Below are positions 1 to 64,000 of a stretch of DNA of 64,000 bases, one piece after another (the stretch's first letter is position 1; each line of letters starts with the position of its first letter). The translations under genes were made by a program, and so were the position numbers. The notes beneath the pieces were generated by a model. It searched no databases. It saw nothing but the letters and a program-made list of their open reading frames with translations, and had not been told where the DNA came from. Source of the stretch: Hygrophila difformis (lineage: Eukaryota > Streptophyta > Magnoliopsida > Lamiales > Acanthaceae); contig JAOANR010000015.1 in the NCBI GenBank assembly GCA_030278955.1, positions 37,294,487 through 37,358,486 of the forward strand, written 5' to 3'.

Positions 1-2454
1 CATGAAACTTTTGACAATTTCCGACACACGAGTATTTTCTAAAACATCAAGTTTGAATTTATTAAATGAAAAGAGTTATGATTTATGAAAGGGGTTTAAG
101 GATATATTAAAGTTGTCACTTTTTTTATTACTCGTGTAGGAAACTGTGGCCCGAAAGCGCACGGTGTCAAAAATTGCAGTAATTTATAGTAAGACCGGAT
201 CATTCACTGGAGGATGTGCGATAGAAGCAGGGCCCATGTCGTTTACTAAGATTTTCCACTCGGTTACTCATTTCAGGTTTTGCATTGGTTTCTAACAACT
301 ACTTGACATAATTTAAACTAAATTATGAAAGCAGTAAAATTATTCTACAAAGCACAATAAAATTAGTCTAAAAAACAATTAAATTTATTCTAAGAAAGCA
401 GTGAAAATTACACTAAGAAAGCAGATAAAATTATTCTACAAAAGCAGATTTAAAATGTGACAGAAGGGACAGGAAGAAAATAATAAAGATTGGACAAGAT
501 TTCAGATGAAACAATAATTAAACTTCCATTTTTGTTACACAGATCTTTGGTTGGAATAATTCATCGGTCAGCTAACTCTCATGCTTTCTAATTGTGTTCC
601 CTTTAACAGACAGGTACTTATAATCAGAATTTACATGCTCTTAAGACCTCAATTTCTAAGATACCACAGATTAATAACTCCCCCTGCCGAGGTATGTTAT
701 TTCTCCATGGTGGATAAGCAACACCCAACACAATCATTAGTTGACATGCCGAGTACTCCTATCATCACCCTTGTCACACCCAAAGTCTAAATTAAGATCC
801 CGAACTAATCCACAACTCTTAAACCTTACAACCGGCGGCTAACCTCTAATTCTTCCGAGTGACCTATATAAAATCATTTAAACGAAAGCGGTAAAGAAAA
901 CAGTAAAGAAAGCATTTAAAAACCTATCACTCGGAAGTTTCGAAAGCTATCTCATTCCGTTAGTATAAAAGAGCCCCTGGTCTTGGTGACCAGATGCAGA
1001 TTTAGAACTTCCCAAATATCAGTAAGCCATAGGGCTTATAACTTCCGGTTAGTTATGAGATACAAACTGAGTGGAACAGACCTGTGAAGATCTATTCCGA
1101 ATGTACTCACTCAAGACTCAATGCTAGGCTTTGGTGGGAGATGATAGTAGTTGAAAGAATAATCAACCCTACCTTAGGAATTAACCAAGGCCTATATGTT
1201 GTTCCTCTAGTATTACTTATCTCATCTTATCTGAATCCAAGTGGACACTGATTCAATGCAATAGCTAATATCAGATTTCCAACACACAGTAATTTTGAGA
1301 AAACAATTGATATTTGAAAATCATTCCCTACACAGGTACTAGACTCTCAATTAAAATACAGATCCTTTCAGTCTTGATGAGACCTAATCGCTGACTCTGC
1401 ATCTAGTTTCCCAAAATCAACCCCAGTAGAAGATGAATTAGTCATAACTGTGAAATTATCCCTTACTTAGATCTGGATTTTATAAAGTGGTTTTTGTGGA
1501 AATTTATTATGTAGCATCTGATTTAGATCAAGACTTCTATGTCCAAGGAGAAGGATCTCCAAAATAATAATACCACAATAGCTACATAATAATAGCATGC
1601 ATACATGTGTATGAGAAATAAAATAAAATACCCCTAAATATATGGTGGGATTAGACAGAATTCGATACACAAAGATGGATTAGCCTTGAGAAAAGAAGAA
1701 TTTGGCTAAAAAGAATGCCAGAAATAACTGGGGTTATCTGGACTGCAAACATCTGCCATCCAGTTCCCAATTATTCCAGATTGAATGATTTTTAGATAGT
1801 AAGGAACCCTTAATGACAGTGATCGCTATCATCAAGAGTTTTACTATCCATGAGAGAGTAAAAACCCACATGGTTTCCTACTACAGTACTATTAGAACAG
1901 TGTTGATTGACACTGTCTATTATTACCATAACTCGAAATTCAGGTTGAAATTAAGATAAAGAGAAGAAAACTGTATCTAATTAGGAATTGGCTGAGTGGC
2001 GAATCGTTATCCCCGTGAAGGGACCTTTTTGCCGGAGCTTCCACCAATCACTAATCAGACCATGCAAAATAACGAGTAATAATTAATACACTGAAGACGA
2101 GTTAATCGTTATCCCGGTGAAGGAACCTTTTTGCCAACATTGATCTGTGATATTCCTTGATACCCATTCATACACACACTTAACGAGAAAATATGAAATT
2201 AAAAGAATATTTTTGGGTATTGTGTAAGTATCAATCACACAATAATTTAGACACTAATGGGTTGAGATGCGTAATGGATAAAATTAGATGCAATGGGCCT
2301 AAGCCCAATACATCCATGCAACTTACACAACTCAGGAATATAAACCGAATTGACTACTGGTTTAGGTGCAATATAAACCGAATTGACTATGCATGAGAAA
2401 TGAAGTATTGTCTTACCCAATTAATCATTGCAAGGATGTGAGATAACATCTTCT

Positions 2455-2930
2455 AATTCGGTTTGTCTAGCAATTCGATATAAACCGAATTGGACAAACC
2501 GAATTGATGGGGTTATCCCCTTACTCAAATTTGGCTAAGGCATTTGCTTCAAAAGGAGTGTTTAATTTGATTTAACAGGGTAATTCGGTATAGACCGAAT
2601 TTGGCAAATCGAATTGGTTTAACAAGAAAAATAAACTAAGGCATGAAGGGATGATAAAGCATACAATGTGGTTTCCAAGTCAATTCGGTCTATATGTGCA
2701 ATTCGGTATAAACCGAATTGCATGGACCACATGAAATGAACAAACAACATTTTTATCATGCAATTCGGTCTTCATAGGCAATTCGGTATATACCGAATTG
2801 CCTTAGACCGAATTGCATGTAATTTTCACACAAGGAAATAAACAAACATTTTACCATGCAATTCTATCTTCATGGGCAATTCGGTGTAGACCGAATTGCC
2901 TTAGACCGAACTACATGCCTTTTTTCACAT
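2455..2930. repeat. Element A hairpin zone 1: nested AATTCGGT palindromes
   Basis: At least four units combine an inner palindrome with outer complementary arms. The clearest has outer arms GCAATTCGGTC (2760-2770) and GACCGAATTGC (2806-2816) around a perfect 26-bp palindrome at 2777-2802, whose half is GGCAATTCGGTAT. Another has outer arms AATTCGGTTTGTC (2455-2467) and GACAAACCGAATT (2493-2505). Related units lie at 2580-2617, 2681-2722 and 2868-2912, with decay in some arms. The zone lies downstream of the element's predicted minus-strand TATA box, so it should be transcribed. Confidence 0.9.
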
Positions 2931-3150
2931 AAGTATATTTTTGTGTTTACAAATATCACTGCGGTTTCTAAGTTGATGTGGATTATGATAGATGGGATTG
3001 ACCCCATCACTCATTTCACATCAATGTCATCTCGCAGCCGTACTTGTGAATATTTTGTGTTTATCTATAATTATACATATTCAGTGGGTAATAGCATGGA
3101 TTATAACCTAAAACTCAAACAAGAAATTCAAAGATTAAACAACCTAAAAC

Positions 3151-6106
3151 TGTAATACCCGGGGTTTTTACAACGCCCAAAGAAACGAAATAAAATTTAT
3201 TTCCGAGAAGAAAATAATTTATTACAATAAATTGTAATAAATTATTGCTCGGAAATGGCGTGACCGATAAATTCAAAGAATTCGAACCCAAATTTTGGTC
3301 AAGTCGAAATGGAATGAAAGAGGGAAAGGAAGCCCGAAGATATTCCATAGATTAATCCCAAAAGAATTGGAATTAAATTCAAGAAGGAAAAGAATTTTAA
3401 TTCCAAGAACCCGTGAAGTCGGAAATAATTTAATTAGATAAATTATTGCACGGGAGCCACAGGACGACGAATTCAAGCCGACGGATTCGAACTCGACGAA
3501 TTCTTGATTTCAAATATGAAATTCATTGGAGTCAAAATAAAATTCAGAAAGGAATCGTAACCCCAGAAATGACCCGAAAAGTCGAACCGAAAACGTAGGG
3601 GATAGAAACCCGATCGAGAAAAGAAGGAAGACCCGACGGAGCAAGCGAACCGCCGAACCGGCCGGTCCGGCCGGCCCGCGCTGCCCGCGCGCCGCCGCGC
3701 GGCCACCGCGCGGCCAAGGGCGTCGCGCCTCCAGACTGGTCGCGCGTGCTCCGCGCGCACAAAAGCTTGGGTGCGCGCCACCTCCGCGCCAGAGGGGCTG
3801 GAGGTGTAATCTTTCCATTCGGGGGTGATTTTCTTGCCGAAATTACAACTCCCTTCGAGGGAAACCAAATCCCAGCCTTAAGGAAGGCTTAGGGGCGGCT
3901 GGGGAGCCTCAAAACCCTAATCCCACAGAAAACCTATCCCCACCATACTTACAAACTCCCTCTCCAAGCCAAACCCTCCCGACGAAGCTTTCCGGCGAAC
4001 TTTCGTGCGACGGCGAGGTGAACGGGACTGAGCCACGGCTTCATAGAACCTTGGTAAGTCTTAATATATCGTTCCATCAGTCCATGAGTCTCCAAAACTC
4101 GAATTCTAACAGTATTTCCCTACTACGATTTCACGTCGGAAAACGAACAAAAAGCGATCGGAGAAGTTGGCCGTTCGTCGTGACCCTAGGACGTCCGGAA
4201 ACCCAATCCAGCGACCCTATCATCATTCTAAGTAAGTTAACACCTTACTCACAAATTTTTGCGGTTGTTTGTTGTTTAAATCTCGAGATATAGGCTTGTA
4301 ACAAAAATCGGTTTTCAAAAACCCTATTTTCGTCCAATTTTAAAGACTCGCCAAAAACTCGACCTTCGGGAATTCAAACCGAAAACTTTTCAACATAAAA
4401 GTTGTTCCTAACACCTTTATCTACCTTGTGTCCAAATTTCAGCCATTGACATTAAGTTTTGCTACCCCAATTTTCGCCATGAACTTTCTGTTTTACACCG
4501 AACGATTTAAATCTGTGACAGAATCCTTCATTCAACTTGATGCATGTTTTTCACCCATTTTTCGAATGATTTAACTTTGCATTCCTAAACAAAAGTTGTA
4601 GATAATTGTGTCTAGATTATGCCTACAAAATTTCACGAATTTTGGTGTTCATTTGATATGTCAAACGGCCAAGTTTTTCGAACTGTTTTGAATGCGTTTT
4701 AAGGGCCATGAGTATGCAGTGTGTTGCACACGATTTTTGAGTACCAAGAATTCATTATTTCCAAAAACTTAAAACATGAAAGTTGTTCCATAATGTGTCG
4801 TGTAGTTACTGTAAAAATTTCGCATCGATTGGTTTTGAAATGAATTTTTAATCGGCGTTATACGAACCTGTGACGAAAACAGTTTTCAAGACATAAATTA
4901 TTCTTTGCAATAAACTCAAATTTCAACTCGCTTCGGAACCTTATTTCCAAGAACTTAAAACATGAAAGTTGTTCGTGTGTGTGTTTTTGAATTACTGGCA
5001 AAGTTTCAGAATTTTTGGAGAAAAGACGAATTTTTAATTAAGAAAGGCGTAAATTGCCTCGAATAGGATTTTTCGAACTTGAGAAAACTCGAACTATGAA
5101 AACGCGATATCGATCATTTGATAACTTTGAAGTACGAACTTTCGAAAAATCCTGTTCACTAGGCTGAGCCGATCTTCATACTATCATTATCTTTGAGACT
5201 GCCTCGTTAGTGGTCTCCTTTATATGCCAAAACGGCAGTTGTGCACATGGCCTGCCAAATCGGCAGTGGGAAATACACGGCCTGCCCGAGTGGCAGTGAA
5301 ACCGTTTGAAAAGCCTGTCAAACGACAGTTGATATACATGCCTGTCAAATTGACGGTAGATACACATGGCTTGCCAAAACGGCAGTCAATACTGATATGG
5401 CTGCGGCCGCCGGTCCACCGGCTAACTGATTATGATTTTTGAGATTGCCTCGTTAGTGATTTCCCTTGTGTGGTGTCCTCTTCTTAGTTTACGGGATGAA
5501 AAGTAAAAGACTTGTGTGAGTGTTTCATTATGCTTAAATCGTATTTATCATGTCTTTAATTATGTATTTAAAATTTATGCATCTTAAATTATGCTTTAAA
5601 TTACGCTTTTAAAATTAAGTCCTTTAATCATGTTTTTCCGCCGTTAATAACGCATGTATTTCTAAATTCTCGTTCGGTAAGCGAAATCTTTAGTTTAAAC
5701 ACCTGTAACCCCTTTTATTTGTTAGTTAGGGATTAACTTACTCAGTATTTTATATACTGATAAAACCCGTTGTTCATTTTTCCATTACAGAGTACGGAGC
5801 ATGATCATGCATCGGGGGATTACTTTGGGCATTTAATTATTTGTTTTGCATGACGTGCATACGGGCTTGTTAACCCGAGTCTTGGCCATGTCGGCCCTGT
5901 ATTTTAATTTCCGCTGCAACTTATTATTTTTATCATGTATGGATGATGTTACATTATTATTTTTAAGTAATTCCGGACTTGCTTTTAAAACATTTTTCCA
6001 ACTCTCATAGCCTTGCATCTCTTTAGCAAGCTCGGAGAAACCGTGTCTTGCTAGGGAGGTGCGGCGGTGACACCTCGGCCTGGGTTATCAAATCCGGGGC
6101 GTTACA
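3151..6106 (+). repeat. 5' LTR of gag-only element
   Basis: TGTAATACCC..GGGCGTTACA, 2956 bp. It includes a GC-rich palindromic block at about 3655-3760 (CCGGCCGG, CGCGCGGCC) and a hairpin array at 5192-5464. It differs from the 3' copy by scattered point changes and a few small indels, including 10 extra bases near 3230 and about 20 extra GC-rich bases near 3690. Confidence 0.95.
5192..5464 (+). repeat. Covarying mini-hairpin array in the 5' LTR
   Basis: Six short stem-loops occur at about 30-bp intervals: TGCC/GGCA at 5225-5237, CTGCC/GGCAG at 5252-5266 and 5282-5296, CTGTC/GACAG at 5315-5328, CTGTC/GACGG at 5342-5356 and TGCC/GGCA at 5372-5384. A seventh, GCCGGT/ACCGGC, is at 5409-5422. 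The TGCC-to-TGTC change is matched by GGCA-to-GACA in the partner arm. The array is bracketed by direct repeats of about 25 bp containing TGCCTCGTTAGTG, starting near 5192 and 5438. Confidence 0.85.
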
Positions 6107-6109
6107 GAG

Positions 6110-6121
6110 TGGTATCAGAGC
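6110..6121 (+). other. Primer-binding site (initiator tRNA-Met type) of gag-only element
   Basis: TGGTATCAGAGC begins three bases after the 5' LTR end. This is the usual plant tRNA-iMet primer site and fixes the element on the plus strand. Confidence 0.92.
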
Positions 6122-6639
6122 CCGGAAATATTTTTAAATTATTATTATTTCTGGCCAATATAGAGGCCCAAGGATTTTTAAACAAATATTAATATTATTT
6201 TTAAGTTTTTAAGTATCATTATTATTATTTAAATTTTAAGTTTTATTTCCATGGAACAAAATTTATTTTAAACCCATGGGAAATATTTACATATGCATAG
6301 AAATTTTTCCAACAAGTTTTTAAAGTCACGAAAATATTTTTCGGGGTTGGGGTAGCATTGTATAAAGCATACATGCATTCGCATACATACATACATGAAT
6401 ATCGCGCTAATTTTTTTTTACGTGAATTAATAGTGTCAAAACTCTTACCTTCAAATTGGTCATGACCTTGACTTAGAAGCGTTTACTTTAAACTAATTCT
6501 GCCTCAGTCTTATAATTTGATCACCTAAGTTTAGCATTCTCCTATCTATTACCTCTTTCCAAACCTACCTTATAGATTTTCTTGAACGCTAACTTGCCTT
6601 AGATTAGAAACTCATCTTCACGTGTGTTGATAACAGAGA

Positions 6640-7701
6640 ATGGCACCTAAGGGAAAATCGAGAAAGGAAATCCCAAATAACACTAACACTGACCTCCCCA
6701 ACACACCGAACAATAATGAGATCCCTCAGAACATAGAAGGGCGAGTGCCTCATGTTCCCAACAATATGGATGGGCGTCTAAGGACTGTCGAGGAAGTTCT
6801 CGTAGTATTAGGAAATGCTGAAGTGCAACGTGCACAAGCGGGTGTACCACCACCGGTAACCCGGGTCAACTACTTAGCCTTGGTAAACCCTTACCAACCA
6901 CCCCACTACGCCGGCGAAGAGGACCCGGCTCAGCTAGAGGAATGGATACGGACGTTCGATAAGCTGTTGAACGCCGTAAAGTGTCCCGAAGGGGAAAAGG
7001 TCCACGTAGCCTCATACTACTTAGGAGGCGAGGCGGATGAATGGTGGCAAGCCACCCAATGGAAACGTGCAGAGTACGACGAGCCCTACACATGGTCAGA
7101 ATTCACGGATCTGCTTAGGGATCATTTTTATCCCATGAGCATGAAGGCTGCTATGTATGAGGAATTTCTGACACTGAGGCAAGGAGGAAAGACGGTCCAA
7201 GAATACTATAACCGTTTCAAGGAGTTGGTGCGGTTCGCGCCGAGACTGGTGCCAACTGGTGTAGAGAAGGCACAGAAGTTCGAGACGGGACTGAACCTAT
7301 CTATTAGAGAGGTGATCACGGGCGAGCACTATCTTGACCTACAAGCTGTGTATGATCGTGCAGTAGCGGTTGCACGAGTTCAAGGACTGAAACAGAAACC
7401 GGTAGGTGGGACTAAGCAAGGACCACAAGGACGATACAAGAGGAATAAGGACCATTCCCGTAGGAACTTGGACCGACCACATCAAAACGACAATGGGCGA
7501 AACAAGGGGATAGTCTTCAACCATGGCGACTATGCGCCACCATGTCCAAAGTGTGGTAAACCACACTATGCGAGAGGATGCCCTCAGCCTGGAGCATGCC
7601 TTCGGTGCGGTCGACATGGTCATCGGCTGCGTGACTGCCGGACGCGAATAGAAAACATAAATAGGAGAGAGGACGTGACCACTCGGCCCAAGCAACCGTA
7701 A
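6640..7701 (+). CDS. gag: Gag polyprotein of the gag-only element
   Basis: This 353-residue frame starts at ATG 6640 and ends TAA at 7699-7701. It encodes the structural capsid/nucleocapsid protein expected to package element RNA into cytoplasmic particles. Residues about 1-90 are a polar, Asn/Pro-rich leader. Residues about 95-210 match a retrotransposon gag domain, including a W-W pair in GGEADEWWQA and YPMSMK. A basic linker precedes two zinc knuckles at the C terminus: a shortened CX2CX3HX4C at about 302-314 and a canonical CX2CX4HX4C at about 320-333. The frame is uninterrupted, unlike every pol-bearing element in this window, which suggests selection or youth. No pol frame follows; about 450 non-coding bases separate the stop from the 3' LTR. 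The start is chosen because it lies 519 bases after the primer-binding site and no earlier in-frame Met extends the domain. Confidence 0.92.
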   Translation: MAPKGKSRKEIPNNTNTDLPNTPNNNEIPQNIEGRVPHVPNNMDGRLRTVEEVLVVLGNAEVQRAQAGVPPPVTRVNYLALVNPYQPPHYAGEEDPAQLEEWIRTFDKLLNAVKCPEGEKVHVASYYLGGEADEWWQATQWKRAEYDEPYTWSEFTDLLRDHFYPMSMKAAMYEEFLTLRQGGKTVQEYYNRFKELVRFAPRLVPTGVEKAQKFETGLNLSIREVITGEHYLDLQAVYDRAVAVARVQGLKQKPVGGTKQGPQGRYKRNKDHSRRNLDRPHQNDNGRNKGIVFNHGDYAPPCPKCGKPHYARGCPQPGACLRCGRHGHRLRDCRTRIENINRREDVTTRPKQP

Positions 7702-8159
7702 GAAGTTTTCAAGCATCAATAAATGCATTTATTTTTGAGTTCGACTCTACAAATTGTATCCAATCAAAAAAATAAACAAATTCAAATTGTTTTGAACTAC
7801 GTAATGGCTTGATCCCTTCACGGGGTACGTAGGCAACTTAGAAATTTCAATTCTAAGCACAGTCGTTAAATAAGAAATAAAAATGACATGATATGATACA
7901 AGAAATAAAAACCAAATTTACATTAGTTCCTAGCTCACGAGGAGCTAACGCCCAACTTCGAGGACGAAGTTGATTCCTAAGGGGGAGAGGATGTAACACC
8001 CGAGAAATTTAATTCACATTCAAAGGAATGGAATTAATTTCTTGTGGAAGACGTTTATCCTTAAGGAAAGTAGATGGAGATACCCCAACATTAAATTGAG
8101 CCCAAAAGAAAGCGAGGGCGCAACTTCGGGGACGAAGTTGATTCTTAAGGGGGGTAGAC
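7702..8159 (+). other. 3' non-coding region with two tandem polypurine modules
   Basis: Module 1: AACTTCGAGGACGAAGTT (7954-7971), polypurine AAGGGGGAGAGG (7979-7990), then an LTR-start-like TGTAACACCCGAG (7992 on). Module 2: AACTTCGGGGACGAAGTT (8122-8139), polypurine AAGGGGGGTAGAC (8147-8159), then the true 3' LTR. The first module ends in about 130 bases that do not match the present LTR, as if the start of a different LTR were left behind. A CACGGGGTACGTAGGCA motif near 7817 is common in plant Gypsy leaders by recall. Confidence 0.8.
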
Positions 8160-11085
8160 TGTAATACCCGGGGTTTTTACAACGCCCAAAGAAACGAAAT
8201 AAAATTTATTTCCGAGAAGAAAATAATTTATTACAATAAATTATTGCTCGGAAATGGCGTGACCGATAAATTCAAAGAATTCGAACCCAAATTTTGGTCA
8301 AGTCGAAATGGAATGAAAGAGGGAAAGGAAGCCCGAAGATATTCCATAGATTAATCCCAAAAGAATTGGAATTAAATTCAAGAAGGAAAAGAATTTTAAT
8401 TCCAAGAACCCGTGAAGTCGGAAATAATTTAATTAGATAAATTATTGCACGGGAGCCACAGGACGACGAATTCAAGCCGACGGATTCGAACTCGACGAAT
8501 TCTTGATTTCAAATATGAAATTCATTGGAGTCAAAATAAAATTCAGAAAGGAATCGTAACCCCAGAAATGACCCGAAAAGTCGAACCGAAAACGTAGGGG
8601 ATAGAAACCCGATCGAGAAAAGAAGGAAGACCCGACGGAGCAAGCGAACCGCCGAACCGGCCGGTCCGGCCGGCCCGCGCGGCCACCGCGCGGCCAAGGG
8701 CGTCGCGCCTCCAGACTGGTCGCGCGTGCTCCGCGCGCACAAAAGCTTGGGTGCGCGCCACCTCCGCGCCAGAGGGGCTGGAGGTGTAATCTTTCCATTC
8801 GGGGGTGATTTTCTTGCCGAAATTACAACTCCCTTCGAGGGAAACCAAATCCCAGCCTTAAGGAAGGCTTAGGGGCGGCTGGGGAGCCTCAAAACCCTAA
8901 TCCCACAGAAAACCTATCCCCACCATACTTACAAACTCCCTCTCCAAGCCAAACCCTCCCGACGAAGCTTTCCGGCGAACTTTCGTGCGACGGCGAGGTG
9001 AACGGGACTGAGCCACGGCTTCATAGAACCTTGGTAAGTCTTAATATATCGTTCCATCAGTCCATGAGTCTCCAAAACTCGAATTCTAACACTATTTCCC
9101 TACTACGATTTCACGTCGGAAAACGAACAAAAAGCGATCGGAGAAGTTGGCCGTTCGTCGTGACCCTAGGACGTCCGGAAACCCAATCCAGCGACCCTAT
9201 CATCATTCTAAGTAAGTTAACACCTTACTCACAAATTTTTGCGGTTGTTTGTTGTTTAAATCTCGAGATATAGGCTTGTAACAAAAATCGGTTTTCAAAA
9301 ACCCTATTTTCGTCCAATTTTAAAGACTCGCCAAAAACTCGACCTTCGGGAATTCAAACCGAACACTTTTCAACATAAAAGTTGTTCCTAACACCTTTAT
9401 CTACCTTGTGTCCAAATTTCAGCCATTGACATTAAGTTTTGCTACCCCAATTTTCGCCATGAACTTTCTGTTTTACACCGAACGATTTAAATCTGTGACA
9501 GAATCCTTCATTCAACTTGATGCATGTTTTCAAACATTTTTCGAATGATTTAACTTTGCATTCCTAAACAAAAGTTGTAGATAATTGTGTCTAGATTATG
9601 CCTACAAAATTTCACGAATTTTGGTGTTCATTTGATATGTCAAACGGCCAAGTTTTTCGAACTGTTTTGAATGCGTTTTAAGGGCCATGAGTATGCAGTG
9701 TGTTGCACACGATTTTTTAGTACCTAGAATTCATTATTTCCAAAAACTTAAAACATGAAAGTTGTTCCATAATGTGTCGTGTAGTTACTGTAAAAATTTC
9801 GCATCGATTGGTTTTGAAATGAATTTTTAATCGGCGTTATACGAACCTGTGACGAAAACAGTTTTCAAGACATAAATTATTCTTTGCAATAAACTCAAAT
9901 TTCAACTCGCTTCGGAACCTTATTTCCAAGAACTTAAAACATGAAAGTTGTTCGTGTGTGTGTTTTTGAATTACTGGCAAAGTTTCAGAATTTTTGGAGA
10001 AAAGACGAATTTTTAATTAAGAAAGGCGTAAATTGCCTCGAATAGGATTTTTCGAACTTGAGAAAACTCGAACTATGAAAACGCGATATCGATCATTTGA
10101 TAACTTTGAAGTACGAACTTTCGAAAAATCCCGTTCACTAGGCTGAGCCGATCTTCATACTATCATTATCTTTGAGACTGCCTCGTTAGTGGTCTCCTTT
10201 ATATGCCAAAACGGCAGTTGTGCACATGGCCTGCCAAATCGGCAGTGGGAAATACACGGCCTGCCCGAGTGGCAGTGAAACCGTTTGAAAAGCCTGTCAA
10301 ACGACAGTTGATATACATGCCTGTCAAATTGACGGTAGATACACATGGCTTGCCAAAACGGCAGTCAATACTGATATGGCTGCGGCCGCCGGTCCACCGG
10401 CTAACTGATTATGATTTTTGAGATTGCCTCGTTAGTGATCTCCCTTGTGTGGTGTCCTCTTCTTAGTTTACGGGATGAAAAGTAAAAGACTTGTGTGAGT
10501 GTTTCATTATGCTTAAATCGTATTTATCATGTCTTTAATTATGTATTTAAAATTTATGCATCTTAAATTATGCTTTAAATTACGCTTTTAAAATTAAGTC
10601 CTTTAATCATGTTTTTCCGCCGTTAATAACGCATGTATTTCTAAATTCTCGTTCGGTAAGCGAAATCTTTAGTTTAAACACCTGTAACCCCTTTTATTTG
10701 TTAGTTAGGGATTAACTTACTCAGTATTTTATATACTGATAAAACCCGTTGTTCATTTTTCCATTACAGAGTACGGAGCATGATCATGCATCGGGGGATT
10801 ACTTTGGGCATTTAATTATTTGTTTTGCATGACGTGCATACGGGCTTGTTAACCCGAGTCTTGGCCATGTCGGCCCTGTATTTTAATTTCCGCTGCAACT
10901 TATTATTTTTATCATGTATGGATGATGTTACATTATTATTTTTAAGTAATTCCGGACTTGCTTTTAAAACATTTTTCCAACTCTCATAGCCTTGCATCTC
11001 TTTAGCAAGCTCGGAGAAACCGTGTCTTGCTAGGGAGGTGCGGCGGTGACACCTCGGCCTGGGTTATCAAATCCGGGGCGTTACA
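8160..11085 (+). repeat. 3' LTR of gag-only element
   Basis: 2926 bp, nearly identical to 3151-6106, starting TGTAATACCC directly after the polypurine tract and ending TTACA before AAAAC. It lacks about 20 GC-rich bases near 8680 that are present in the 5' copy. Confidence 0.95.
10171..10443 (+). repeat. Covarying mini-hairpin array in the 3' LTR
   Basis: Same array as at 5192-5464, with all seven stems intact, including the TGTC/GACA and TGCC/GGCA variants. Confidence 0.85.
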
Positions 11086-11742
11086 AAAACAACCTATAAT
11101 TCTAAGAACATCATGCAAAAAATAAGAACACTTAAATTATCTAAGGCAATAATAAACAAGATATTTAAGCAAGAATAATAAAATAAAGCATGTAAAATCT
11201 ATTTCTAAGAAGCCTTAAATTATCTGAAACACCTAAGAACACTTATTTGAGCTCTAAGGCATAAAACCACACTAAAAGCCCACTTAAACATGTATTTATT
11301 GAGAATGAAAACAAACTAGAAACACATTAAATGTAACCTAGTTGAAACAAACATTCATTCTACCATATTTATTGTTAAAGAAAACATTTAAAGAGTGTAA
11401 AACACATGAGACAAAATCCATTTCTGGAAATCTTCTTTGTATTAAACACTTGAAAGCATAATAAATAACCCAAAACCATCATTAGATTGAAGGTTGTGTT
11501 CATTCTAACTAAAAAGCATGTAAAAATGTATGGAAATGGCTACTCTAAATGGTAGTAACAAGCTTTACAAACTAAACTAAGATCAAAGCATTAAAAACTA
11601 ATCTAAAATGTATGAAAATAATCTAACTAAACTACCTACCTAACCCTTAAGGGGTGAAGAACCTGATACCCCTTGTTCCCTGCCAAGTGATTAGGGTTAG
11701 AATCTGTATTCTGAGATCTCATATATGTTGGTGAGAAGTAGC

Positions 11743-11749
11743 TTTTATA
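11743..11749 (-). promoter_or_regulatory. Candidate TATA box of element A LTR
   Basis: On the minus strand this reads TATAAAA, within GTATAAAAGC. It lies between hairpin zones 2 and 1, at the position equivalent to the TATAAATATA boxes of elements B and C. A GGCCCA-rich stretch on the higher-coordinate side is shared by all three. This is a positional inference; the start of transcription has not been mapped. Confidence 0.45.
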
Positions 11750-11845
11750 CTTGTTCTTCAAAACCTTAGGCCCATCAGTGGCCCATTAGCAATGGCATGT
11801 ATTTTCCACGTGCTCCTCAGCTTCATCTGGATGTATTTTGAATGT

Positions 11846-12190
11846 AATTCGGTCTCCTCAAACAATTCGGTATAGACCGAATTGATGCATATCGAATTGC
11901 ATGAGGTCTCTCTTCCTTGATCTTTGGCTGGGATGTGGTCTTCAATATCAATTCGGTTTAAGTGTAGACCGAATTGAATGTGTCGAATTGCTCATGGTCT
12001 CCTGCTTGGCTTCCTTGTCTTGAATCATTCGGTCTATGCAATCAATTCGGTGTAAACCGAATTGCATAGACCGAATTGGGCATCTTGCTTCTCCTCTCAA
12101 CACTTTGTCTATTTTTCTTCTTTATTCTTCAGCAATTCGGTCTATATGGGCAATTCGGTGTAAACCGAATTGCCTAGACCGAATTGCCTT
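11846..12190. repeat. Element A hairpin zone 2: nested AATTCGGT palindromes
   Basis: This zone uses the same core as zone 1 but lies upstream of the predicted promoter. The unit at 12027-12076 has a perfect 16-bp outer stem (ATTCGGTCTATGCAAT against ATTGCATAGACCGAAT) around CAATTCGGT..ACCGAATTG. The unit at 12132-12187 has outer arms GCAATTCGGTC and GACCGAATTGC. Weaker units occur at 11846-11915 and 11948-11995. Confidence 0.88.
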
Positions 12191-12518
12191 TCAACACTTA
12201 GCCAAAAATTTCATTTTGTGGGATTTTCATTCTTTTCCCATCTTTTTGATTTTTGTGGGCTATTTTATTCTTTTGCCCATCTTTTCATTCCTTTTTCTTT
12301 TCTTTTTCCTTTTTCATGTTTTTGGATTTTTCTAACACAAATGCAATTAAAATTTCATATTTTTATGTTTATCATTACCAGCTTATTATTTTTACAAACT
12401 CGCATTAATTTGTCGAATTCAACTGTTTTCTTGTTAAAATAAGATGGGAATAAGATCAAAATGTCCTTCTCAGACACGGAAATGAATTGGAAATAATGGA
12501 CAATTTTGGTCATTATCA

Positions 12519-13030
12519 GATGATATTTTTTAATCCATCACAAAATCTACATTTATTCATTCTTCATCACTCTGCTTGTGCCGATTTTCCCCTGCTCTCT
12601 ATCGTAACCGAGCTGAAATCAACCATATGCGTGCCATTGCTGAAGATGGAAGAAAGTGTGCTACCGATATTTAATGTGGTTCTGACGCGGTCGTCCTATG
12701 CAATAAATTAATGTGGTCCGGCGACCTTCGTCCAGTCCAAAAAATTTTTAAGGATTTTCTTAAGTAGACTGTAGTGTTGCAAATTTTTAATTTCACGTTT
12801 CTTTTAGTTTTTTTTTTTTTTTTTTTATAATCTAATAGTTAATGGGTTTTTCTAATATACATATTTATATATATATATAATTGCTAAATTTTTTATAGCA
12901 CGTTTATTTTATTTTTATCTCTTCTCTACACCAATATTCCAATACAATAGTTGATAATGTAATTTTTCTTTTCTGGTACAAGGGCATGCTAGCCTTTTAT
13001 TATTGTACGTCCCGCTTTACGCTTGGCTCC
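12519..13030. other. Non-coding host-like spacer upstream of the secreted-protein candidate
   Basis: AT-rich DNA between the end of LTR A and a TATA box. It holds a T tract (12810-12826) and an AT dinucleotide run near 12867-12880. No gene or TE boundary was seen. It probably includes the promoter of the candidate gene. Confidence 0.5.
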
Positions 13031-13038
13031 TATAAATA
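13031..13038 (+). promoter_or_regulatory. TATA box of small secreted-protein candidate
   Basis: TATAAATA within CTCCTATAAATAGAG, 82 bases before the start codon of the candidate exon. This is typical spacing for a plant core promoter with a short leader. Confidence 0.6.
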
Positions 13039-13052
13039 GAGCCTGTGGGTAT

Positions 13053-13092
13053 TGCTAGCTTAGTGTCATTACCTCATCACACTAAGCTAGCA
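13053..13092 (+). promoter_or_regulatory. Perfect 13-bp hairpin in the predicted 5' leader
   Basis: TGCTAGCTTAGTG (13053-13065) and CACTAAGCTAGCA (13080-13092) pair perfectly around a 14-base loop. The hairpin lies between the TATA box and the start codon, 27 bases before ATG, so it would sit in the mRNA leader. A MITE footprint is the alternative, but no target duplication was found. Confidence 0.7.
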
Positions 13093-13119
13093 AAAGATAA
13101 CTAATAAGTAACCCTAAAA

Positions 13120-13168
13120 ATGTCTGCCAAGCTATGTTTCTTCGCGTTTTTCTTGCTCGTGGCCTACG
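13120..13168 (+). CDS. First exon of a small secreted-protein candidate (signal peptide)
   Basis: ATG at 13120 opens 16 codons giving a short hydrophobic N terminus: Lys at position 4, then a Phe/Leu/Val/Ala-rich core. That is typical of a cleaved secretory signal peptide. It ends at a strong 5' splice site, G|GTGAGT (donor at 13169-13170), leaving one base of a split codon (phase 1). Upstream are a TATA box and a leader hairpin. A signal-peptide exon followed by an intron is the usual architecture of plant cysteine-rich antimicrobial or signalling peptides, but I do not recognise the family. Two downstream segments could be the second exon in the right phase (13950-14092 and 15913-16100), and either could be chance. 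The gene may be intact, alternatively spliced or dead. Without transcripts this stays a candidate. Confidence 0.5.
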
Positions 13169-13225
13169 GTGAGTTTGCATCTGTTTTTACACCATGTTCT
13201 CTTTCTTTCTAGCTACACTAACTTA

Positions 13226-13679
13226 GAGCCGGTTTCTTTTGGCTTATTTTTTTCTCCTTTTGATTTTTGCTTCACCCAAAAGTCCTTTTGAATTTTTTTA
13301 ACGGTTTGTTTTGACTTTTTAAAAGGAAAAGGAGAAACAAAATTAAAATTCAATTTTTTTTTTTCCAAAGTAGGTAGGGAATTACTTTTTTAAAAGGAAA
13401 AGTCATTTTAGAATAAAAATACAAAAAGATCCCCATTTAAAAAGGAAATAAAATATATTGTAAATATCCTTACAATATTTATATCCATTTTAGTAATTTT
13501 AATATATCAAAAGTCCTTCTACGTACAATTCATCCAAACATGTTTCCGTTGAAAGACAACTTTAATAATATCAATCCAAACAAATATTTGAGCTGCTTTT
13601 GCTTTTGAATTCTCCTTTTCTTTCATTCTCCTTTTACTACTTACTTCTCCTTTTTTCAAAAGGCAAAACAAGCATGCCC
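13226..13679. mobile_element. Tourist-like MITE (PIF/Harbinger type) in the candidate intron
   Basis: 454 bp with imperfect terminal inverted repeats: left GAGCCGGTTTCTTTTGGC, right (reverse complement) GGGCATGCTTGTTTTGCC. It is flanked by TTA duplications (13223-13225 and 13680-13682). There is no coding capacity. TTA targets and this terminus are typical of Tourist elements. Confidence 0.75.
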
Positions 13680-13949
13680 TTAGTATCGGACACACACACA
13701 TATATACATATATAGTAATTAACTGGAATAAGATGTCATACTTGCAATTTGGTTCTATAAATTATGAAATTCTAAAAACTAGATAGTCATCGGTCTAATT
13801 TTGGACTTTTAATTTTGCGATTTGACCTAATTGAAGAGTAATCACTTCCAAAAACTAGATGTCATAGTTGTGGCACGTGCGTTTTCCCCTTGGCCAACCA
13901 ATGGTGGCCGCCTGTTGATGGCTTTTGTATGGTCATTCCTACATCGGAG

Positions 13950-14092
13950 GCAGCCTCCTTTGGCGATGTGCCACTGCTGATGAAGACTTAACAATAAACT
14001 GCTGCAGCCCATATTTGTCGCGATCCAAAAAAATTAATGTGACTATGGTGTGTGCTGTGTGTTTTAATAAATATCTTTCGACAATAAAATGA
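13950..14092 (+). CDS. Candidate second exon (model a) of the secreted peptide
   Basis: Acceptor AG at 13948-13949. The two bases GC complete the split codon from the first exon, and 46 further codons run to TGA at 14090-14092. The predicted mature part is about 47 residues with five cysteines (spacing C-X10-CC-X15-C-X2-C) and a basic SRSKK stretch. AATAAA hexamers occur at 14065 and 14083, close to the stop. The intron would be 781 bp, 454 of them the Tourist MITE. The odd cysteine number and mediocre polypyrimidine tract weaken the model. Confidence 0.28.
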
Positions 14093-14975
14093 TGAAGGAA
14101 TCTGTACAAGTTCCTGTCAAGATGTGTTCGATGTGATGCATGTGTGTTTCGTTCAACAATAACATGTGTTTGATGTCTTCTTCGTTATATGATGGGATTG
14201 TGTGATATATATTGTCTTATCGCATAGATTTAGAATATCAAATTTTAATAATTTTTTCTATTATACAATTTGAGATATTAACCATTAAAAATAGGGATAT
14301 TTTGGATTGGATATGATACGTTACACAAAAAAAGGGAGGAAGTAGTACCTAAACTTAAAGGACAACAAAGGAAGGACACTCTACTGATTTAAATTTAAAT
14401 TGTCGGCCGCATTGCAATACACGGTCCTCTCTATGTATATATCTTTAGATACTAGTCTGGTTACTACGGTGCATAATGATAAAATTCTACATATGCAGAA
14501 TGATGGAAGATTAGAATTATGTGATGCGAGAGTGAAATTATATGATGGGTTGAAAATATTATCACAAAGTTGCACATCACAAAATACACCTCACATATCA
14601 CTTTATCACCTCTACCATCATAAAAAAAAATACTCATCACGGCACATTCTGCAGGTGCAAAATCTGCACCTAACCGCTCCCTATAGATACTATTGTCCCG
14701 ATTGATCTTAACAGAGACGATTGCATTGAGAAGGCAAATAAAATAAATGAAGAAAAAAAAAAAAGAATTCCGATAACACTTACTTCATTAAACACTAAAC
14801 AGGGTCTATATACTACATACAAGGGTTAATAACCAAAAGCGCCATTTTTCTTTTTGTTTTGTCTGAATTCATCATATACTAATTTTTGGCTTTATATAGT
14901 TTTTATTTATCTTTGGTAATTAAATTCAAATTCGTCTCTTTGACTTATTTAATGAAAAATGGACGGATTTGGATT
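14093..14975. other. Non-coding spacer before the hAT element
   Basis: AT-rich. No gene seen. A short module near 14350-14390 (GGAAGGACACT..CTGATTT) resembles host modules at 16510-16545, 25525-25545 and beside the Copia array. This suggests an old dispersed host duplication. Confidence 0.4.
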
Positions 14976-14983
14976 TAGATAGC

Positions 14984-15746
14984 CATTGGCGGATGCACGC
15001 TTAGGCCCGACGGGGCCTCGGCCCCACCTCTTTTTTTTATATATATTATATTTAATTTAAATAAATAGTACTCCCTCCGTCCCATATTTATCTTCTTACT
15101 TTCCGTTTTTGGACGTCCCACATTTATCTTCCTACCCCAAAAAGGGAATTTTTTTTACTAAAATATCCCTACAAGTCCATATATTTACAGAAAAACCAAA
15201 CATTAATTTTACTAACAATTGCACTACAAGACAAAAAGAGACAAATTTACCCCTCAAAAAGTACACATGAGAATAATAAAATACAACTTTCTTAAACTTC
15301 GTATCTACAGTGTCGAAGAAGATAAATATGGGACGGATGGAGTAATTATTATACTATTTTTATTAATTGGTTCCTAAAGCCCCACCACAATTCTAGAGCT
15401 CTATTCTCCAAATTTTATATCAGCCAATTAGTTTGTCTATCTGAACTCTATCAAATAATTTTCTTTTTTTCTTTCTTTCTCTTTTTCTTTTATAAAAAAA
15501 AATCAATTGGTTTCTTTTCACATATGAGAAGTTTATGATGATTTCTCTAAAATACAAAGTATAAAAGTGTGTGTAATTGTGATGATCAAAATATAAAATT
15601 TATTTTTTCCGCTGGTTTATAAATTGATTGAAATAACATTTATCCCCTCAGTTGCCACAATTATAGTTGAAAGGGTATACTCGGCTATAAATTTTATCAA
15701 AGCAAATTCCGGCCCTACCAATCAAGAATTTCTGCGTCCGCCACTC
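14984..15746. mobile_element. Non-autonomous hAT element with nested Stowaway
   Basis: Termini CATTGGCGGATGCACGC and, reverse-complemented, GAGTGGCGGACGCAGAA form imperfect inverted repeats. Perfect 8-bp target duplications TAGATAGC lie at 14976-14983 and 15747-15754, the hAT hallmark. It is 763 bp with no transposase. A Stowaway MITE sits inside at 15071-15342, so the hAT insertion is older. Confidence 0.82.
15071..15342. mobile_element. Stowaway MITE
   Basis: Terminal repeats CTCCCTCCGTCCCATATTTA and (right end) TAAATATGGGACGGATGGAG with TA on both sides. 272 bp, no coding capacity. Typical Tc1/mariner-derived Stowaway. Confidence 0.92.
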
Positions 15747-15912
15747 TAGATAGCAACGGTACAAGACTATATGGGACCGAAAACTAGTTGATGACCGATT
15801 CGGACAAAATGACAAGAAAAATAACGTTTTTGGTCATTTTACCAATATTCCATCACATCTTCATGTATCTGATATACAAATATATTCAAATCAATATCAA
15901 ATTCAAATATAG

Positions 15913-16100
15913 ACTGCCTTGCTGAACTCGTGCCGACGTGCTTGGGAGTCCTATTGAGTCATCTCCTTCATAGAATTTGTCAACAGGCAGCTGATCCATG
16001 CCTGAGTCCTGATGCCTGCAAAACTCCCACTCAAGAAAGCAACCTTGAGAGTAGACGGTGTGTCCGGAAACCTATGGATTTGATACTACACCCAAAATAA
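15913..16100 (+). CDS. Alternative candidate second exon (model b)
   Basis: Acceptor AG at 15911-15912 (AAATATAG). AC completes the split codon and 61 codons run to TAA at 16098-16100. Six cysteines at spacing C-X7-C-X12-C-X6-C-X5-C-X13-C would allow three disulfides, which suits a secreted peptide better than model a. The intron would be 2744 bp and contain the Tourist and hAT/Stowaway insertions. An open run of 62 codons can arise by chance in AT-rich DNA, so confidence is low. Confidence 0.25.
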
Positions 16101-16571
16101 ACGTAATGATACATAATTTTCTCTCAATGGTCCCTGCAGTAAGATGATGACTGATGAGCTGCATCGTTTTTGTATCATCCTATCCGGTGGATAAATGCAA
16201 GAAATCTACCTTATTTTTTTTCATAATCCGTCCATGCAACAAGACAATATAAAAATCTTAAAGAAAAACCATTCTTATTAATAAGACAAGTAGTACAAGT
16301 TATCTAACAATTGTGATTTAAAACAGCACTATGATATAGTACTCCTATTTTTTTGATATATCTGGTAAAGCTGATCCACCGAGATATGGATAGCAAGAAA
16401 TGAATAACACGAGAGGATCGTTATTTTTATTTTCATTTTTATTTTTTTGTAATCTGGACCACCCACGTGCATACTATCTCAGCACGCTTTTATTACTTAC
16501 TGATAATGACTGCAAAGAAAGGACACTGATTTGAATTTAAATAATTTTAATTTCCTGAATTAAAGGTTGTG
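16101..16571. other. Non-coding AT-rich spacer
   Basis: No gene or TE end recognised. It contains a copy of the GGACACTGATTTGAATTT host module near 16514. Confidence 0.4.
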
Positions 16572-16580
16572 TATTTGACT

Positions 16581-16930
16581 GGAAAAAAAACCCATTTAGT
16601 CCTATAAGTTTTTTCAATTTTAAAAATCATCCCACAAATATCGAATTAGACAAATTCGTCCCATAACTACCCTAATCATTGTCGAACTCATCCATGAACC
16701 GGTTTTTCGCTAAGCATCGCCGAACCCGTCCCATAACTTCATTAATGGAGGGATGGGTTCGGCGATGATTACGGTAGTTATGGGACGGGTTCGGCAATGA
16801 TTAACGGAAAAACCGGGTTCATGGATGGGTTCGACGATATTAGGGTAGTTATGTGACGGATTCGTCTAATTCGATATTTGTGGGACTGTTTTGAAATTTT
16901 TTTTAAATTATGGGACGGATTTTTTTCCCC
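16581..16930. mobile_element. MULE-like foldback element
   Basis: Two arms of about 165 bp are near-complete inverted repeats around a short centre near 16750. Outer ends are GGAAAAAAAACCC and, reverse-complemented, GGGGAAAAAAATCC. The flanking 9-mers TATTTGACT (16572-16580) and TAGTTGACT (16931-16939) differ by one base and fit the 9-bp duplication of Mutator-type transposons. No coding capacity. Confidence 0.75.
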
Positions 16931-16939
16931 TAGTTGACT

Positions 16940-17782
16940 AGTAGTGTCACTTGTGTGTCATCATATACTGACTCGATCCATCGCATATCTCTCTCTTCAT
17001 TATCCTCTCTTTTTCTAAATAATTTATTGGAGAAATAAGACATGGTACGTTGAAAATTAGTATTTTCGTTTATTGGCAACTTCGAAACAGGAGAAAATTC
17101 GCTGGGACTATGCTACAAAAAATTATAAAGAAATAAATGGAATAGATAGTGGGCCGAGTGGAGAATCAAACTCGTAACCATGAGTTTGGCTAATTAATTC
17201 AGTAGAATACTATGTCATTTAACACGAATTGTCTAACTAATTAACAGTGGTTTTACACGATGTGAATCTCAATTTATGAGATTTGTTCATTGGTAGCTAA
17301 GACGCGGGTGCCCAAATTGGTATGCTTGTCAAGATATGAGATTCCGTTTTGTGATAAGATATCATTTTGAGGGGTCTGTTGAAATCCCGATTGACTAAGT
17401 TGTGGAATCCTATTCACTATTAACAACAAGAAGAAATATTTATAGCGACACCTCAAAATTTTATTATGACACCAAATAATCTCTAAAGCGTACTTAATCG
17501 CCTAGCGTTTTTCTTAGTGTTTGGTGTTTGATATTGGAGTCACCCTTATTTAACATGGCATTTTTTCATCTATTTGATTTGGGTCCTATCGTGTCTATTT
17601 GTTATTGTAGTTGCTTCTCCTTTCATTTATTTATTTTGTGTTAAAATGAAAGCATATCTGCAAATTTTTGAGGCTGCAAGATAAGGGGACTAATAATTCA
17701 ACATTGATGGCTAGCTGCCGGAATATGTGTAAAGAGAAGGGTAACCTTCTTATGAAATATTCAAAAGGAGGGACCTATTCGA
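16940..17782. other. Host-like spacer without recognised genes
   Basis: AT-rich, non-coding. No promoter or splice pattern was convincing. Confidence 0.4.
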
Positions 17783-17813
17783 CAGTGGCGGATCTAGAAA
17801 AAATTTTAATTGG
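17783..17813. mobile_element. Truncated hAT-like terminus
   Basis: CAGTGGCGGATCTAGAA resembles plant hAT ends. The sequence is cut at 17814 by the start of the next LTR. No partner end lies nearby. Confidence 0.35.
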
Positions 17814-19470
17814 TGTAACGCCCCGCAAATTCAAACCTGATTTTCGTAAGCATTACCGCCGTACTAACTATCCTAAACTAGTGGCCAGCTAATTTAAAAC
17901 AGCTAGTACAAGGCTGAGCAAACCTAAAATGATCATCTGATTAATCCAATTTCATGCGGAATCTAAAATAAAATAAAACACATAGGCACGAAGATACACA
18001 TAACAACTGAATAAAAACGATCCATGTCAGAGTATCAAGCTACAAGCCTTTCAAACATAATCTGGCATCCTGCCAATATATCAGAAACGGGGCTACCAGC
18101 CCAAAACAGTAAACAGTCAATAGAGTACCACATAAATAACAATCATAGGCTCACAGGCCTCAACTAGTCAATAGAGTACCGACAGAATGTAACTCATAGG
18201 CTCATAGGCCTCAACTAGTCAGATAAATATCAAGTAAATAACAATCAATAGAGTACCACATAAATAACATAATAACATGAACATGAGAATCCTATCTATG
18301 TGATCTCTCATCCCCCATACCCAAATCATGCTCCAGCGCCTCCAGCAGGATCTATAAAACAAACAAAAGTAAAGGGAGTCAGTAGAACGTACTAAGCAAG
18401 GCTACGTGCCGGGGAGTAAAGGAAAGCAGGGCAACAGCAATAAATAATAATCATAATAATAAATAAACAAATTAAAGCATGAATAATAACAGAGTATAAA
18501 TAAAGCGATTAATCATCACACCGTCCCATACCGGTGCTTCAACCACAATCATACAATTTATGCACATGATGCATTGCCTAAACATACACCTATCTATCCT
18601 ATATGCACATGCAAGTGAATATGCCTAGCTGGCACCTAAAAACCCGGGCGGTATGAACCCACGGGTGAGGATATCATCAACTCCAACCCGTTACAGGGTA
18701 ACATACACCATCTCCGCAAGGACCACAGGCATCACAGCCCAATCACAGGGATAACAGCCAATACCAGGCATACCAGCCAATATCCACCCCGCAGGGCCAT
18801 CGGGACTCAACAACACCGGTGAAGGCTGCCCGATCAATCACATCATCATCACAACCCAATCGGGTCTATAAACAATAATCCCAATGCAGTGTCAAGCATA
18901 CTTGAGTATATCAAGATGATTCCACACCTAATAATAGGTTCACATGCTTTCAACGCATTAGATAATTAATCATAGCTCCCTAGGCTAACGCACAACTTCA
19001 CCATTCGCTTAACAAAGAATAATTCACCAATCAGGATTAAATAATCATTCCAAGGTATTTAGCGACTCCCTCGAGAAAATAAGATTACCTAAAGATCCAT
19101 AATTAAAGTAGAGAGAAGTCCAACACAATTTAGAGTACGATACTAGACATCAAAACATCAAGAACGGACAGAACGATGGAGAAACGCCGCCCTGCCCTGT
19201 ATGGCGCGCCCGCGGCGCGCCATTGCCCAGGACCGCGCCGTGACCGCGCGGTCCACGGCAAGGCTGCGAACAGCTCGCTTCCGGTGAGCTTCGCCGGAGA
19301 AAACACCCCCAATTACCCCACAACACGTAATTTAAGCGTAAAACCCTTGCCTCGATGTTAGGAGCGACCAATAACACCTCCGGGATGTCCGACACGAGTC
19401 CGATCGATCAAACTCAAAAACCCCCAAATCCTACCTATCACAACATCTCCAAATCACCACCAAAGCGAAC
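17814..19470 (-). mobile_element. Del/Tekay-like LTR fragment
   Basis: The left end TGTAACGCCCCGC is the reverse complement of an LTR end GCGGGGCGTTACA, nearly the same terminus as the gag-only element. It includes a tandem block with a period of about 50-70 bp near 18110-18260 (CATAGGCTCAyAGGCCTC). It also has GC-rich palindromes such as ATGGCGCGCC/GGCGCGCCAT at 19201-19223 and GGACCGCG/CGCGGTCC at 19230-19254, in a position comparable to the GC block of the gag-only LTR. The LTR start was not found. Homology passes to element C at roughly 19460-19485, so the right boundary is approximate. No coding sequence. Confidence 0.6.
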
Positions 19471-20008
19471 GAAATAAAAACTACTTTATTTCCCGGTAAG
19501 AGGACCGTTCGCCTGACCTCGTCAGTCACTTTCCAAACCATGCAAAATAACAAATAGTAGTTAATACACAAACTACGGGCTACTTTATTTCCCGGTAAAG
19601 GGACCGTTCGCCAACATTATTCTATGATATTTTTCACTATTCATTCCACACAATACGGACAAAGACCAAAATAAAGTGAAACAAAATAAAAAAGGGGAAA
19701 ATCATCTTGTATGAGATACATTGGTTTCTTATGCAAGGTTATGGGTTTGGACCCATAATTACTCCTTAGCCTAAATAATCTCTCATTCCGTAATTGATTA
19801 ATTACAGTCCGGATTATTTGCTTAGATTAAATGAGTTTAATATTTATTTTATTTTTGTAGAAAAATCTTTTAATGAAATTGAACAAAAATATTTATACCA
19901 ATTTAATCTTTGGTTAAGATCATTGGATTTCAACCTTAGAATATTGATATAAAGGTTCAATTAATTGAATGTGATGAGATGGAGAATAAAAATTTGGCAA
20001 AAAGGGTG

Positions 20009-20520
20009 CCCACGTCGCAAGACAAATATTACGTCGTGATCCTAGGATCACGACGTGGGGGGCTAGCGACATGATAGGTGGGTAGAAGTATTTTGGAATT
20101 TTGGAAATAATGGGGTTTTCCCATCCCAATGGATAAAAATTACGTCGTGAACCTAGGTTCACGACGTGAGTCTTGCGACGGGGATGTTAGAATTGTGAAA
20201 TTTTGGGTTTTGAAAAAGACGAGGTTCACGTTGCAAGACTATAAATTACGTTGTGAACCTAGGTTCACGACGTGAGTCCTGTGACGGGAAAATTTTATAA
20301 AAAATTTTCCAGAGTTCCGCTTCACGTCGCAAGGGTGAAAATTACGTCGTGACCCGTGGGATCACAACCTTAGTCTTACGACGTGAGAAATTTGCAAAAT
20401 TTTGAAGAGATTTGGGTCTTACATCGCAATGCAAAAATTATCTCGTGATCCGTGGGATCACAACGTGAGTATTACGTCGCAACCCGTGGGGTTACGACGT
20501 GATGCATTGCAATGTAAGAA
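20009..20520. repeat. Element C hairpin zone 1: GTCGTGA palindromes
   Basis: Perfect 26-bp palindromes lie at 20031-20056 (half ACGTCGTGATCCT) and 20142-20167 (half ACGTCGTGAACCT). Weaker units are at 20247-20272, 20343-20382 and 20431-20500. Outer arms include TCACGTCGCAAG/CTTACGACGTGAG around the fourth unit. The zone starts right after AATTTGGCAAAAAGGGTGCC, the same flank that precedes zone 1 in B. Confidence 0.9.
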
Positions 20521-21141
20521 ATGAAATTTTTTATATGAATAAACACTTTAGTAACATCCCTATTTAGATCTATCATACTAATCCTAAAAAGTGAAAATAA
20601 GAAAAACAACAATTTAAACAATAACTAAAAATGAAAAATAAAAACAACTAAAAAGATAAAATAAATTAAAAAAAAAAACTAAACTAAGAAACTAAAAATA
20701 AACTAAACCTATCCTAATAAATCTATAAAGAGGTGAACATAAGTGTTTACACATTTTATTAATCTAAATAAGCATTAAAACCTAACTAAAACAATGACCC
20801 AAAATGCAAAACCAAACAGTAAAATGAAAATGGTATAGACTCATAACAGATTACTTTTTTGGATATTTTTTTTCTTGTATAACATCACAAACCAAAATTT
20901 AGTTTAAAAACACCAATTAGTTGAATGTTTCAAACCCAACACTCTAATCCATAAACTGAAAATAATGTAAAACATGGCTAAATAATAACATGCTAAACAC
21001 TACACTGAACTGAAATTAAATTCTACATTGCACAACATTAAACTATCTACACTATACTAATTTTAGAACACACTGTGTGTCTCCAAGACAGAATAAATTT
21101 TTTTTGAGCAGATGCGGCTACTGTTGAAGAGAGGAAACAAC

Positions 21142-21151
21142 TATATTTATA
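21142..21151 (-). promoter_or_regulatory. Candidate TATA box of element C LTR
   Basis: TATAAATATA on the minus strand, with the shared GGCCCA context. It lies between hairpin zones 2 and 1 as in B. Confidence 0.5.
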
Positions 21152-21299
21152 GGTGGAGTAACCCTAGCCCAATGGGCCATTGATTTTGCTTTCGTGAAGG
21201 GGCGGGTCTTCGAGGTCCGAGTAAAAAAAACAAGGCCGCGGATATATACACTCATAAAATGTTCGGGGCACCACTTGGCATTCAAAATGTCCTCAATGC

Positions 21300-21985
21300 C
21301 CTTCCAACTGGCTAGACCACCCATGGCCGTTCGACATGAGACGAAATTGGCCATGCGTGGCCGATTGCTGTAGATTAAGTTTTTTTTTTTCAAACGGTTA
21401 CGGATGGATGTTTCCAATGAAGTAGCGTCAGCCATCGATGGCCGTCCCTCAAAAGGGGTGATCGGCCGCTTATGGCCGTTTGTAGGAAATTTTATTTTAT
21501 TTTTTCTTGAGCTCACAACAAATGAAAGAACAGGTAAGCTGCAAGCGTGTTTTCACAACAAATAAACAATGTGTGCCGAGCTAACAGTATAAATTATTGA
21601 GTTTTTTTTTTCTTAATAAAAAAATTAGCAGATGAAAGAGGAAATGTATTTCAAAAAGAAAAGGTGTTGATGAAGGAATAAATGCCACATTGCCAATTGC
21701 CTGCCTAGCATGCCCACCGTCTCAGTCTCCTCCTTTCAACGGGCAACCGTCCACTTTTCATCCATCTTCATCACTGCGATTTTGAGGGTTACCACTTTCA
21801 GCAAGCAAGATCCAGATGAACATAGTATCTCAAATGGATCAAACCAAAAAGAAAAAGAAAAAACAAACAAAAAAAGGCCCACAACCGGCCACAAACAGCC
21901 GGCCGCCCAACAAATTGAACGGCCACATTTGGCCGTTCGACAATAGACACGATCGGCCGGCCATGGCCGATTGCTGTGCAAGAAA
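21300..21985. repeat. Element C hairpin zone 2: GGCC-type palindromes
   Basis: Palindromic pieces GAACGGCCA..TGGCCGTTC (21918-21940), CGGCCATGGCCG (21957-21970), GGCCATGCGTGGCC (21349-21362) and GCCATCGATGGC (21431-21442). Unlike in A and B, the core differs from that of zone 1 in the same LTR. Confidence 0.7.
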
Positions 21986-22379
21986 ACATAGAGTGATTTT
22001 GAGTTTGGTGGGAAGAAAACATACCTCTGTTGCGGTCGCCGCTGCCGCCACCGAGCGCTGCCGTTGGGACATCCTATCAATCTTCCTTATGGAGATTTTT
22101 CAGATTTGAGAAACAATGGAGACAGTTATTGAGTTGGGTGAGAGAGAGATCCGATTTGGGGGTGAATTGAGAGTTGTCGTTTGATTTAGTAGAAGGGTAT
22201 ATTGGGTATAATATTTTTGAGTGCCCCAACATTGTTATTTTTTCAATTTTTTTGGTGAGGTGCCCCTAATATTGAGTGTTTGAGGTAAAGGTGTAAGTGT
22301 ATATAACCGGACCCAAAAAACAAAACTATTTTGCACAGCTGGACCACAGGTCCCAGGACCCTCTGACTGTATTAGCACA

Positions 22380-23200
22380 TGGGAAATATATTGGAAATGG
22401 GACACAGGATGATGCGGACGACGTGGAAGCGGACGACGCCAAGCATTTCGGATGGGGACGACGACGCGGAGCCCTTGTGCATGACGCGGATCTCTTCCAC
22501 GGATGACGCCAAGCTCGATGACGCGGAGCTCTCTCACGGATGACGCCAAGCTCGATGACGCGGAGCTCTCTCTCGGACAACGCCAAGTGGTTGGCGTCGT
22601 AGCTTCTATTTTCTTATTGGCCCAAGTTGTAGCTTTGGAGGATGACGTCGTGACTGTGGTGGAGATGGCTGCCGGATTTGTGGAGATGGAGACGAGCTCG
22701 CCGGTGTGACGGAGAAGATGACCGGAGCCACGGCGAAGACGGTGCAGCAGCTTATGGATGTAGATGGGACTGCCGGAGGTGGACGTGGGCAGTGGCAGGA
22801 GTGAAGTTGGCCGGAATTCAACTTGTTGCGGCGAGACGGAGTTATCTTCTTTGTGGTAGTTACGATTTGCGGGGTGGCCGGAATGAGCTATGGAGGGCAG
22901 GTCGGAGCTTCTGCCGGCGAGTTCGAGGATTCCGGCTGCTGAACTTTGGCAAAGGGCTGCCGGAGTTTCCTGGTTTCTGGCCGGATGTTGAAGAGGGAGG
23001 CGCCGGCGATGGGGGTGACAACGGGGTCGGTGATGGTGTGGAGAAAGACGGACACAGCCGCGGATGGAGGTCCTCGCCGACGATGGAGGTTCAATGAAGG
23101 AGAAGAGATGAGCAGCCGCTGGTCTTGGTCGAAGCTGCCGGAGTTCTATACAGATTTGCAATTGGAAATAAAATGGTTGATGTTCGTGTAAGTTGCGGAA
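22380..23200. repeat. GC-rich block in LTR C with a 35-bp tandem duplication
   Basis: A GC-rich, trinucleotide-biased stretch (GAC/GCG/CGG repeats), equivalent to 47540-48290 in B. It holds a duplicated unit GGATGACGCCAAGCTCGATG.. (22500 and 22536). Long low-complexity reading frames exist on both strands but are not conserved with B, so no CDS is called. A captured host exon is possible but unproved. Confidence 0.55.
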
Positions 23201-23655
23201 GAAGAAGACTCCAATGGGAGTGGGCCCCACCTGCACAATACTACACTTCATTTCAATTTTTGACTTCATTTCCCTTTTTTTTCGTTTCTTTTTCTTCTTT
23301 TCTTTTCTTTTCTTTTTTTTATATTATATATAAACAAAATAAATACTAGCATGCATATAAATATATGTATAAATAAATATAGAAATTTCTTCCAATTGAT
23401 TATTTGGCTTGTGTTCCGTTTGATGGACCCGTGTTCCACCGAACAATACCATCGAACCAAAATAATCAAGTGTGGGATTTTTAATCTTTTTATCTTGTTT
23501 TTGAATTTTTTAACAAAAATTTAAAAAAATAACAATATTTTTGTATTTTTCAATACCAACTTATTATTATTAAAAACTTGCATATTTCTGTCAAATTCAA
23601 CTGCTTTCTTATTTAAATAAGACCGGAATGCGATCAAATGTCCATATTTAGACAC

Positions 23656-24007
23656 GGAAAAAAAGCCAAAACAATCCACAACTTTCGTGTGTTTCTCAAA
23701 TGGTCCCATAATTGTGCACATCACTTAATCCATCTGATATGTTTGGTAATCCTCGCCCAAATGATCTCATCCCAGGTTAATGATCTCCAGGCTGACGTGT
23801 CGCAAGGATTAAGGACTTAATTATAGGACCATTTGAGAAAAGTACGAAAGTTGTGGGATGATTAACTCATTAATCTTTGCAATTAACCTCCGATGGGATC
23901 ATTTGGGCGAGGATTAGCAAACGTATTGGATGGATTAAGTGAAGTGCACAATTATGGGACCATTTAAGAAATACACGAAAGTTGTGGGATTGTTTTGGCT
24001 TTTTCCC
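23656..24007. mobile_element. Second foldback (MULE-like) element, truncating LTR C
   Basis: Left arm GGAAAAAAAGCCAAAACAAT and right arm ATTGTTTTGGCTTTTTCCC begin inverted repeats of about 130 bp. The same phrases (CACAACTTTCGTG, GGTCCCATAATTGTGCAC) occur in both arms. Ends resemble the 16581 element. No 9-bp target duplication was found, and the LTR does not resume on the right, so a deletion accompanied or followed insertion. Confidence 0.65.
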
Positions 24008-24045
24008 ATCATGTTAGAAAGAAGATAGACTTGGTATTCGAACCC

Positions 24046-24345
24046 AAAACCAATTGATTTTAGGTGTGAGCCTCTCATCCATTGATTTCTACATAGTATC
24101 GGAGCTATGGTGCCCGAGTTAGGTGTGTTTGATTCTTAATTTAGGATTTAATTTCGGGATGGATATCGTTTTGAAGGGAGGGTGTTGATATCCTACATCG
24201 TGTATGATCCCTCTGATTACCTTATATGGTTGGAGCAGCTTCATGTATCACTAATTGGCTTTAGGTGTGAGCCTCCCGTCTATGGATTTCTATGGTATCA
24301 GAGATATTGTGCCCGGGTTGAGTGTGTTTGATTCTAATTTGAGAT
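24046..24345 (+). mobile_element. TRIM-like LTR/leader tandem
   Basis: Related to the intact TRIM at 62875. The order is LTR end (to 24093), primer-site relic TAGTATCGGAGC (24094-24105), short leader, polypurine GAAGGGAGGG, LTR TGTTGATATCC..TTCTA (24183-24292), primer site TGGTATCAGAGA (24293-24304) and a second leader running straight into Copia pol coding sequence. It is therefore a partial LTR-leader-LTR-leader chain. Confidence 0.7.
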
Positions 24346-24951
24346 TTGATTTTTGACTCGCCTGATGGATACTTTATGTCTCAGGCTAAGTATGCATCAG
24401 ATCTTCAAGCTCGTGATGGTCTCATTGATTGTAAGACGACGTTCATCCCTCTTGATTATGATTGTCTTCTTACCCCTCTTGATGGTAATTTACTTGAGGA
24501 TCCGATATTAGACCGCCAGCTTGTTGGGAGTTTCATTTATTTGTCTGTTACTCGGCATGACATCGCTCATGTTGTTCACATTGTCGGTCAATTCATGGAT
24601 GCCCCTCGGACTGTTCATTATTCCGCCGTGCTGTATATTCTTCGGTATGTAAAAAGGGTTTACTTCTTCATGGTTTTTCACTTTTCAACTCGGTCTTCTT
24701 TGATTCATACTTGCTACTCCGATGTTGATTGGGCTGGTGATCCTACTGATCGTCACTCTAACACCGGCTATTGCTTCTTTTTTTGTGATTATCTTGTTTC
24801 TTGGCGTAGCAAGAAACAAACGTCGGTTGTGCGTTTCAGTGCCGAATCTGAATATCGTGCCCTCGCTGACTCCACTACTGAGCTCTTATGGCTACGCTGG
24901 ATAATTGATGACTATATCTATCTTTATATAGATATATTTTTTATTGTATAG
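24346..24951 (+). pseudogene. pol: Copia pol fragment (C-terminal reverse transcriptase and RNase H)
   Basis: An open frame of about 200 codons with Copia features: the post-YVDD reverse-transcriptase tail (GYFMSQAKYASDL), the YxTxTRPDI-like region in degenerate form, and RNase H motifs SDVDWAGDPTDR, NTGYC and SRSKKQTSV..SAESEYRALA. It lacks gag, protease, integrase, the catalytic YVDD region and a 3' LTR. It follows the TRIM-like leader directly on the same strand, so it may be an internally deleted Copia element that shares its LTR with the TRIM family. It has no start codon of its own and is not expected to be functional. Confidence 0.8.
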
Positions 24952-25660
24952 CTTTATTATTGGCCCAATCAAGTAGTCCAATCCTCTATTTTAAAATAAA
25001 TATGTACTTTTATCACAATTTTATAATTCAGTTGATACATTCATTAAAACTAACACGTATATAGTTTGGAAAGGTAAGGTTCTCCGGGGAGTACAAAAAG
25101 TTATGCCATCAATGCACCCTAAATGAATTGCGCCTACAAGATTTATTAAAAATAGTGACAGGAAATGTGGTTGCCAAACAAAATTTACGGGTCATTACAA
25201 GCCTCTGCGACCAGATTATCGACCGCAAAATGCCGTAATCACCCCAATTTATGGATTGTTTTGTAGTGTGTGCCATGATCGAAATGTAAAAGCCTAATTA
25301 ATTATTCTAAATATTACCAGCACGAACGTGAAAGCTGATTCCACAAATCAATATAAGTTATTTCTGGCTTTGCTCACACGCACATTGGGGAATTTTCCAA
25401 GATGTTACCCATCCAATAATTACTCAAATACTAGCACGTACAACTATAAAATTCTAATAAAAACGACTATTAATTTTGCAAGATGTCACGACATCCTATA
25501 GTTGCAATTTGCAACGACAACACATGAAGGGCACTGATTTCAATTTAATTTTTCCTCCTAGTGGCCACATGCGCTTGTAATTGGGTAATCTGAACAACCT
25601 ATCTTCTGACCACATTGGAGTATATATATAGTTGCAACTTCCACTGACAGCACAGGAAGG
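24952..25660. other. Host-like spacer left of the Copia array
   Basis: No gene recognised. 25490-25600 contains a host module (GTTGCAA..GACAACACATGAAGGGCACTGATTTCAATTT..GCCACATGCGCTTGTAATTG). It recurs partly at 25631-25660 and continues beyond the array at 40783-40845. Confidence 0.5.
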
Positions 25661-25665
25661 AGAGT

Positions 25666-26129
25666 TGTGAATTGTCTCTGCACGTGTGAGTAGTTAGCTG
25701 TTAAAGGTTGTAACTGTTACAAAGAAGAAGTTAGTTACAGTTACTTCTTGGCTGTCAGAATATATGATGAAGTACAATCAGAATAAATGATGAAGTACAA
25801 GAGAGTATATACTATAGTATAATGAGAGCATATGATGAAGTTATAGATAGTTTATACTGGAGTGGAAAAATCTCAGTAAGGGTTCACGAGAGTTTGTAAC
25901 ATTCACAAGAGGTGTTTAGGATTACATGCTTGGATTTCAATTAGAGATTGTAGAGCCGATGGTAGTTCTTGCTAATTGAGAGAGACACTCTATTGTAATC
26001 ATCTTGATCTTGTGAAAAGAAAAGTTGTTGTTCTGTTCCCGTGGATGTAGATCCAGTGTGATAGAACCATGTATATCTTTGTGTTCTTATTGTTCTTGTT
26101 CTTGTGTTTGAGTGTGTGAGTTTTACAAC
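25666..26129 (+). repeat. Copia array LTR 1
   Basis: TGTGAATTGTCTCTGC..GTTTTACAAC, about 464 bp. The right end is set by comparison with LTR 4, and the last three bases are uncertain. Confidence 0.85.
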
Positions 26130-26177
26130 TAGTGGCGCCGTCTGTGGGAATCTATCAAGATCAGAACAATTGTTTCC

Positions 26178-29100
26178 ATGGCATCCAGGGTTGAGATTGA
26201 GAAATTCTCTGGCAAAAATGATTTTGGGTTATTGAGGATCAAGGTGAGAGCTGTGTTGGTGCAATCTGGAGTTGCTGAAGCGTTAAAGGGGGCCGAGGGT
26301 CTGCCTGCTACCATGAGTCAAGAAAAGAAGAACGAAATTCTTGAAAAGGCACACTCATTGTTGAACCTGAGTTTAGCAGACAAGGTTTTGAGGGAGGTGG
26401 CCAAGGAATGAAATGCAACAGGTGTTTGGGCTAAACTGGAGTCATTGTATATGACCAAGTCTTTTGCAAATCGATTGTATATGAAGCAAAGGCTTTATTC
26501 CACCAAATTCACTGAAGATAAAGGCATTGAGGAGCATATTGATGACTTCAACAAAGCCTTGGATGATCTAGAAGATATCGATGTGAAGTTGGAGGATGAA
26601 GACAAGGCCATCATCCTATTGAATGCCTTGCCAAAGTCATTTGAGCATCTCAAAGATGCAATGCTATTTGGAAGGGAATCCACCATTAAACTAGAAGAGG
26701 TGGAGTAAGCCCTTAGAGCCAAGGAACTACAAAGAAGAAATGAAATCAAGATTGATCAATCCAGCGAGGGATTGATGATCAAGAAATCAAAGAGTAGCAA
26801 TGCAGCACCTTCCAAGAAGCAGAAACAATCCAAGGGAAAAGAAGTTGCAGGACAAAAGGAAACCAGAAAATGTTGTTTCTGCAAGAAGATTGGTCATTTG
26901 ATGAAGGACTGTTATGCTTGGAAAAGGAAGCAAGAAGCTGAAAAATCAAACAAGATTCTTGAATCTGCCGATGTTGTGCAGAACTATGAAGCAGAGATGT
27001 TGAAAGTCACTGAATGTCCCATACAGAATATATGGACAATGGATTCAGGATGTAGTTTCCATATGTGTCCTCACAAAGATTGGTTCTCTGAATTGGAGCT
27101 ACAAGATCAGGGTACTGTGATTCTTGGCAACAACCAAAAGTGCATAGTCAAGGGAGTTGGCAGCATAAAATTAAAGTTACATGATCATTCGATTAAAGTC
27201 ATCACTAGTGTAAGGTATATTCCTCAACTCAAAAGAAATTTGATATCTCTTGACATGGTTGAAAGTAAAGGATATCATTTTGAATCAAGAGATGGATTTA
27301 TCCATGTCAAGAGGGGGACTCAGATTGTTTTACAAGGAGTTAGGAAAAATAGCCTCTATTACTTAGATGCAGAAATAGTGGTCGGTAATATTGATGTAAC
27401 ATTAAAGGGTGATGTTGAGATTTGACACGAGAGATTGGGGCATGTGGGACAAAATAGTCTACAGGAACTTGCCAAGAAAGGAGTGTTGTCAGGATTCAGC
27501 AAAACAGAAATTACACAGCAACCTATCTGTGAGGAGTGCATCCTTGGGAAGAGCAAGAAGCAGGGTTTTCCAGATGGTAAACATACATCCAAAGCACCTT
27601 TGGACTACTATCATTCAGATCTTTGGGGGGCCAACCAAGTCTACAACAAATGGTGGTGGTAGATATTTCTTAAGTATCATTGATGATTACTCAAGAAAGT
27701 TGTGGATTTATATCCTTAAAAGCAAGGATGAGACATTTGAAAGGTTCAAGGATTGGTGCAATGAAGTGCAGCTGGAGAAAGGCACCACTTTAAAATGTTT
27801 AAGGACAGATAATGGACTCGAGTTTTTGTCAAAAGAGCTCACTGATTTCTGTAAAGTAAAGGGTATCAAAAGACATCTCACTGCTCCTGGGAATCCACAG
27901 CAAAATGGGGTGGCTGAGAGGATGAATAGGACCATTCTTGAGAAAATTAGGTGCATGTTATTGGGAGCAGGCTTGCCAAGGAGATTTAGGGAGAAGCAGC
28001 CAAGACAGCAGCCTATCTAATCAAAAAGTCATCTACTTCAGCACTTGGTTTTCAGGTCCCTAATGAAGTGTGGTATGGTTCAAGTTCCTCTTATTCTCAC
28101 CTCAAGATATTTGGTTGTATAGCTTATGCACATATTAAGCAGGATAAGCTTCAACCAAGGGCATTAAAATGCATCATGTTGGGATATCCTGAAGGAGTGA
28201 AGGGATATAGGTTGTGGTGTTTAGAATCAAGGAGGCAGAAAATCATCATAAGTAGGGATGTTACTTTTGATGAGTCTTATATGCCAATGGTGCAGAATTC
28301 AGGTAGTTCTTCTTCTCCAGAATCTGAGGCAAAAGATCGAACAAAGGTTAGGGTGGAGCTGGAAGAGGATATTGACAGAACAGATCTCAACAGACAATAT
28401 ATTCAACCTGTAGATCAATCTACCACAGAAAATCAACATGGTCTTGATAGGTACCAGCTTGCTAGGGATAGAGAGAGGAGGATCATTAGACCTCCAATCA
28501 GATATGGAGAGGCTGATCAGATTCATTATGCTCTATATACGGCTGAAGAAGTTGAAACAACAGATCCAAGCACATATGAAGGGGCTTTGAGACGTCCAGA
28601 AAGTGTACATTGGAAAGCAGCTATGAAGGAAGAGCTTGACTCTTTAGATAAGAATCAGACATGGATCTTACTTCCTCCGTCCTATTTAACCTGTCTTGTT
28701 TCATTTCTGCACACAATCCAATGCACATTTTCAATCGTTAATATCTCAAAGTATGTACAACAAAAAATTATGTAAAATATATATTAAAAAACTACATGAT
28801 CTCACGATTCTAACAAGACTCAACTCGACTATTTTTCTTCAAATATATACTTGCAATAATGTTGAGTCAAAGTTAAACAATGAACAGTGTCAAAAAGTCA
28901 AACAAGAGAACTAAAGTGGGACGGAGGGAGTAGTTGATAAGCCTCCTTATCAAAGACTTGTAAGCTGCAAGTGGTTGTTTAAAAGAAAAACTGAGGTTTC
29001 ATAAAGTGGTGAAAAGATCATATTTAAGGCAAGACTTGTAGCAAGAGGTTTTACACAGAGGGATGGTATTGATTTCCATGAAATCTTCTCTCCAGTGGTA

Positions 29101-30498
29101 AAGCAAACTTCTATCAGAATTATCTTGGCCATGGTTGCTTATTTTAATATGGAATTAGAGCAGCTTGATGTGAAGACTGCTTTTCTTCATGGAGATTTGG
29201 AGGAGTCCATTTATATGCAAATTCCAGAGGGAATCCAGGATAATCAAATTGATGGGAAGGTATGTTTGTTGAAAAGATCTTTATATGGTTTAAAGCAAAG
29301 CCCTAGACAATGGTATCTGAAATTTGATGAGTACATGACGGACATTGGTTTCGAGAGATCTTTATATGATACTCGTGTTTATATGAAGAACAAGGGAAGG
29401 CATGATTCTATATACTTGTTGTTGTATGTAGATGATATACTAATTGCAAGTAAGTCATGTGAAGATATCCTGCTAGTTAAGTCTCAGCTCCAAGAAAGGT
29501 TTGATGTGAAGTTCTTAGGAAATGCCAAGAGGATTCTGGGAATGGATATTTATAGGGACAGAAATAAGGGATGTTTGAGGCTGCATCAAACATCTTATGC
29601 TCAGCAAGTTCTGAAAAGGTTCAACATGTTTCTTTCAGAAAGTGTCTCAACACCTTTGGGAAAACAATTCAAGCTATCAGAAACTCAGAAACCGGCTGAT
29701 GAAGATGAAAGGAGTTACATGGAGAAGGTTCCCAATGCTAGTGCTGTTGGAAGCACTATGTACTTGATGATTTGTACCAGACGTGGCCTTGCTTATGCTA
29801 TAAGTGTTGTAAGCAGATTCATGGCTGATACAGGAAAGGTTCATTGGGAAGCTTTGAAATGGTTGCTCAGGTATTTGAGAGGCACTGATGAAGTTGGCAT
29901 TGTATTCAGAAAATTGGAGTCAAAAGAAGAAGAGCTTTTGAAGGGATATGTGGATTCAGATTTTGCTGCCAATGTGGACAATAGGAAGTCTCAAACAGGA
30001 TATGTGTTTACATTGTTTGGTACGGCTATAAGCTGGAAATCAATGTTGCAACTTGTTGTGGCATTGTCAACAACAGAGGCCGAATATATATATGTTTACA
30101 TTGTTTGGTACTGCTATAAGCTGGAAATCAATGTTGCAATTTGTTGTGGCATTGTCAACAACAGAGGCCGAAAATATGGCCTTGACATAGGCCGTCAAGG
30201 AAGCTACTTGGTTAAAAGGAATTCTCTCAGAATTTGGAGTTAACCAGAAGTGTGTTAACATTCTTTGTGACAGTCAAAGTGCTTTGTGTTTGGCAAAACA
30301 TCAAGTGTTTCATGAGAAATCAAAACACATTGATGTTAGACAAAATAGGATGAGGTGAACAAAGGTGTGGTAAGTGTGGAGAATGTCTCCACTGATGAAA
30401 ATGCAGCAGACATGTCGACAAAGTCATTATCCTCAGTAAAGTTCAAGCATTGTTTGGAGCTTATATCAGTTGGTGATGCTGATATTGTTGATGCTTGA
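26178..30498 (+). pseudogene. gag-pol: Copia unit 1 gag-pol pseudogene
   Basis: Gag (from ATG 26178), CCHC zinc knuckle (CX2CX4HX4C near 26872-26913), protease DSG (near 27042), integrase with HHCC and DDE regions (27430-28000), reverse transcriptase with YVDD (29425-29436) and RNase H. It is broken by TGA 26409, TAA 26706, TGA 27423, an extra base in a G run near 27627, a frameshift near 27985, a 260-bp Stowaway (28671-28930), TAA 29002 and an 88-bp RNase H duplication (from 30006). A private deletion near 30340 removed part of the C terminus. Relative to units 2 and 3 it keeps an open zinc-knuckle/protease stretch (26772-27425). The Gag sequence resembles Tnt1/Tork elements. It cannot make a functional polyprotein. 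Confidence 0.92.
28671..28930. mobile_element. Stowaway MITE in Copia unit 1
   Basis: CTTCCTCCGTCC..GGGACGGAGGGAG, 260 bp, TA on both sides, inserted in the start of the reverse-transcriptase region. The same site is occupied in units 2 and 3. Confidence 0.93.
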
Positions 30499-30542
30499 AG
30501 ACCTGGGTGTGTTTGAACACATATGCAGACAAGGTGGAGAAT

Positions 30543-31007
30543 TGTGAATTGTGTCTGCACATGTGTGAGTAGTTAGCTGTTAAAGGTTGTAACTGTTACA
30601 AAGAAGAAGTTAGTTACAGTTATTTCTTGGCTATCAGAATATATGACGAAGTACAATCAGAATAAATGATGAAGTACAAGAGAGTATATACTATAGTATA
30701 ATGAGAGCATATGATGAAGTTATAGATTGTATATACTGGAGTGGAAAAATCTCAGTAAGGGTTCACGAGAGTTCGCAACATTCACAAGAGGTGTTTAGGA
30801 TTACATGCTTGGAGTTCAATTAGAGATTATAGAGCTGAGGGTATTCTTTCTAATTGAGAGAGACACTCTATTGTAATCATCTTGATCTTGTGAAAAGAAA
30901 AGTTGCTGTTGTGTTCCCGTGGATGTAGATCCAGTGTGATAGAACCACGTATATCTTTGTGTTCTTATTGTTCTTGTTCTTGTGTTTGAGTGTGTGAGTT
31001 TTACAAC
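30543..31007 (+). repeat. Copia array LTR 2
   Basis: TGTGAATTGTGTCTGC..TTTTACAAC, shared between units 1 and 2. It is preceded by polypurine AAGGTGGAGAAT. Confidence 0.88.
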
Positions 31008-31055
31008 TAGTGGCGCCGTCTGTGGGAATCTATCAAGATCAGAACAATTGTTTCC

Positions 31056-34000
31056 ATGGCATCCAGGGTTGAGATTGAGAAATTCTCTGGCAAAAATGAT
31101 TTTGGGTTATGGAGGATCAAGGTGAGAGCTGTGTTGGTTCAATCTGGAGTTGCTGAAGCGTTAAAGGGGGCCGAGGGTCTGCCTGCTACCATGAGTCAAG
31201 AAAAGAAGAACGAAATTCTTGAAAAGGCACACTCATTGTTGAACCTGAGTTTAGCAGACAAGGTTTTGAGGGAGGTGGCCAAGGAATGAAATGCAACAGG
31301 TGCTTGGGCTAAACTGGAGTCATTGTATATGACCAAGTCTTTTGCAAATCGATTGTATATGAAGCAAAGGCTTTATTCCACCAAATTCACTGAAGATAAA
31401 GGCATTGAGGAGCATATTGATGACTTCAACAAAGCCTTGGATGATCTAGAAGATATCGATGTGAAGTTGGAGGATGAAGACAAGGCCATCATCCTATTGA
31501 ATGCCTTGCCAAAGTCATTTGAGCATCTCAAAGATGCAATGCTATTTGGAAGGGAATCCACCATTAAACTGGAAGAGGTGGAGTAAGCCCTTAGAGCCAA
31601 GGAACTACAAAGAAGAAATGAAATCAAGATCGATCAATCCAGGAGGGATTGATGATCAAGAAATCAAAGAGTAGCAATGCAGCACCTTCCAAGAAGCAGA
31701 AACAATCCAAGGGAAAAGAAGTTGCAGGATAAAAGGAAACCAGAAAATGCTGTTTCTGCAAGAAGATTGGTCATTTGATGAAGGACTGTTATGCTTGGAA
31801 AAGGAAGCAAGAAGCTGAAAAATCAAACAAGATTCCTGAATTTGCCGATGTTGTGCAGAACTATGAAGCAGAGATGTTGAATGTCACTGAATGTCCCATA
31901 CAGAATATATGGACAATGGATTCAGGATGTAGTTTCCATATGTGTCCTCACAAAGATTGGTTCTCTGAATTGGAGCTACAAGATTAGGGTACTGTGATTC
32001 TTGGCAACAACCAAAAGTGCATAGTCAAGGGAGTTGGGAGCATAAAATTAAAGTTACATGATCATTCGATTAAAGTCATCACTAGTGTAAGGTATATTTC
32101 TCAACTCAAAAGAAATTTGATATCTCTTGACATGGTTGAAAGTAAAGGATATCATTTTGAATCAAGAGATGGATTTATCCATGTCAAGAGGGGGACTCAG
32201 ATTGTTTTACAAGGAGTTAGGAAAAATAGCCTCTATTACTTAGATGCAGAAACAGTGGTCGGTAATATTGATGTAACATTAAAGGGTGATGTTGAGATTT
32301 GACACGAGAGATTGGGGCATGTGGGACAAAATAGTCTACAGGAACTTGCCAAGAAAGGAGTGTTGTCAGGAGTCAGCAAAACAGAAATTACACAGCAACC
32401 TATCTGTGAGGAGTGCATCCTTGGAAAGAGCAAGAAGCAGGGTTTTCCAGATGGTAAACATACATCCAAAGCACCTTTGGACTACTATCATTCAGATCTT
32501 TGGGGGGCCAACCAAGTCTACAACAAATGGTGGTGGTAGATATTTCTTAAGTATCATTGATGATTACTCAAGAAAGTTGTGGATTTATATCCTTAAAATC
32601 AAGGATGAGACATTTGAAAGGTTCAAGGATTGGTGCAATGAAGTGCAGCTGGAGAAAGGCACCACTTTAAAATGTTTAAGGACAGATAATGGACTCGAGT
32701 TTTTGTCAAAAGAGCTCACTGATTTCTGTAAAGTAAAGGGTATCAAAAGACATCTCACTGCTCCTGGGAATCCACAGCAAAATGGGGTGGCTGAGAGGAT
32801 GAATAGGACCATTCTTGAGAAAATTAGGTGCATGTTATTGGGAGCAGGCTTGCCAAGGAGATTTAGGGAGAAGCAGCCAAGACAGCAGCCTATCTTATCA
32901 AAAAGTCACCTACTTCAGCACTTGGTTTTCAGGTCCCTGATGAAGTGTGGTATGGTTCAAGTTCCTCTTATTCTCACCTCAAGATATTTGGTTGTATAGC
33001 TTATGCACATATTAAGCAGGATAAGCTACAACCAAGGGCATTAAAATGCATCATGTTGGGATATCCTGAAGGAGTGAAGGGATATAGGTTGTGGTGTTTA
33101 GAATCAAGAAGGCAGAAAAACATCATAAGTAGGGATGTTACTTTTGATGAGTCTTATATGCCAATGGTGCAGAATTCAGGTAGTTCTTTTTCTCCAGAAT
33201 CTGAGGCAAGAGATGGAACAAAGGTTAGGGTGGAGCTGGAAGAGGATATTGACAGAACAGATCTCAACAGACAATATATTCAACCTGTAGATCAATCTAC
33301 CACAGAAAATCAACATGGTCTTGATGATTACCAGCTTGCTAGGAATAGAGAGAGGAGGATCATTAGACCTCCAATCAGATATGGAGAGGCTGATCAGATT
33401 CATTACGCTCTATATACGGCTGAAGAAGTTGAAACAACAGATCCAAGCACATATGAAGGGGCTTTGAGACGTCCAGAAAGTGTACATTGGAAAGCAGCTA
33501 TGAAGGAAGAGCTTGACTCTTTAGATAAGAATCAGACATGGATCTTACTCCCTCCGTCCCATTTAACCTGTCTTGTTTCATTTCTGCACACAATCCAATG
33601 CAGATTTTCAATCGTTAATATCTCAAAGTATGTACAACAAAAAATTATGTAAAATATATATTAAAAAACTACATGATCTCACGATTCTAACAAGACTCAA
33701 CTCGACTATTTTTCTTCAAATATATACTTGCAATAATGTTTAGTCAAAGTTAAACAATGAACAGTGTCAAAAAGTCAAACAAGAGAACTAAAGTGGGACG
33801 GAGGGAGTAGTTGATAAGCCTCCTGATCAAAGACTTGTAAGCTGCAAGTGGTTGTTTAAAAGAAAAACTGAGGTTTCATAAAGTGGTGAAAAGATCATAT
33901 TTAAGGCAAGACTTGTAGCAAGAGGTTTTACACAGAGGGATGGTATTGATTTCCATGAAATCTTCTCTCCAGTGGTAAAGCAAACTTCTATCAGAATTAT

Positions 34001-35382
34001 CTTGGCCATGGTTGCTTATTTTAATATGGAATTAGAGCAGCTTGATGTGAAGACTGCTTTTCTTCATGGAGATTTGGAGGAGTCCATTTATATGCAAATT
34101 CCAGAGGGAATCCAGGATAATCAAATTGATGGGAAGGTATGTTTGTTGAAAAGATCTTTATATGGTTTAAAGCAAAGCCCTAGACAATGGTATCTGAAAT
34201 TTGATGAGTACATGACGGACATTGGTTTTGAGAGATCTTTATATGATACTCGTGTTTATATGAAGAACAAGGGAAGGCATGATTCTATATACTTATTGTT
34301 GTATGTAGATGATATACTAATTGCAAGTAAGTCATGTGAAGATATCCTGCTAGTTAAGTCTCAGCTCCAAGAAAGGTTTGATGTGAAGTTCTTAGGAAAT
34401 GCCAAGAGGATTCTGGGAATGGATATTTATAGGGACATAAATAAGGGATGTTTGAGGCTGCATCAAACATCTTATGCTCAGCAAGTTCTGAAAAGGTTCA
34501 ACATGTTTCTTTCAGAAAGTGTCTCAACACCTTTGGGAAAACAATTCAAGCTATCAGAAACTCAGAAACCGGCTGATGAAGATGAAAGGAGTTACATGGA
34601 GAAGGTTCCCAATGCTAGTGCTGTTGGAAGCACTATGTACTTGATGATTTGTACCAGACGTGGCCTTGCTTATGCTATAAGTGTTGTAAGCAGATTCATG
34701 GCTGATACAGGAAAGGTTCATTGGGAAGCTTTGAAATGGTTGCTCATGTATTTGAGAGGCACTGATGAAGTTGGCATTGTATTCAGAAAATTGGAGTCAA
34801 AAGAAGAAGAGCTTTTGAAGGGATATGTGGATTCAGATTTTGCTGCCAATGTGGACAATAGGAAGTCTCAAACAGGATATGTGTTTACATTGTTTGGTAC
34901 GGCTATAAGCTGGAAATCAATGTTGCAACTTGTTGTGGCATTGTCAACAACAGAGGCCGAATATATATATGTTTACATTGTTTGGTACTGCTATAAGCTG
35001 GAAATCAATGTTGCAATTTGTTGTGGCATTGTCAACAACAGAGGCCGAAAATATGGCCTTGACATAGGCTGTCAAGGAAGCTACTTGGTTAAAAGGAATT
35101 CTCTCAGAATTTGGAGTTAACCAGAAGTGTGTTAACATTCTTTGTGACAGTCAAAGTGCTTTGTGTTTGGCAAAACATCAAGTGTTTCATGAGAAATCAA
35201 AACACATTGATGTTAGACATCATTTTGTGAGGGATGAGGTGAACAAAGGTGTGGTAAGTGTGGAGAATGTCTCCACTGATGAAAATGCAGCAGACATGTT
35301 GACAAAGTCATTATCCTCAGTAAAGTTCAAGCATTGTTTGGAGCTTATATCAGTTGGTGATGCTGATATTGTTGATGCTTGA
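31056..35382 (+). pseudogene. gag-pol: Copia unit 2 gag-pol pseudogene
   Basis: Same domain order and same founder lesions as unit 1 (TGA 31287, TAA 31584, TGA 32300, G-run frameshift near 32504, Stowaway, 88-bp RNase H duplication). It shares with unit 3 a one-base loss near 31643 and a TAA at 31730. It shares with unit 1 the TAA at 33879. Private: TAG at 31985. It is the most damaged copy in the protease region. The C terminus to TGA 35382 is complete, unlike unit 1. Confidence 0.92.
33548..33807. mobile_element. Stowaway MITE in Copia unit 2
   Basis: CTCCCTCCGTCCCA..GGGACGGAGGGAG, 260 bp, TA flanks, same insertion point as in units 1 and 3. Confidence 0.94.
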
Positions 35383-35426
35383 AGACCTGGGTGTGTTTGA
35401 ACACATATGCAGACAAGGTGGAGAAT

Positions 35427-35891
35427 TGTGAATTGTGTCTGCACATGTGTGAGTAGTTAGCTGTTAAAGGTTGTAACTGTTACAAAGAAGAAGTTAGTTA
35501 CAGTTATTTCTTGGCTATCAGAATATATGACGAAGTACAATCAGAATAAATGATGAAGTACAAGAGAGTATATACTATAGTATAATGAGAGCATATGATG
35601 AAGTTATAGATAGTATATACTGGAGTGGAAAAATCTCAGTAAGGGTTCACGAGAGTTCGTAACATTCACAAGAGGTGTTTAGGATTACATGCTTGGAGTT
35701 CAATTAGAGATTATAGAGCTGAGGTTATTCTTGCTAATTGAGAGAGACACTCTATTGTAATCATCTTGATCTTGTGAAAAGAAAAGTTGCTGTTGTGTTC
35801 CCGTGGATGTAGATCCAGTGTGATAGAACCACGTATATCTTTGTGTTCTTATTGTTCTTGTTCTTGTGTTTGAGTGTGTGAGTTTTACAAC
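35427..35891 (+). repeat. Copia array LTR 3
   Basis: About 465 bp, shared between units 2 and 3, near-identical to LTR 2. Confidence 0.88.
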
Positions 35892-35939
35892 TAGTGGCGC
35901 CGTCTGTGGGAATCTATCAAGATCAGAACAATTGTTTCC

Positions 35940-38900
35940 ATGGCATCCAGGGTTGAGATTGAGAAATTCTCTGGCAAAAATGATTTTGGGTTATGGAGGA
36001 TCAAGGTGAGAGCTGTGTTGGTGCAATCTGGAGTTGCTGAAGCGTTAAAGGGGGCCGAGGGTCTGCCTGCTACCATGAGTCAAGAAAAGAAGAACGAAAT
36101 TCTTGAAAAGGCACACTCATTGTTGAACCTGAGTTTAGCAGACAAGGTTTTGAGGGAGGTGGCCAAGGAATGAAATGCAACAGGTGTTTGGGCTAAACTG
36201 GAGTCATTGTATATGACCAAGTCTTTTGCAAATCGATTGTATATGAAGCAAAGGCTTTATTCCACCAAATTCACTGAAGATAAAGGCATTGAGGAGCATA
36301 TTGATGACTTCAACAAAGCCTTGGATGATCTAGAAGATATCGATGTGAAGTTGGAGGATGAAGACAAGGCCATCATCCTATTGAATGCCTTGCCAAAGTC
36401 ATTTGAGCATCTCAAAGATGCAATGCTATTTGGAAGGGAATCCACCATTAAACTGGAAGAGGTGGAGTAAGCCCTTAGAGCCAAGGAACTACAAAGAAGA
36501 AATGAAATCAAGATTGATCAATCCAGGAGGGATTGATGATCAAGAAATCAAAGAGTAGCAATGCAGCACCTTCCAAGAAGCAGAAACAATCCAAGGGAAA
36601 AGAAGTTGCAGGATAAAAGGAAACCAGAAAATGCTGTTTCTGCAAGAAGATTGGTCATTTGATGAAGGACTGTTATGCTTGGAAAAGGAAGCAAGAAGCT
36701 GAAAAATCAAACAAATTTCCTGAATTTGCCGATGTTGTGCAGAACTATGAAGCAGAGATGTTGAATGTCACTGAATGTCCCATACAGAATATATGGACAA
36801 TGGATTCAGGATGTAGTTTCCATATGTGTCCTCACAAAGATTGGTTCTCTGAATTGGAGCTACAAGATCAGGGTACTGTGATTCTTGGCAACAACCAAAA
36901 GTGCATAGTCAAGGGAGTTGGGAGCATAAAATTAAAGTTACATGATCATTCGATTAAAGTCATCACTAGTGTAAGGTATATTTCTCAACTCAAAAGAAAT
37001 TTGATATCTCTTGACATGGTTGAAAGTAAAGGATATCATTTTGAATCAAGAGATGGATTTATCCATGTCAAGAGGGGGACTCAGATTGTTTTACAAGGAG
37101 TTAGGAAAAATAGCCTCTATTACTTAGATGCAGAAACAGTGGTCGGTAATATTGATGTAACATTAAAGGGTGATGTTGAGATTTGACACGAGAGATTGGG
37201 GCATGTGGGACAAAATAGTCTACAGGAACTTGCCAAGAAAGGAGTGTTGTCAGGAGTCAGCAAAACAGAAATTACACAGCAACCTATCTGTGAGGAGTGC
37301 ATCCTTGGGAAGAGCAAGAAGCAGGGTTTTCCAGATGGTAAACATACATCCAAAGCACCTTTGGACTACTATCATTCAGATCTTTGGGGGGCCAACCAAG
37401 TCTACAACAAATGGTGGTGGTAGATATTTCTTAAGTATCATTGATGATTACTCAAGAAAGTTGTGGAATTATATCCTTAAAATCAAGGATGAGACATTTG
37501 AAAGGTTCAAGGATTGGTGCAATGAAGTGCAGCTGGAGAAAGGCACCACTTTAAAATGTTTAAGGACAGATAATGGACTCGAGTTTTTGTCAAAAGAGCT
37601 CACTGATTTCTGTAAAGTAAAGGGTATCAAAAGACATCTCACTGCTCCTGGGAATCCACAGCAAAATGGGGTGGCTGAGAGGATGAATAGGACCATTCTT
37701 GAGAAAATTAGGTGCATGTTATTGGGAGCAGGCTTGCCAAGGAGATTTAGGGAGAAGCAGCCAAGACAGCAGCTATCTTATCAAAAAGTCACCTACTTCA
37801 GCACTTGGTTTTCAGGTCCCTGATGAAGTGTGGTATGGTTCAAGTTCCTCTTATTCTCACCTCAAGATATTTGGTTGTATAGCTTATGCACATATTAAGC
37901 AGGATAAGCTACAACCAAGGGCATTAAAATGCATCATGTTGGGATATCCTAAAGGAGTGAAGGGATATAGGTTGTGGTGTTTAGAATCAAGGAGGCAGAA
38001 AAACATCATAAGTAGGGATGTTACTTTTGATGAGTCTTATATGCCAATGGTGCAGAATTCAGGTAGTTCTTTTTCTCCAGAATCTGAGGCAAGAGATGGA
38101 ACAAAGGTTAGGGTGGAGCTGGAAGAGGATATTGACAGAACAGATCTCAACAGACAATATATTCAACCTGTAGATCAATCTACCACAGAAAATCAACATG
38201 GTCTTGATGGGTACCAGCTTGCTAGGGATAGAGAGAGGAGGATCATTAGACCTCCAATCAGAAATGGAGAGGCTGATCAGATTCATTACGCTCTATATAC
38301 GGCTGAAGAAGTTGAAACAACAGATCCAAGCACATATGAAGGGGCTTTGAGACGTCCAGAAAGTGTACATTGGAAAGCAGCTATGAAGGAAGAGCTTGAC
38401 TCTTTAGATAAGAATCAGACATGGATCTTACTCCCTCCGTCCCATTTAACCTGTCTTGTTTCATTTCTGCACACAATCCAATGCAGATTTTCAATCGTTA
38501 ATATCTCAAAGTATGTACAACAAAAAATTATGTAAAATATATATTAAAAAACTACATGATCTCACGATTCTAACAAGACTCAACTCGACTATTTTTCTTC
38601 AAATATATACTTGCAATAATGTTTAGTCAAAGTTAAACAATGAACAGTGTCAAAAAGTCAAACAAGAGAACTAAAGTGGGACGGAGGGAGTAGTTGATAA
38701 GCCTCCTGATCAAAGACTTGTAAGCTGCAAGTGGTTGTTTAAAAGAAAAACTGAGGTTTCAGAAAGTGGTGAAAAGATCATATTTAAGGCAAGACTTGTA
38801 GCAAGAGGTTTTACACAGAGGGATGGTATTGATTTCCATGAAATCTTCTCTCCAGTGGTAAAGCAAACTTCTATCAGAATTATCTTGGCCATGGTTGCTT

Positions 38901-40267
38901 ATTTTAATATGGAATTAGAGCAGCTTGATGTGAAGACTGCTTTTCTTCATGGAGATTTGGAGGAGTCCATTTATATGCAAATTCCAGAGGGAATCCAGGA
39001 TAATCAAATTGATGGGAAGGTTTGTTTGTTGAAAAGATCTTTATATGGTTTAAAGCAAAGCCCTAGACAATGGTATCTGAAATTTGATGAGTACATGACG
39101 GACATTGGTTTTGAGAGATCTTTATATGATACTTGTGTTTATATGAAGAACAAGGGAAGGCATGATTCTATATACTTGTTGTTGTATGTAGATGATATAC
39201 TAATTGCAAGTAAGTCATGTGAAGATATCCTGCTAGTTAAGTCTCAGCTCCAAGAAAGGTTTGATGTGAAGTTCTTAGGAAATGCCAAGAGGATTCTGGG
39301 AATGGATATTCATAGGGACAGAAATAAGGGATGTTTGAGGCTGCATCAAACATCTTATGCTCAGCAAGTTCTGAAAAGGTTCAACATGTTTCTTTCAGAA
39401 AGTGTCTCAACACCTTTGGGAAAACAATTCAAGCTATCAGAAACTCAGAAACCAGCTGATGAAGATGAAAGGAGTTACATGGAGAAGGTTCCCAATGCTA
39501 GTGCTGTTGGAAGCACTATGTACTTGATGATTTGTACCAGACGTGACCTTGCTTATGCTATAAGTGTTGTAAGCAGATTCATGGCTGATCCAGGAAAGGT
39601 TCATTGGGAAGCTTTGAAATGGTTGCTCAGGTATTTGAGAGGCACTGATGAAGTTGGCATTGTATTCAGAAAATTGGAGTCAAAAGAAGAAGAGCTTTTG
39701 AAGGGATATGTGGATTCAGATTTTGCTGCCAATGTGGACAATAGGAAGTCTCAAACAGGATATGTGTTTACATTGTTTAGTACGGCTATAAGCTGGAAAT
39801 CAATGTTGCAACTTGTTGTGGCATTGTCAACAACAGAGGCCGAATATATATATATGTTTACATTGTTTGGTACTGCTATAAGCTGGAAATCAATGTTGCA
39901 ATTTGTTGTGGCATTGTCAACAACAGAGGCCGAATATATGGCCTTGACATAGGCTGTCAAGGAAGCTACTTGGTTAAATGGAATTCTCTCAGAATTTGGA
40001 GTTAACCAGAAGTGTGTTAACATTCTTTGTGATAGTCAAAGTGCTTTGTGTTTGGCAAAACATCAAGTGTTTCATGAGAAATCAAAACACATTGATGTTA
40101 GACATCATTTTGTGAGGGATGAGGTGAACAAAGGTATGGTAAGTGTGGAGAATGTCTCCACTGATGAAAATGCAGCAGACATGTTGACAAAGTCATTATC
40201 CTCAGTAAAGTTCAAGCATTGTTTGGAGCTTATATCAGTTGGTGATGTTGATATTGTTGATGCTTGA
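35940..40267 (+). pseudogene. gag-pol: Copia unit 3 gag-pol pseudogene
   Basis: Founder lesions: TGA 36171, TAA 36468, TGA 37184, G-run frameshift near 37388, Stowaway and RNase H duplication. Shared with unit 2: one-base loss near 36527 and TAA 36614. It keeps the sense codon GAA at 38762 where units 1 and 2 have TAA, so reverse transcriptase plus RNase H stays open from about 38735 to 39952 (about 405 codons, YVDD near 39187-39198). Here the RNase H duplication is 90 bp and in frame. A private one-base loss near 37772 changes the local frame. It is not functional, because a MITE separates the reverse-transcriptase N terminus from the rest. Confidence 0.92.
38431..38690. mobile_element. Stowaway MITE in Copia unit 3
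   Basis: 260 bp, TA flanks, same site and nearly the same sequence as the other two copies. Confidence 0.94.
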
Positions 40268-40311
40268 AGACCTGGGTGTGTTTGAACACATATGCAGACA
40301 AGGTGGAGAAT

Positions 40312-40777
40312 TGTGAATTGTGTCTGCACATGTGTGAGTAGTTAGCTGTTAAAGGTTGTAACTGTTACAAAGAAGAAGTTAGTTACAGTTATTTCTTGGC
40401 TATCAGAATATATGATGAAGTACAATCAGAATAAATGATGAAGTACAAGAGAGTATATACTATAGTATAATGAGAGCATATGATGAAGTTATAGATAGTA
40501 TATACTGGAGTGGAAAAATCTCAGTAAGGGTTCACGAGAGTTCGTAACATTCACAAGAGGTGTTTAGGATTACATGCTTGGAGTTCAATTAGAGATTATA
40601 GAGCTGAGGGTATTCTTGCTAATTGAGAGAGACACTCTATTGTAATCATCTTGATCTTCTGAAAAGAAAAGTTGTCGCTGTGTTCCCGTGGATGTAGATC
40701 CAGTGTGATCGAACCACGTATATCTTTGTGTTCTTATTGTTCTACTTCTTGTGTTTGAGTGTGTGAGCTTTACAACA
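40312..40777 (+). repeat. Copia array LTR 4 (outer right)
   Basis: About 466 bp ending TTTACAACA before ATAGT, after which host sequence resumes. Confidence 0.87.
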
Positions 40778-40782
40778 ATAGT

Positions 40783-42432
40783 GATTTGAACTTGATTTTT
40801 TCTGCCCCAGTCGCCACATGCACTTGTAATTGTGTTCTTCAGCTGAGGGAGGTCGAGAATCATGCAAAGAAAAACAAAATTAGGAAAACTTCTAACTGCT
40901 ATCCATCTCCATCTCGGTAAGTCTTTTTTATCCTGGACGTTCTTCTCCCTCAGTTCGAATTTGGGTTTCCATTATTATTTTGTATAACGTTATTTGAAAG
41001 ATATTTTAAAATAGTTTGCATTTGGTTTCGTGTTAATTTTTTTGTGAATTTTTCATTTTAATAAAATCATACCGCCCCCTGTTGAGATTCCTGGTTTCGC
41101 CACTGTGTAAAAGTTATGTAAAATATATATTCCAAAACCATACAACTAAACGAATCTAACAACACCGAACTCGATTATTTTTTCTTAATATATACTTACA
41201 ATAATATTGAGTTAAAGTTGAACAATGAATAGTGTTAAAACGTCAAACATGACATCTGATATGGGAAGGGAGAGTATAAAAATGAAAATTATGAAAATTT
41301 GATATTTTAAATCTATGAATTTTAACGAATGCAACAAAATCCCATTTGACTATATTTTATTTTATATAATTGTATTAAGAAGTCGATCAAAGTTACTCAA
41401 TAAATAGTAAATACTATGCAAACGTAACAATTAAAAAAAACAGCTGTAGTATTTATAAAAACATGTAATTATAGACGGTCAAAATTTAGTAAACCTACGT
41501 TACTTTATTTTATATATTTTTTCTGTCCCAGAATGATGCCAAAACTCGACATATGTACCTATATTAGTACAGTGATCCATATATATTTGTACCTATATTT
41601 TTATAATTAGTATGTGACAATGCTGGAGAAAACCGAGGCCACCAAAAGCCAAGAAGCTTGTCTGGGAAACCAGAAAACTGCCAAGAGGCTGGTTGTAGAC
41701 TGTGTGTTATTGGTGGCGGTTTGATGAACGAGCTTAATGAACAAGAAACCTAGATGAATTACTGTTGTATTGAAATTCTATATATGAGCAAATCGTACTG
41801 ACTGATACATTAATAAAACCTAATTAAAGACCTAACCAAACACGTGTAAGCAACTTTACTTTAAAGGTAACACTTTCTGTGCAGAAGACTAAATTAAACC
41901 CCAATCTTATTAATAGCGTTGGGCCTTATAAATGGAAAACAAAAACCCAAATATCTACTTAAGTTTTGAGAAATTCTAAAAAAGTCTCGGATTAATTGTA
42001 TTAGCCTAATCCGCTTCTATGAATGTTAATTATGGCCCAAACTGATAGCAGTCGATTTTGACAGTTATTTTCATCCATTTTCGTGTCTTCGACATGAGAA
42101 TAAAATCACATTTTAGGGTAATGTGTATAATCGAACAAATAAATTGAGCAAAAATTTATATTTTTGCGGTGAAATTATTTTGCAATGAAATTATATGAAT
42201 TAAACATAATTTGGTAGAAAAAGCATGAAAAATCCAAAATGATGACAAACGTGGCTAAGTATTTGTTGTAGGTTTGAGTTACAAGCTGTGTCGCGCAAAG
42301 GAAATCCGAGCTAGGAAAGTCATTCATGGTTCGCACCACTTCCCGGAATCCATTGGGCAAGTCAGCAACCCGACGCTCATTGCCATAGCCACCGTCGGCC
42401 ATCTCCCTCATCGCCGGCAGCCATTTACCAGC
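40783..42432. other. Host-like spacer between the Copia array and the minus-strand Copia element
   Basis: Continues the host module interrupted by the array (GATTTGAACTTGATTTT..GCCACATGCACTTGTAATTG). A short open stretch with ATG at 40862 ends at a strong donor-like G|GTAAGT (40917-40922), but no second exon was found. CCTGGTTTCGCCACTG near 41085 looks like a hAT right end. 42260-42432 is GC-richer and continues at 61952, after the element; its nature is unknown. Confidence 0.4.
41101..41275. mobile_element. Decayed relative of the Copia-array Stowaway
   Basis: TTATGTAAAATATATATT..CTCGATTATTTTTTCTTAATATATACTTACAATAAT..GTCAAAC is clearly homologous to the middle and right half of the 260-bp MITE. 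It ends in a degraded GGGAAGGGAGAG. The left end is missing. Confidence 0.7.
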
Positions 42433-42437
42433 TCTCC

Positions 42438-42693
42438 TGTTGGGGATTGGATATGAAGTGAAAGAAGAAATTGAACAATGAATTTTCTTTAAGACAGGCT
42501 GCAGCCTTTTCGATTGTACTGAATATTTTTCTTGATACAATCACTTGTGTGTACAGCTCTTTTTATAAGTGCAATTACAAGTGATGAAATAATTAAATAA
42601 AAGACATACAATAAATATTATTGAAGAAAGGCTGCTACTTAGGAAAGAACCGAAGAGCTTGTCTGCTTGGGAATTACAAATTAACATTTAACA
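42438..42693 (-). repeat. Copia D 3' LTR
   Basis: TGTTGGGGATTGG..CATTTAACA on the plus strand. It differs from the other LTR at about 42452, 42501 and 42585. Confidence 0.95.
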
Positions 42694-42702
42694 TCCCCTC
42701 TT
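42694..42702 (-). other. Copia D polypurine tract
   Basis: AAGAGGGGA on the minus strand, directly before the 3' LTR and overlapping the stop codon of pol. Confidence 0.85.
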
Positions 42703-42783
42703 AATTTGTAATTCTCATCTCCTCCTTGAATTTTTGAAGCTTCTCAAATGACACTGCCTTTGTGAGAGCATCAGCAAGCTGGG
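42701..42783 (-). pseudogene. pol: Copia D pol, C-terminal end
   Basis: The minus-strand reading continues pol across the insertion through the duplicated CTGGG. It includes the usual Copia tail LADALTKAVSFEKL and ends at TAA (42701-42703). Now separated from the rest of pol by 15 kb. Confidence 0.88.
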
Positions 42784-45518
42784 TGAAACTTTTGACAAAT
42801 TTCATTAACACGAGTATTTTTCAATAAAATATATCAGGATTGAATTTATTAAATGAAAGGATGTTATGAATCGTGGGAAAGGGGTTTAAGGATATATTCC
42901 ACTTTTTTATTACTCAGGTGGGGTGCTTTAATTTCAAATGGCGCTGCAGTCCTCTCATGTCATGAAACTTTTGACAAGTCTCATGGTACAACCGGGATAG
43001 ATTGACCTTCAGCCTGTCACACTGAGGGTCCCCGGCATATGTGCCATGATACTTCTCATGATTTCATGTCATGAGATTACCTACCATGAAACTTTCGGCA
43101 GATTCCCACTATATGAGTATTTTCTGAAAAATCACATTTTTATTTACTCGTGTTAAGAAACTGTGCCACCGAAAGCGCACGGAGTCAAAAATTGCAGTAT
43201 TTATAGTAAGTACCGGATCGTTCACTGGAGGATGTGCGATGGAAGCAGGGCCCTCGCCGTTTACTAAGATTTTCCACTCGGTTACTCGATTCAAGTTTGT
43301 GATTGAATTACCAACTACTTGACATAATTTAAACTAAGCTATGAAAGCAATTAAAATAAAGCAGATAGAATTATTCTAGAAAGCGAATTAAATTCAATCT
43401 AAGAAAACAATAAAATTATTCTAAGAAAGCGGTTAAAATTATCTACGAAAGCAGATTTAAATTGAGACAGAAGGGACAGGGAGAAAATAATAAAGATTGG
43501 ACAAGATTCAGATGAAACACAGTTAAACTTCCATTTTGTTACACAGATCTTTGTTTGGGATAATCCTTCCAGACAGCTAACTCTCATGCTTCCTATACCA
43601 TGTTCCCTTTAACAAACAGGTACTTACAGTAAGGATTTACATGCCTTAAGACAGCAAAATCTAAAATACCACAGACTCACAACTGCCCTCACACGGCCGT
43701 GTGGAGGCATGTTATTCATCTGTGGTGGACAAGCAACACCTGACAAATCATTTATTGAAGTGGCAAGTACCGCTATCATTCCCCCATGTCACACCCAAAG
43801 ATTCTAACCAAGCTCTGAACTATCCCTTAACTCTCAGTCCTAGTAGCAGTTACACAACTCTCAATACAACCGAGTGACCTCTAACGAAAGCATTTAAAAG
43901 AAAGCGGTAAAGAAAGCATTTAAAATCCTATCACTCGGAGGTTTTTTGAAAGTTTGACCCTGGTAGTAAAAGAAAGCCCCCGGTCGGAATGACTGGATGT
44001 GGATCAAGAATTCCCTAATCTCGGTGAACCGCTCGCAGTGTTCACCTCCCGTCGGGTGGTTATGAGATACAAACTAATGAAACGAACTAACAAATTAGTT
44101 CGTTCCGGATGCACTCACTCAGGACTCAAAAATAGGCTTTGGCAGAAGAGGATAGCAGTTGAAAGAATGCTCAACCCTACCTTAGAAAATAACCAAGGCC
44201 CGAATGTTGTTCCTCTAGTATTATCTGTCACACCTTATCGGAATCCAAGTGGAATCTGACCCAGTGCAATATTTAATACAAGATTTCCAACAAATAGCAA
44301 TTTTGGAAATTAATAAATCTGAAAATCATTCCCTAAACAGGTACTAGACTCTCAATTAAAACACAGATCCTTTCAGTCTAGATGAGACCTAATCGCTGAC
44401 TCTGCTTCTAATTTCCCAAAATCAACCCCCAGTCGGATATGAATTAGTCATAACTGTCGAATTTATCCCTTACTCAGATCCGGATTTTATAAAGGAATTT
44501 TTGTTGGAAATTTATTATGAGACATCTGATTAAAATCAAGACTCCTGTATCCAAGGGAAGGATCCCAAAATAATATTGACCACAATATCTACATAATAAT
44601 ATCATGCATAAATTTATAGAGAAGTGTAAAATTAAATAACCCAAAATATAAGGTGGGTTTAGACAGAAGCTGATACACAGAGATGAAATAGCCGGAGATG
44701 AGAAGAATTTATTTGGTTAAAAAGATGACTGAAATAACTGGGGTTATCCGGACTGCAAACATCTGCTATCCAGGTCCCAACTATTCCAGATGGAACGGTT
44801 TTTAGATGGTGAAATTCCCTAAATGACAGTTGCCACTGTCATCTTAAACTCCACTATCTGTGAATTTGGATAAAAACCCACATGTTCTATCACTGCAATA
44901 ATTATTAGATGACATTGGCAAATATCATCTAACATTACTACAGATCCAGATTCGGGTTTGAAATTAAGATAAAGAAAAGAAAACTGTATCCGGATAGGGG
45001 TCAGCTGAGCAGCTATTATAATCCCGGATGGACTAACCGCCAAGGCTTCCACCGACCACTATTCGGACCATGCAAAATAACATTTAATAATTAATATACA
45101 GACCACGAGCTAGTTATCCGTGTGGGAATACCCGCCAACATTAATCTGATATATTCCTTATTAGCTGTTTCACACATCACAGAAAAGACAAAATAAATAA
45201 AAGAAAAATATTTTTGGGTCATCTTGCATGAGAGACATTGGTTTCTCATGCAAGGTATGAAAATCAATCCATAATCACTCTTCAAGTCTAAATAATCACT
45301 CATTCCATAATTAATTAATTACAGTCCGGACTATATACTTAGATCATTAGAGTTTAATCCTTTTGTAGAAGAATCTTTTAATGGGAAATTGAAAAAAATT
45401 CTTTATATCAAATTAATCATGGGTTGAGATCATTGGATTTCAACCTCAAAATATTAATATAAAGGTTCAATTAATTAATGGAGTGAGATGAAGAATAAAA
45501 ATTTGGCAAAAAGGTGCC

Positions 45519-46204
45519 ACTTTGTCGCGGAATAGAGTTTGTGTCGCGGACCATGGGTCCGCGACAAGGGTTTCGCGACAAAGGGGTGGGAAATAAGAGG
45601 AATGGAATATTTTGAAAATTAGGGTTTGCTTTGTCGCTAAGCAAAAATTTTGTCGCGGAACATGGTTCCGCGACAACGAGGTATAGCGACAAAGGGTTGA
45701 AAATTGGTAAGGACATAATTCCTGGTCGCGGAATAAGGATTTTGTCGCGGTCCGTGGTTCCGCGACAGAGTCCTCCCAGAATAAAATTACAAGTATTTGG
45801 GTCCTTGGTCGCTAATCAAGGATTTTGTCGCGGAACGTGGTTCCGCGACAAGAGTTGCATCGCGACCAAGGGGTTTCAAATTTAATGGCAAGGCATAATT
45901 TTCTGTCTCGGAATAAGATTTTGTCGCGGAACGTGGTTCCGCGACAAGGGTATTCCGCGACAAAAGCCATGCAGACAAAATGCAAGAATTTGGTTCTTTG
46001 TCGCTAAACATGAGTTTTGTCGCGGAACGTGGTTCCGCGACAAAGGTTGCATCGCGACAAAGGGTTTCTTAAAAATTTTTTATAAAAATTTTGACAGCAT
46101 AACGCCTAATATTGCATTACATGGGTGTGCGTTGTGATCCGTGGGATCACAACGGGAAAAATTACATTGCAACCCGTGGGGTTGCAACGTGATGCAATAC
46201 AATA
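45519..46204. repeat. Element B hairpin zone 1 (3' LTR)
   Basis: Six GTCGCGG units at about 90-120-bp spacing. Inner stems include TGTCGCGGACC/GGTCCGCGACA (45542-45566) and TGTCGCGGAAC/GTTCCGCGACA (45651-45675, and near 45828, 45921, 46018). Outer arms include CTTTGTCGC/GCGACAAAG (units 1, 2, 6) and CCTTGGTCGC/GCGACCAAGG (unit 4). A final unit at 46107-46204 has a different core: TTGTGATCC/GGGATCACAA and TTGCAACCC/GGGTTGCAA within TATTGCAT..ATGCAATA arms. Confidence 0.93.
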
Positions 46205-46867
46205 TAGGAATATGCAATTTTTATAAACATACATAAACACTTTAATATATACCCCTTTTAGATCTAATGCACAAGAAAGAGAAAATAAAAATTAACAAAA
46301 GTACCTAACACTAAAAAGGACAAGAACAGTAAAGTAGGAACAAGAAAGAGACTTAAACTAGAGCATAAAGCAAAAATACAAACACACTATACTAACACTA
46401 AAAATAAAAATAAAATAAAATAAAACCTACATTAAATCTATCAAGGGTAAATATCAAGTGTTTATGCATTTATTAAGCCTAATAAAGCATTAAACCTAAC
46501 TAAAAATAATAAAAATGGTCAAGTGACCAAAAATACAAAAATAAAGCAATAAACATTATGGGAGATCCATAACACATTTTTGGTGGAACATTTTCTTTAT
46601 AACATCAAAAACCAAAAATGGGTTAAACACACCCATTGATTAAGTGTTTTCAACCCAAAAATACAAAATATAAAACTGGAAAATAAAATGAACACTAGCT
46701 ACACTTATTTATTACAAAGCATAAATTAAACTAAGCTAAGATCTACTACATTGCATAAAATAAATAAAACTATCTACCTACACTAATTTTGGAGAGCACA
46801 GTGGTGCCTCCAAAACAGTGAAATAAACTAAAGTGTAGCTAGGTTACTGTTCAAGTGGGTGGGAGGA

Positions 46868-46877
46868 TATATTTATA
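46868..46877 (-). promoter_or_regulatory. Candidate TATA box of element B (3' LTR copy)
   Basis: TATAAATATA on the minus strand within CTCTATAAATATATCC, between zones 2 and 1. It is conserved in C. Confidence 0.55.
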
Positions 46878-46913
46878 GAGTAGGATTAAGCCCTAGGCCC
46901 ATTAGGCCCACTG

Positions 46914-47300
46914 TGTCGCTAAACAAATATGCCTTGTCGCGGAACAAATTCTGCTTCAGGACACACTTTTTAGCTCCAGGATGGCGCGCAGGAGGGGGCG
47001 GGACTTGAGGTCCAAGGGGAAGAAGACAAAAAATCCATGCTTGCGGGAGCTGAGGTCCCTGGACCTCCCGAGTCTTTTAACATGTGGAAAATTTGAATAA
47101 ATGAGGTCACGTGACCTGTCTCTGTCGCGGTGTAGCTGCTTTGTCTTGGTCGCGCTCCACTTTGTCGCAGAACCATGTTCCGCGATAAAATTTTGTGCCT
47201 TGATTCTCCTCTCACAGTCTCGGAATAATTTTTGGGCGCGGAGCATTTTTTTGGTCGCGGAGCATTTTGTCGCGATGTACTGCTCCGCGACAAAGGGTTA
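46914..47300. repeat. Element B hairpin zone 2 (3' LTR)
   Basis: GTCGCGG-type pieces upstream of the TATA box: TTGTCGCAGAACCATGTTCC.. (47162-47187), GGTCGCGGAGCATT..TGTCGCGATG..CTCCGCGACAAAG (47253-47295) and single arms at 46914, 46934 and 47122. In this copy the 47165 palindrome has lost pairing through G-to-A and C-to-T changes that the 5' LTR copy does not have. Confidence 0.85.
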
Positions 47301-47539
47301 GTTTTCTCCCTCTCTCTTCCATTTCTCTTTCCCAAATTCTTACAGCTTCTTCCATTCTTTCTTTCCTCCATTTCTTTTCTTTTCCAGTTTCGTTTCTTCC
47401 TCCTCTTCTATTTTCTCTTCTTGTTTTCTTCTTTTCAAAATTCCTCTTCTCCTTCGTTTCTTCTTCCTATTTTTTTTTTTCCAGTTCTCTCATTTTTTCT
47501 TCTTCCCCCAAATTTCTTTTTCTCGTTTCTTTCTTCTTG

Positions 47540-48290
47540 TTTTCTGCATTTGGGGCTGTCGGAGTGGGGCGGAGGTGGTCGGAAACAGATGCGGATGAGA
47601 GGGTGGATTTGAGTTGGTGGAGGCGATGGCTGGAGTGTGGAGGTGTGCAGCGGCTGCTGCTGCTCTCGGAGGAGGAGTGACGGGAAGATGAAGGCGGTGA
47701 TTTTGGGGGTTTTGATTTGTTTTTTGGGGGTTTTGTGGTGTTGGAATGGTGGTATTGCAGCGGCGGGGACGATGAGGGGCTCTCCGGAGTTGATTGAACT
47801 CTCGTCGGATTTGGTTGATGGGGAAAAGAAATGATGGTGGCAGTGGAGGGGGTCGCCGGAGGTTGGTGGTGCGACGGCGGTTTTGAGGTTGGAGGTGTCG
47901 GAAATGGAGGAGATGGGGTGGTTGTGTTCGATTTGGGATGGAGGGCGAGTGGAGGTTGATGATGGGGTTGAAGGGGGCGACGGGAAAGATGGCTTTCTGG
48001 GGGCGGCGGCCGGAACATTGGTTGGAGGAATGGAGGAGATGGAATGGAGAGGATGGTCGGAGGGATGAGGATGGTCGGATGTGGGGGTGTTGGCCGCCGG
48101 AGTATTGGTGGAGAGGGGCGGAGATGGCGGTCGGATGGAGGAGAGGATGAAAATGGTTGGCGACTGGAGGTGGTTTGGCTGGTCGGAGACGGCCGCCGGC
48201 CGGCGGTGGCGGCGCCGGCGGCTGGGAATGGTGTTAGGGTTAGGGTTGGTTTTAGGTTTTGGTGGTTTCGGCTTGGGGTTGGTAAGGGCT
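47540..48290. repeat. GC-rich block of LTR B
   Basis: GGA/GGT/CGG-biased on the plus strand. In the sense direction it is CCG/CCA/TCC-rich and opens a Pro/Ser/His-rich frame of about 180 codons. A TTAGGGTTAGGGTT telomere-like pair is at 48234. The frame is altered by indels in the other LTR copy, so it is treated as non-coding. Confidence 0.6.
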
Positions 48291-48851
48291 AATGAAATTG
48301 GGCCTGGAGTTAATTAGTGCAATGGGCTTCCAGATTGGATTTTTAATTGCTGGGCCAAATCAAATTGGACTGGATTCACATTGGATTATTGGACTGGACC
48401 ATACCTGTAATTAATTTAAATTAACAGTAATTAGTGGACCATTTAATTTTTAATTATAGCAGAAAACATAAATAAAAATAAGTAAACATAAAAACTAAAA
48501 ATATATACATCAAAATATAAAATAATATAAATATAATATTTATTCCACTTGATTATTAGGTTTGTGTTCCATTCAAGGAATCCGTGTTCCACCGAATAGA
48601 CAACACCGAACCAAAATTAATCAAGTGTATGGTTTTTAATATTTTTATCATGTTTTTGGATTTTTTAATATAAATTTAATAAAAATAACAATATTTTTGT
48701 ATTTTTCAATACCAGCTTATTATTTATACAAACTTGCATAAATCTGCTAAATTCAACTGCTTTCTTATTTAAATAAGACCGGAATGCGATCAAATGTCCG
48801 TATTAGACACGGAAATAGATTGAAAATAATGGTCAATTTTGGCCATTATCA

Positions 48852-48865
48852 ACATCCTCACATTT
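48852..48865 (-). other. Element B polypurine tract
   Basis: AAATGTGAGGATGT on the minus strand, abutting the 3' LTR. It is purine-rich but interrupted by T, and the same sequence recurs three times inside the internal domain. Confidence 0.6.
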
Positions 48866-50293
48866 AATACTGATCGTCCCCGAGCAGTCAGAGTCAGTGC
48901 TCCTAAGAGCATAGACGCTGCATATTCAATCTATTTGCGTGGCTTTAAAAATTTCATTCTTTTTAGATTGGGATAAGACAATCAAAAACTACAAGTATTA
49001 AATTCTCTTGATTGCAGTGTTTAATAAAATGATACTTCTCACTTAATCAGGCCTACAAATCAGTCATTATTGATAATTCTTCATGAAGATCATGTTCAGA
49101 AAAATTCCTTGATTTAATTCTAGAATTAAAGCATGACATGAACATAAATATCAAATCGGAGCCTCACATATAGTGGAAACGGAAATTTCACTCACTCTCA
49201 AAAAGGGGTTTTATCAATGAGCACTCATAATCAAATTTAATTAAATTATCCCATAAGCTCGCAATTAGACCAACTCGCCACCGGCTCATTTCTTTAAATC
49301 GAGATCATGAGGTCTTATTTAAGGGTTATAACGGGGCGTACGGTTGTAACATTTGGTAGGCGAGGGAATTTATTGGGTTAAGAAGTGACAAGAATTTATT
49401 TATCATAACATGGCATTATTTTCTTTAAAAATTTATGATCATCAATATATTTTTCTTTTTCTTTCTTTTGCTTTCTTTTTCTATTGCATGACATTAAACT
49501 ATGTCTAATTTGCTCTGTCAATTGCAATTTATTTGTGTTGAATTGAATTGAATTCAACATTTTTCTCTTCTTTTTTTTTTTAAATCGGTTTATTGAATAC
49601 CGATTTATACATCTTTGATGATCACAAATTCAATGCCTTGATAAAATTCATTCTTGCCCACTTGGGTTTGAATTTCTTGGTCTTTTTAGAAGGCTTTGAA
49701 TAATATAGAGGGCTCCAAAGAAAAATTAGGCTTAAGGCTCAAAGTGGTTAATCCTAAAGGGAAAATATTTTTGGGTTTGGATTTCAAAAGAAGGCCAAAA
49801 TTTTGATTTTCTAGGTGCCTCGATCATATGCTCGATTTTTGGAATATGGCATAGTCTTGAATCGGTCCCAATAGCAAGTTCTAGTTTCCTTTAATCAAAA
49901 TGATTTTCACACATCAAAGAAAAGAATGAGTAAAAATGACTCATGGCTCAAATCTCACATGGAATGGTTCATTCATGTCATACAATATTCATAAATATAA
50001 TCTTTGAATAATTCTTACAATCTGTTCAATTAAATTCTCAACATGAAGACTCATTGCCCAACAAGATGATGATATCATTAAATTTTTATAGCTCAAAACC
50101 TCAAAAATTCATATCATGCATGTCTTCAATTATATTATCCCAATTTAAAAGTTTGAAAATTTAATCATAAACCAAAATCAAATATGTGAATTCTTAGACA
50201 GAGTTATGCATGCTTTGCACTGGGTTTAAATATGTAAAATAATAATAAAATAAACAAAGAGAAAAATAACACACACTTTTTTTTTTGAGATAT

Positions 50294-50364
50294 TTAAGTA
50301 AAGAATCAACATCCTCACATTTTGAGCCTTGCTCGAAATGTGAGTCAATCAGTTCCTACTTAAA
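50294..50364. repeat. Internal two-tier hairpin 1 of element B
   Basis: Inner stem CTCACATTTTGAG/CTCGAAATGTGAG (one T-G wobble) inside a TTTAAGTA/TACTTAAA outer stem. It includes the polypurine-like motif. Confidence 0.75.
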
Positions 50365-50805
50365 CAAATTTTTGAAATCAAACTAGAATAAAAGAGGAGG
50401 GAGGGAGGGGGAAAATATTAACATAAAAGATAGAAAAATAATTCCGATAGCCTTTTTCGTCAAACCAATTAAATGTTCGACGATTTTGGCTATGTGTGAT
50501 CGTTTGGTTCGTCGAACAAGGCGATTGTTCGATGCCCAATACTTAAGAAAAATTCTGATTTTCATCAAAATTGTTCAATCACATTTTTGAATTTTATAAA
50601 ATTTAATCTACTATATTTCCTTGCATAAATTAGGTTGGATTAATTCTGTTCTTATAAAAGTTATTCCGGATTTTAAATTGCTTTAAATTCCAGGAATACT
50701 TTCAATTAATCACAGAATCGATCCAACCGGGAACCTGTTTTGGAGCTTTAATTTTCTTTTTGGTGATTCCACAAATTCCTGCAGAGCAAACACAGAAGAA
50801 GTTAT

Positions 50806-50886
50806 CGGGTTTTCTCAATAATATCAACATCCTCACATTTAGAGTCTTAGTACTCTAAATGTGAGTTAATTGATTAATACCCGAAT
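50806..50886. repeat. Internal two-tier hairpin 2 of element B
   Basis: Inner perfect 14-bp stem CTCACATTTAGAGT/ACTCTAAATGTGAG (50832-50865) with outer CGGGT/ACCCG pairing. Confidence 0.8.
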
Positions 50887-51527
50887 TATTTGATATAATA
50901 TGCACAAGAGATATATGTATAAATATATGTATATACATATATATGATTTTGACTTGCAGAAATTTAGGTTGGATTAATTCTGTGCTTGTGAAAATTATTC
51001 CGGACTTTATATTTCTTTAAATTCCGGATATAATCTTCGGTCAATTACAGAACTAACCCAACCGGGAACCTGTTTAGATGCTCAATCGGGACAGGGGCGA
51101 CGGAGAGTGAGATAGTGGCCGTGGCTTGTCCGATGGTGGTGAGCAATTGGTAGTCCGAAGATCTGCTACTCCATTTGTTGTTTCACCAGTGATGAGGGTT
51201 CCCTCAGCGCAGTGGTGGTAATGAGGTGGATGGGCGGTGGAGCAGCGGTGGAGCTTCGTGGTCCGGATGTGGTGGAGATGACAAACACGTGAGTCTCACG
51301 TGTTGTGCAATTTACAATTGCAAATTAGTGTAGCCCCAATGCTACACTTCTCCATTTTTCTTTGATTTTTTGTTTAATTAACCTAGATTTTGCATTTGGG
51401 AAAGTGTAATTAAACGAAAATCAAAGTAGTGTAGCCCCAATGCTACACTTCCACATTTAACTCCTTACACCAATTTTTGTGGCTCCATGATTCCTGCAAA
51501 ACAAAATACACAATTGGTTAGGTTTTC

Positions 51528-51593
51528 CCCTCAAATCAACATCCTCACATTTAGAGTCTTGGTACTCTAAATGTTTAATTGATTTGAGGGTAC
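51528..51593. repeat. Internal two-tier hairpin 3 of element B
   Basis: Inner ACATTTAGAGT/ACTCTAAATGT and outer CCCTCAAATCAA/TTGATTTGAGGG, both perfect. Confidence 0.82.
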
Positions 51594-51684
51594 TTCTCTG
51601 TTCTGAAATGAATACATTAAACTAACACTAAACTAACTATGAGTAATCAGGAGTGCAATTCTCTTAATAAACGACGCTGCATCC

Positions 51685-51702
51685 TCCCCGGCAACGGCGC
51701 CA
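51685..51702 (-). other. Element B primer-binding site (tRNA-Asp)
   Basis: TGGCGCCGTTGCCGGGGA on the minus strand, directly next to the 5' LTR at 51703. It is complementary over 18 bases to the 3' end of plant tRNA-Asp as I recall it, including CCA. Confidence 0.9.
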
Positions 51703-54437
51703 TGAAACTTTTGACAAATTTCATTAACACGAGTATTTTTCAATAAAATATATCAGGATTGAATTTATTAAATGAAAGGATGTTATGAATCGTGGGAAAG
51801 GGGTTTAAGGATATATTCCACTTTTTTATTACTCAGGTGGGGTGCTTTAATTTCAAATGGCGCTGCAGTCCTCTCATGTCATGAAACTTTTGACAAGTCT
51901 CATGGTACAACCGGGATAGATTGACCTTCAGTCTGTCACACTGAGGGTCCCCGGCATATGTGCCATGATACTTCTCATGATTTCATGTCATGAGATTACC
52001 TACCATGAAACTTTCGGCAGATTCCCACTGTATGAGTATTTTCTGAAAAATCACATTTTTATTTACTCGTGTTAAGAAACTGTGCCCCCGAAAGCGCACG
52101 GAGTCAAAAATTGCAGTATTTATAGTAAGTACCGGATCGTTCACTGGAGGATGTGCGATGGAAGCAGGGCCCACGCCGTTTACTAAGATTTTCCACTCGG
52201 TTACTCGATTCAAGTTTGTGATTGAATTACCAACTACTTGACATAATTTAAACTAAGCTATGAAAGCAATTAAAATAAAGCAGATAGAATTATTCTAGAA
52301 AGCGAATTAAATTCAATCTAAGAAAACAATAAAATTATTCTAAGAAAGCGGTTAAAATTATCTACGAAAGCATATTTAAATTGAGACAGAAGGGACAGGG
52401 AGAAAATAATAAAGATTGGACAAGATTCAGATGAAACACAGTTAAACTTCCATTTTGTTACACAGATCTTTGTTTGGGATAATCCTTCCAGACAGCTAAC
52501 TCTCATGCTTCCTATACCATGTTCCCTTTAACAGACAGGTACTTACAGTAAGGATTTACATGCCTTAAGACAGCAAAATCTAAAATACCACAGACTCACA
52601 ACTGCCCTCACACGGCCGTGTGGAGGCATGTTATTCATCTGTGGTGGACAAGCAACACCTGACAAATCATTTATTGAAGTGGCAAGTACCGCTATCATTC
52701 CCCCATGTCACACCCAAAGATTCTAACCAAGCTCTGAACTATCCCTTAACTCTCAGTCCTAGTAGCAGTTACACAACTCTCAATACAACCGAGTGACCTC
52801 TAACGAAAGCATTTAAAAGAAAGCGGTAAAGAAAGCATTTAAAATCCTATCACTCGGAGGTTTTTTGAAAGTTTGACCCTGGTAGTAAAAGAAAGCCCCC
52901 GGTCGGAATGACCGGATGTGGATCAAGAATTCCCTAATCTCGGTGAACCGCTCGCAGTGTTCACCTCCCGTCGGGTGGTTATGAGATACAAACTAATGAA
53001 ACGAACTAACAAATTAGTTCGTTCCGGATGCACTCACTCAGGACTCAAAAATAGGCTTTGGCAGAAGAGGATAGCAGTTGAAAGAATGCTCAACCCTACC
53101 TTAGAAAATAACCAAGGCCCGAATGTTGTTCCTCTAGTATTATCCGTCACACCTTATCGGAATCCAAGTGGAATCTGACCCAGTGCAATATTTAATACAA
53201 GATTTCCAACAAACAGCAATTTTGGAAATTAATAAATCTGAAAATCATTCCCTAAACAGGTACTAGACTCTCAATTAAAACACAGATCCTTTCAGTCTAG
53301 ATGAGACCTAATCGCTGACTCTGCTTCTAATTTCCCAAAATCAACCCCCAGTCGGATATGAATTAGTCATAACTGTCGAATTTATCCCTTACTCAGATCC
53401 GGATTTTATAAAGGAATTTTTGTTGGAAATTTATTATGAGACATCTGATTAAAATCAAGACTCCTGTGTCCAAGGGAAGGATCCCAAAATAATATTGACC
53501 ACAATATCTACATAATAATATCATGCATAAATTTATAGAGAAGTGTAAAATTAAATAACCCAAAATATAAGGTGGGTTTAGACAGAAGCTGATACACAGA
53601 GATGAAATAGCCGGAGATGAGAAGAATTTATTTGGCTAAAAAGATGACTGAAATAACTGGGGTTATCCGGACTGCAAGCATCTGCTATCCAGGTCCTAAC
53701 TATTCCAGATGGAACGGTTTTTAGATGGTGAAATTCCCTAAATGACAGTTGCCACTGTCATCTTAAACTCCACTATCTGTGAATTTGGATAAAAACCCAC
53801 ATGTTCTATCACTGCAATAATTATTAGATGACATTGGCAAATATCATCTAACATTACTACAGATCCAGATTCAGGTTTGAAATTAAGATAAAGAAAAGAA
53901 AACTGTATCCGGATAGGGGTCAGCTGAGCAGCTATTATAATCCCGGATGGACTAACCGCCAAGGCTTCCACCGACCACTATTCGGACCATGCAAAATAAC
54001 ATTTAATAATTAATATACAGACCACGAGCTAGTTATCCGTGTGGGAATACCCGCCAACATTAATCTGATATATTCCTTATTAGCTGTTTCACACATCACA
54101 GAAAAGACAAAATAAATAAAAGAAAAATATTTTTGGGTCATCTTGCATGAGAGACATTGGTTTCTCATGCAAGGTATGAAAATCAATCCATAATCACTCT
54201 TCATGTCTAAATAATCACTCATTCCATAATTAATTAATTACAGTCCGGATTATATACTTAGATCATTAGAGTTTAATCCTTTTGTAGAAGAATCTTTTAA
54301 TGGGAAATTGAACAAAATTCTTTATATCAAATTAATCATGGGTTGAAATCATTGGATTTCAACCTCAAAATATTAATATAAAGGTTCAATTAATTAATGG
54401 AGTGAGATGAAGAATAAAAATTTGGCAAAAAGGTGCC

Positions 54438-55123
54438 ACTTTGTCGCGGAATAGAGTTTGTGTCGCGGACCATGGGTCCGCGACAAGGGTTTCGCGACAA
54501 AGGGGTGGGAAATAAGAGGAATGGAATATTTTGAAAATTAGGGTTTGCTTTGTCGCTAAGCAAAAATTTTGTCGCGGAATATGGTTCCGCGACAACGAGG
54601 TATAGCGACAAAGGGTTGAAAATTGGTAAGGACATAATTCCTGGTCGCGGAATAAGGATTTTGTCGCGGTCCGTGGTTCCGCGACAGAGTCCTCCCAGAA
54701 TAAAATTACAAGTATTTGGGTCCTTGGTCGCTAATCAAGGATTTTGTCGCGGAACGTGGTTCCGCGACAAGAGTTGCATCGCGACCAAGGGGTTTCAAAT
54801 TTAATAGCAAGGCATAATTTTCTGTCTCGGAATAAAATTTTGTCGCGGAACGTGGTTCCGCGACAAGGGTATTCCGCGACAAAAACCATGCAGACAAAAT
54901 GCAAGAATTTGGTTCTTTGTCGCTAAACATGAGTTTTGTCGCGGAACGTGGTTCCGCGACAAAGGTTGCATCGCGACAAAGGGTTTCTTAAAAATTTTTT
55001 ATAAAAATTTTGACAGCATAACGCCTAATATTGCATTACATGGGTGTGCGTTGTGATCCGTGGGATCACAACGGGAAAAATTACATTGCAACCCGTGGGG
55101 TTGCAACGTGATGCAATACAATA
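54438..55123. repeat. Element B hairpin zone 1 (5' LTR)
   Basis: Same seven units as 45519-46204. One inner arm near 54578 has C-to-T (GGAATATGG), a mismatch-free loop change. Confidence 0.92.
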
Positions 55124-55786
55124 TAGGAATATGCAATTTTTATAAACATACATAAACACTTTAATATATACCCCTTTTAGATCTAATGCACAAGAAAGAG
55201 AAAATAAAAATTAACAAAAGTACCTAACACTAAAAAGGACAAGAACAGTAAAGTAGGAACAAGAAAGAGACTTAAACTAGAGCATAAAGCAAAAATACAA
55301 ACACACTATACTAACACTAAAAATAAAAATAAAATAAAATAAAACCTACATTAAATCTATCAAGGGTAAATATCAAGTGTTTATGCATTTATTAAGCCTA
55401 ATAAAGCATTAAACCTAACTAAAAATAATAAAAATGGTCAAGTGACCAAAAATACAAAAATAAAGCAATAAATATTATGGGAGATCCATAACACATTTTT
55501 GGTGGAACATTTTCTTTATAACATCAAAAACCAAAAATGGGTTAAACACACCCATTGATTAAGTGTTTTCAACCCAAAAATACAAAATATAAAACTGGAA
55601 AATAAAATGAACACTAGCTACACTTATTTATTACAAAGCATAAATTAAAGTAAGCTAAGATCTACTACATTGCATAAAATAAATAAAACTATCTACCTAC
55701 ACTAATTTTGGAGAGCACAGTGGTGCCTCCAAAACAGTGAAATAAACTAAAGTGTAGCTAGGTTACTGTTCAAGTGGGTGGGAGGA

Positions 55787-55796
55787 TATATTTATA
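55787..55796 (-). promoter_or_regulatory. Candidate TATA box of element B (5' LTR copy)
   Basis: TATAAATATA on the minus strand. This is the copy that would drive full-length transcription, toward lower coordinates. Confidence 0.55.
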
Positions 55797-55832
55797 GAGT
55801 AGGATTAAGCCCTAGGCCCATTAGGCCCACTG

Positions 55833-56219
55833 TGTCGCTAAACAAATATGCCTTGTCGCGGAACAAATTCTGCTTCAGGACACAGTTTTTAGCTCCAGGA
55901 TGGCGCGCAGGAGGGGGCGGGACTTGAGGTCCGAGGGGAAGAAGACAAAAAATCCATGCTTGCGGGAGCTGAGGTCCCTGGACCTCCCGAGTCTTTTAAC
56001 ATGTGGAAAATTTGAATAAATGAGGTCACGTGACCTGTCTCTGTCGCGGTGTAGCTGCTTTGTCTTGGTCGCGCTCCACTTGTCGCGGAACCATGTTCCG
56101 CGACAAAATTTTGTGCCTTGATTCTCCTCTCACAGTCTCGGAATAATTTTTGGGCGCGGAGCATTTTTTTGGTCGCGGAGCATTTTGTCGCGATGTACTG
56201 CTCCGCGACAAAGGGTTAG
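55833..56219. repeat. Element B hairpin zone 2 (5' LTR)
   Basis: Same layout as 46914-47300, but the palindrome at 56081-56107 (TTGTCGCGGAAC..GTTCCGCGACAA) is intact here. Confidence 0.85.
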
Positions 56220-57751
56220 TTTTCTCCCTCTCTCTTCCATTTCTCTTTCCCAAATTCTTACATCTTCTTCCATTCTTTCTTTCCTCCATTTCTTTTCTTT
56301 TCCAGTTTCGTTTCTTCCTCCTCTTCTATTTTCTCTTCTTGTTTTCTTCTTTTCAAAATTCCTCTTCTCCTTCGTTTCTTCTTCCTATTTTTTTTTCCAG
56401 TTCTCTCATTTTTTCTTCTTCCCCCAAATTTCTTTTTCTCGTTTCTTTCTTCTTGTTTTCTGCATTTGGGGCTGTCGGAGTGGGGCGGAGGTGGTCGGAA
56501 ACAGATGCGGATGAGAGGGTGGATCTGAGTTGGTGGAGGCGATGGCCGGAGTGTGGAGGTGTGCGGCGGCTGCTGCTGCTCTCGGAGGAGGAGTGACGGG
56601 AAGATGAAGGCGGTGATTGATTTTTGGGGGTTTTGTGGTGTTGGAATGGTGGTATTGCAGCGGCGGGGACGATGAGGGGCTCTCCGGAGTTGATTGAACT
56701 CTCGTCGGATTTGGTTGATGGGGAAAAGAAATGATGGTGGCAGTGGAGGGGGTCGCCGGAGGTTGGTGGTGCGACGGCGGTTTTGAGGTTGGAGGTGTCG
56801 GAAATGGAGGAGATGGGGTGGTTGTGTTCGATTTGGGATGGAGGGCGAGTGGAGGTTGATGATGGGGTTGAAGGGGGCGACGGGAAAGATGGCTTTCTGG
56901 GGGCGGCGGCCGGAACATTGGTTGGAGGAATGGAGGAGATGGAATGGAGAGGATGGTCGGAGGGATGAGGATGGTCGGATGTGGGGGTGTTGGCCGCCGG
57001 AGTATTGGTGGAGAGGGGCGGAGATGGCGGTCGGATGGAGGAGAGGATGAAAATGGTTGGCGACTGGAGGTGGTTTGGCTGGTCGGAGACGGCCGCCGGC
57101 CGGCGGTGGCGGCGCCGGCGGCTGGGGATGGTGTTAGGGTTAGGGTTGGTTTTAGGTTTTGGTGGTTTGGGCTTGGGGTTGGTAAGGGCTAATGAAATTG
57201 GGCCTGGAGTTAATTAGTGCAATGGGCTTCCAGATTGGATTTTTAACTGCTGGGCCAAATCAAATTGGACTGGATTCACATTGGATTATTGGACTGGACC
57301 ATACATGTAATTAATTTAAATTAACAGTAATTAGTGGACCATTTAATTTTTAATTATAGCAGAAAACATAAATAAAAATAAGTAAACATAAAAACTAAAA
57401 ATATATACATCAAAATATAAAATAATATAAATATAATATTTATTCCACTTGATTATTAGGTTTGTGTTCCATTCAAGGAATCCGTGTTCCACCGAATAGA
57501 CAACACCGAACCAAAATTAATCAAGTGTATGGTTTTTAATATTTTTATCATGTTTTTGGATTTTTTAATATAAATTTAATAAAAATAACAATATTTTTGT
57601 ATTTTTCAATACCAGCTTATTATTTATACAAACTTGCATAAATCTGCTAAATTCAACTGCTTTCTTATTTAAATAAGACCAGAATGCGATCAAATGTCCG
57701 TATTAGACACGGAAATAGATTGAAAATAATGGTCAATTTTGGCCATTATCA

Positions 57752-60700
57752 CTGGGACAATGTGTCGACATGCTCCATATGAACTTCATTCTCTTGAACC
57801 TTAGAACGGATGTAGTGATGCCTTAACTCAATATGTTTTGATCGTCCATGGAAAACAGGATTTTTGGCCATTGCAATTGCTGACTCATTATCACAGTAAA
57901 TTGGTGTCGCTTTGACCACTTCTTGCCCCAAATCTTTTAGAACTCTTCTCAGCCAAACTGCTTCTCGTGCAGCCTCATTTGCAGCAATGTATTCAGCTTC
58001 ACTTGATGACAGAGCCACAGAACTTTGCTTCTTTGAACTCCATGAAATTGGCTTTGTTCCCAGGCAAAAGACGTATCCGGATGTGCTTTTTCTATCATCA
58101 ACGCTCCCAGCCCTGTCGCTATCTGTAAAACCAATTAGATCAACCTTTTCTTCCTTCCCATATGTGATTCCAAAAGTTTTTGTACCCTGTAAGTATCGAA
58201 GAATCCTTTTTGCAGCAGCAAAATGTATCTTGCTTGGCTTCTCCATGAATCTTGAAATTAAACTTACAGCATACAATATGTCAGGCCTTGTGTGAGTGAG
58301 ATAGATCAATGATCCCACGAGAATTCGATATATGGAGGGATCAAAATTTTCAGCCCCGTCATCCATCTTCAGTTTTTCATTCAGCGCCATTGTTGTTGCA
58401 ACAGGCTTGCAATTTTCCATTCGGAACTTCTTCAATATATCACTAGTATACTTCTCTTGAGAAATAAAAATGCACCCATCATGTTGCTTCACTTGAATGC
58501 CCAGAAAGTATTTCATTATTCGAAGATCTGTCATCTCGAACTTGTGCATCATTGCCTCCTCAAACCATTTAACCATCTTCATGTTTGTCCCTGCATAGAT
58601 TAAATCATCAACATAAAGACAAACCATCAAGAAATCTTTCTCATTTTTCTTCACATAGAGTGATGGCTCGGATGGACTTCTGAAAAATCCATTTTCCAGA
58701 AAGTATGCATCAATGGTGTTGTTCCAGCATCTTGGCGCTTTCTTTAGCCCGTAGAGTGCTTTGTGTAACCTGTACACCATTCCTTCTTTTCCTTTTTCTT
58801 CAAAACCTTGAGGTTGCTTGACATATACCTCTTCTTCTAATTTTCCATTTAGGAAAGCAGTATTGACATCAAGTTGGAACACCTTTAATTCCATTTGGGC
58901 AGCAAGAGCAAGAACCATCCTTATAGTTTCCATTCGTGCAACTGGAGCAAAGGTCTCTTTGAAATCAACTCCGGGCTGTTGTGCATACCCTTTTGCAACT
59001 AATCTTGCCTTGTATTTTTCCACAGATCCATCTTCATTAAACTTGGTCCTGAAGACCCATTTAAGTCCGATAGCTTCTTTGCCTTCTGGAAGATCAACCA
59101 GCTGCCATGTCTGGTTCTTTTTTATACTTTCAATTTCATCATCCATGGCTTTTCTCCATGCCTCATTTTTCACAGCTTCATCAAAGTATTGTGGCTCACT
59201 GGAAAATAATGCAACATTAGCATACTCATAAATTTCATTTAATGAGCGCTACCTCCTTGGCTCATCATCTGAATCTCCTGAATCCGATCCTTCACCATTG
59301 GTGTCATTGAGTGGATTTTCTCCTTGAACTGATGGTGCTGGTGGTGGCAGTAGTGACTCAAGCTCAACAAATTGTGGTGTTGTCTCATCTTTCCATTTCC
59401 ACATACCGCTTTCATCAAATATTACATCTCTGGACATTACCAATTCCTTGGTGGCTGGATTGTAGAGACGATACCCCTTCGACTCGTCGCTATAGCCAAT
59501 GAAAATCATCTTTTCACCTTTCCCATCAAATTTGCCTCTGTCTTTTGCTGGAATAAGAGCATAAGCAATGCAACCAAAAACTTTAAGATGACTTACCATT
59601 GGTTTTCTTTGGTGCCATGCTTCAAAATGAGTTTTATTCATCACTGCTTTTGTTGGACAAAAATTCAGTATGTATACGGCGGTGTGGACAGCTTCGGCCC
59701 AAAAATCATTTGGTAAATTCTTTCCAGCTAGCATGCTCCTGGCCATTTCAACAATTGTACGATTTTTTCTTTCGGCAACACCATTTTGTTGTGGTGTGTA
59801 ACGAATGGTAAGTTGCCTCTTAATGCCTTCTCTTTTACAATATTCCATGAAGGGCTTGAAGATGAATTCTCCGCCTCGATCAGTCCTCAGACACTTTATT
59901 TCACATCCACTTTGCTTTTCGGCTAGAGCTTTGAAGTGCAAGAATTTTGAAAAAGCTTCTAATTTCTGTGCAATAGTAAACACCCAAGACATTCTTGTAA
60001 AATCATCGACAAAAAGTATGAAATACCTTTTGTTTCCTAATGATGGTGTCCTTGTAGGTCCACAAATGTCAGCATGTACGATTTCAAGTGGAGCCCGTGC
60101 ACGTCCTGCTGCTTTAGGAAATGGAAGTCGATGGATTTTTCCATAAACACATCCTTCGCATACTGCTTCATTGTCTTTAATGTCTGGCAATCCAATCACC
60201 ATGTGCTTCTGATTCAATAGTTGTAGGCCTTTAAAATTGAGATGTCCATACCTTAAATGCCAAAGGTATGATTCATCACTGGTACAATTCTTCAAGGCAA
60301 GTTGAGATACCATATTGATAGGAAATAGATTGTTGGCTGTCATCTTCACATTTGCAATACACACTCCAGATTTCTTGTGTATAATCTCACATTGCTCATC
60401 ATCAAAGATTAGCTTGTATCCGTTCCTCATCATCTGCCCAACACTCAAAAGTTTTTGTGAAATATTAGGAGAGAAATGAACATCATGAATGAACCTTTCT
60501 TTGCCGTCTTTTGTGTGCACAGCAATGACACCTTTTCCTTCTATTTCCACCTTCTTCCCATCTCCTATTTCAACATGATTGGAATAGCTCCTATCAATAT
60601 TATGGAATTCCTTCTCATTTCCAGATAGATGATTGCTACATCCACTATCCAGGTACCAAATTGAGGGAGATTTTTCAGCTTCAATTCTTGAGATAAATAG

Positions 60701-61657
60701 CTTGCTTGATTCATCTTCCGCCGAAAAATGCGACTCAATTTTCTCCTTTCCCTTTTTGTTTTTAAGCCAGCAATCTTTATCGGAGTGGTTTGGAATCTTG
60801 CATGTTTTACATTTATACCAGCAATCTTTGGATTCATGGCCCTTTTTCTTGCATACATAGCATACTGGATCATCATTCTCAGATTGGTAAGAATTTGAGT
60901 CACCTCTTCCTCCGCCTTTACCATTATTTCGGCCACGTCCTCTTCCGGATGATCGTCCACCAGAGAATCCTCCTCTTCCTTGCTGGAATGGCTTTTTGGT
61001 TACATTCACTTTTGCTTGAAAGGCTTGTTGAAGCGGCTCATTGTTGTACTTGCTAACACGCTGTTCATGTGCTTCTAATGAACCCATTAGCTCATATTGT
61101 GTCAAGCCATTGAGATCTTTTGTCTCGGTGATGATTGCAACAACATGTTCAAATTTTTGTGGTAGACTTCTGAGAATTTTCTCCACCACTTTCTTCTCAG
61201 TTACATCTTCTCCACAGCTTTTTAGTTGATTCACGAGTTCGGCAATCTTCGAGAAGAAATCCTTGACTTGCTCATTTTCCTTCATTTTTAGTGATTCAAA
61301 TTGCATCCACAACGTATGCAGCTTTATGGCCATCACCTTTTGAGAACCTTGGAACTCTAGTTTCAAAGTATCCCAAGCATCTTTAGCTTTCTTGATTCCA
61401 AAAATTCTTGGGTAAATAGATTTGCTCACCCCTTGTTGAAGACATCGCAATGCCATTGCATTTTTCTTTACTGTTTCTTTGTACTCTGCAGTCATCTCCT
61501 CCGGTGGCTCCGTGAGACCTTCTTCCACGACATCCCACAAGTCTTGTGAAATGAAGATAGTTTCTATTTGAGAACTCCAGTAGTCGAAATGCTCTCCATT
61601 GAAAATAGGGATTTGGTTGCTTGTGTATGAGAAAACTGAGTTTTGGGATGTATCCAT
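57752..61657 (-). pseudogene. gag-pol: Copia D gag-pol polyprotein, one internal stop and truncated by element B
   Basis: From ATG 61657, chosen over an in-frame extension that overlaps the primer site. Gag domain, then CX2CX4HX4C zinc knuckle (about residues 264-278) and a second Cys/His cluster, protease with WYLDSGCSNH (about 335), GAG-preintegrase with HLRYGHL..CEGCVYGK (about 466) and integrase core (D in VHADICGP, D in LRTDRGGEF, E in NGVAERKNR; about 529-625). After a single in-frame TAG (59249-59251) the same frame continues through reverse transcriptase with YVDD (near 58608-58619) and RNase H (TDSDRAGSVDDRKST, SSSEAEYIA). The frame ends where element B enters at 57751. The tail lies at 42701-42783. 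The rest of the frame is open. Lineage within Copia not assigned. Confidence 0.93.
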
Positions 61658-61673
61658 CTTCTTTGGAAACCAA

Positions 61674-61690
61674 AGCTCTGATACCAAATT
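61674..61690 (-). other. Copia D primer-binding site
   Basis: TGGTATCAGAGC on the minus strand (61677-61688), two bases inside the 5' LTR end. Initiator tRNA-Met type. Confidence 0.9.
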
Positions 61691-61946
61691 TGTTGGGGAT
61701 TGGAGATGAAGTGAAAGAAGAAATTGAACAATGAATTTTCTTTAAGACAGGTTGCAGCCTTTTCGATTGTACTGAATATTTTTCTTGATACAATCACTTG
61801 TGTGTACAGCTCTTTTTATAAGTGCAATTACAAGTGATGAGATAATTAAATAAAAGACATACAATAAATATTATTGAAGAAAGGCTGCTACTTAGGAAAG
61901 AACCGAAGAGCTTGTCTGCTTGGGAATTACAAATTAACATTTAACA
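61691..61946 (-). repeat. Copia D 5' LTR
   Basis: 256 bp, TGTTGGGGATTGG..CATTTAACA on the plus strand, followed by target duplicate TCTCC. Confidence 0.95.
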
Positions 61947-61951
61947 TCTCC

Positions 61952-62850
61952 ATAGTCACCGGAAGTCCTCCTGCCATCTTCCCAGCATCGCATCCGCTGC
62001 AACTCCGGCCAACCATCTCCAGAAAACCCTCACTCCAGCAAAGGTTTCAAAGAGCAAAACCATAGTCTTCTCCAATGTCTCCGGCAACTCCAAAATGCCC
62101 AAAACCCCTCGACGCTGCACAACAACAAGTACAGTCACTTCCAGCCATTTACCGTCACATACTCACATTCTTCATCCAAGCGGCATCATACCTGCTGCGA
62201 GTAAGAGGAAGCTGTGTGCGAGCTACAACATGATCTGAGCTACAAAGTTGGTCCGAGATAGATGCCAGGTCGCACCATGTTTGCTGCCAATGGAGAAGCT
62301 GGGCACGAATTACAACATGTGTGTGCGAGGTACTCTTCGAGTCGCACACATTTAACTCATATCCCTCGTGCAACTCACACCCCTTCCAGTAGGCGACATA
62401 CATCACCCATCTCATATCCCTTGTCACTCACATCCCTATGCTGCCAACTCACATCCCAGACATAGATTTTCATACTTTTGCATATCTTATTGAATCCCAG
62501 CGGTTTGGATGTGAATATTTGCTGTTGAGATTACACCTTGGTGCCCAAGTCATTCACTCATATCTCCTAGCCCACTCATATCCTTCTTACTCCTCTTATT
62601 CCAGTTACCCGCATCCCTCTTATTCACAACCATGCAAGTCACTCACATCCAACCTTTAACCCCACTCACATCCACCAAGTCACTCATATCAAATGCTTCC
62701 TGTCCCACCCATGCCTCTATGTCGGAAGTAGCTCACACCCGGGCAGATTTTCTTTCATACCTTTGCAAACTTCTTCAAATCTTTGCATATCCAGGCTGTT
62801 GTGATACGGATTGTGCTGCTAAAAATCTTGTCTTGGAGCCCAAGACTTTC
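61952..62850. other. Host DNA with degenerate CTCAYATCC repeats
   Basis: 61952-62150 continues the GC-richer host segment from 42432. From 62155 to 62690 about eleven scattered copies of CTCAYATCC/CACTCACATCC occur. Segments 62458-62550 and 62745-62850 look like diverged copies of each other (TTTTCATAC..TTTGCA..TTGGAGCCCAAG/TTGGTGCCCAAG). No convincing coding exon. Confidence 0.45.
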
Positions 62851-62855
62851 CCATC

Positions 62856-62863
62856 TATAAATA
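62856..62863 (+). promoter_or_regulatory. TATA box of a putative host gene
   Basis: TATAAATA in CCATCTATAAATACTC, 12 bases before the TRIM insertion. Without the TRIM it would lie about 105 bases before a splice-donor-like GTAGGC at 63290. Confidence 0.5.
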
Positions 62864-62874
62864 CTCATCATTCG

Positions 62875-62991
62875 TGTTGATATCCCACATCGGATATGAT
62901 GTGTCCCTAAAACTACCTTATATGGATTGGGAGCAACTCTACCTATCACCAATTGGTTTTAGGTGTGAGCCTCCCATCCATGAATCTCTAC
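62875..62991 (+). repeat. TRIM 5' LTR
   Basis: TGTTGATATCCCACATCGG..ATCTCTACA, 117 bp. Confidence 0.94.
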
Positions 62992-63003
62992 ATGGTATCA
63001 GAG
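62992..63003 (+). other. TRIM primer-binding site
   Basis: TGGTATCAGAGC, directly after the 5' LTR. Initiator tRNA-Met type. Confidence 0.93.
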
Positions 63004-63069
63004 CAATGGTTGCCCGGGTTGGGTATATTTGATCCTGAATTTGAATTGATTTCGAGATGGATGTCATTT

Positions 63070-63080
63070 CGAGGGGAGGG
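63070..63080 (+). other. TRIM polypurine tract
   Basis: CGAGGGGAGGG, directly before the 3' LTR. Confidence 0.85.
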
Positions 63081-63198
63081 TGTTGATAACCCACATCGGA
63101 TATGATGTGTCCCTAAAACTACCTTATATGGATTGGGAGCAGCTCTACCTATCACCAATTGGTTTTAGGTGTGAGTCTCCCATCCATGAATCTCTACA
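63081..63198 (+). repeat. TRIM 3' LTR
   Basis: TGTTGATAACCCACATCGG..ATCTCTACA, 118 bp, a few differences from the 5' LTR. Confidence 0.94.
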
Positions 63199-64000
63199 AT
63201 TCGGCAGCCTTGAAAACACAATTCATCCCGAGTGCCGAAACGCTGTTGGATAGAAGTCGGAAACGAAGGCCGTTCGTGGTCGAGTTTAGGTAGGCTTTAA
63301 TTTCCAGATTTTGCAATGTAGATACCAGGCTTGCACGCCTCTTTAATTTCTTGTAATAGATTAGATGCAGTTTCTTTTTAAATCCATAAACCCTAGGTAG
63401 CCAATTCCCCAAATTTGTTCTTTCGATTTATGTTCTTGAAATTCTTAATTAGAATAAATCCGAATCTATTCAACTTGATGAATTTTGATCCGGATTCCAT
63501 ATTGTTCTTTGTAATTCATCAATCAATTCATGGGTTCAACAAATTCTGGTATGTTTTCTTGTTCTCGAATTTTTATTCAAAATCTTGTTCTTCGGTGAAT
63601 CGGTATGGAATTTTTTTCCTTATGTTTTTTTTGGGGGGAATTTTTTTTTCCTTATGTTAATATTTCATTAATGGCCGAGGCATGGAAAGTAATCTTGGAA
63701 AATTGATCTTCATGGATTGAATAGTGCGTCTGCATGTTTTCTTAATTCTTGTCTGCACGATTAGATCTAGCTAGATTCTATAGGTTAGATTAGATTTAAT
63801 TAGGGTTTAAATTTCAAGGTTAGGGTTCTTAAATATGTTTTGGGTAAAATTAGGATTTTTGAAATTTGTTTCATATTTCAATTTTGTCATGTATATTGAG
63901 TCCGTCTGCATTACTGTTAGGATTAGATTTTATAAGCTTTGAGTCCTGTTAGCATAAGTCCATCTTGATCATGTGTTCTAAATCTTTAATTCATGAATTC
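63199..64000 (+). other. Probable 5' leader exon and first intron of a host gene
   Basis: After the TRIM, a moderately GC-rich stretch runs to TTTAG|GTAGGC (donor at 63290-63291). The rest to the window end is T-rich with GATTAGAT and TTAGGGTTT motifs, typical of plant leader introns. No start codon with a long frame appears before the window ends, so the product is unknown. The strand is inferred from the TATA box and donor. Confidence 0.4.

Follow-up and report, generated by a model that had tools for sequence, protein, structure and literature searches.

Palindromic arrays at the same place of related long terminal repeats in Hygrophila difformis hold different words in a common layout

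The window, a stretch of 64,000 nucleotides from Hygrophila difformis, contains an LTR element in minus-strand orientation, here called B, whose two LTRs of 6.07 kb are 99% identical. The element ends in TG...CA and is flanked on both sides by the 5-bp target duplication CTGGG. No open reading frame of at least 80 amino acids was found in its interior of 2.85 kb. The 5' LTR is abutted by the primer-binding site TGGCGCCGTTGCCGGGGA, which we take to be complementary to the 3' end of plant tRNA-Asp. Large retrotransposon derivatives (LARDs) likewise have LTRs of several kb, a non-coding interior with a primer site and a target duplication. B, with its long LTRs, target duplication and primer site and an interior without a long reading frame, is therefore a LARD-like, non-autonomous element. 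The primer site is also a possible lead towards the Athila clade of Ty3/gypsy elements; B itself has no coding region.

B was nested in a copia-type element with end repeats at 42438-42698 and 61691-61951 (98.5% identical) and long reading frames at 57749-59248 and 59249-61741 on the minus strand. The copia-type frame adjoining B had 7932 scored relatives, and among the 120 matches listed those with an organism name were from plants. The sequence AACATCCTCACATTT occurred four times in B, at 48851 (the 3' LTR junction), 50308, 50826 and 51538, three of them beside hairpins. These polypurine-tract-like repeats are reminiscent of the multiple polypurine tracts reported for Sireviruses. Elsewhere in the window, 25659-40783 holds three copia-type units in tandem. 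They repeat every 4.88 kb or so, are 98-99% identical and apparently have LTRs in common.

Two further LTRs, A-left (1-12518) and A-right (19537-23688), are related to those of B. A-left is split by a nested gypsy-type element (3149-11085), which has LTRs of about 2.96 kb with GC-rich palindromes in them and a gag domain in the reading frame 6634-7701. A 37-bp tandem repeat rich in GACGCGGAGC was seen at 22481-22587 in the A-right LTR. The features are collected in Table 1.

Table 1. Features of the window, with positions counted from its first letter, and words of the surveyed LTRs, with locus identifiers
Feature	Position or loci	Strand	Remarks
Element B, LARD-like LTR element	42784..57751	-	LTR identity, target duplication, TG...CA ends, ORF scan
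Left LTR of B (sense: 3' LTR), carries array under study	42784..48851	-	
Right LTR of B (sense: 5' LTR), carries second array copy at +8919	51703..57751	-	
Primer-binding site TGGCGCCGTTGCCGGGGA, abuts 5' LTR of B	51685..51702	-	
Cluster 1 of B, six units	45519..46070	-	complete units F F R R
Unit 1, inner arms GGACC/GGTCC	45519..45586	-	
Unit 2	45628..45695	-	
Unit 3, mismatches in inner arms, lacks right outer arm	45720..45785	-	
Unit 4, outer arms CCTTGGTCGC/GCGACCAAGG	45802..45872	-	
Unit 5, left outer arm mismatched	45899..45968	-	
Unit 6	45995..46064	-	
Stem enclosing two hairpins (46130-46154, 46164-46190), A-right-type word	46100..46208	-	
TATA-like CTATAAATA, common to B and A-right	46870..46878	-	alignment; in 62/68 family copies
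Cluster 2 of B, cluster 1 word, mostly direct orientation	46895..47310	-	fold z -2.4, -0.1, -0.9
Second cluster 1 copy, other LTR of B	54438..54989	-	
A-left cluster 1, word CAATTCGGTATA	2337..2914	-	F F R R in most units
A-left cluster 2, A-left word	11846..12185	-	F F R R in 3/4 units
A-right cluster 1, word ACGTCGTGAACC, same layout	20009..20386	-	
A-right stem with two hairpins, alignable to 46100-46208	20417..20516	-	
B word in 5 surveyed LTRs	L129, L131, L133, L137, L147		
V4 word TACGACGCTATCC in 5 surveyed LTRs	L130, L135, L136, L145, L148		
V3 word TGTCGTGAGACC/TGTCGCGAACC in 2 surveyed LTRs	L141, L142		
Word AATTCGGTATA in 2 surveyed LTRs	L132, L146		
V6 word AATTCGAATTG in 4 surveyed LTRs	L139, L140, L143, L144		

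The array under study (45519-46204) lies inside the left LTR of B; such a palindrome array is not known to be part of the LARD definition. The first-pass annotation had described two-tier hairpins with inner near-perfect palindromes of about 25 bp and a second pair of arms outside them. Inner palindromes of 25-31 nt were indeed listed in 5/6 units; the third (45742-45768) has two internal mismatches and is absent from the palindrome list. The outer pair was also seen, as CTTTGTCGC/GCGACAAAG in units 1, 2 and 6 and in another form in unit 4; it was incomplete in unit 3 and had a mismatched left arm in unit 5. The two-tier array therefore exists, with two corrections. Both tiers consist of the same word, TTTGTCGCGGAAC, which a complete unit carries four times, as outer F, inner F, inner R and outer R. 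Moreover, 46100-46208 is a distinct structure with another word than the six-unit array. With up to one mismatch, 21 half-sites of the word were counted in cluster 1 of B. The hairpin loops of B in sense orientation are CAC or CAU and are not self-complementary. When viral and prokaryotic contigs were searched with one exact B-word hairpin pattern, no match was found.

It had been suggested that the array be folded against shuffled sequence. Its folding was far better than that of the controls, with z of -18.4 (minus strand) and -20.8 (plus strand) and 0/20 shuffles as good on either. The LTRs were scanned in 300-nt windows on the minus strand with 40 shuffles each. The array of B was the top folding peak along its LTR (z -8.3 to -12.5), and cluster 1 was the strongest peak among the tested windows in all three LTRs, the lowest z being -12.5 in B, -9.9 in A-left and -9.6 in A-right. 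The observed/expected ratio of CpG was 1.58 in the array and 0.51 in the flank.

The units follow a common geometry: in a complete unit, words of 8-13 bp are arranged F F R R in a polar manner with nearly fixed spacing. An upstream outer arm was present beside the inner hairpin in 141/142 units of B (37 with shuffled flanks), 45/46 of A-right (22) and 69/71 of A-left (15). The downstream arm was found in 142/142 (37), 44/46 (24) and 57/71 (13), respectively. For the 6-base A-right word this threshold is loose, as the 22 and 24 of 46 shuffled flanks that pass it indicate. The left arm spacing exceeded the right in 141/141 two-armed units of B, 42/43 of A-right and 53/55 of A-left, in total 236/239, and likewise in 17/17 units with the V3 and 4/4 with the V4 word. 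In most units the left spacing was 17-21 and the right 13-17.

Beside the array, A-left and B were 78% identical on one flank, over 2.2 kb, and 82% identical in the last 0.2 kb of the opposite flank. For A-right and B the two flanks gave 76% and 69%. Their homology stopped at the array edge (20010/45518) and resumed inside the hairpin complex (20445/46134), with one 24-bp hairpin match as the sole exception in the gap. Despite these flanks, cluster 1 of A-right could not be aligned to that of B by BLAST. The 8-mers common among the three clusters 1 numbered 7, 13 and 12 at 16.2, 11.1 and 11.2 expected, which is background. The complex of B (46095-46210) shared 31 8-mers with its A-right counterpart (0.7 expected) and 19 with the A-right cluster 1 (1.6 expected). 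The A-right-type word is kept in B only at the right end of the array.

In B and A-left, the own word of each recurs about 0.7-1 kb from cluster 1, the nested insert not counted. Clusters 1 and 2 shared 63 8-mers in B (8.9 expected; highest of 200 Markov draws 20) and 58 in A-left (11.4 expected; highest of 200 draws 22). When cluster 1 of one element was compared with cluster 2 of another, the counts stayed within the Markov draws. For A-right, two candidate stretches had 16 and 7 shared 8-mers at 13.8 and 3.1 expected, again background. A-right has palindromes of another word at 21290-21990, on the upstream side of its TATA-like motif; one of them is GAACGGCCACATTTGGCCGTTC at 21917-21938. 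Word matches more than 1300 bases past the flank anchor were present in 34/38 long-fetched copies of B. In these the word had 251 F and 70 R orientations in cluster 2, and 371 F and 383 R in cluster 1. Cluster 2 of B barely folded beyond shuffles in three overlapping windows (z -2.4, -0.1 and -0.9); the word therefore recurs there without a hairpin. The A-left cluster 2 does fold (z -3.0, -8.2 and -6.5), and a further palindrome of the B word was found in the right-LTR cluster 2 at 56080-56106. Long overlapping minus-strand reading frames by cluster 2 (47435-48313 in B, 22235-23323 in A-right) had no Pfam match.

Between the two clusters, the minus strand carries a TATA-like motif, CTATAAATA in B and A-right and TATAAAAG in A-left. 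Among 68 family copies, taken as the 38 best array matches and the first 30 exact flank matches, it was present in 62 and absent from L015, L024, L038, L043, L074 and L075. From its position we infer that cluster 2 precedes the predicted promoter and that cluster 1 follows it at a distance of roughly 0.6-1.3 kb, within the presumed leader.

In the genome of 915 Mb in 246 contigs, the family proved to be very large. The 21-bp flank adjoining the array was found at 1720 places with up to one mismatch, and a flank pattern common to the three LTR types at 7348 places with up to two mismatches; both controls gave 0. Candidate places numbered 3458 for the B array, 3005 for the A-left and 316 for the A-right array, and 40 of each were scored. 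Words were then surveyed in 20 LTRs picked from 100 listed exact places, all on contig C1; the picks were made one per element and for flank variety, and their shares are not estimates of genome frequencies. Palindromic arrays were present in 18/20 of them, with best-window z of -4.7 to -16.4; L134 was without an array and L138 broke off after the first words. Five vocabularies were found among these chosen LTRs, six with that of A-right.

The V4, A-right, V3 and B words intergrade through arrays of mixed words. L082 and L083 have ACGACGTGATCC beside ACGTCGTGAACC-like units, with extra or exchanged units. In L094 and L117-L121 the left units have TGTCG words and the right units have ACGTCG words; L117-L128 had been chosen for a partial match to the A-right array, at 12/40 scored places. 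Taken together, the arrays at the same place of the LTR hold entirely different words between related families and keep their layout, which is new and suggests a recognition site that evolves fast. No title or abstract in the searched literature, which covered few subscription journals, described two-tier, polar, word-switching arrays in LARD-like elements. The arrays would go back to a single ancestor, with its word rewritten since.

One explanation for such rewriting is an arms race with small-RNA silencing, in which the hairpins are both sources and targets of siRNAs and a new word lets a family escape the older siRNAs. The Sirevirus palindromes of maize are described as small-RNA hotspots (PMC10760457, PMC5311732), and the words here differ where the flanks remain 69-79% identical. 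Yet such a race explains neither the keeping of symmetric arms nor the nearly fixed spacing, and we regard it as improbable.

The first-pass annotation had also taken paired changes as a sign that the symmetry is maintained, by selection on RNA or DNA structure or by gene conversion between the arms. In the six B units of the window, 5/23 pairs were changed on both sides (shuffled mean 2.4; 16/500 shuffles reached 5), and 91.2% of the cells were paired, against 87.7% in shuffles (4/500) and 36-53% when the partner was slid. The two LTRs of B differed in 57 columns, 4 of them within the array, and were uninformative on pairing. The hairpin complex was aligned from 88 genomic loci, of which 23 with low coverage, including copies with a changed V1 word, were skipped; of the 65 usable loci 47 were distinct, and 2 rows from the window made 49. 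Here 93.1% of the cells were paired (shuffled 91.4%, 0/500 as high; slides 30-52%). Double-change cells numbered 33 against 12.2 in shuffles (0/500). The covariation score was 0.087 against 0.054 (0/500). The excess was less marked for pairs with a double change (5 against 3.4; 40/500). Further standard pair types spoke against a structure, with 13 observed and 14.1 in shuffles (498/500 as high), and the columns 70/84 were unpaired in 41/49 rows.

Arms were also swapped between copies and refolded. The rows were not selected by pairing, and the p values ignore shared ancestry and thereby overstate independence. For B (70 rows, of which 20-40 were distinct and 0-9 were dropped for length), the hairpins H1-H6 gave p of 0.0002, 0.0022, 0.94, 0.0032, 0.95 and 0.023, and V1 and V2, the hairpins with the old word, gave 0.0002 each; units 3 and 5 were thus without a signal. 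The A-right hairpins, in 20 fetched copies and that of the window, gave 0.0002, 0.0002, 0.0002, 0.013 and 0.0002 (n 21, 21, 20, 21 and 14). The A-left hairpins, sampled in the same way, gave 0.73, 0.12, 0.64, 0.27 and 0.94 (n 13, 20, 20, 19 and 21). In sum, native partners outdid swapped ones with p of at most 0.0032 in 5/8 hairpins of B and of at most 0.013 in 5/5 of A-right, and in none of the 5 of A-left. The genomic copies thus support a symmetry maintained by selection or by arm-to-arm correction, through the double-change cells and, in B and A-right, the arm swaps; A-left gave no signal. The A-left copies share one word, and most of their differences seem to be private decay. L104, L107, L108, L112, L113 and L115, all of them A-left copies, have insertions and small duplications at or close to the hairpin centres, as template switching would give.

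In cluster 1 of B the site diversity of the arms (inner 0.056, outer 0.067) was about half that of loops (0.136) and spacers (0.120). In A-right the arms were likewise less diverse, with 0.198 and 0.207 in inner and outer arms, 0.254 in loops and 0.315 in spacers. The arms of A-left were not less diverse (inner 0.074, outer 0.076; loops 0.085, spacers 0.071), and the V1 and V2 arms of B were more diverse than the spacers (0.225 against 0.120).

These data bear on neutral concerted evolution, in which template switching (quasi-palindrome correction) and unit exchange keep the symmetry and the shared words without any function. It is favoured by three V1 pairs that are each double-changed in 4/40 rows, together in L074 and L075, as block replacement gives, and by private microduplications and arm losses at the palindrome centres of A-left copies. 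The extra or exchanged units of L082 and L083, the lack of paired changes in A-left and the variable V1 and V2 arms fit it as well. The lower diversity of cluster 1 arms in B and A-right argues against it, although arm-to-arm conversion could lower arm diversity, too. So do the presence of arrays with several words in 18/20 chosen LTRs and the clusters 1 of A-right and B that cannot be aligned by BLAST between alignable flanks. We consider a purely neutral origin unlikely, while giving it some weight.

Under selection for pairing of the sense RNA, one would expect more tolerance of mismatches that form wobbles in the sense strand than of those that do so only in the antisense strand. In B, sense- and antisense-wobble cells numbered 321 and 326, and the types 23 and 14 (at least 4 rows) or 34 and 26 (1-3 rows). 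In A-right, the cells were 77 and 88 and the types 5 and 4. The gain of native over swapped arms on refolding was alike on both strands in 8 units and slightly larger on the antisense (plus) strand in 6/8. Wobble types and refolding on both strands thus gained nothing clear for a sense-RNA reading, the B types leaning to the sense side (23 against 14).

A selected RNA structure of the genomic transcript, for packaging, dimerisation or the control of reverse transcription, would have the polar two-tier hairpin as its unit and leave the sequence free. The folding peaks at cluster 1 of the three LTRs, downstream of the predicted TATA box, are consistent with it. So are the spacing asymmetry of one sense in 236/239 units of three families, the better refolding of native arms and the lean of the non-standard pair types of B. 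Against it, neither the cells nor the A-right types lean and the refolding gain does not follow the sense strand. A stem also needs neither one word for both tiers nor the recurrence of that word upstream of the promoter. We regard a structural RNA as improbable. Among the functions offered earlier, a packaging or dimerisation signal and a small-RNA source are without clear support because wobble types and folding gains lack a clear strand preference; a protein-binding array fits best.

The word upstream of the promoter, its use in both tiers and the lack of a clear strand preference lean towards a DNA-level site or a DNA-level correction; the polar spacing leans the opposite way. As the first choice, we tentatively read the array as a protein-binding regulatory array at the DNA level that evolves like the LTR palindromes of Sireviruses or the VANC target repeats, with a probability of about 0.42. 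The use of a single word in both tiers, for which an RNA stem has no need, was counted in favour of protein sites. Counted likewise were the same word in both clusters of B and A-left, with the direct orientation and scant folding of cluster 2 in B, and the arms of B and A-right that vary less than loops and spacers in spite of the CpG-rich array. The unalignable clusters 1 of A-right and B and the mixed words of L094 and L117-L121 were added to these. On the other side stand the unit polarity, which a symmetric dimer does not explain, the background-level word sharing of A-right and the folding of the A-left cluster 2 (z to -8.2). The A-left arms, as variable as spacers and without paired changes, the diverse V1 and V2 arms and the sense-wobble lean of the B types were also counted against protein sites, as was the fact that TATA box and start site are predicted.

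In a protein-binding array, the words would be sites of a sequence-specific, probably dimeric DNA-binding factor, encoded by the host or by an autonomous partner. This putative factor would control or protect the transcription of the element, as proposed for the Sirevirus palindromes and reported for VANC targets. Turnover of the words might come from co-evolution of the factor, or of silencing, with the sites. Changes could then spread to all arms by exchange of units and, as the element is reverse-transcribed, by template switching from one palindromic arm to another, and this spreading would keep the dyads. That cluster 1 forms hairpins so readily may follow from this and may in addition supply small RNAs.

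A bolder idea, the least probable considered here, is that the arrays are a family-specific recognition code, a polar grammar with exchangeable words. Its reader would be a cognate factor, or else homotypic pairing of RNA or DNA, and each non-autonomous family would be expressed or packaged only with its own kind. If true, a word replacement through all arms, from end to end of the array, would make new families independent. If the reading of the arrays is right, one genome holds an evolutionary series of a multi-arm palindromic code with changing words and a constant layout. The 7348 pattern matches would be material for testing what LTR palindromes are: sites for proteins, signals in RNA, sources of small RNAs or side products of template switching.

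Unlike Sireviruses, B has a primer site that we take to be of the tRNA-Asp type and no long reading frame. Because the primer site differs, membership among the Sirevirus features is not claimed for the array, and the site does not fit a Ty1/copia Sirevirus. Most Ty1/copia groups have tRNA-Met primer sites (PMC6317226). The LTRs of Sireviruses (Ty1/copia, SIRE) carry palindromic repeated motifs, the RM boxes (Bousios et al. 2010; PMC2829016), so the earlier statement that no named LTR feature has this form went too far. Their nature was left open in 2010 (PMC2829016), and they were later called highly variable (PMC5311732). As here, several copies of a dyad-symmetric, element-specific, CpG-rich word lie in the LTR. 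The RM boxes stand close upstream of the TATA box, which here is true of cluster 2, whereas cluster 1 is downstream of the predicted box. A CGG...CCG core is found in 12/13 published RM words, with one exception (PMC2829016); it is present in the B and A-left words and absent from the A-right, V4 and V6 words. In the published account the RM boxes also differ from our units with their polar spacing and their nesting in the order F F R R. For the Sirevirus trait of at least 8 dyad-symmetric word copies, B offers six inner palindromes in cluster 1 (5 listed) and the one at 56080-56106.

The subterminal repeats of CACTA elements are arrays of GCGAC-like words in both orientations, a property shared with our words. 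This candidate was dropped because the arrays lie within LTRs with homologous flanks, at thousands of places. VANDALs, which are DNA transposons, offer a further parallel. In Arabidopsis, the VANC targets of these elements are family-specific words that make up non-coding tandem repeats, the units of which diverge in concert (PMC5735166). A binding protein is known for VANC, and in that account the words are not described as nested palindromes (PMC5735166). In conclusion, what the VANC target repeats and the arrays described here have in common are short family-specific words that are alike within an element and different between relatives (PMC5735166).
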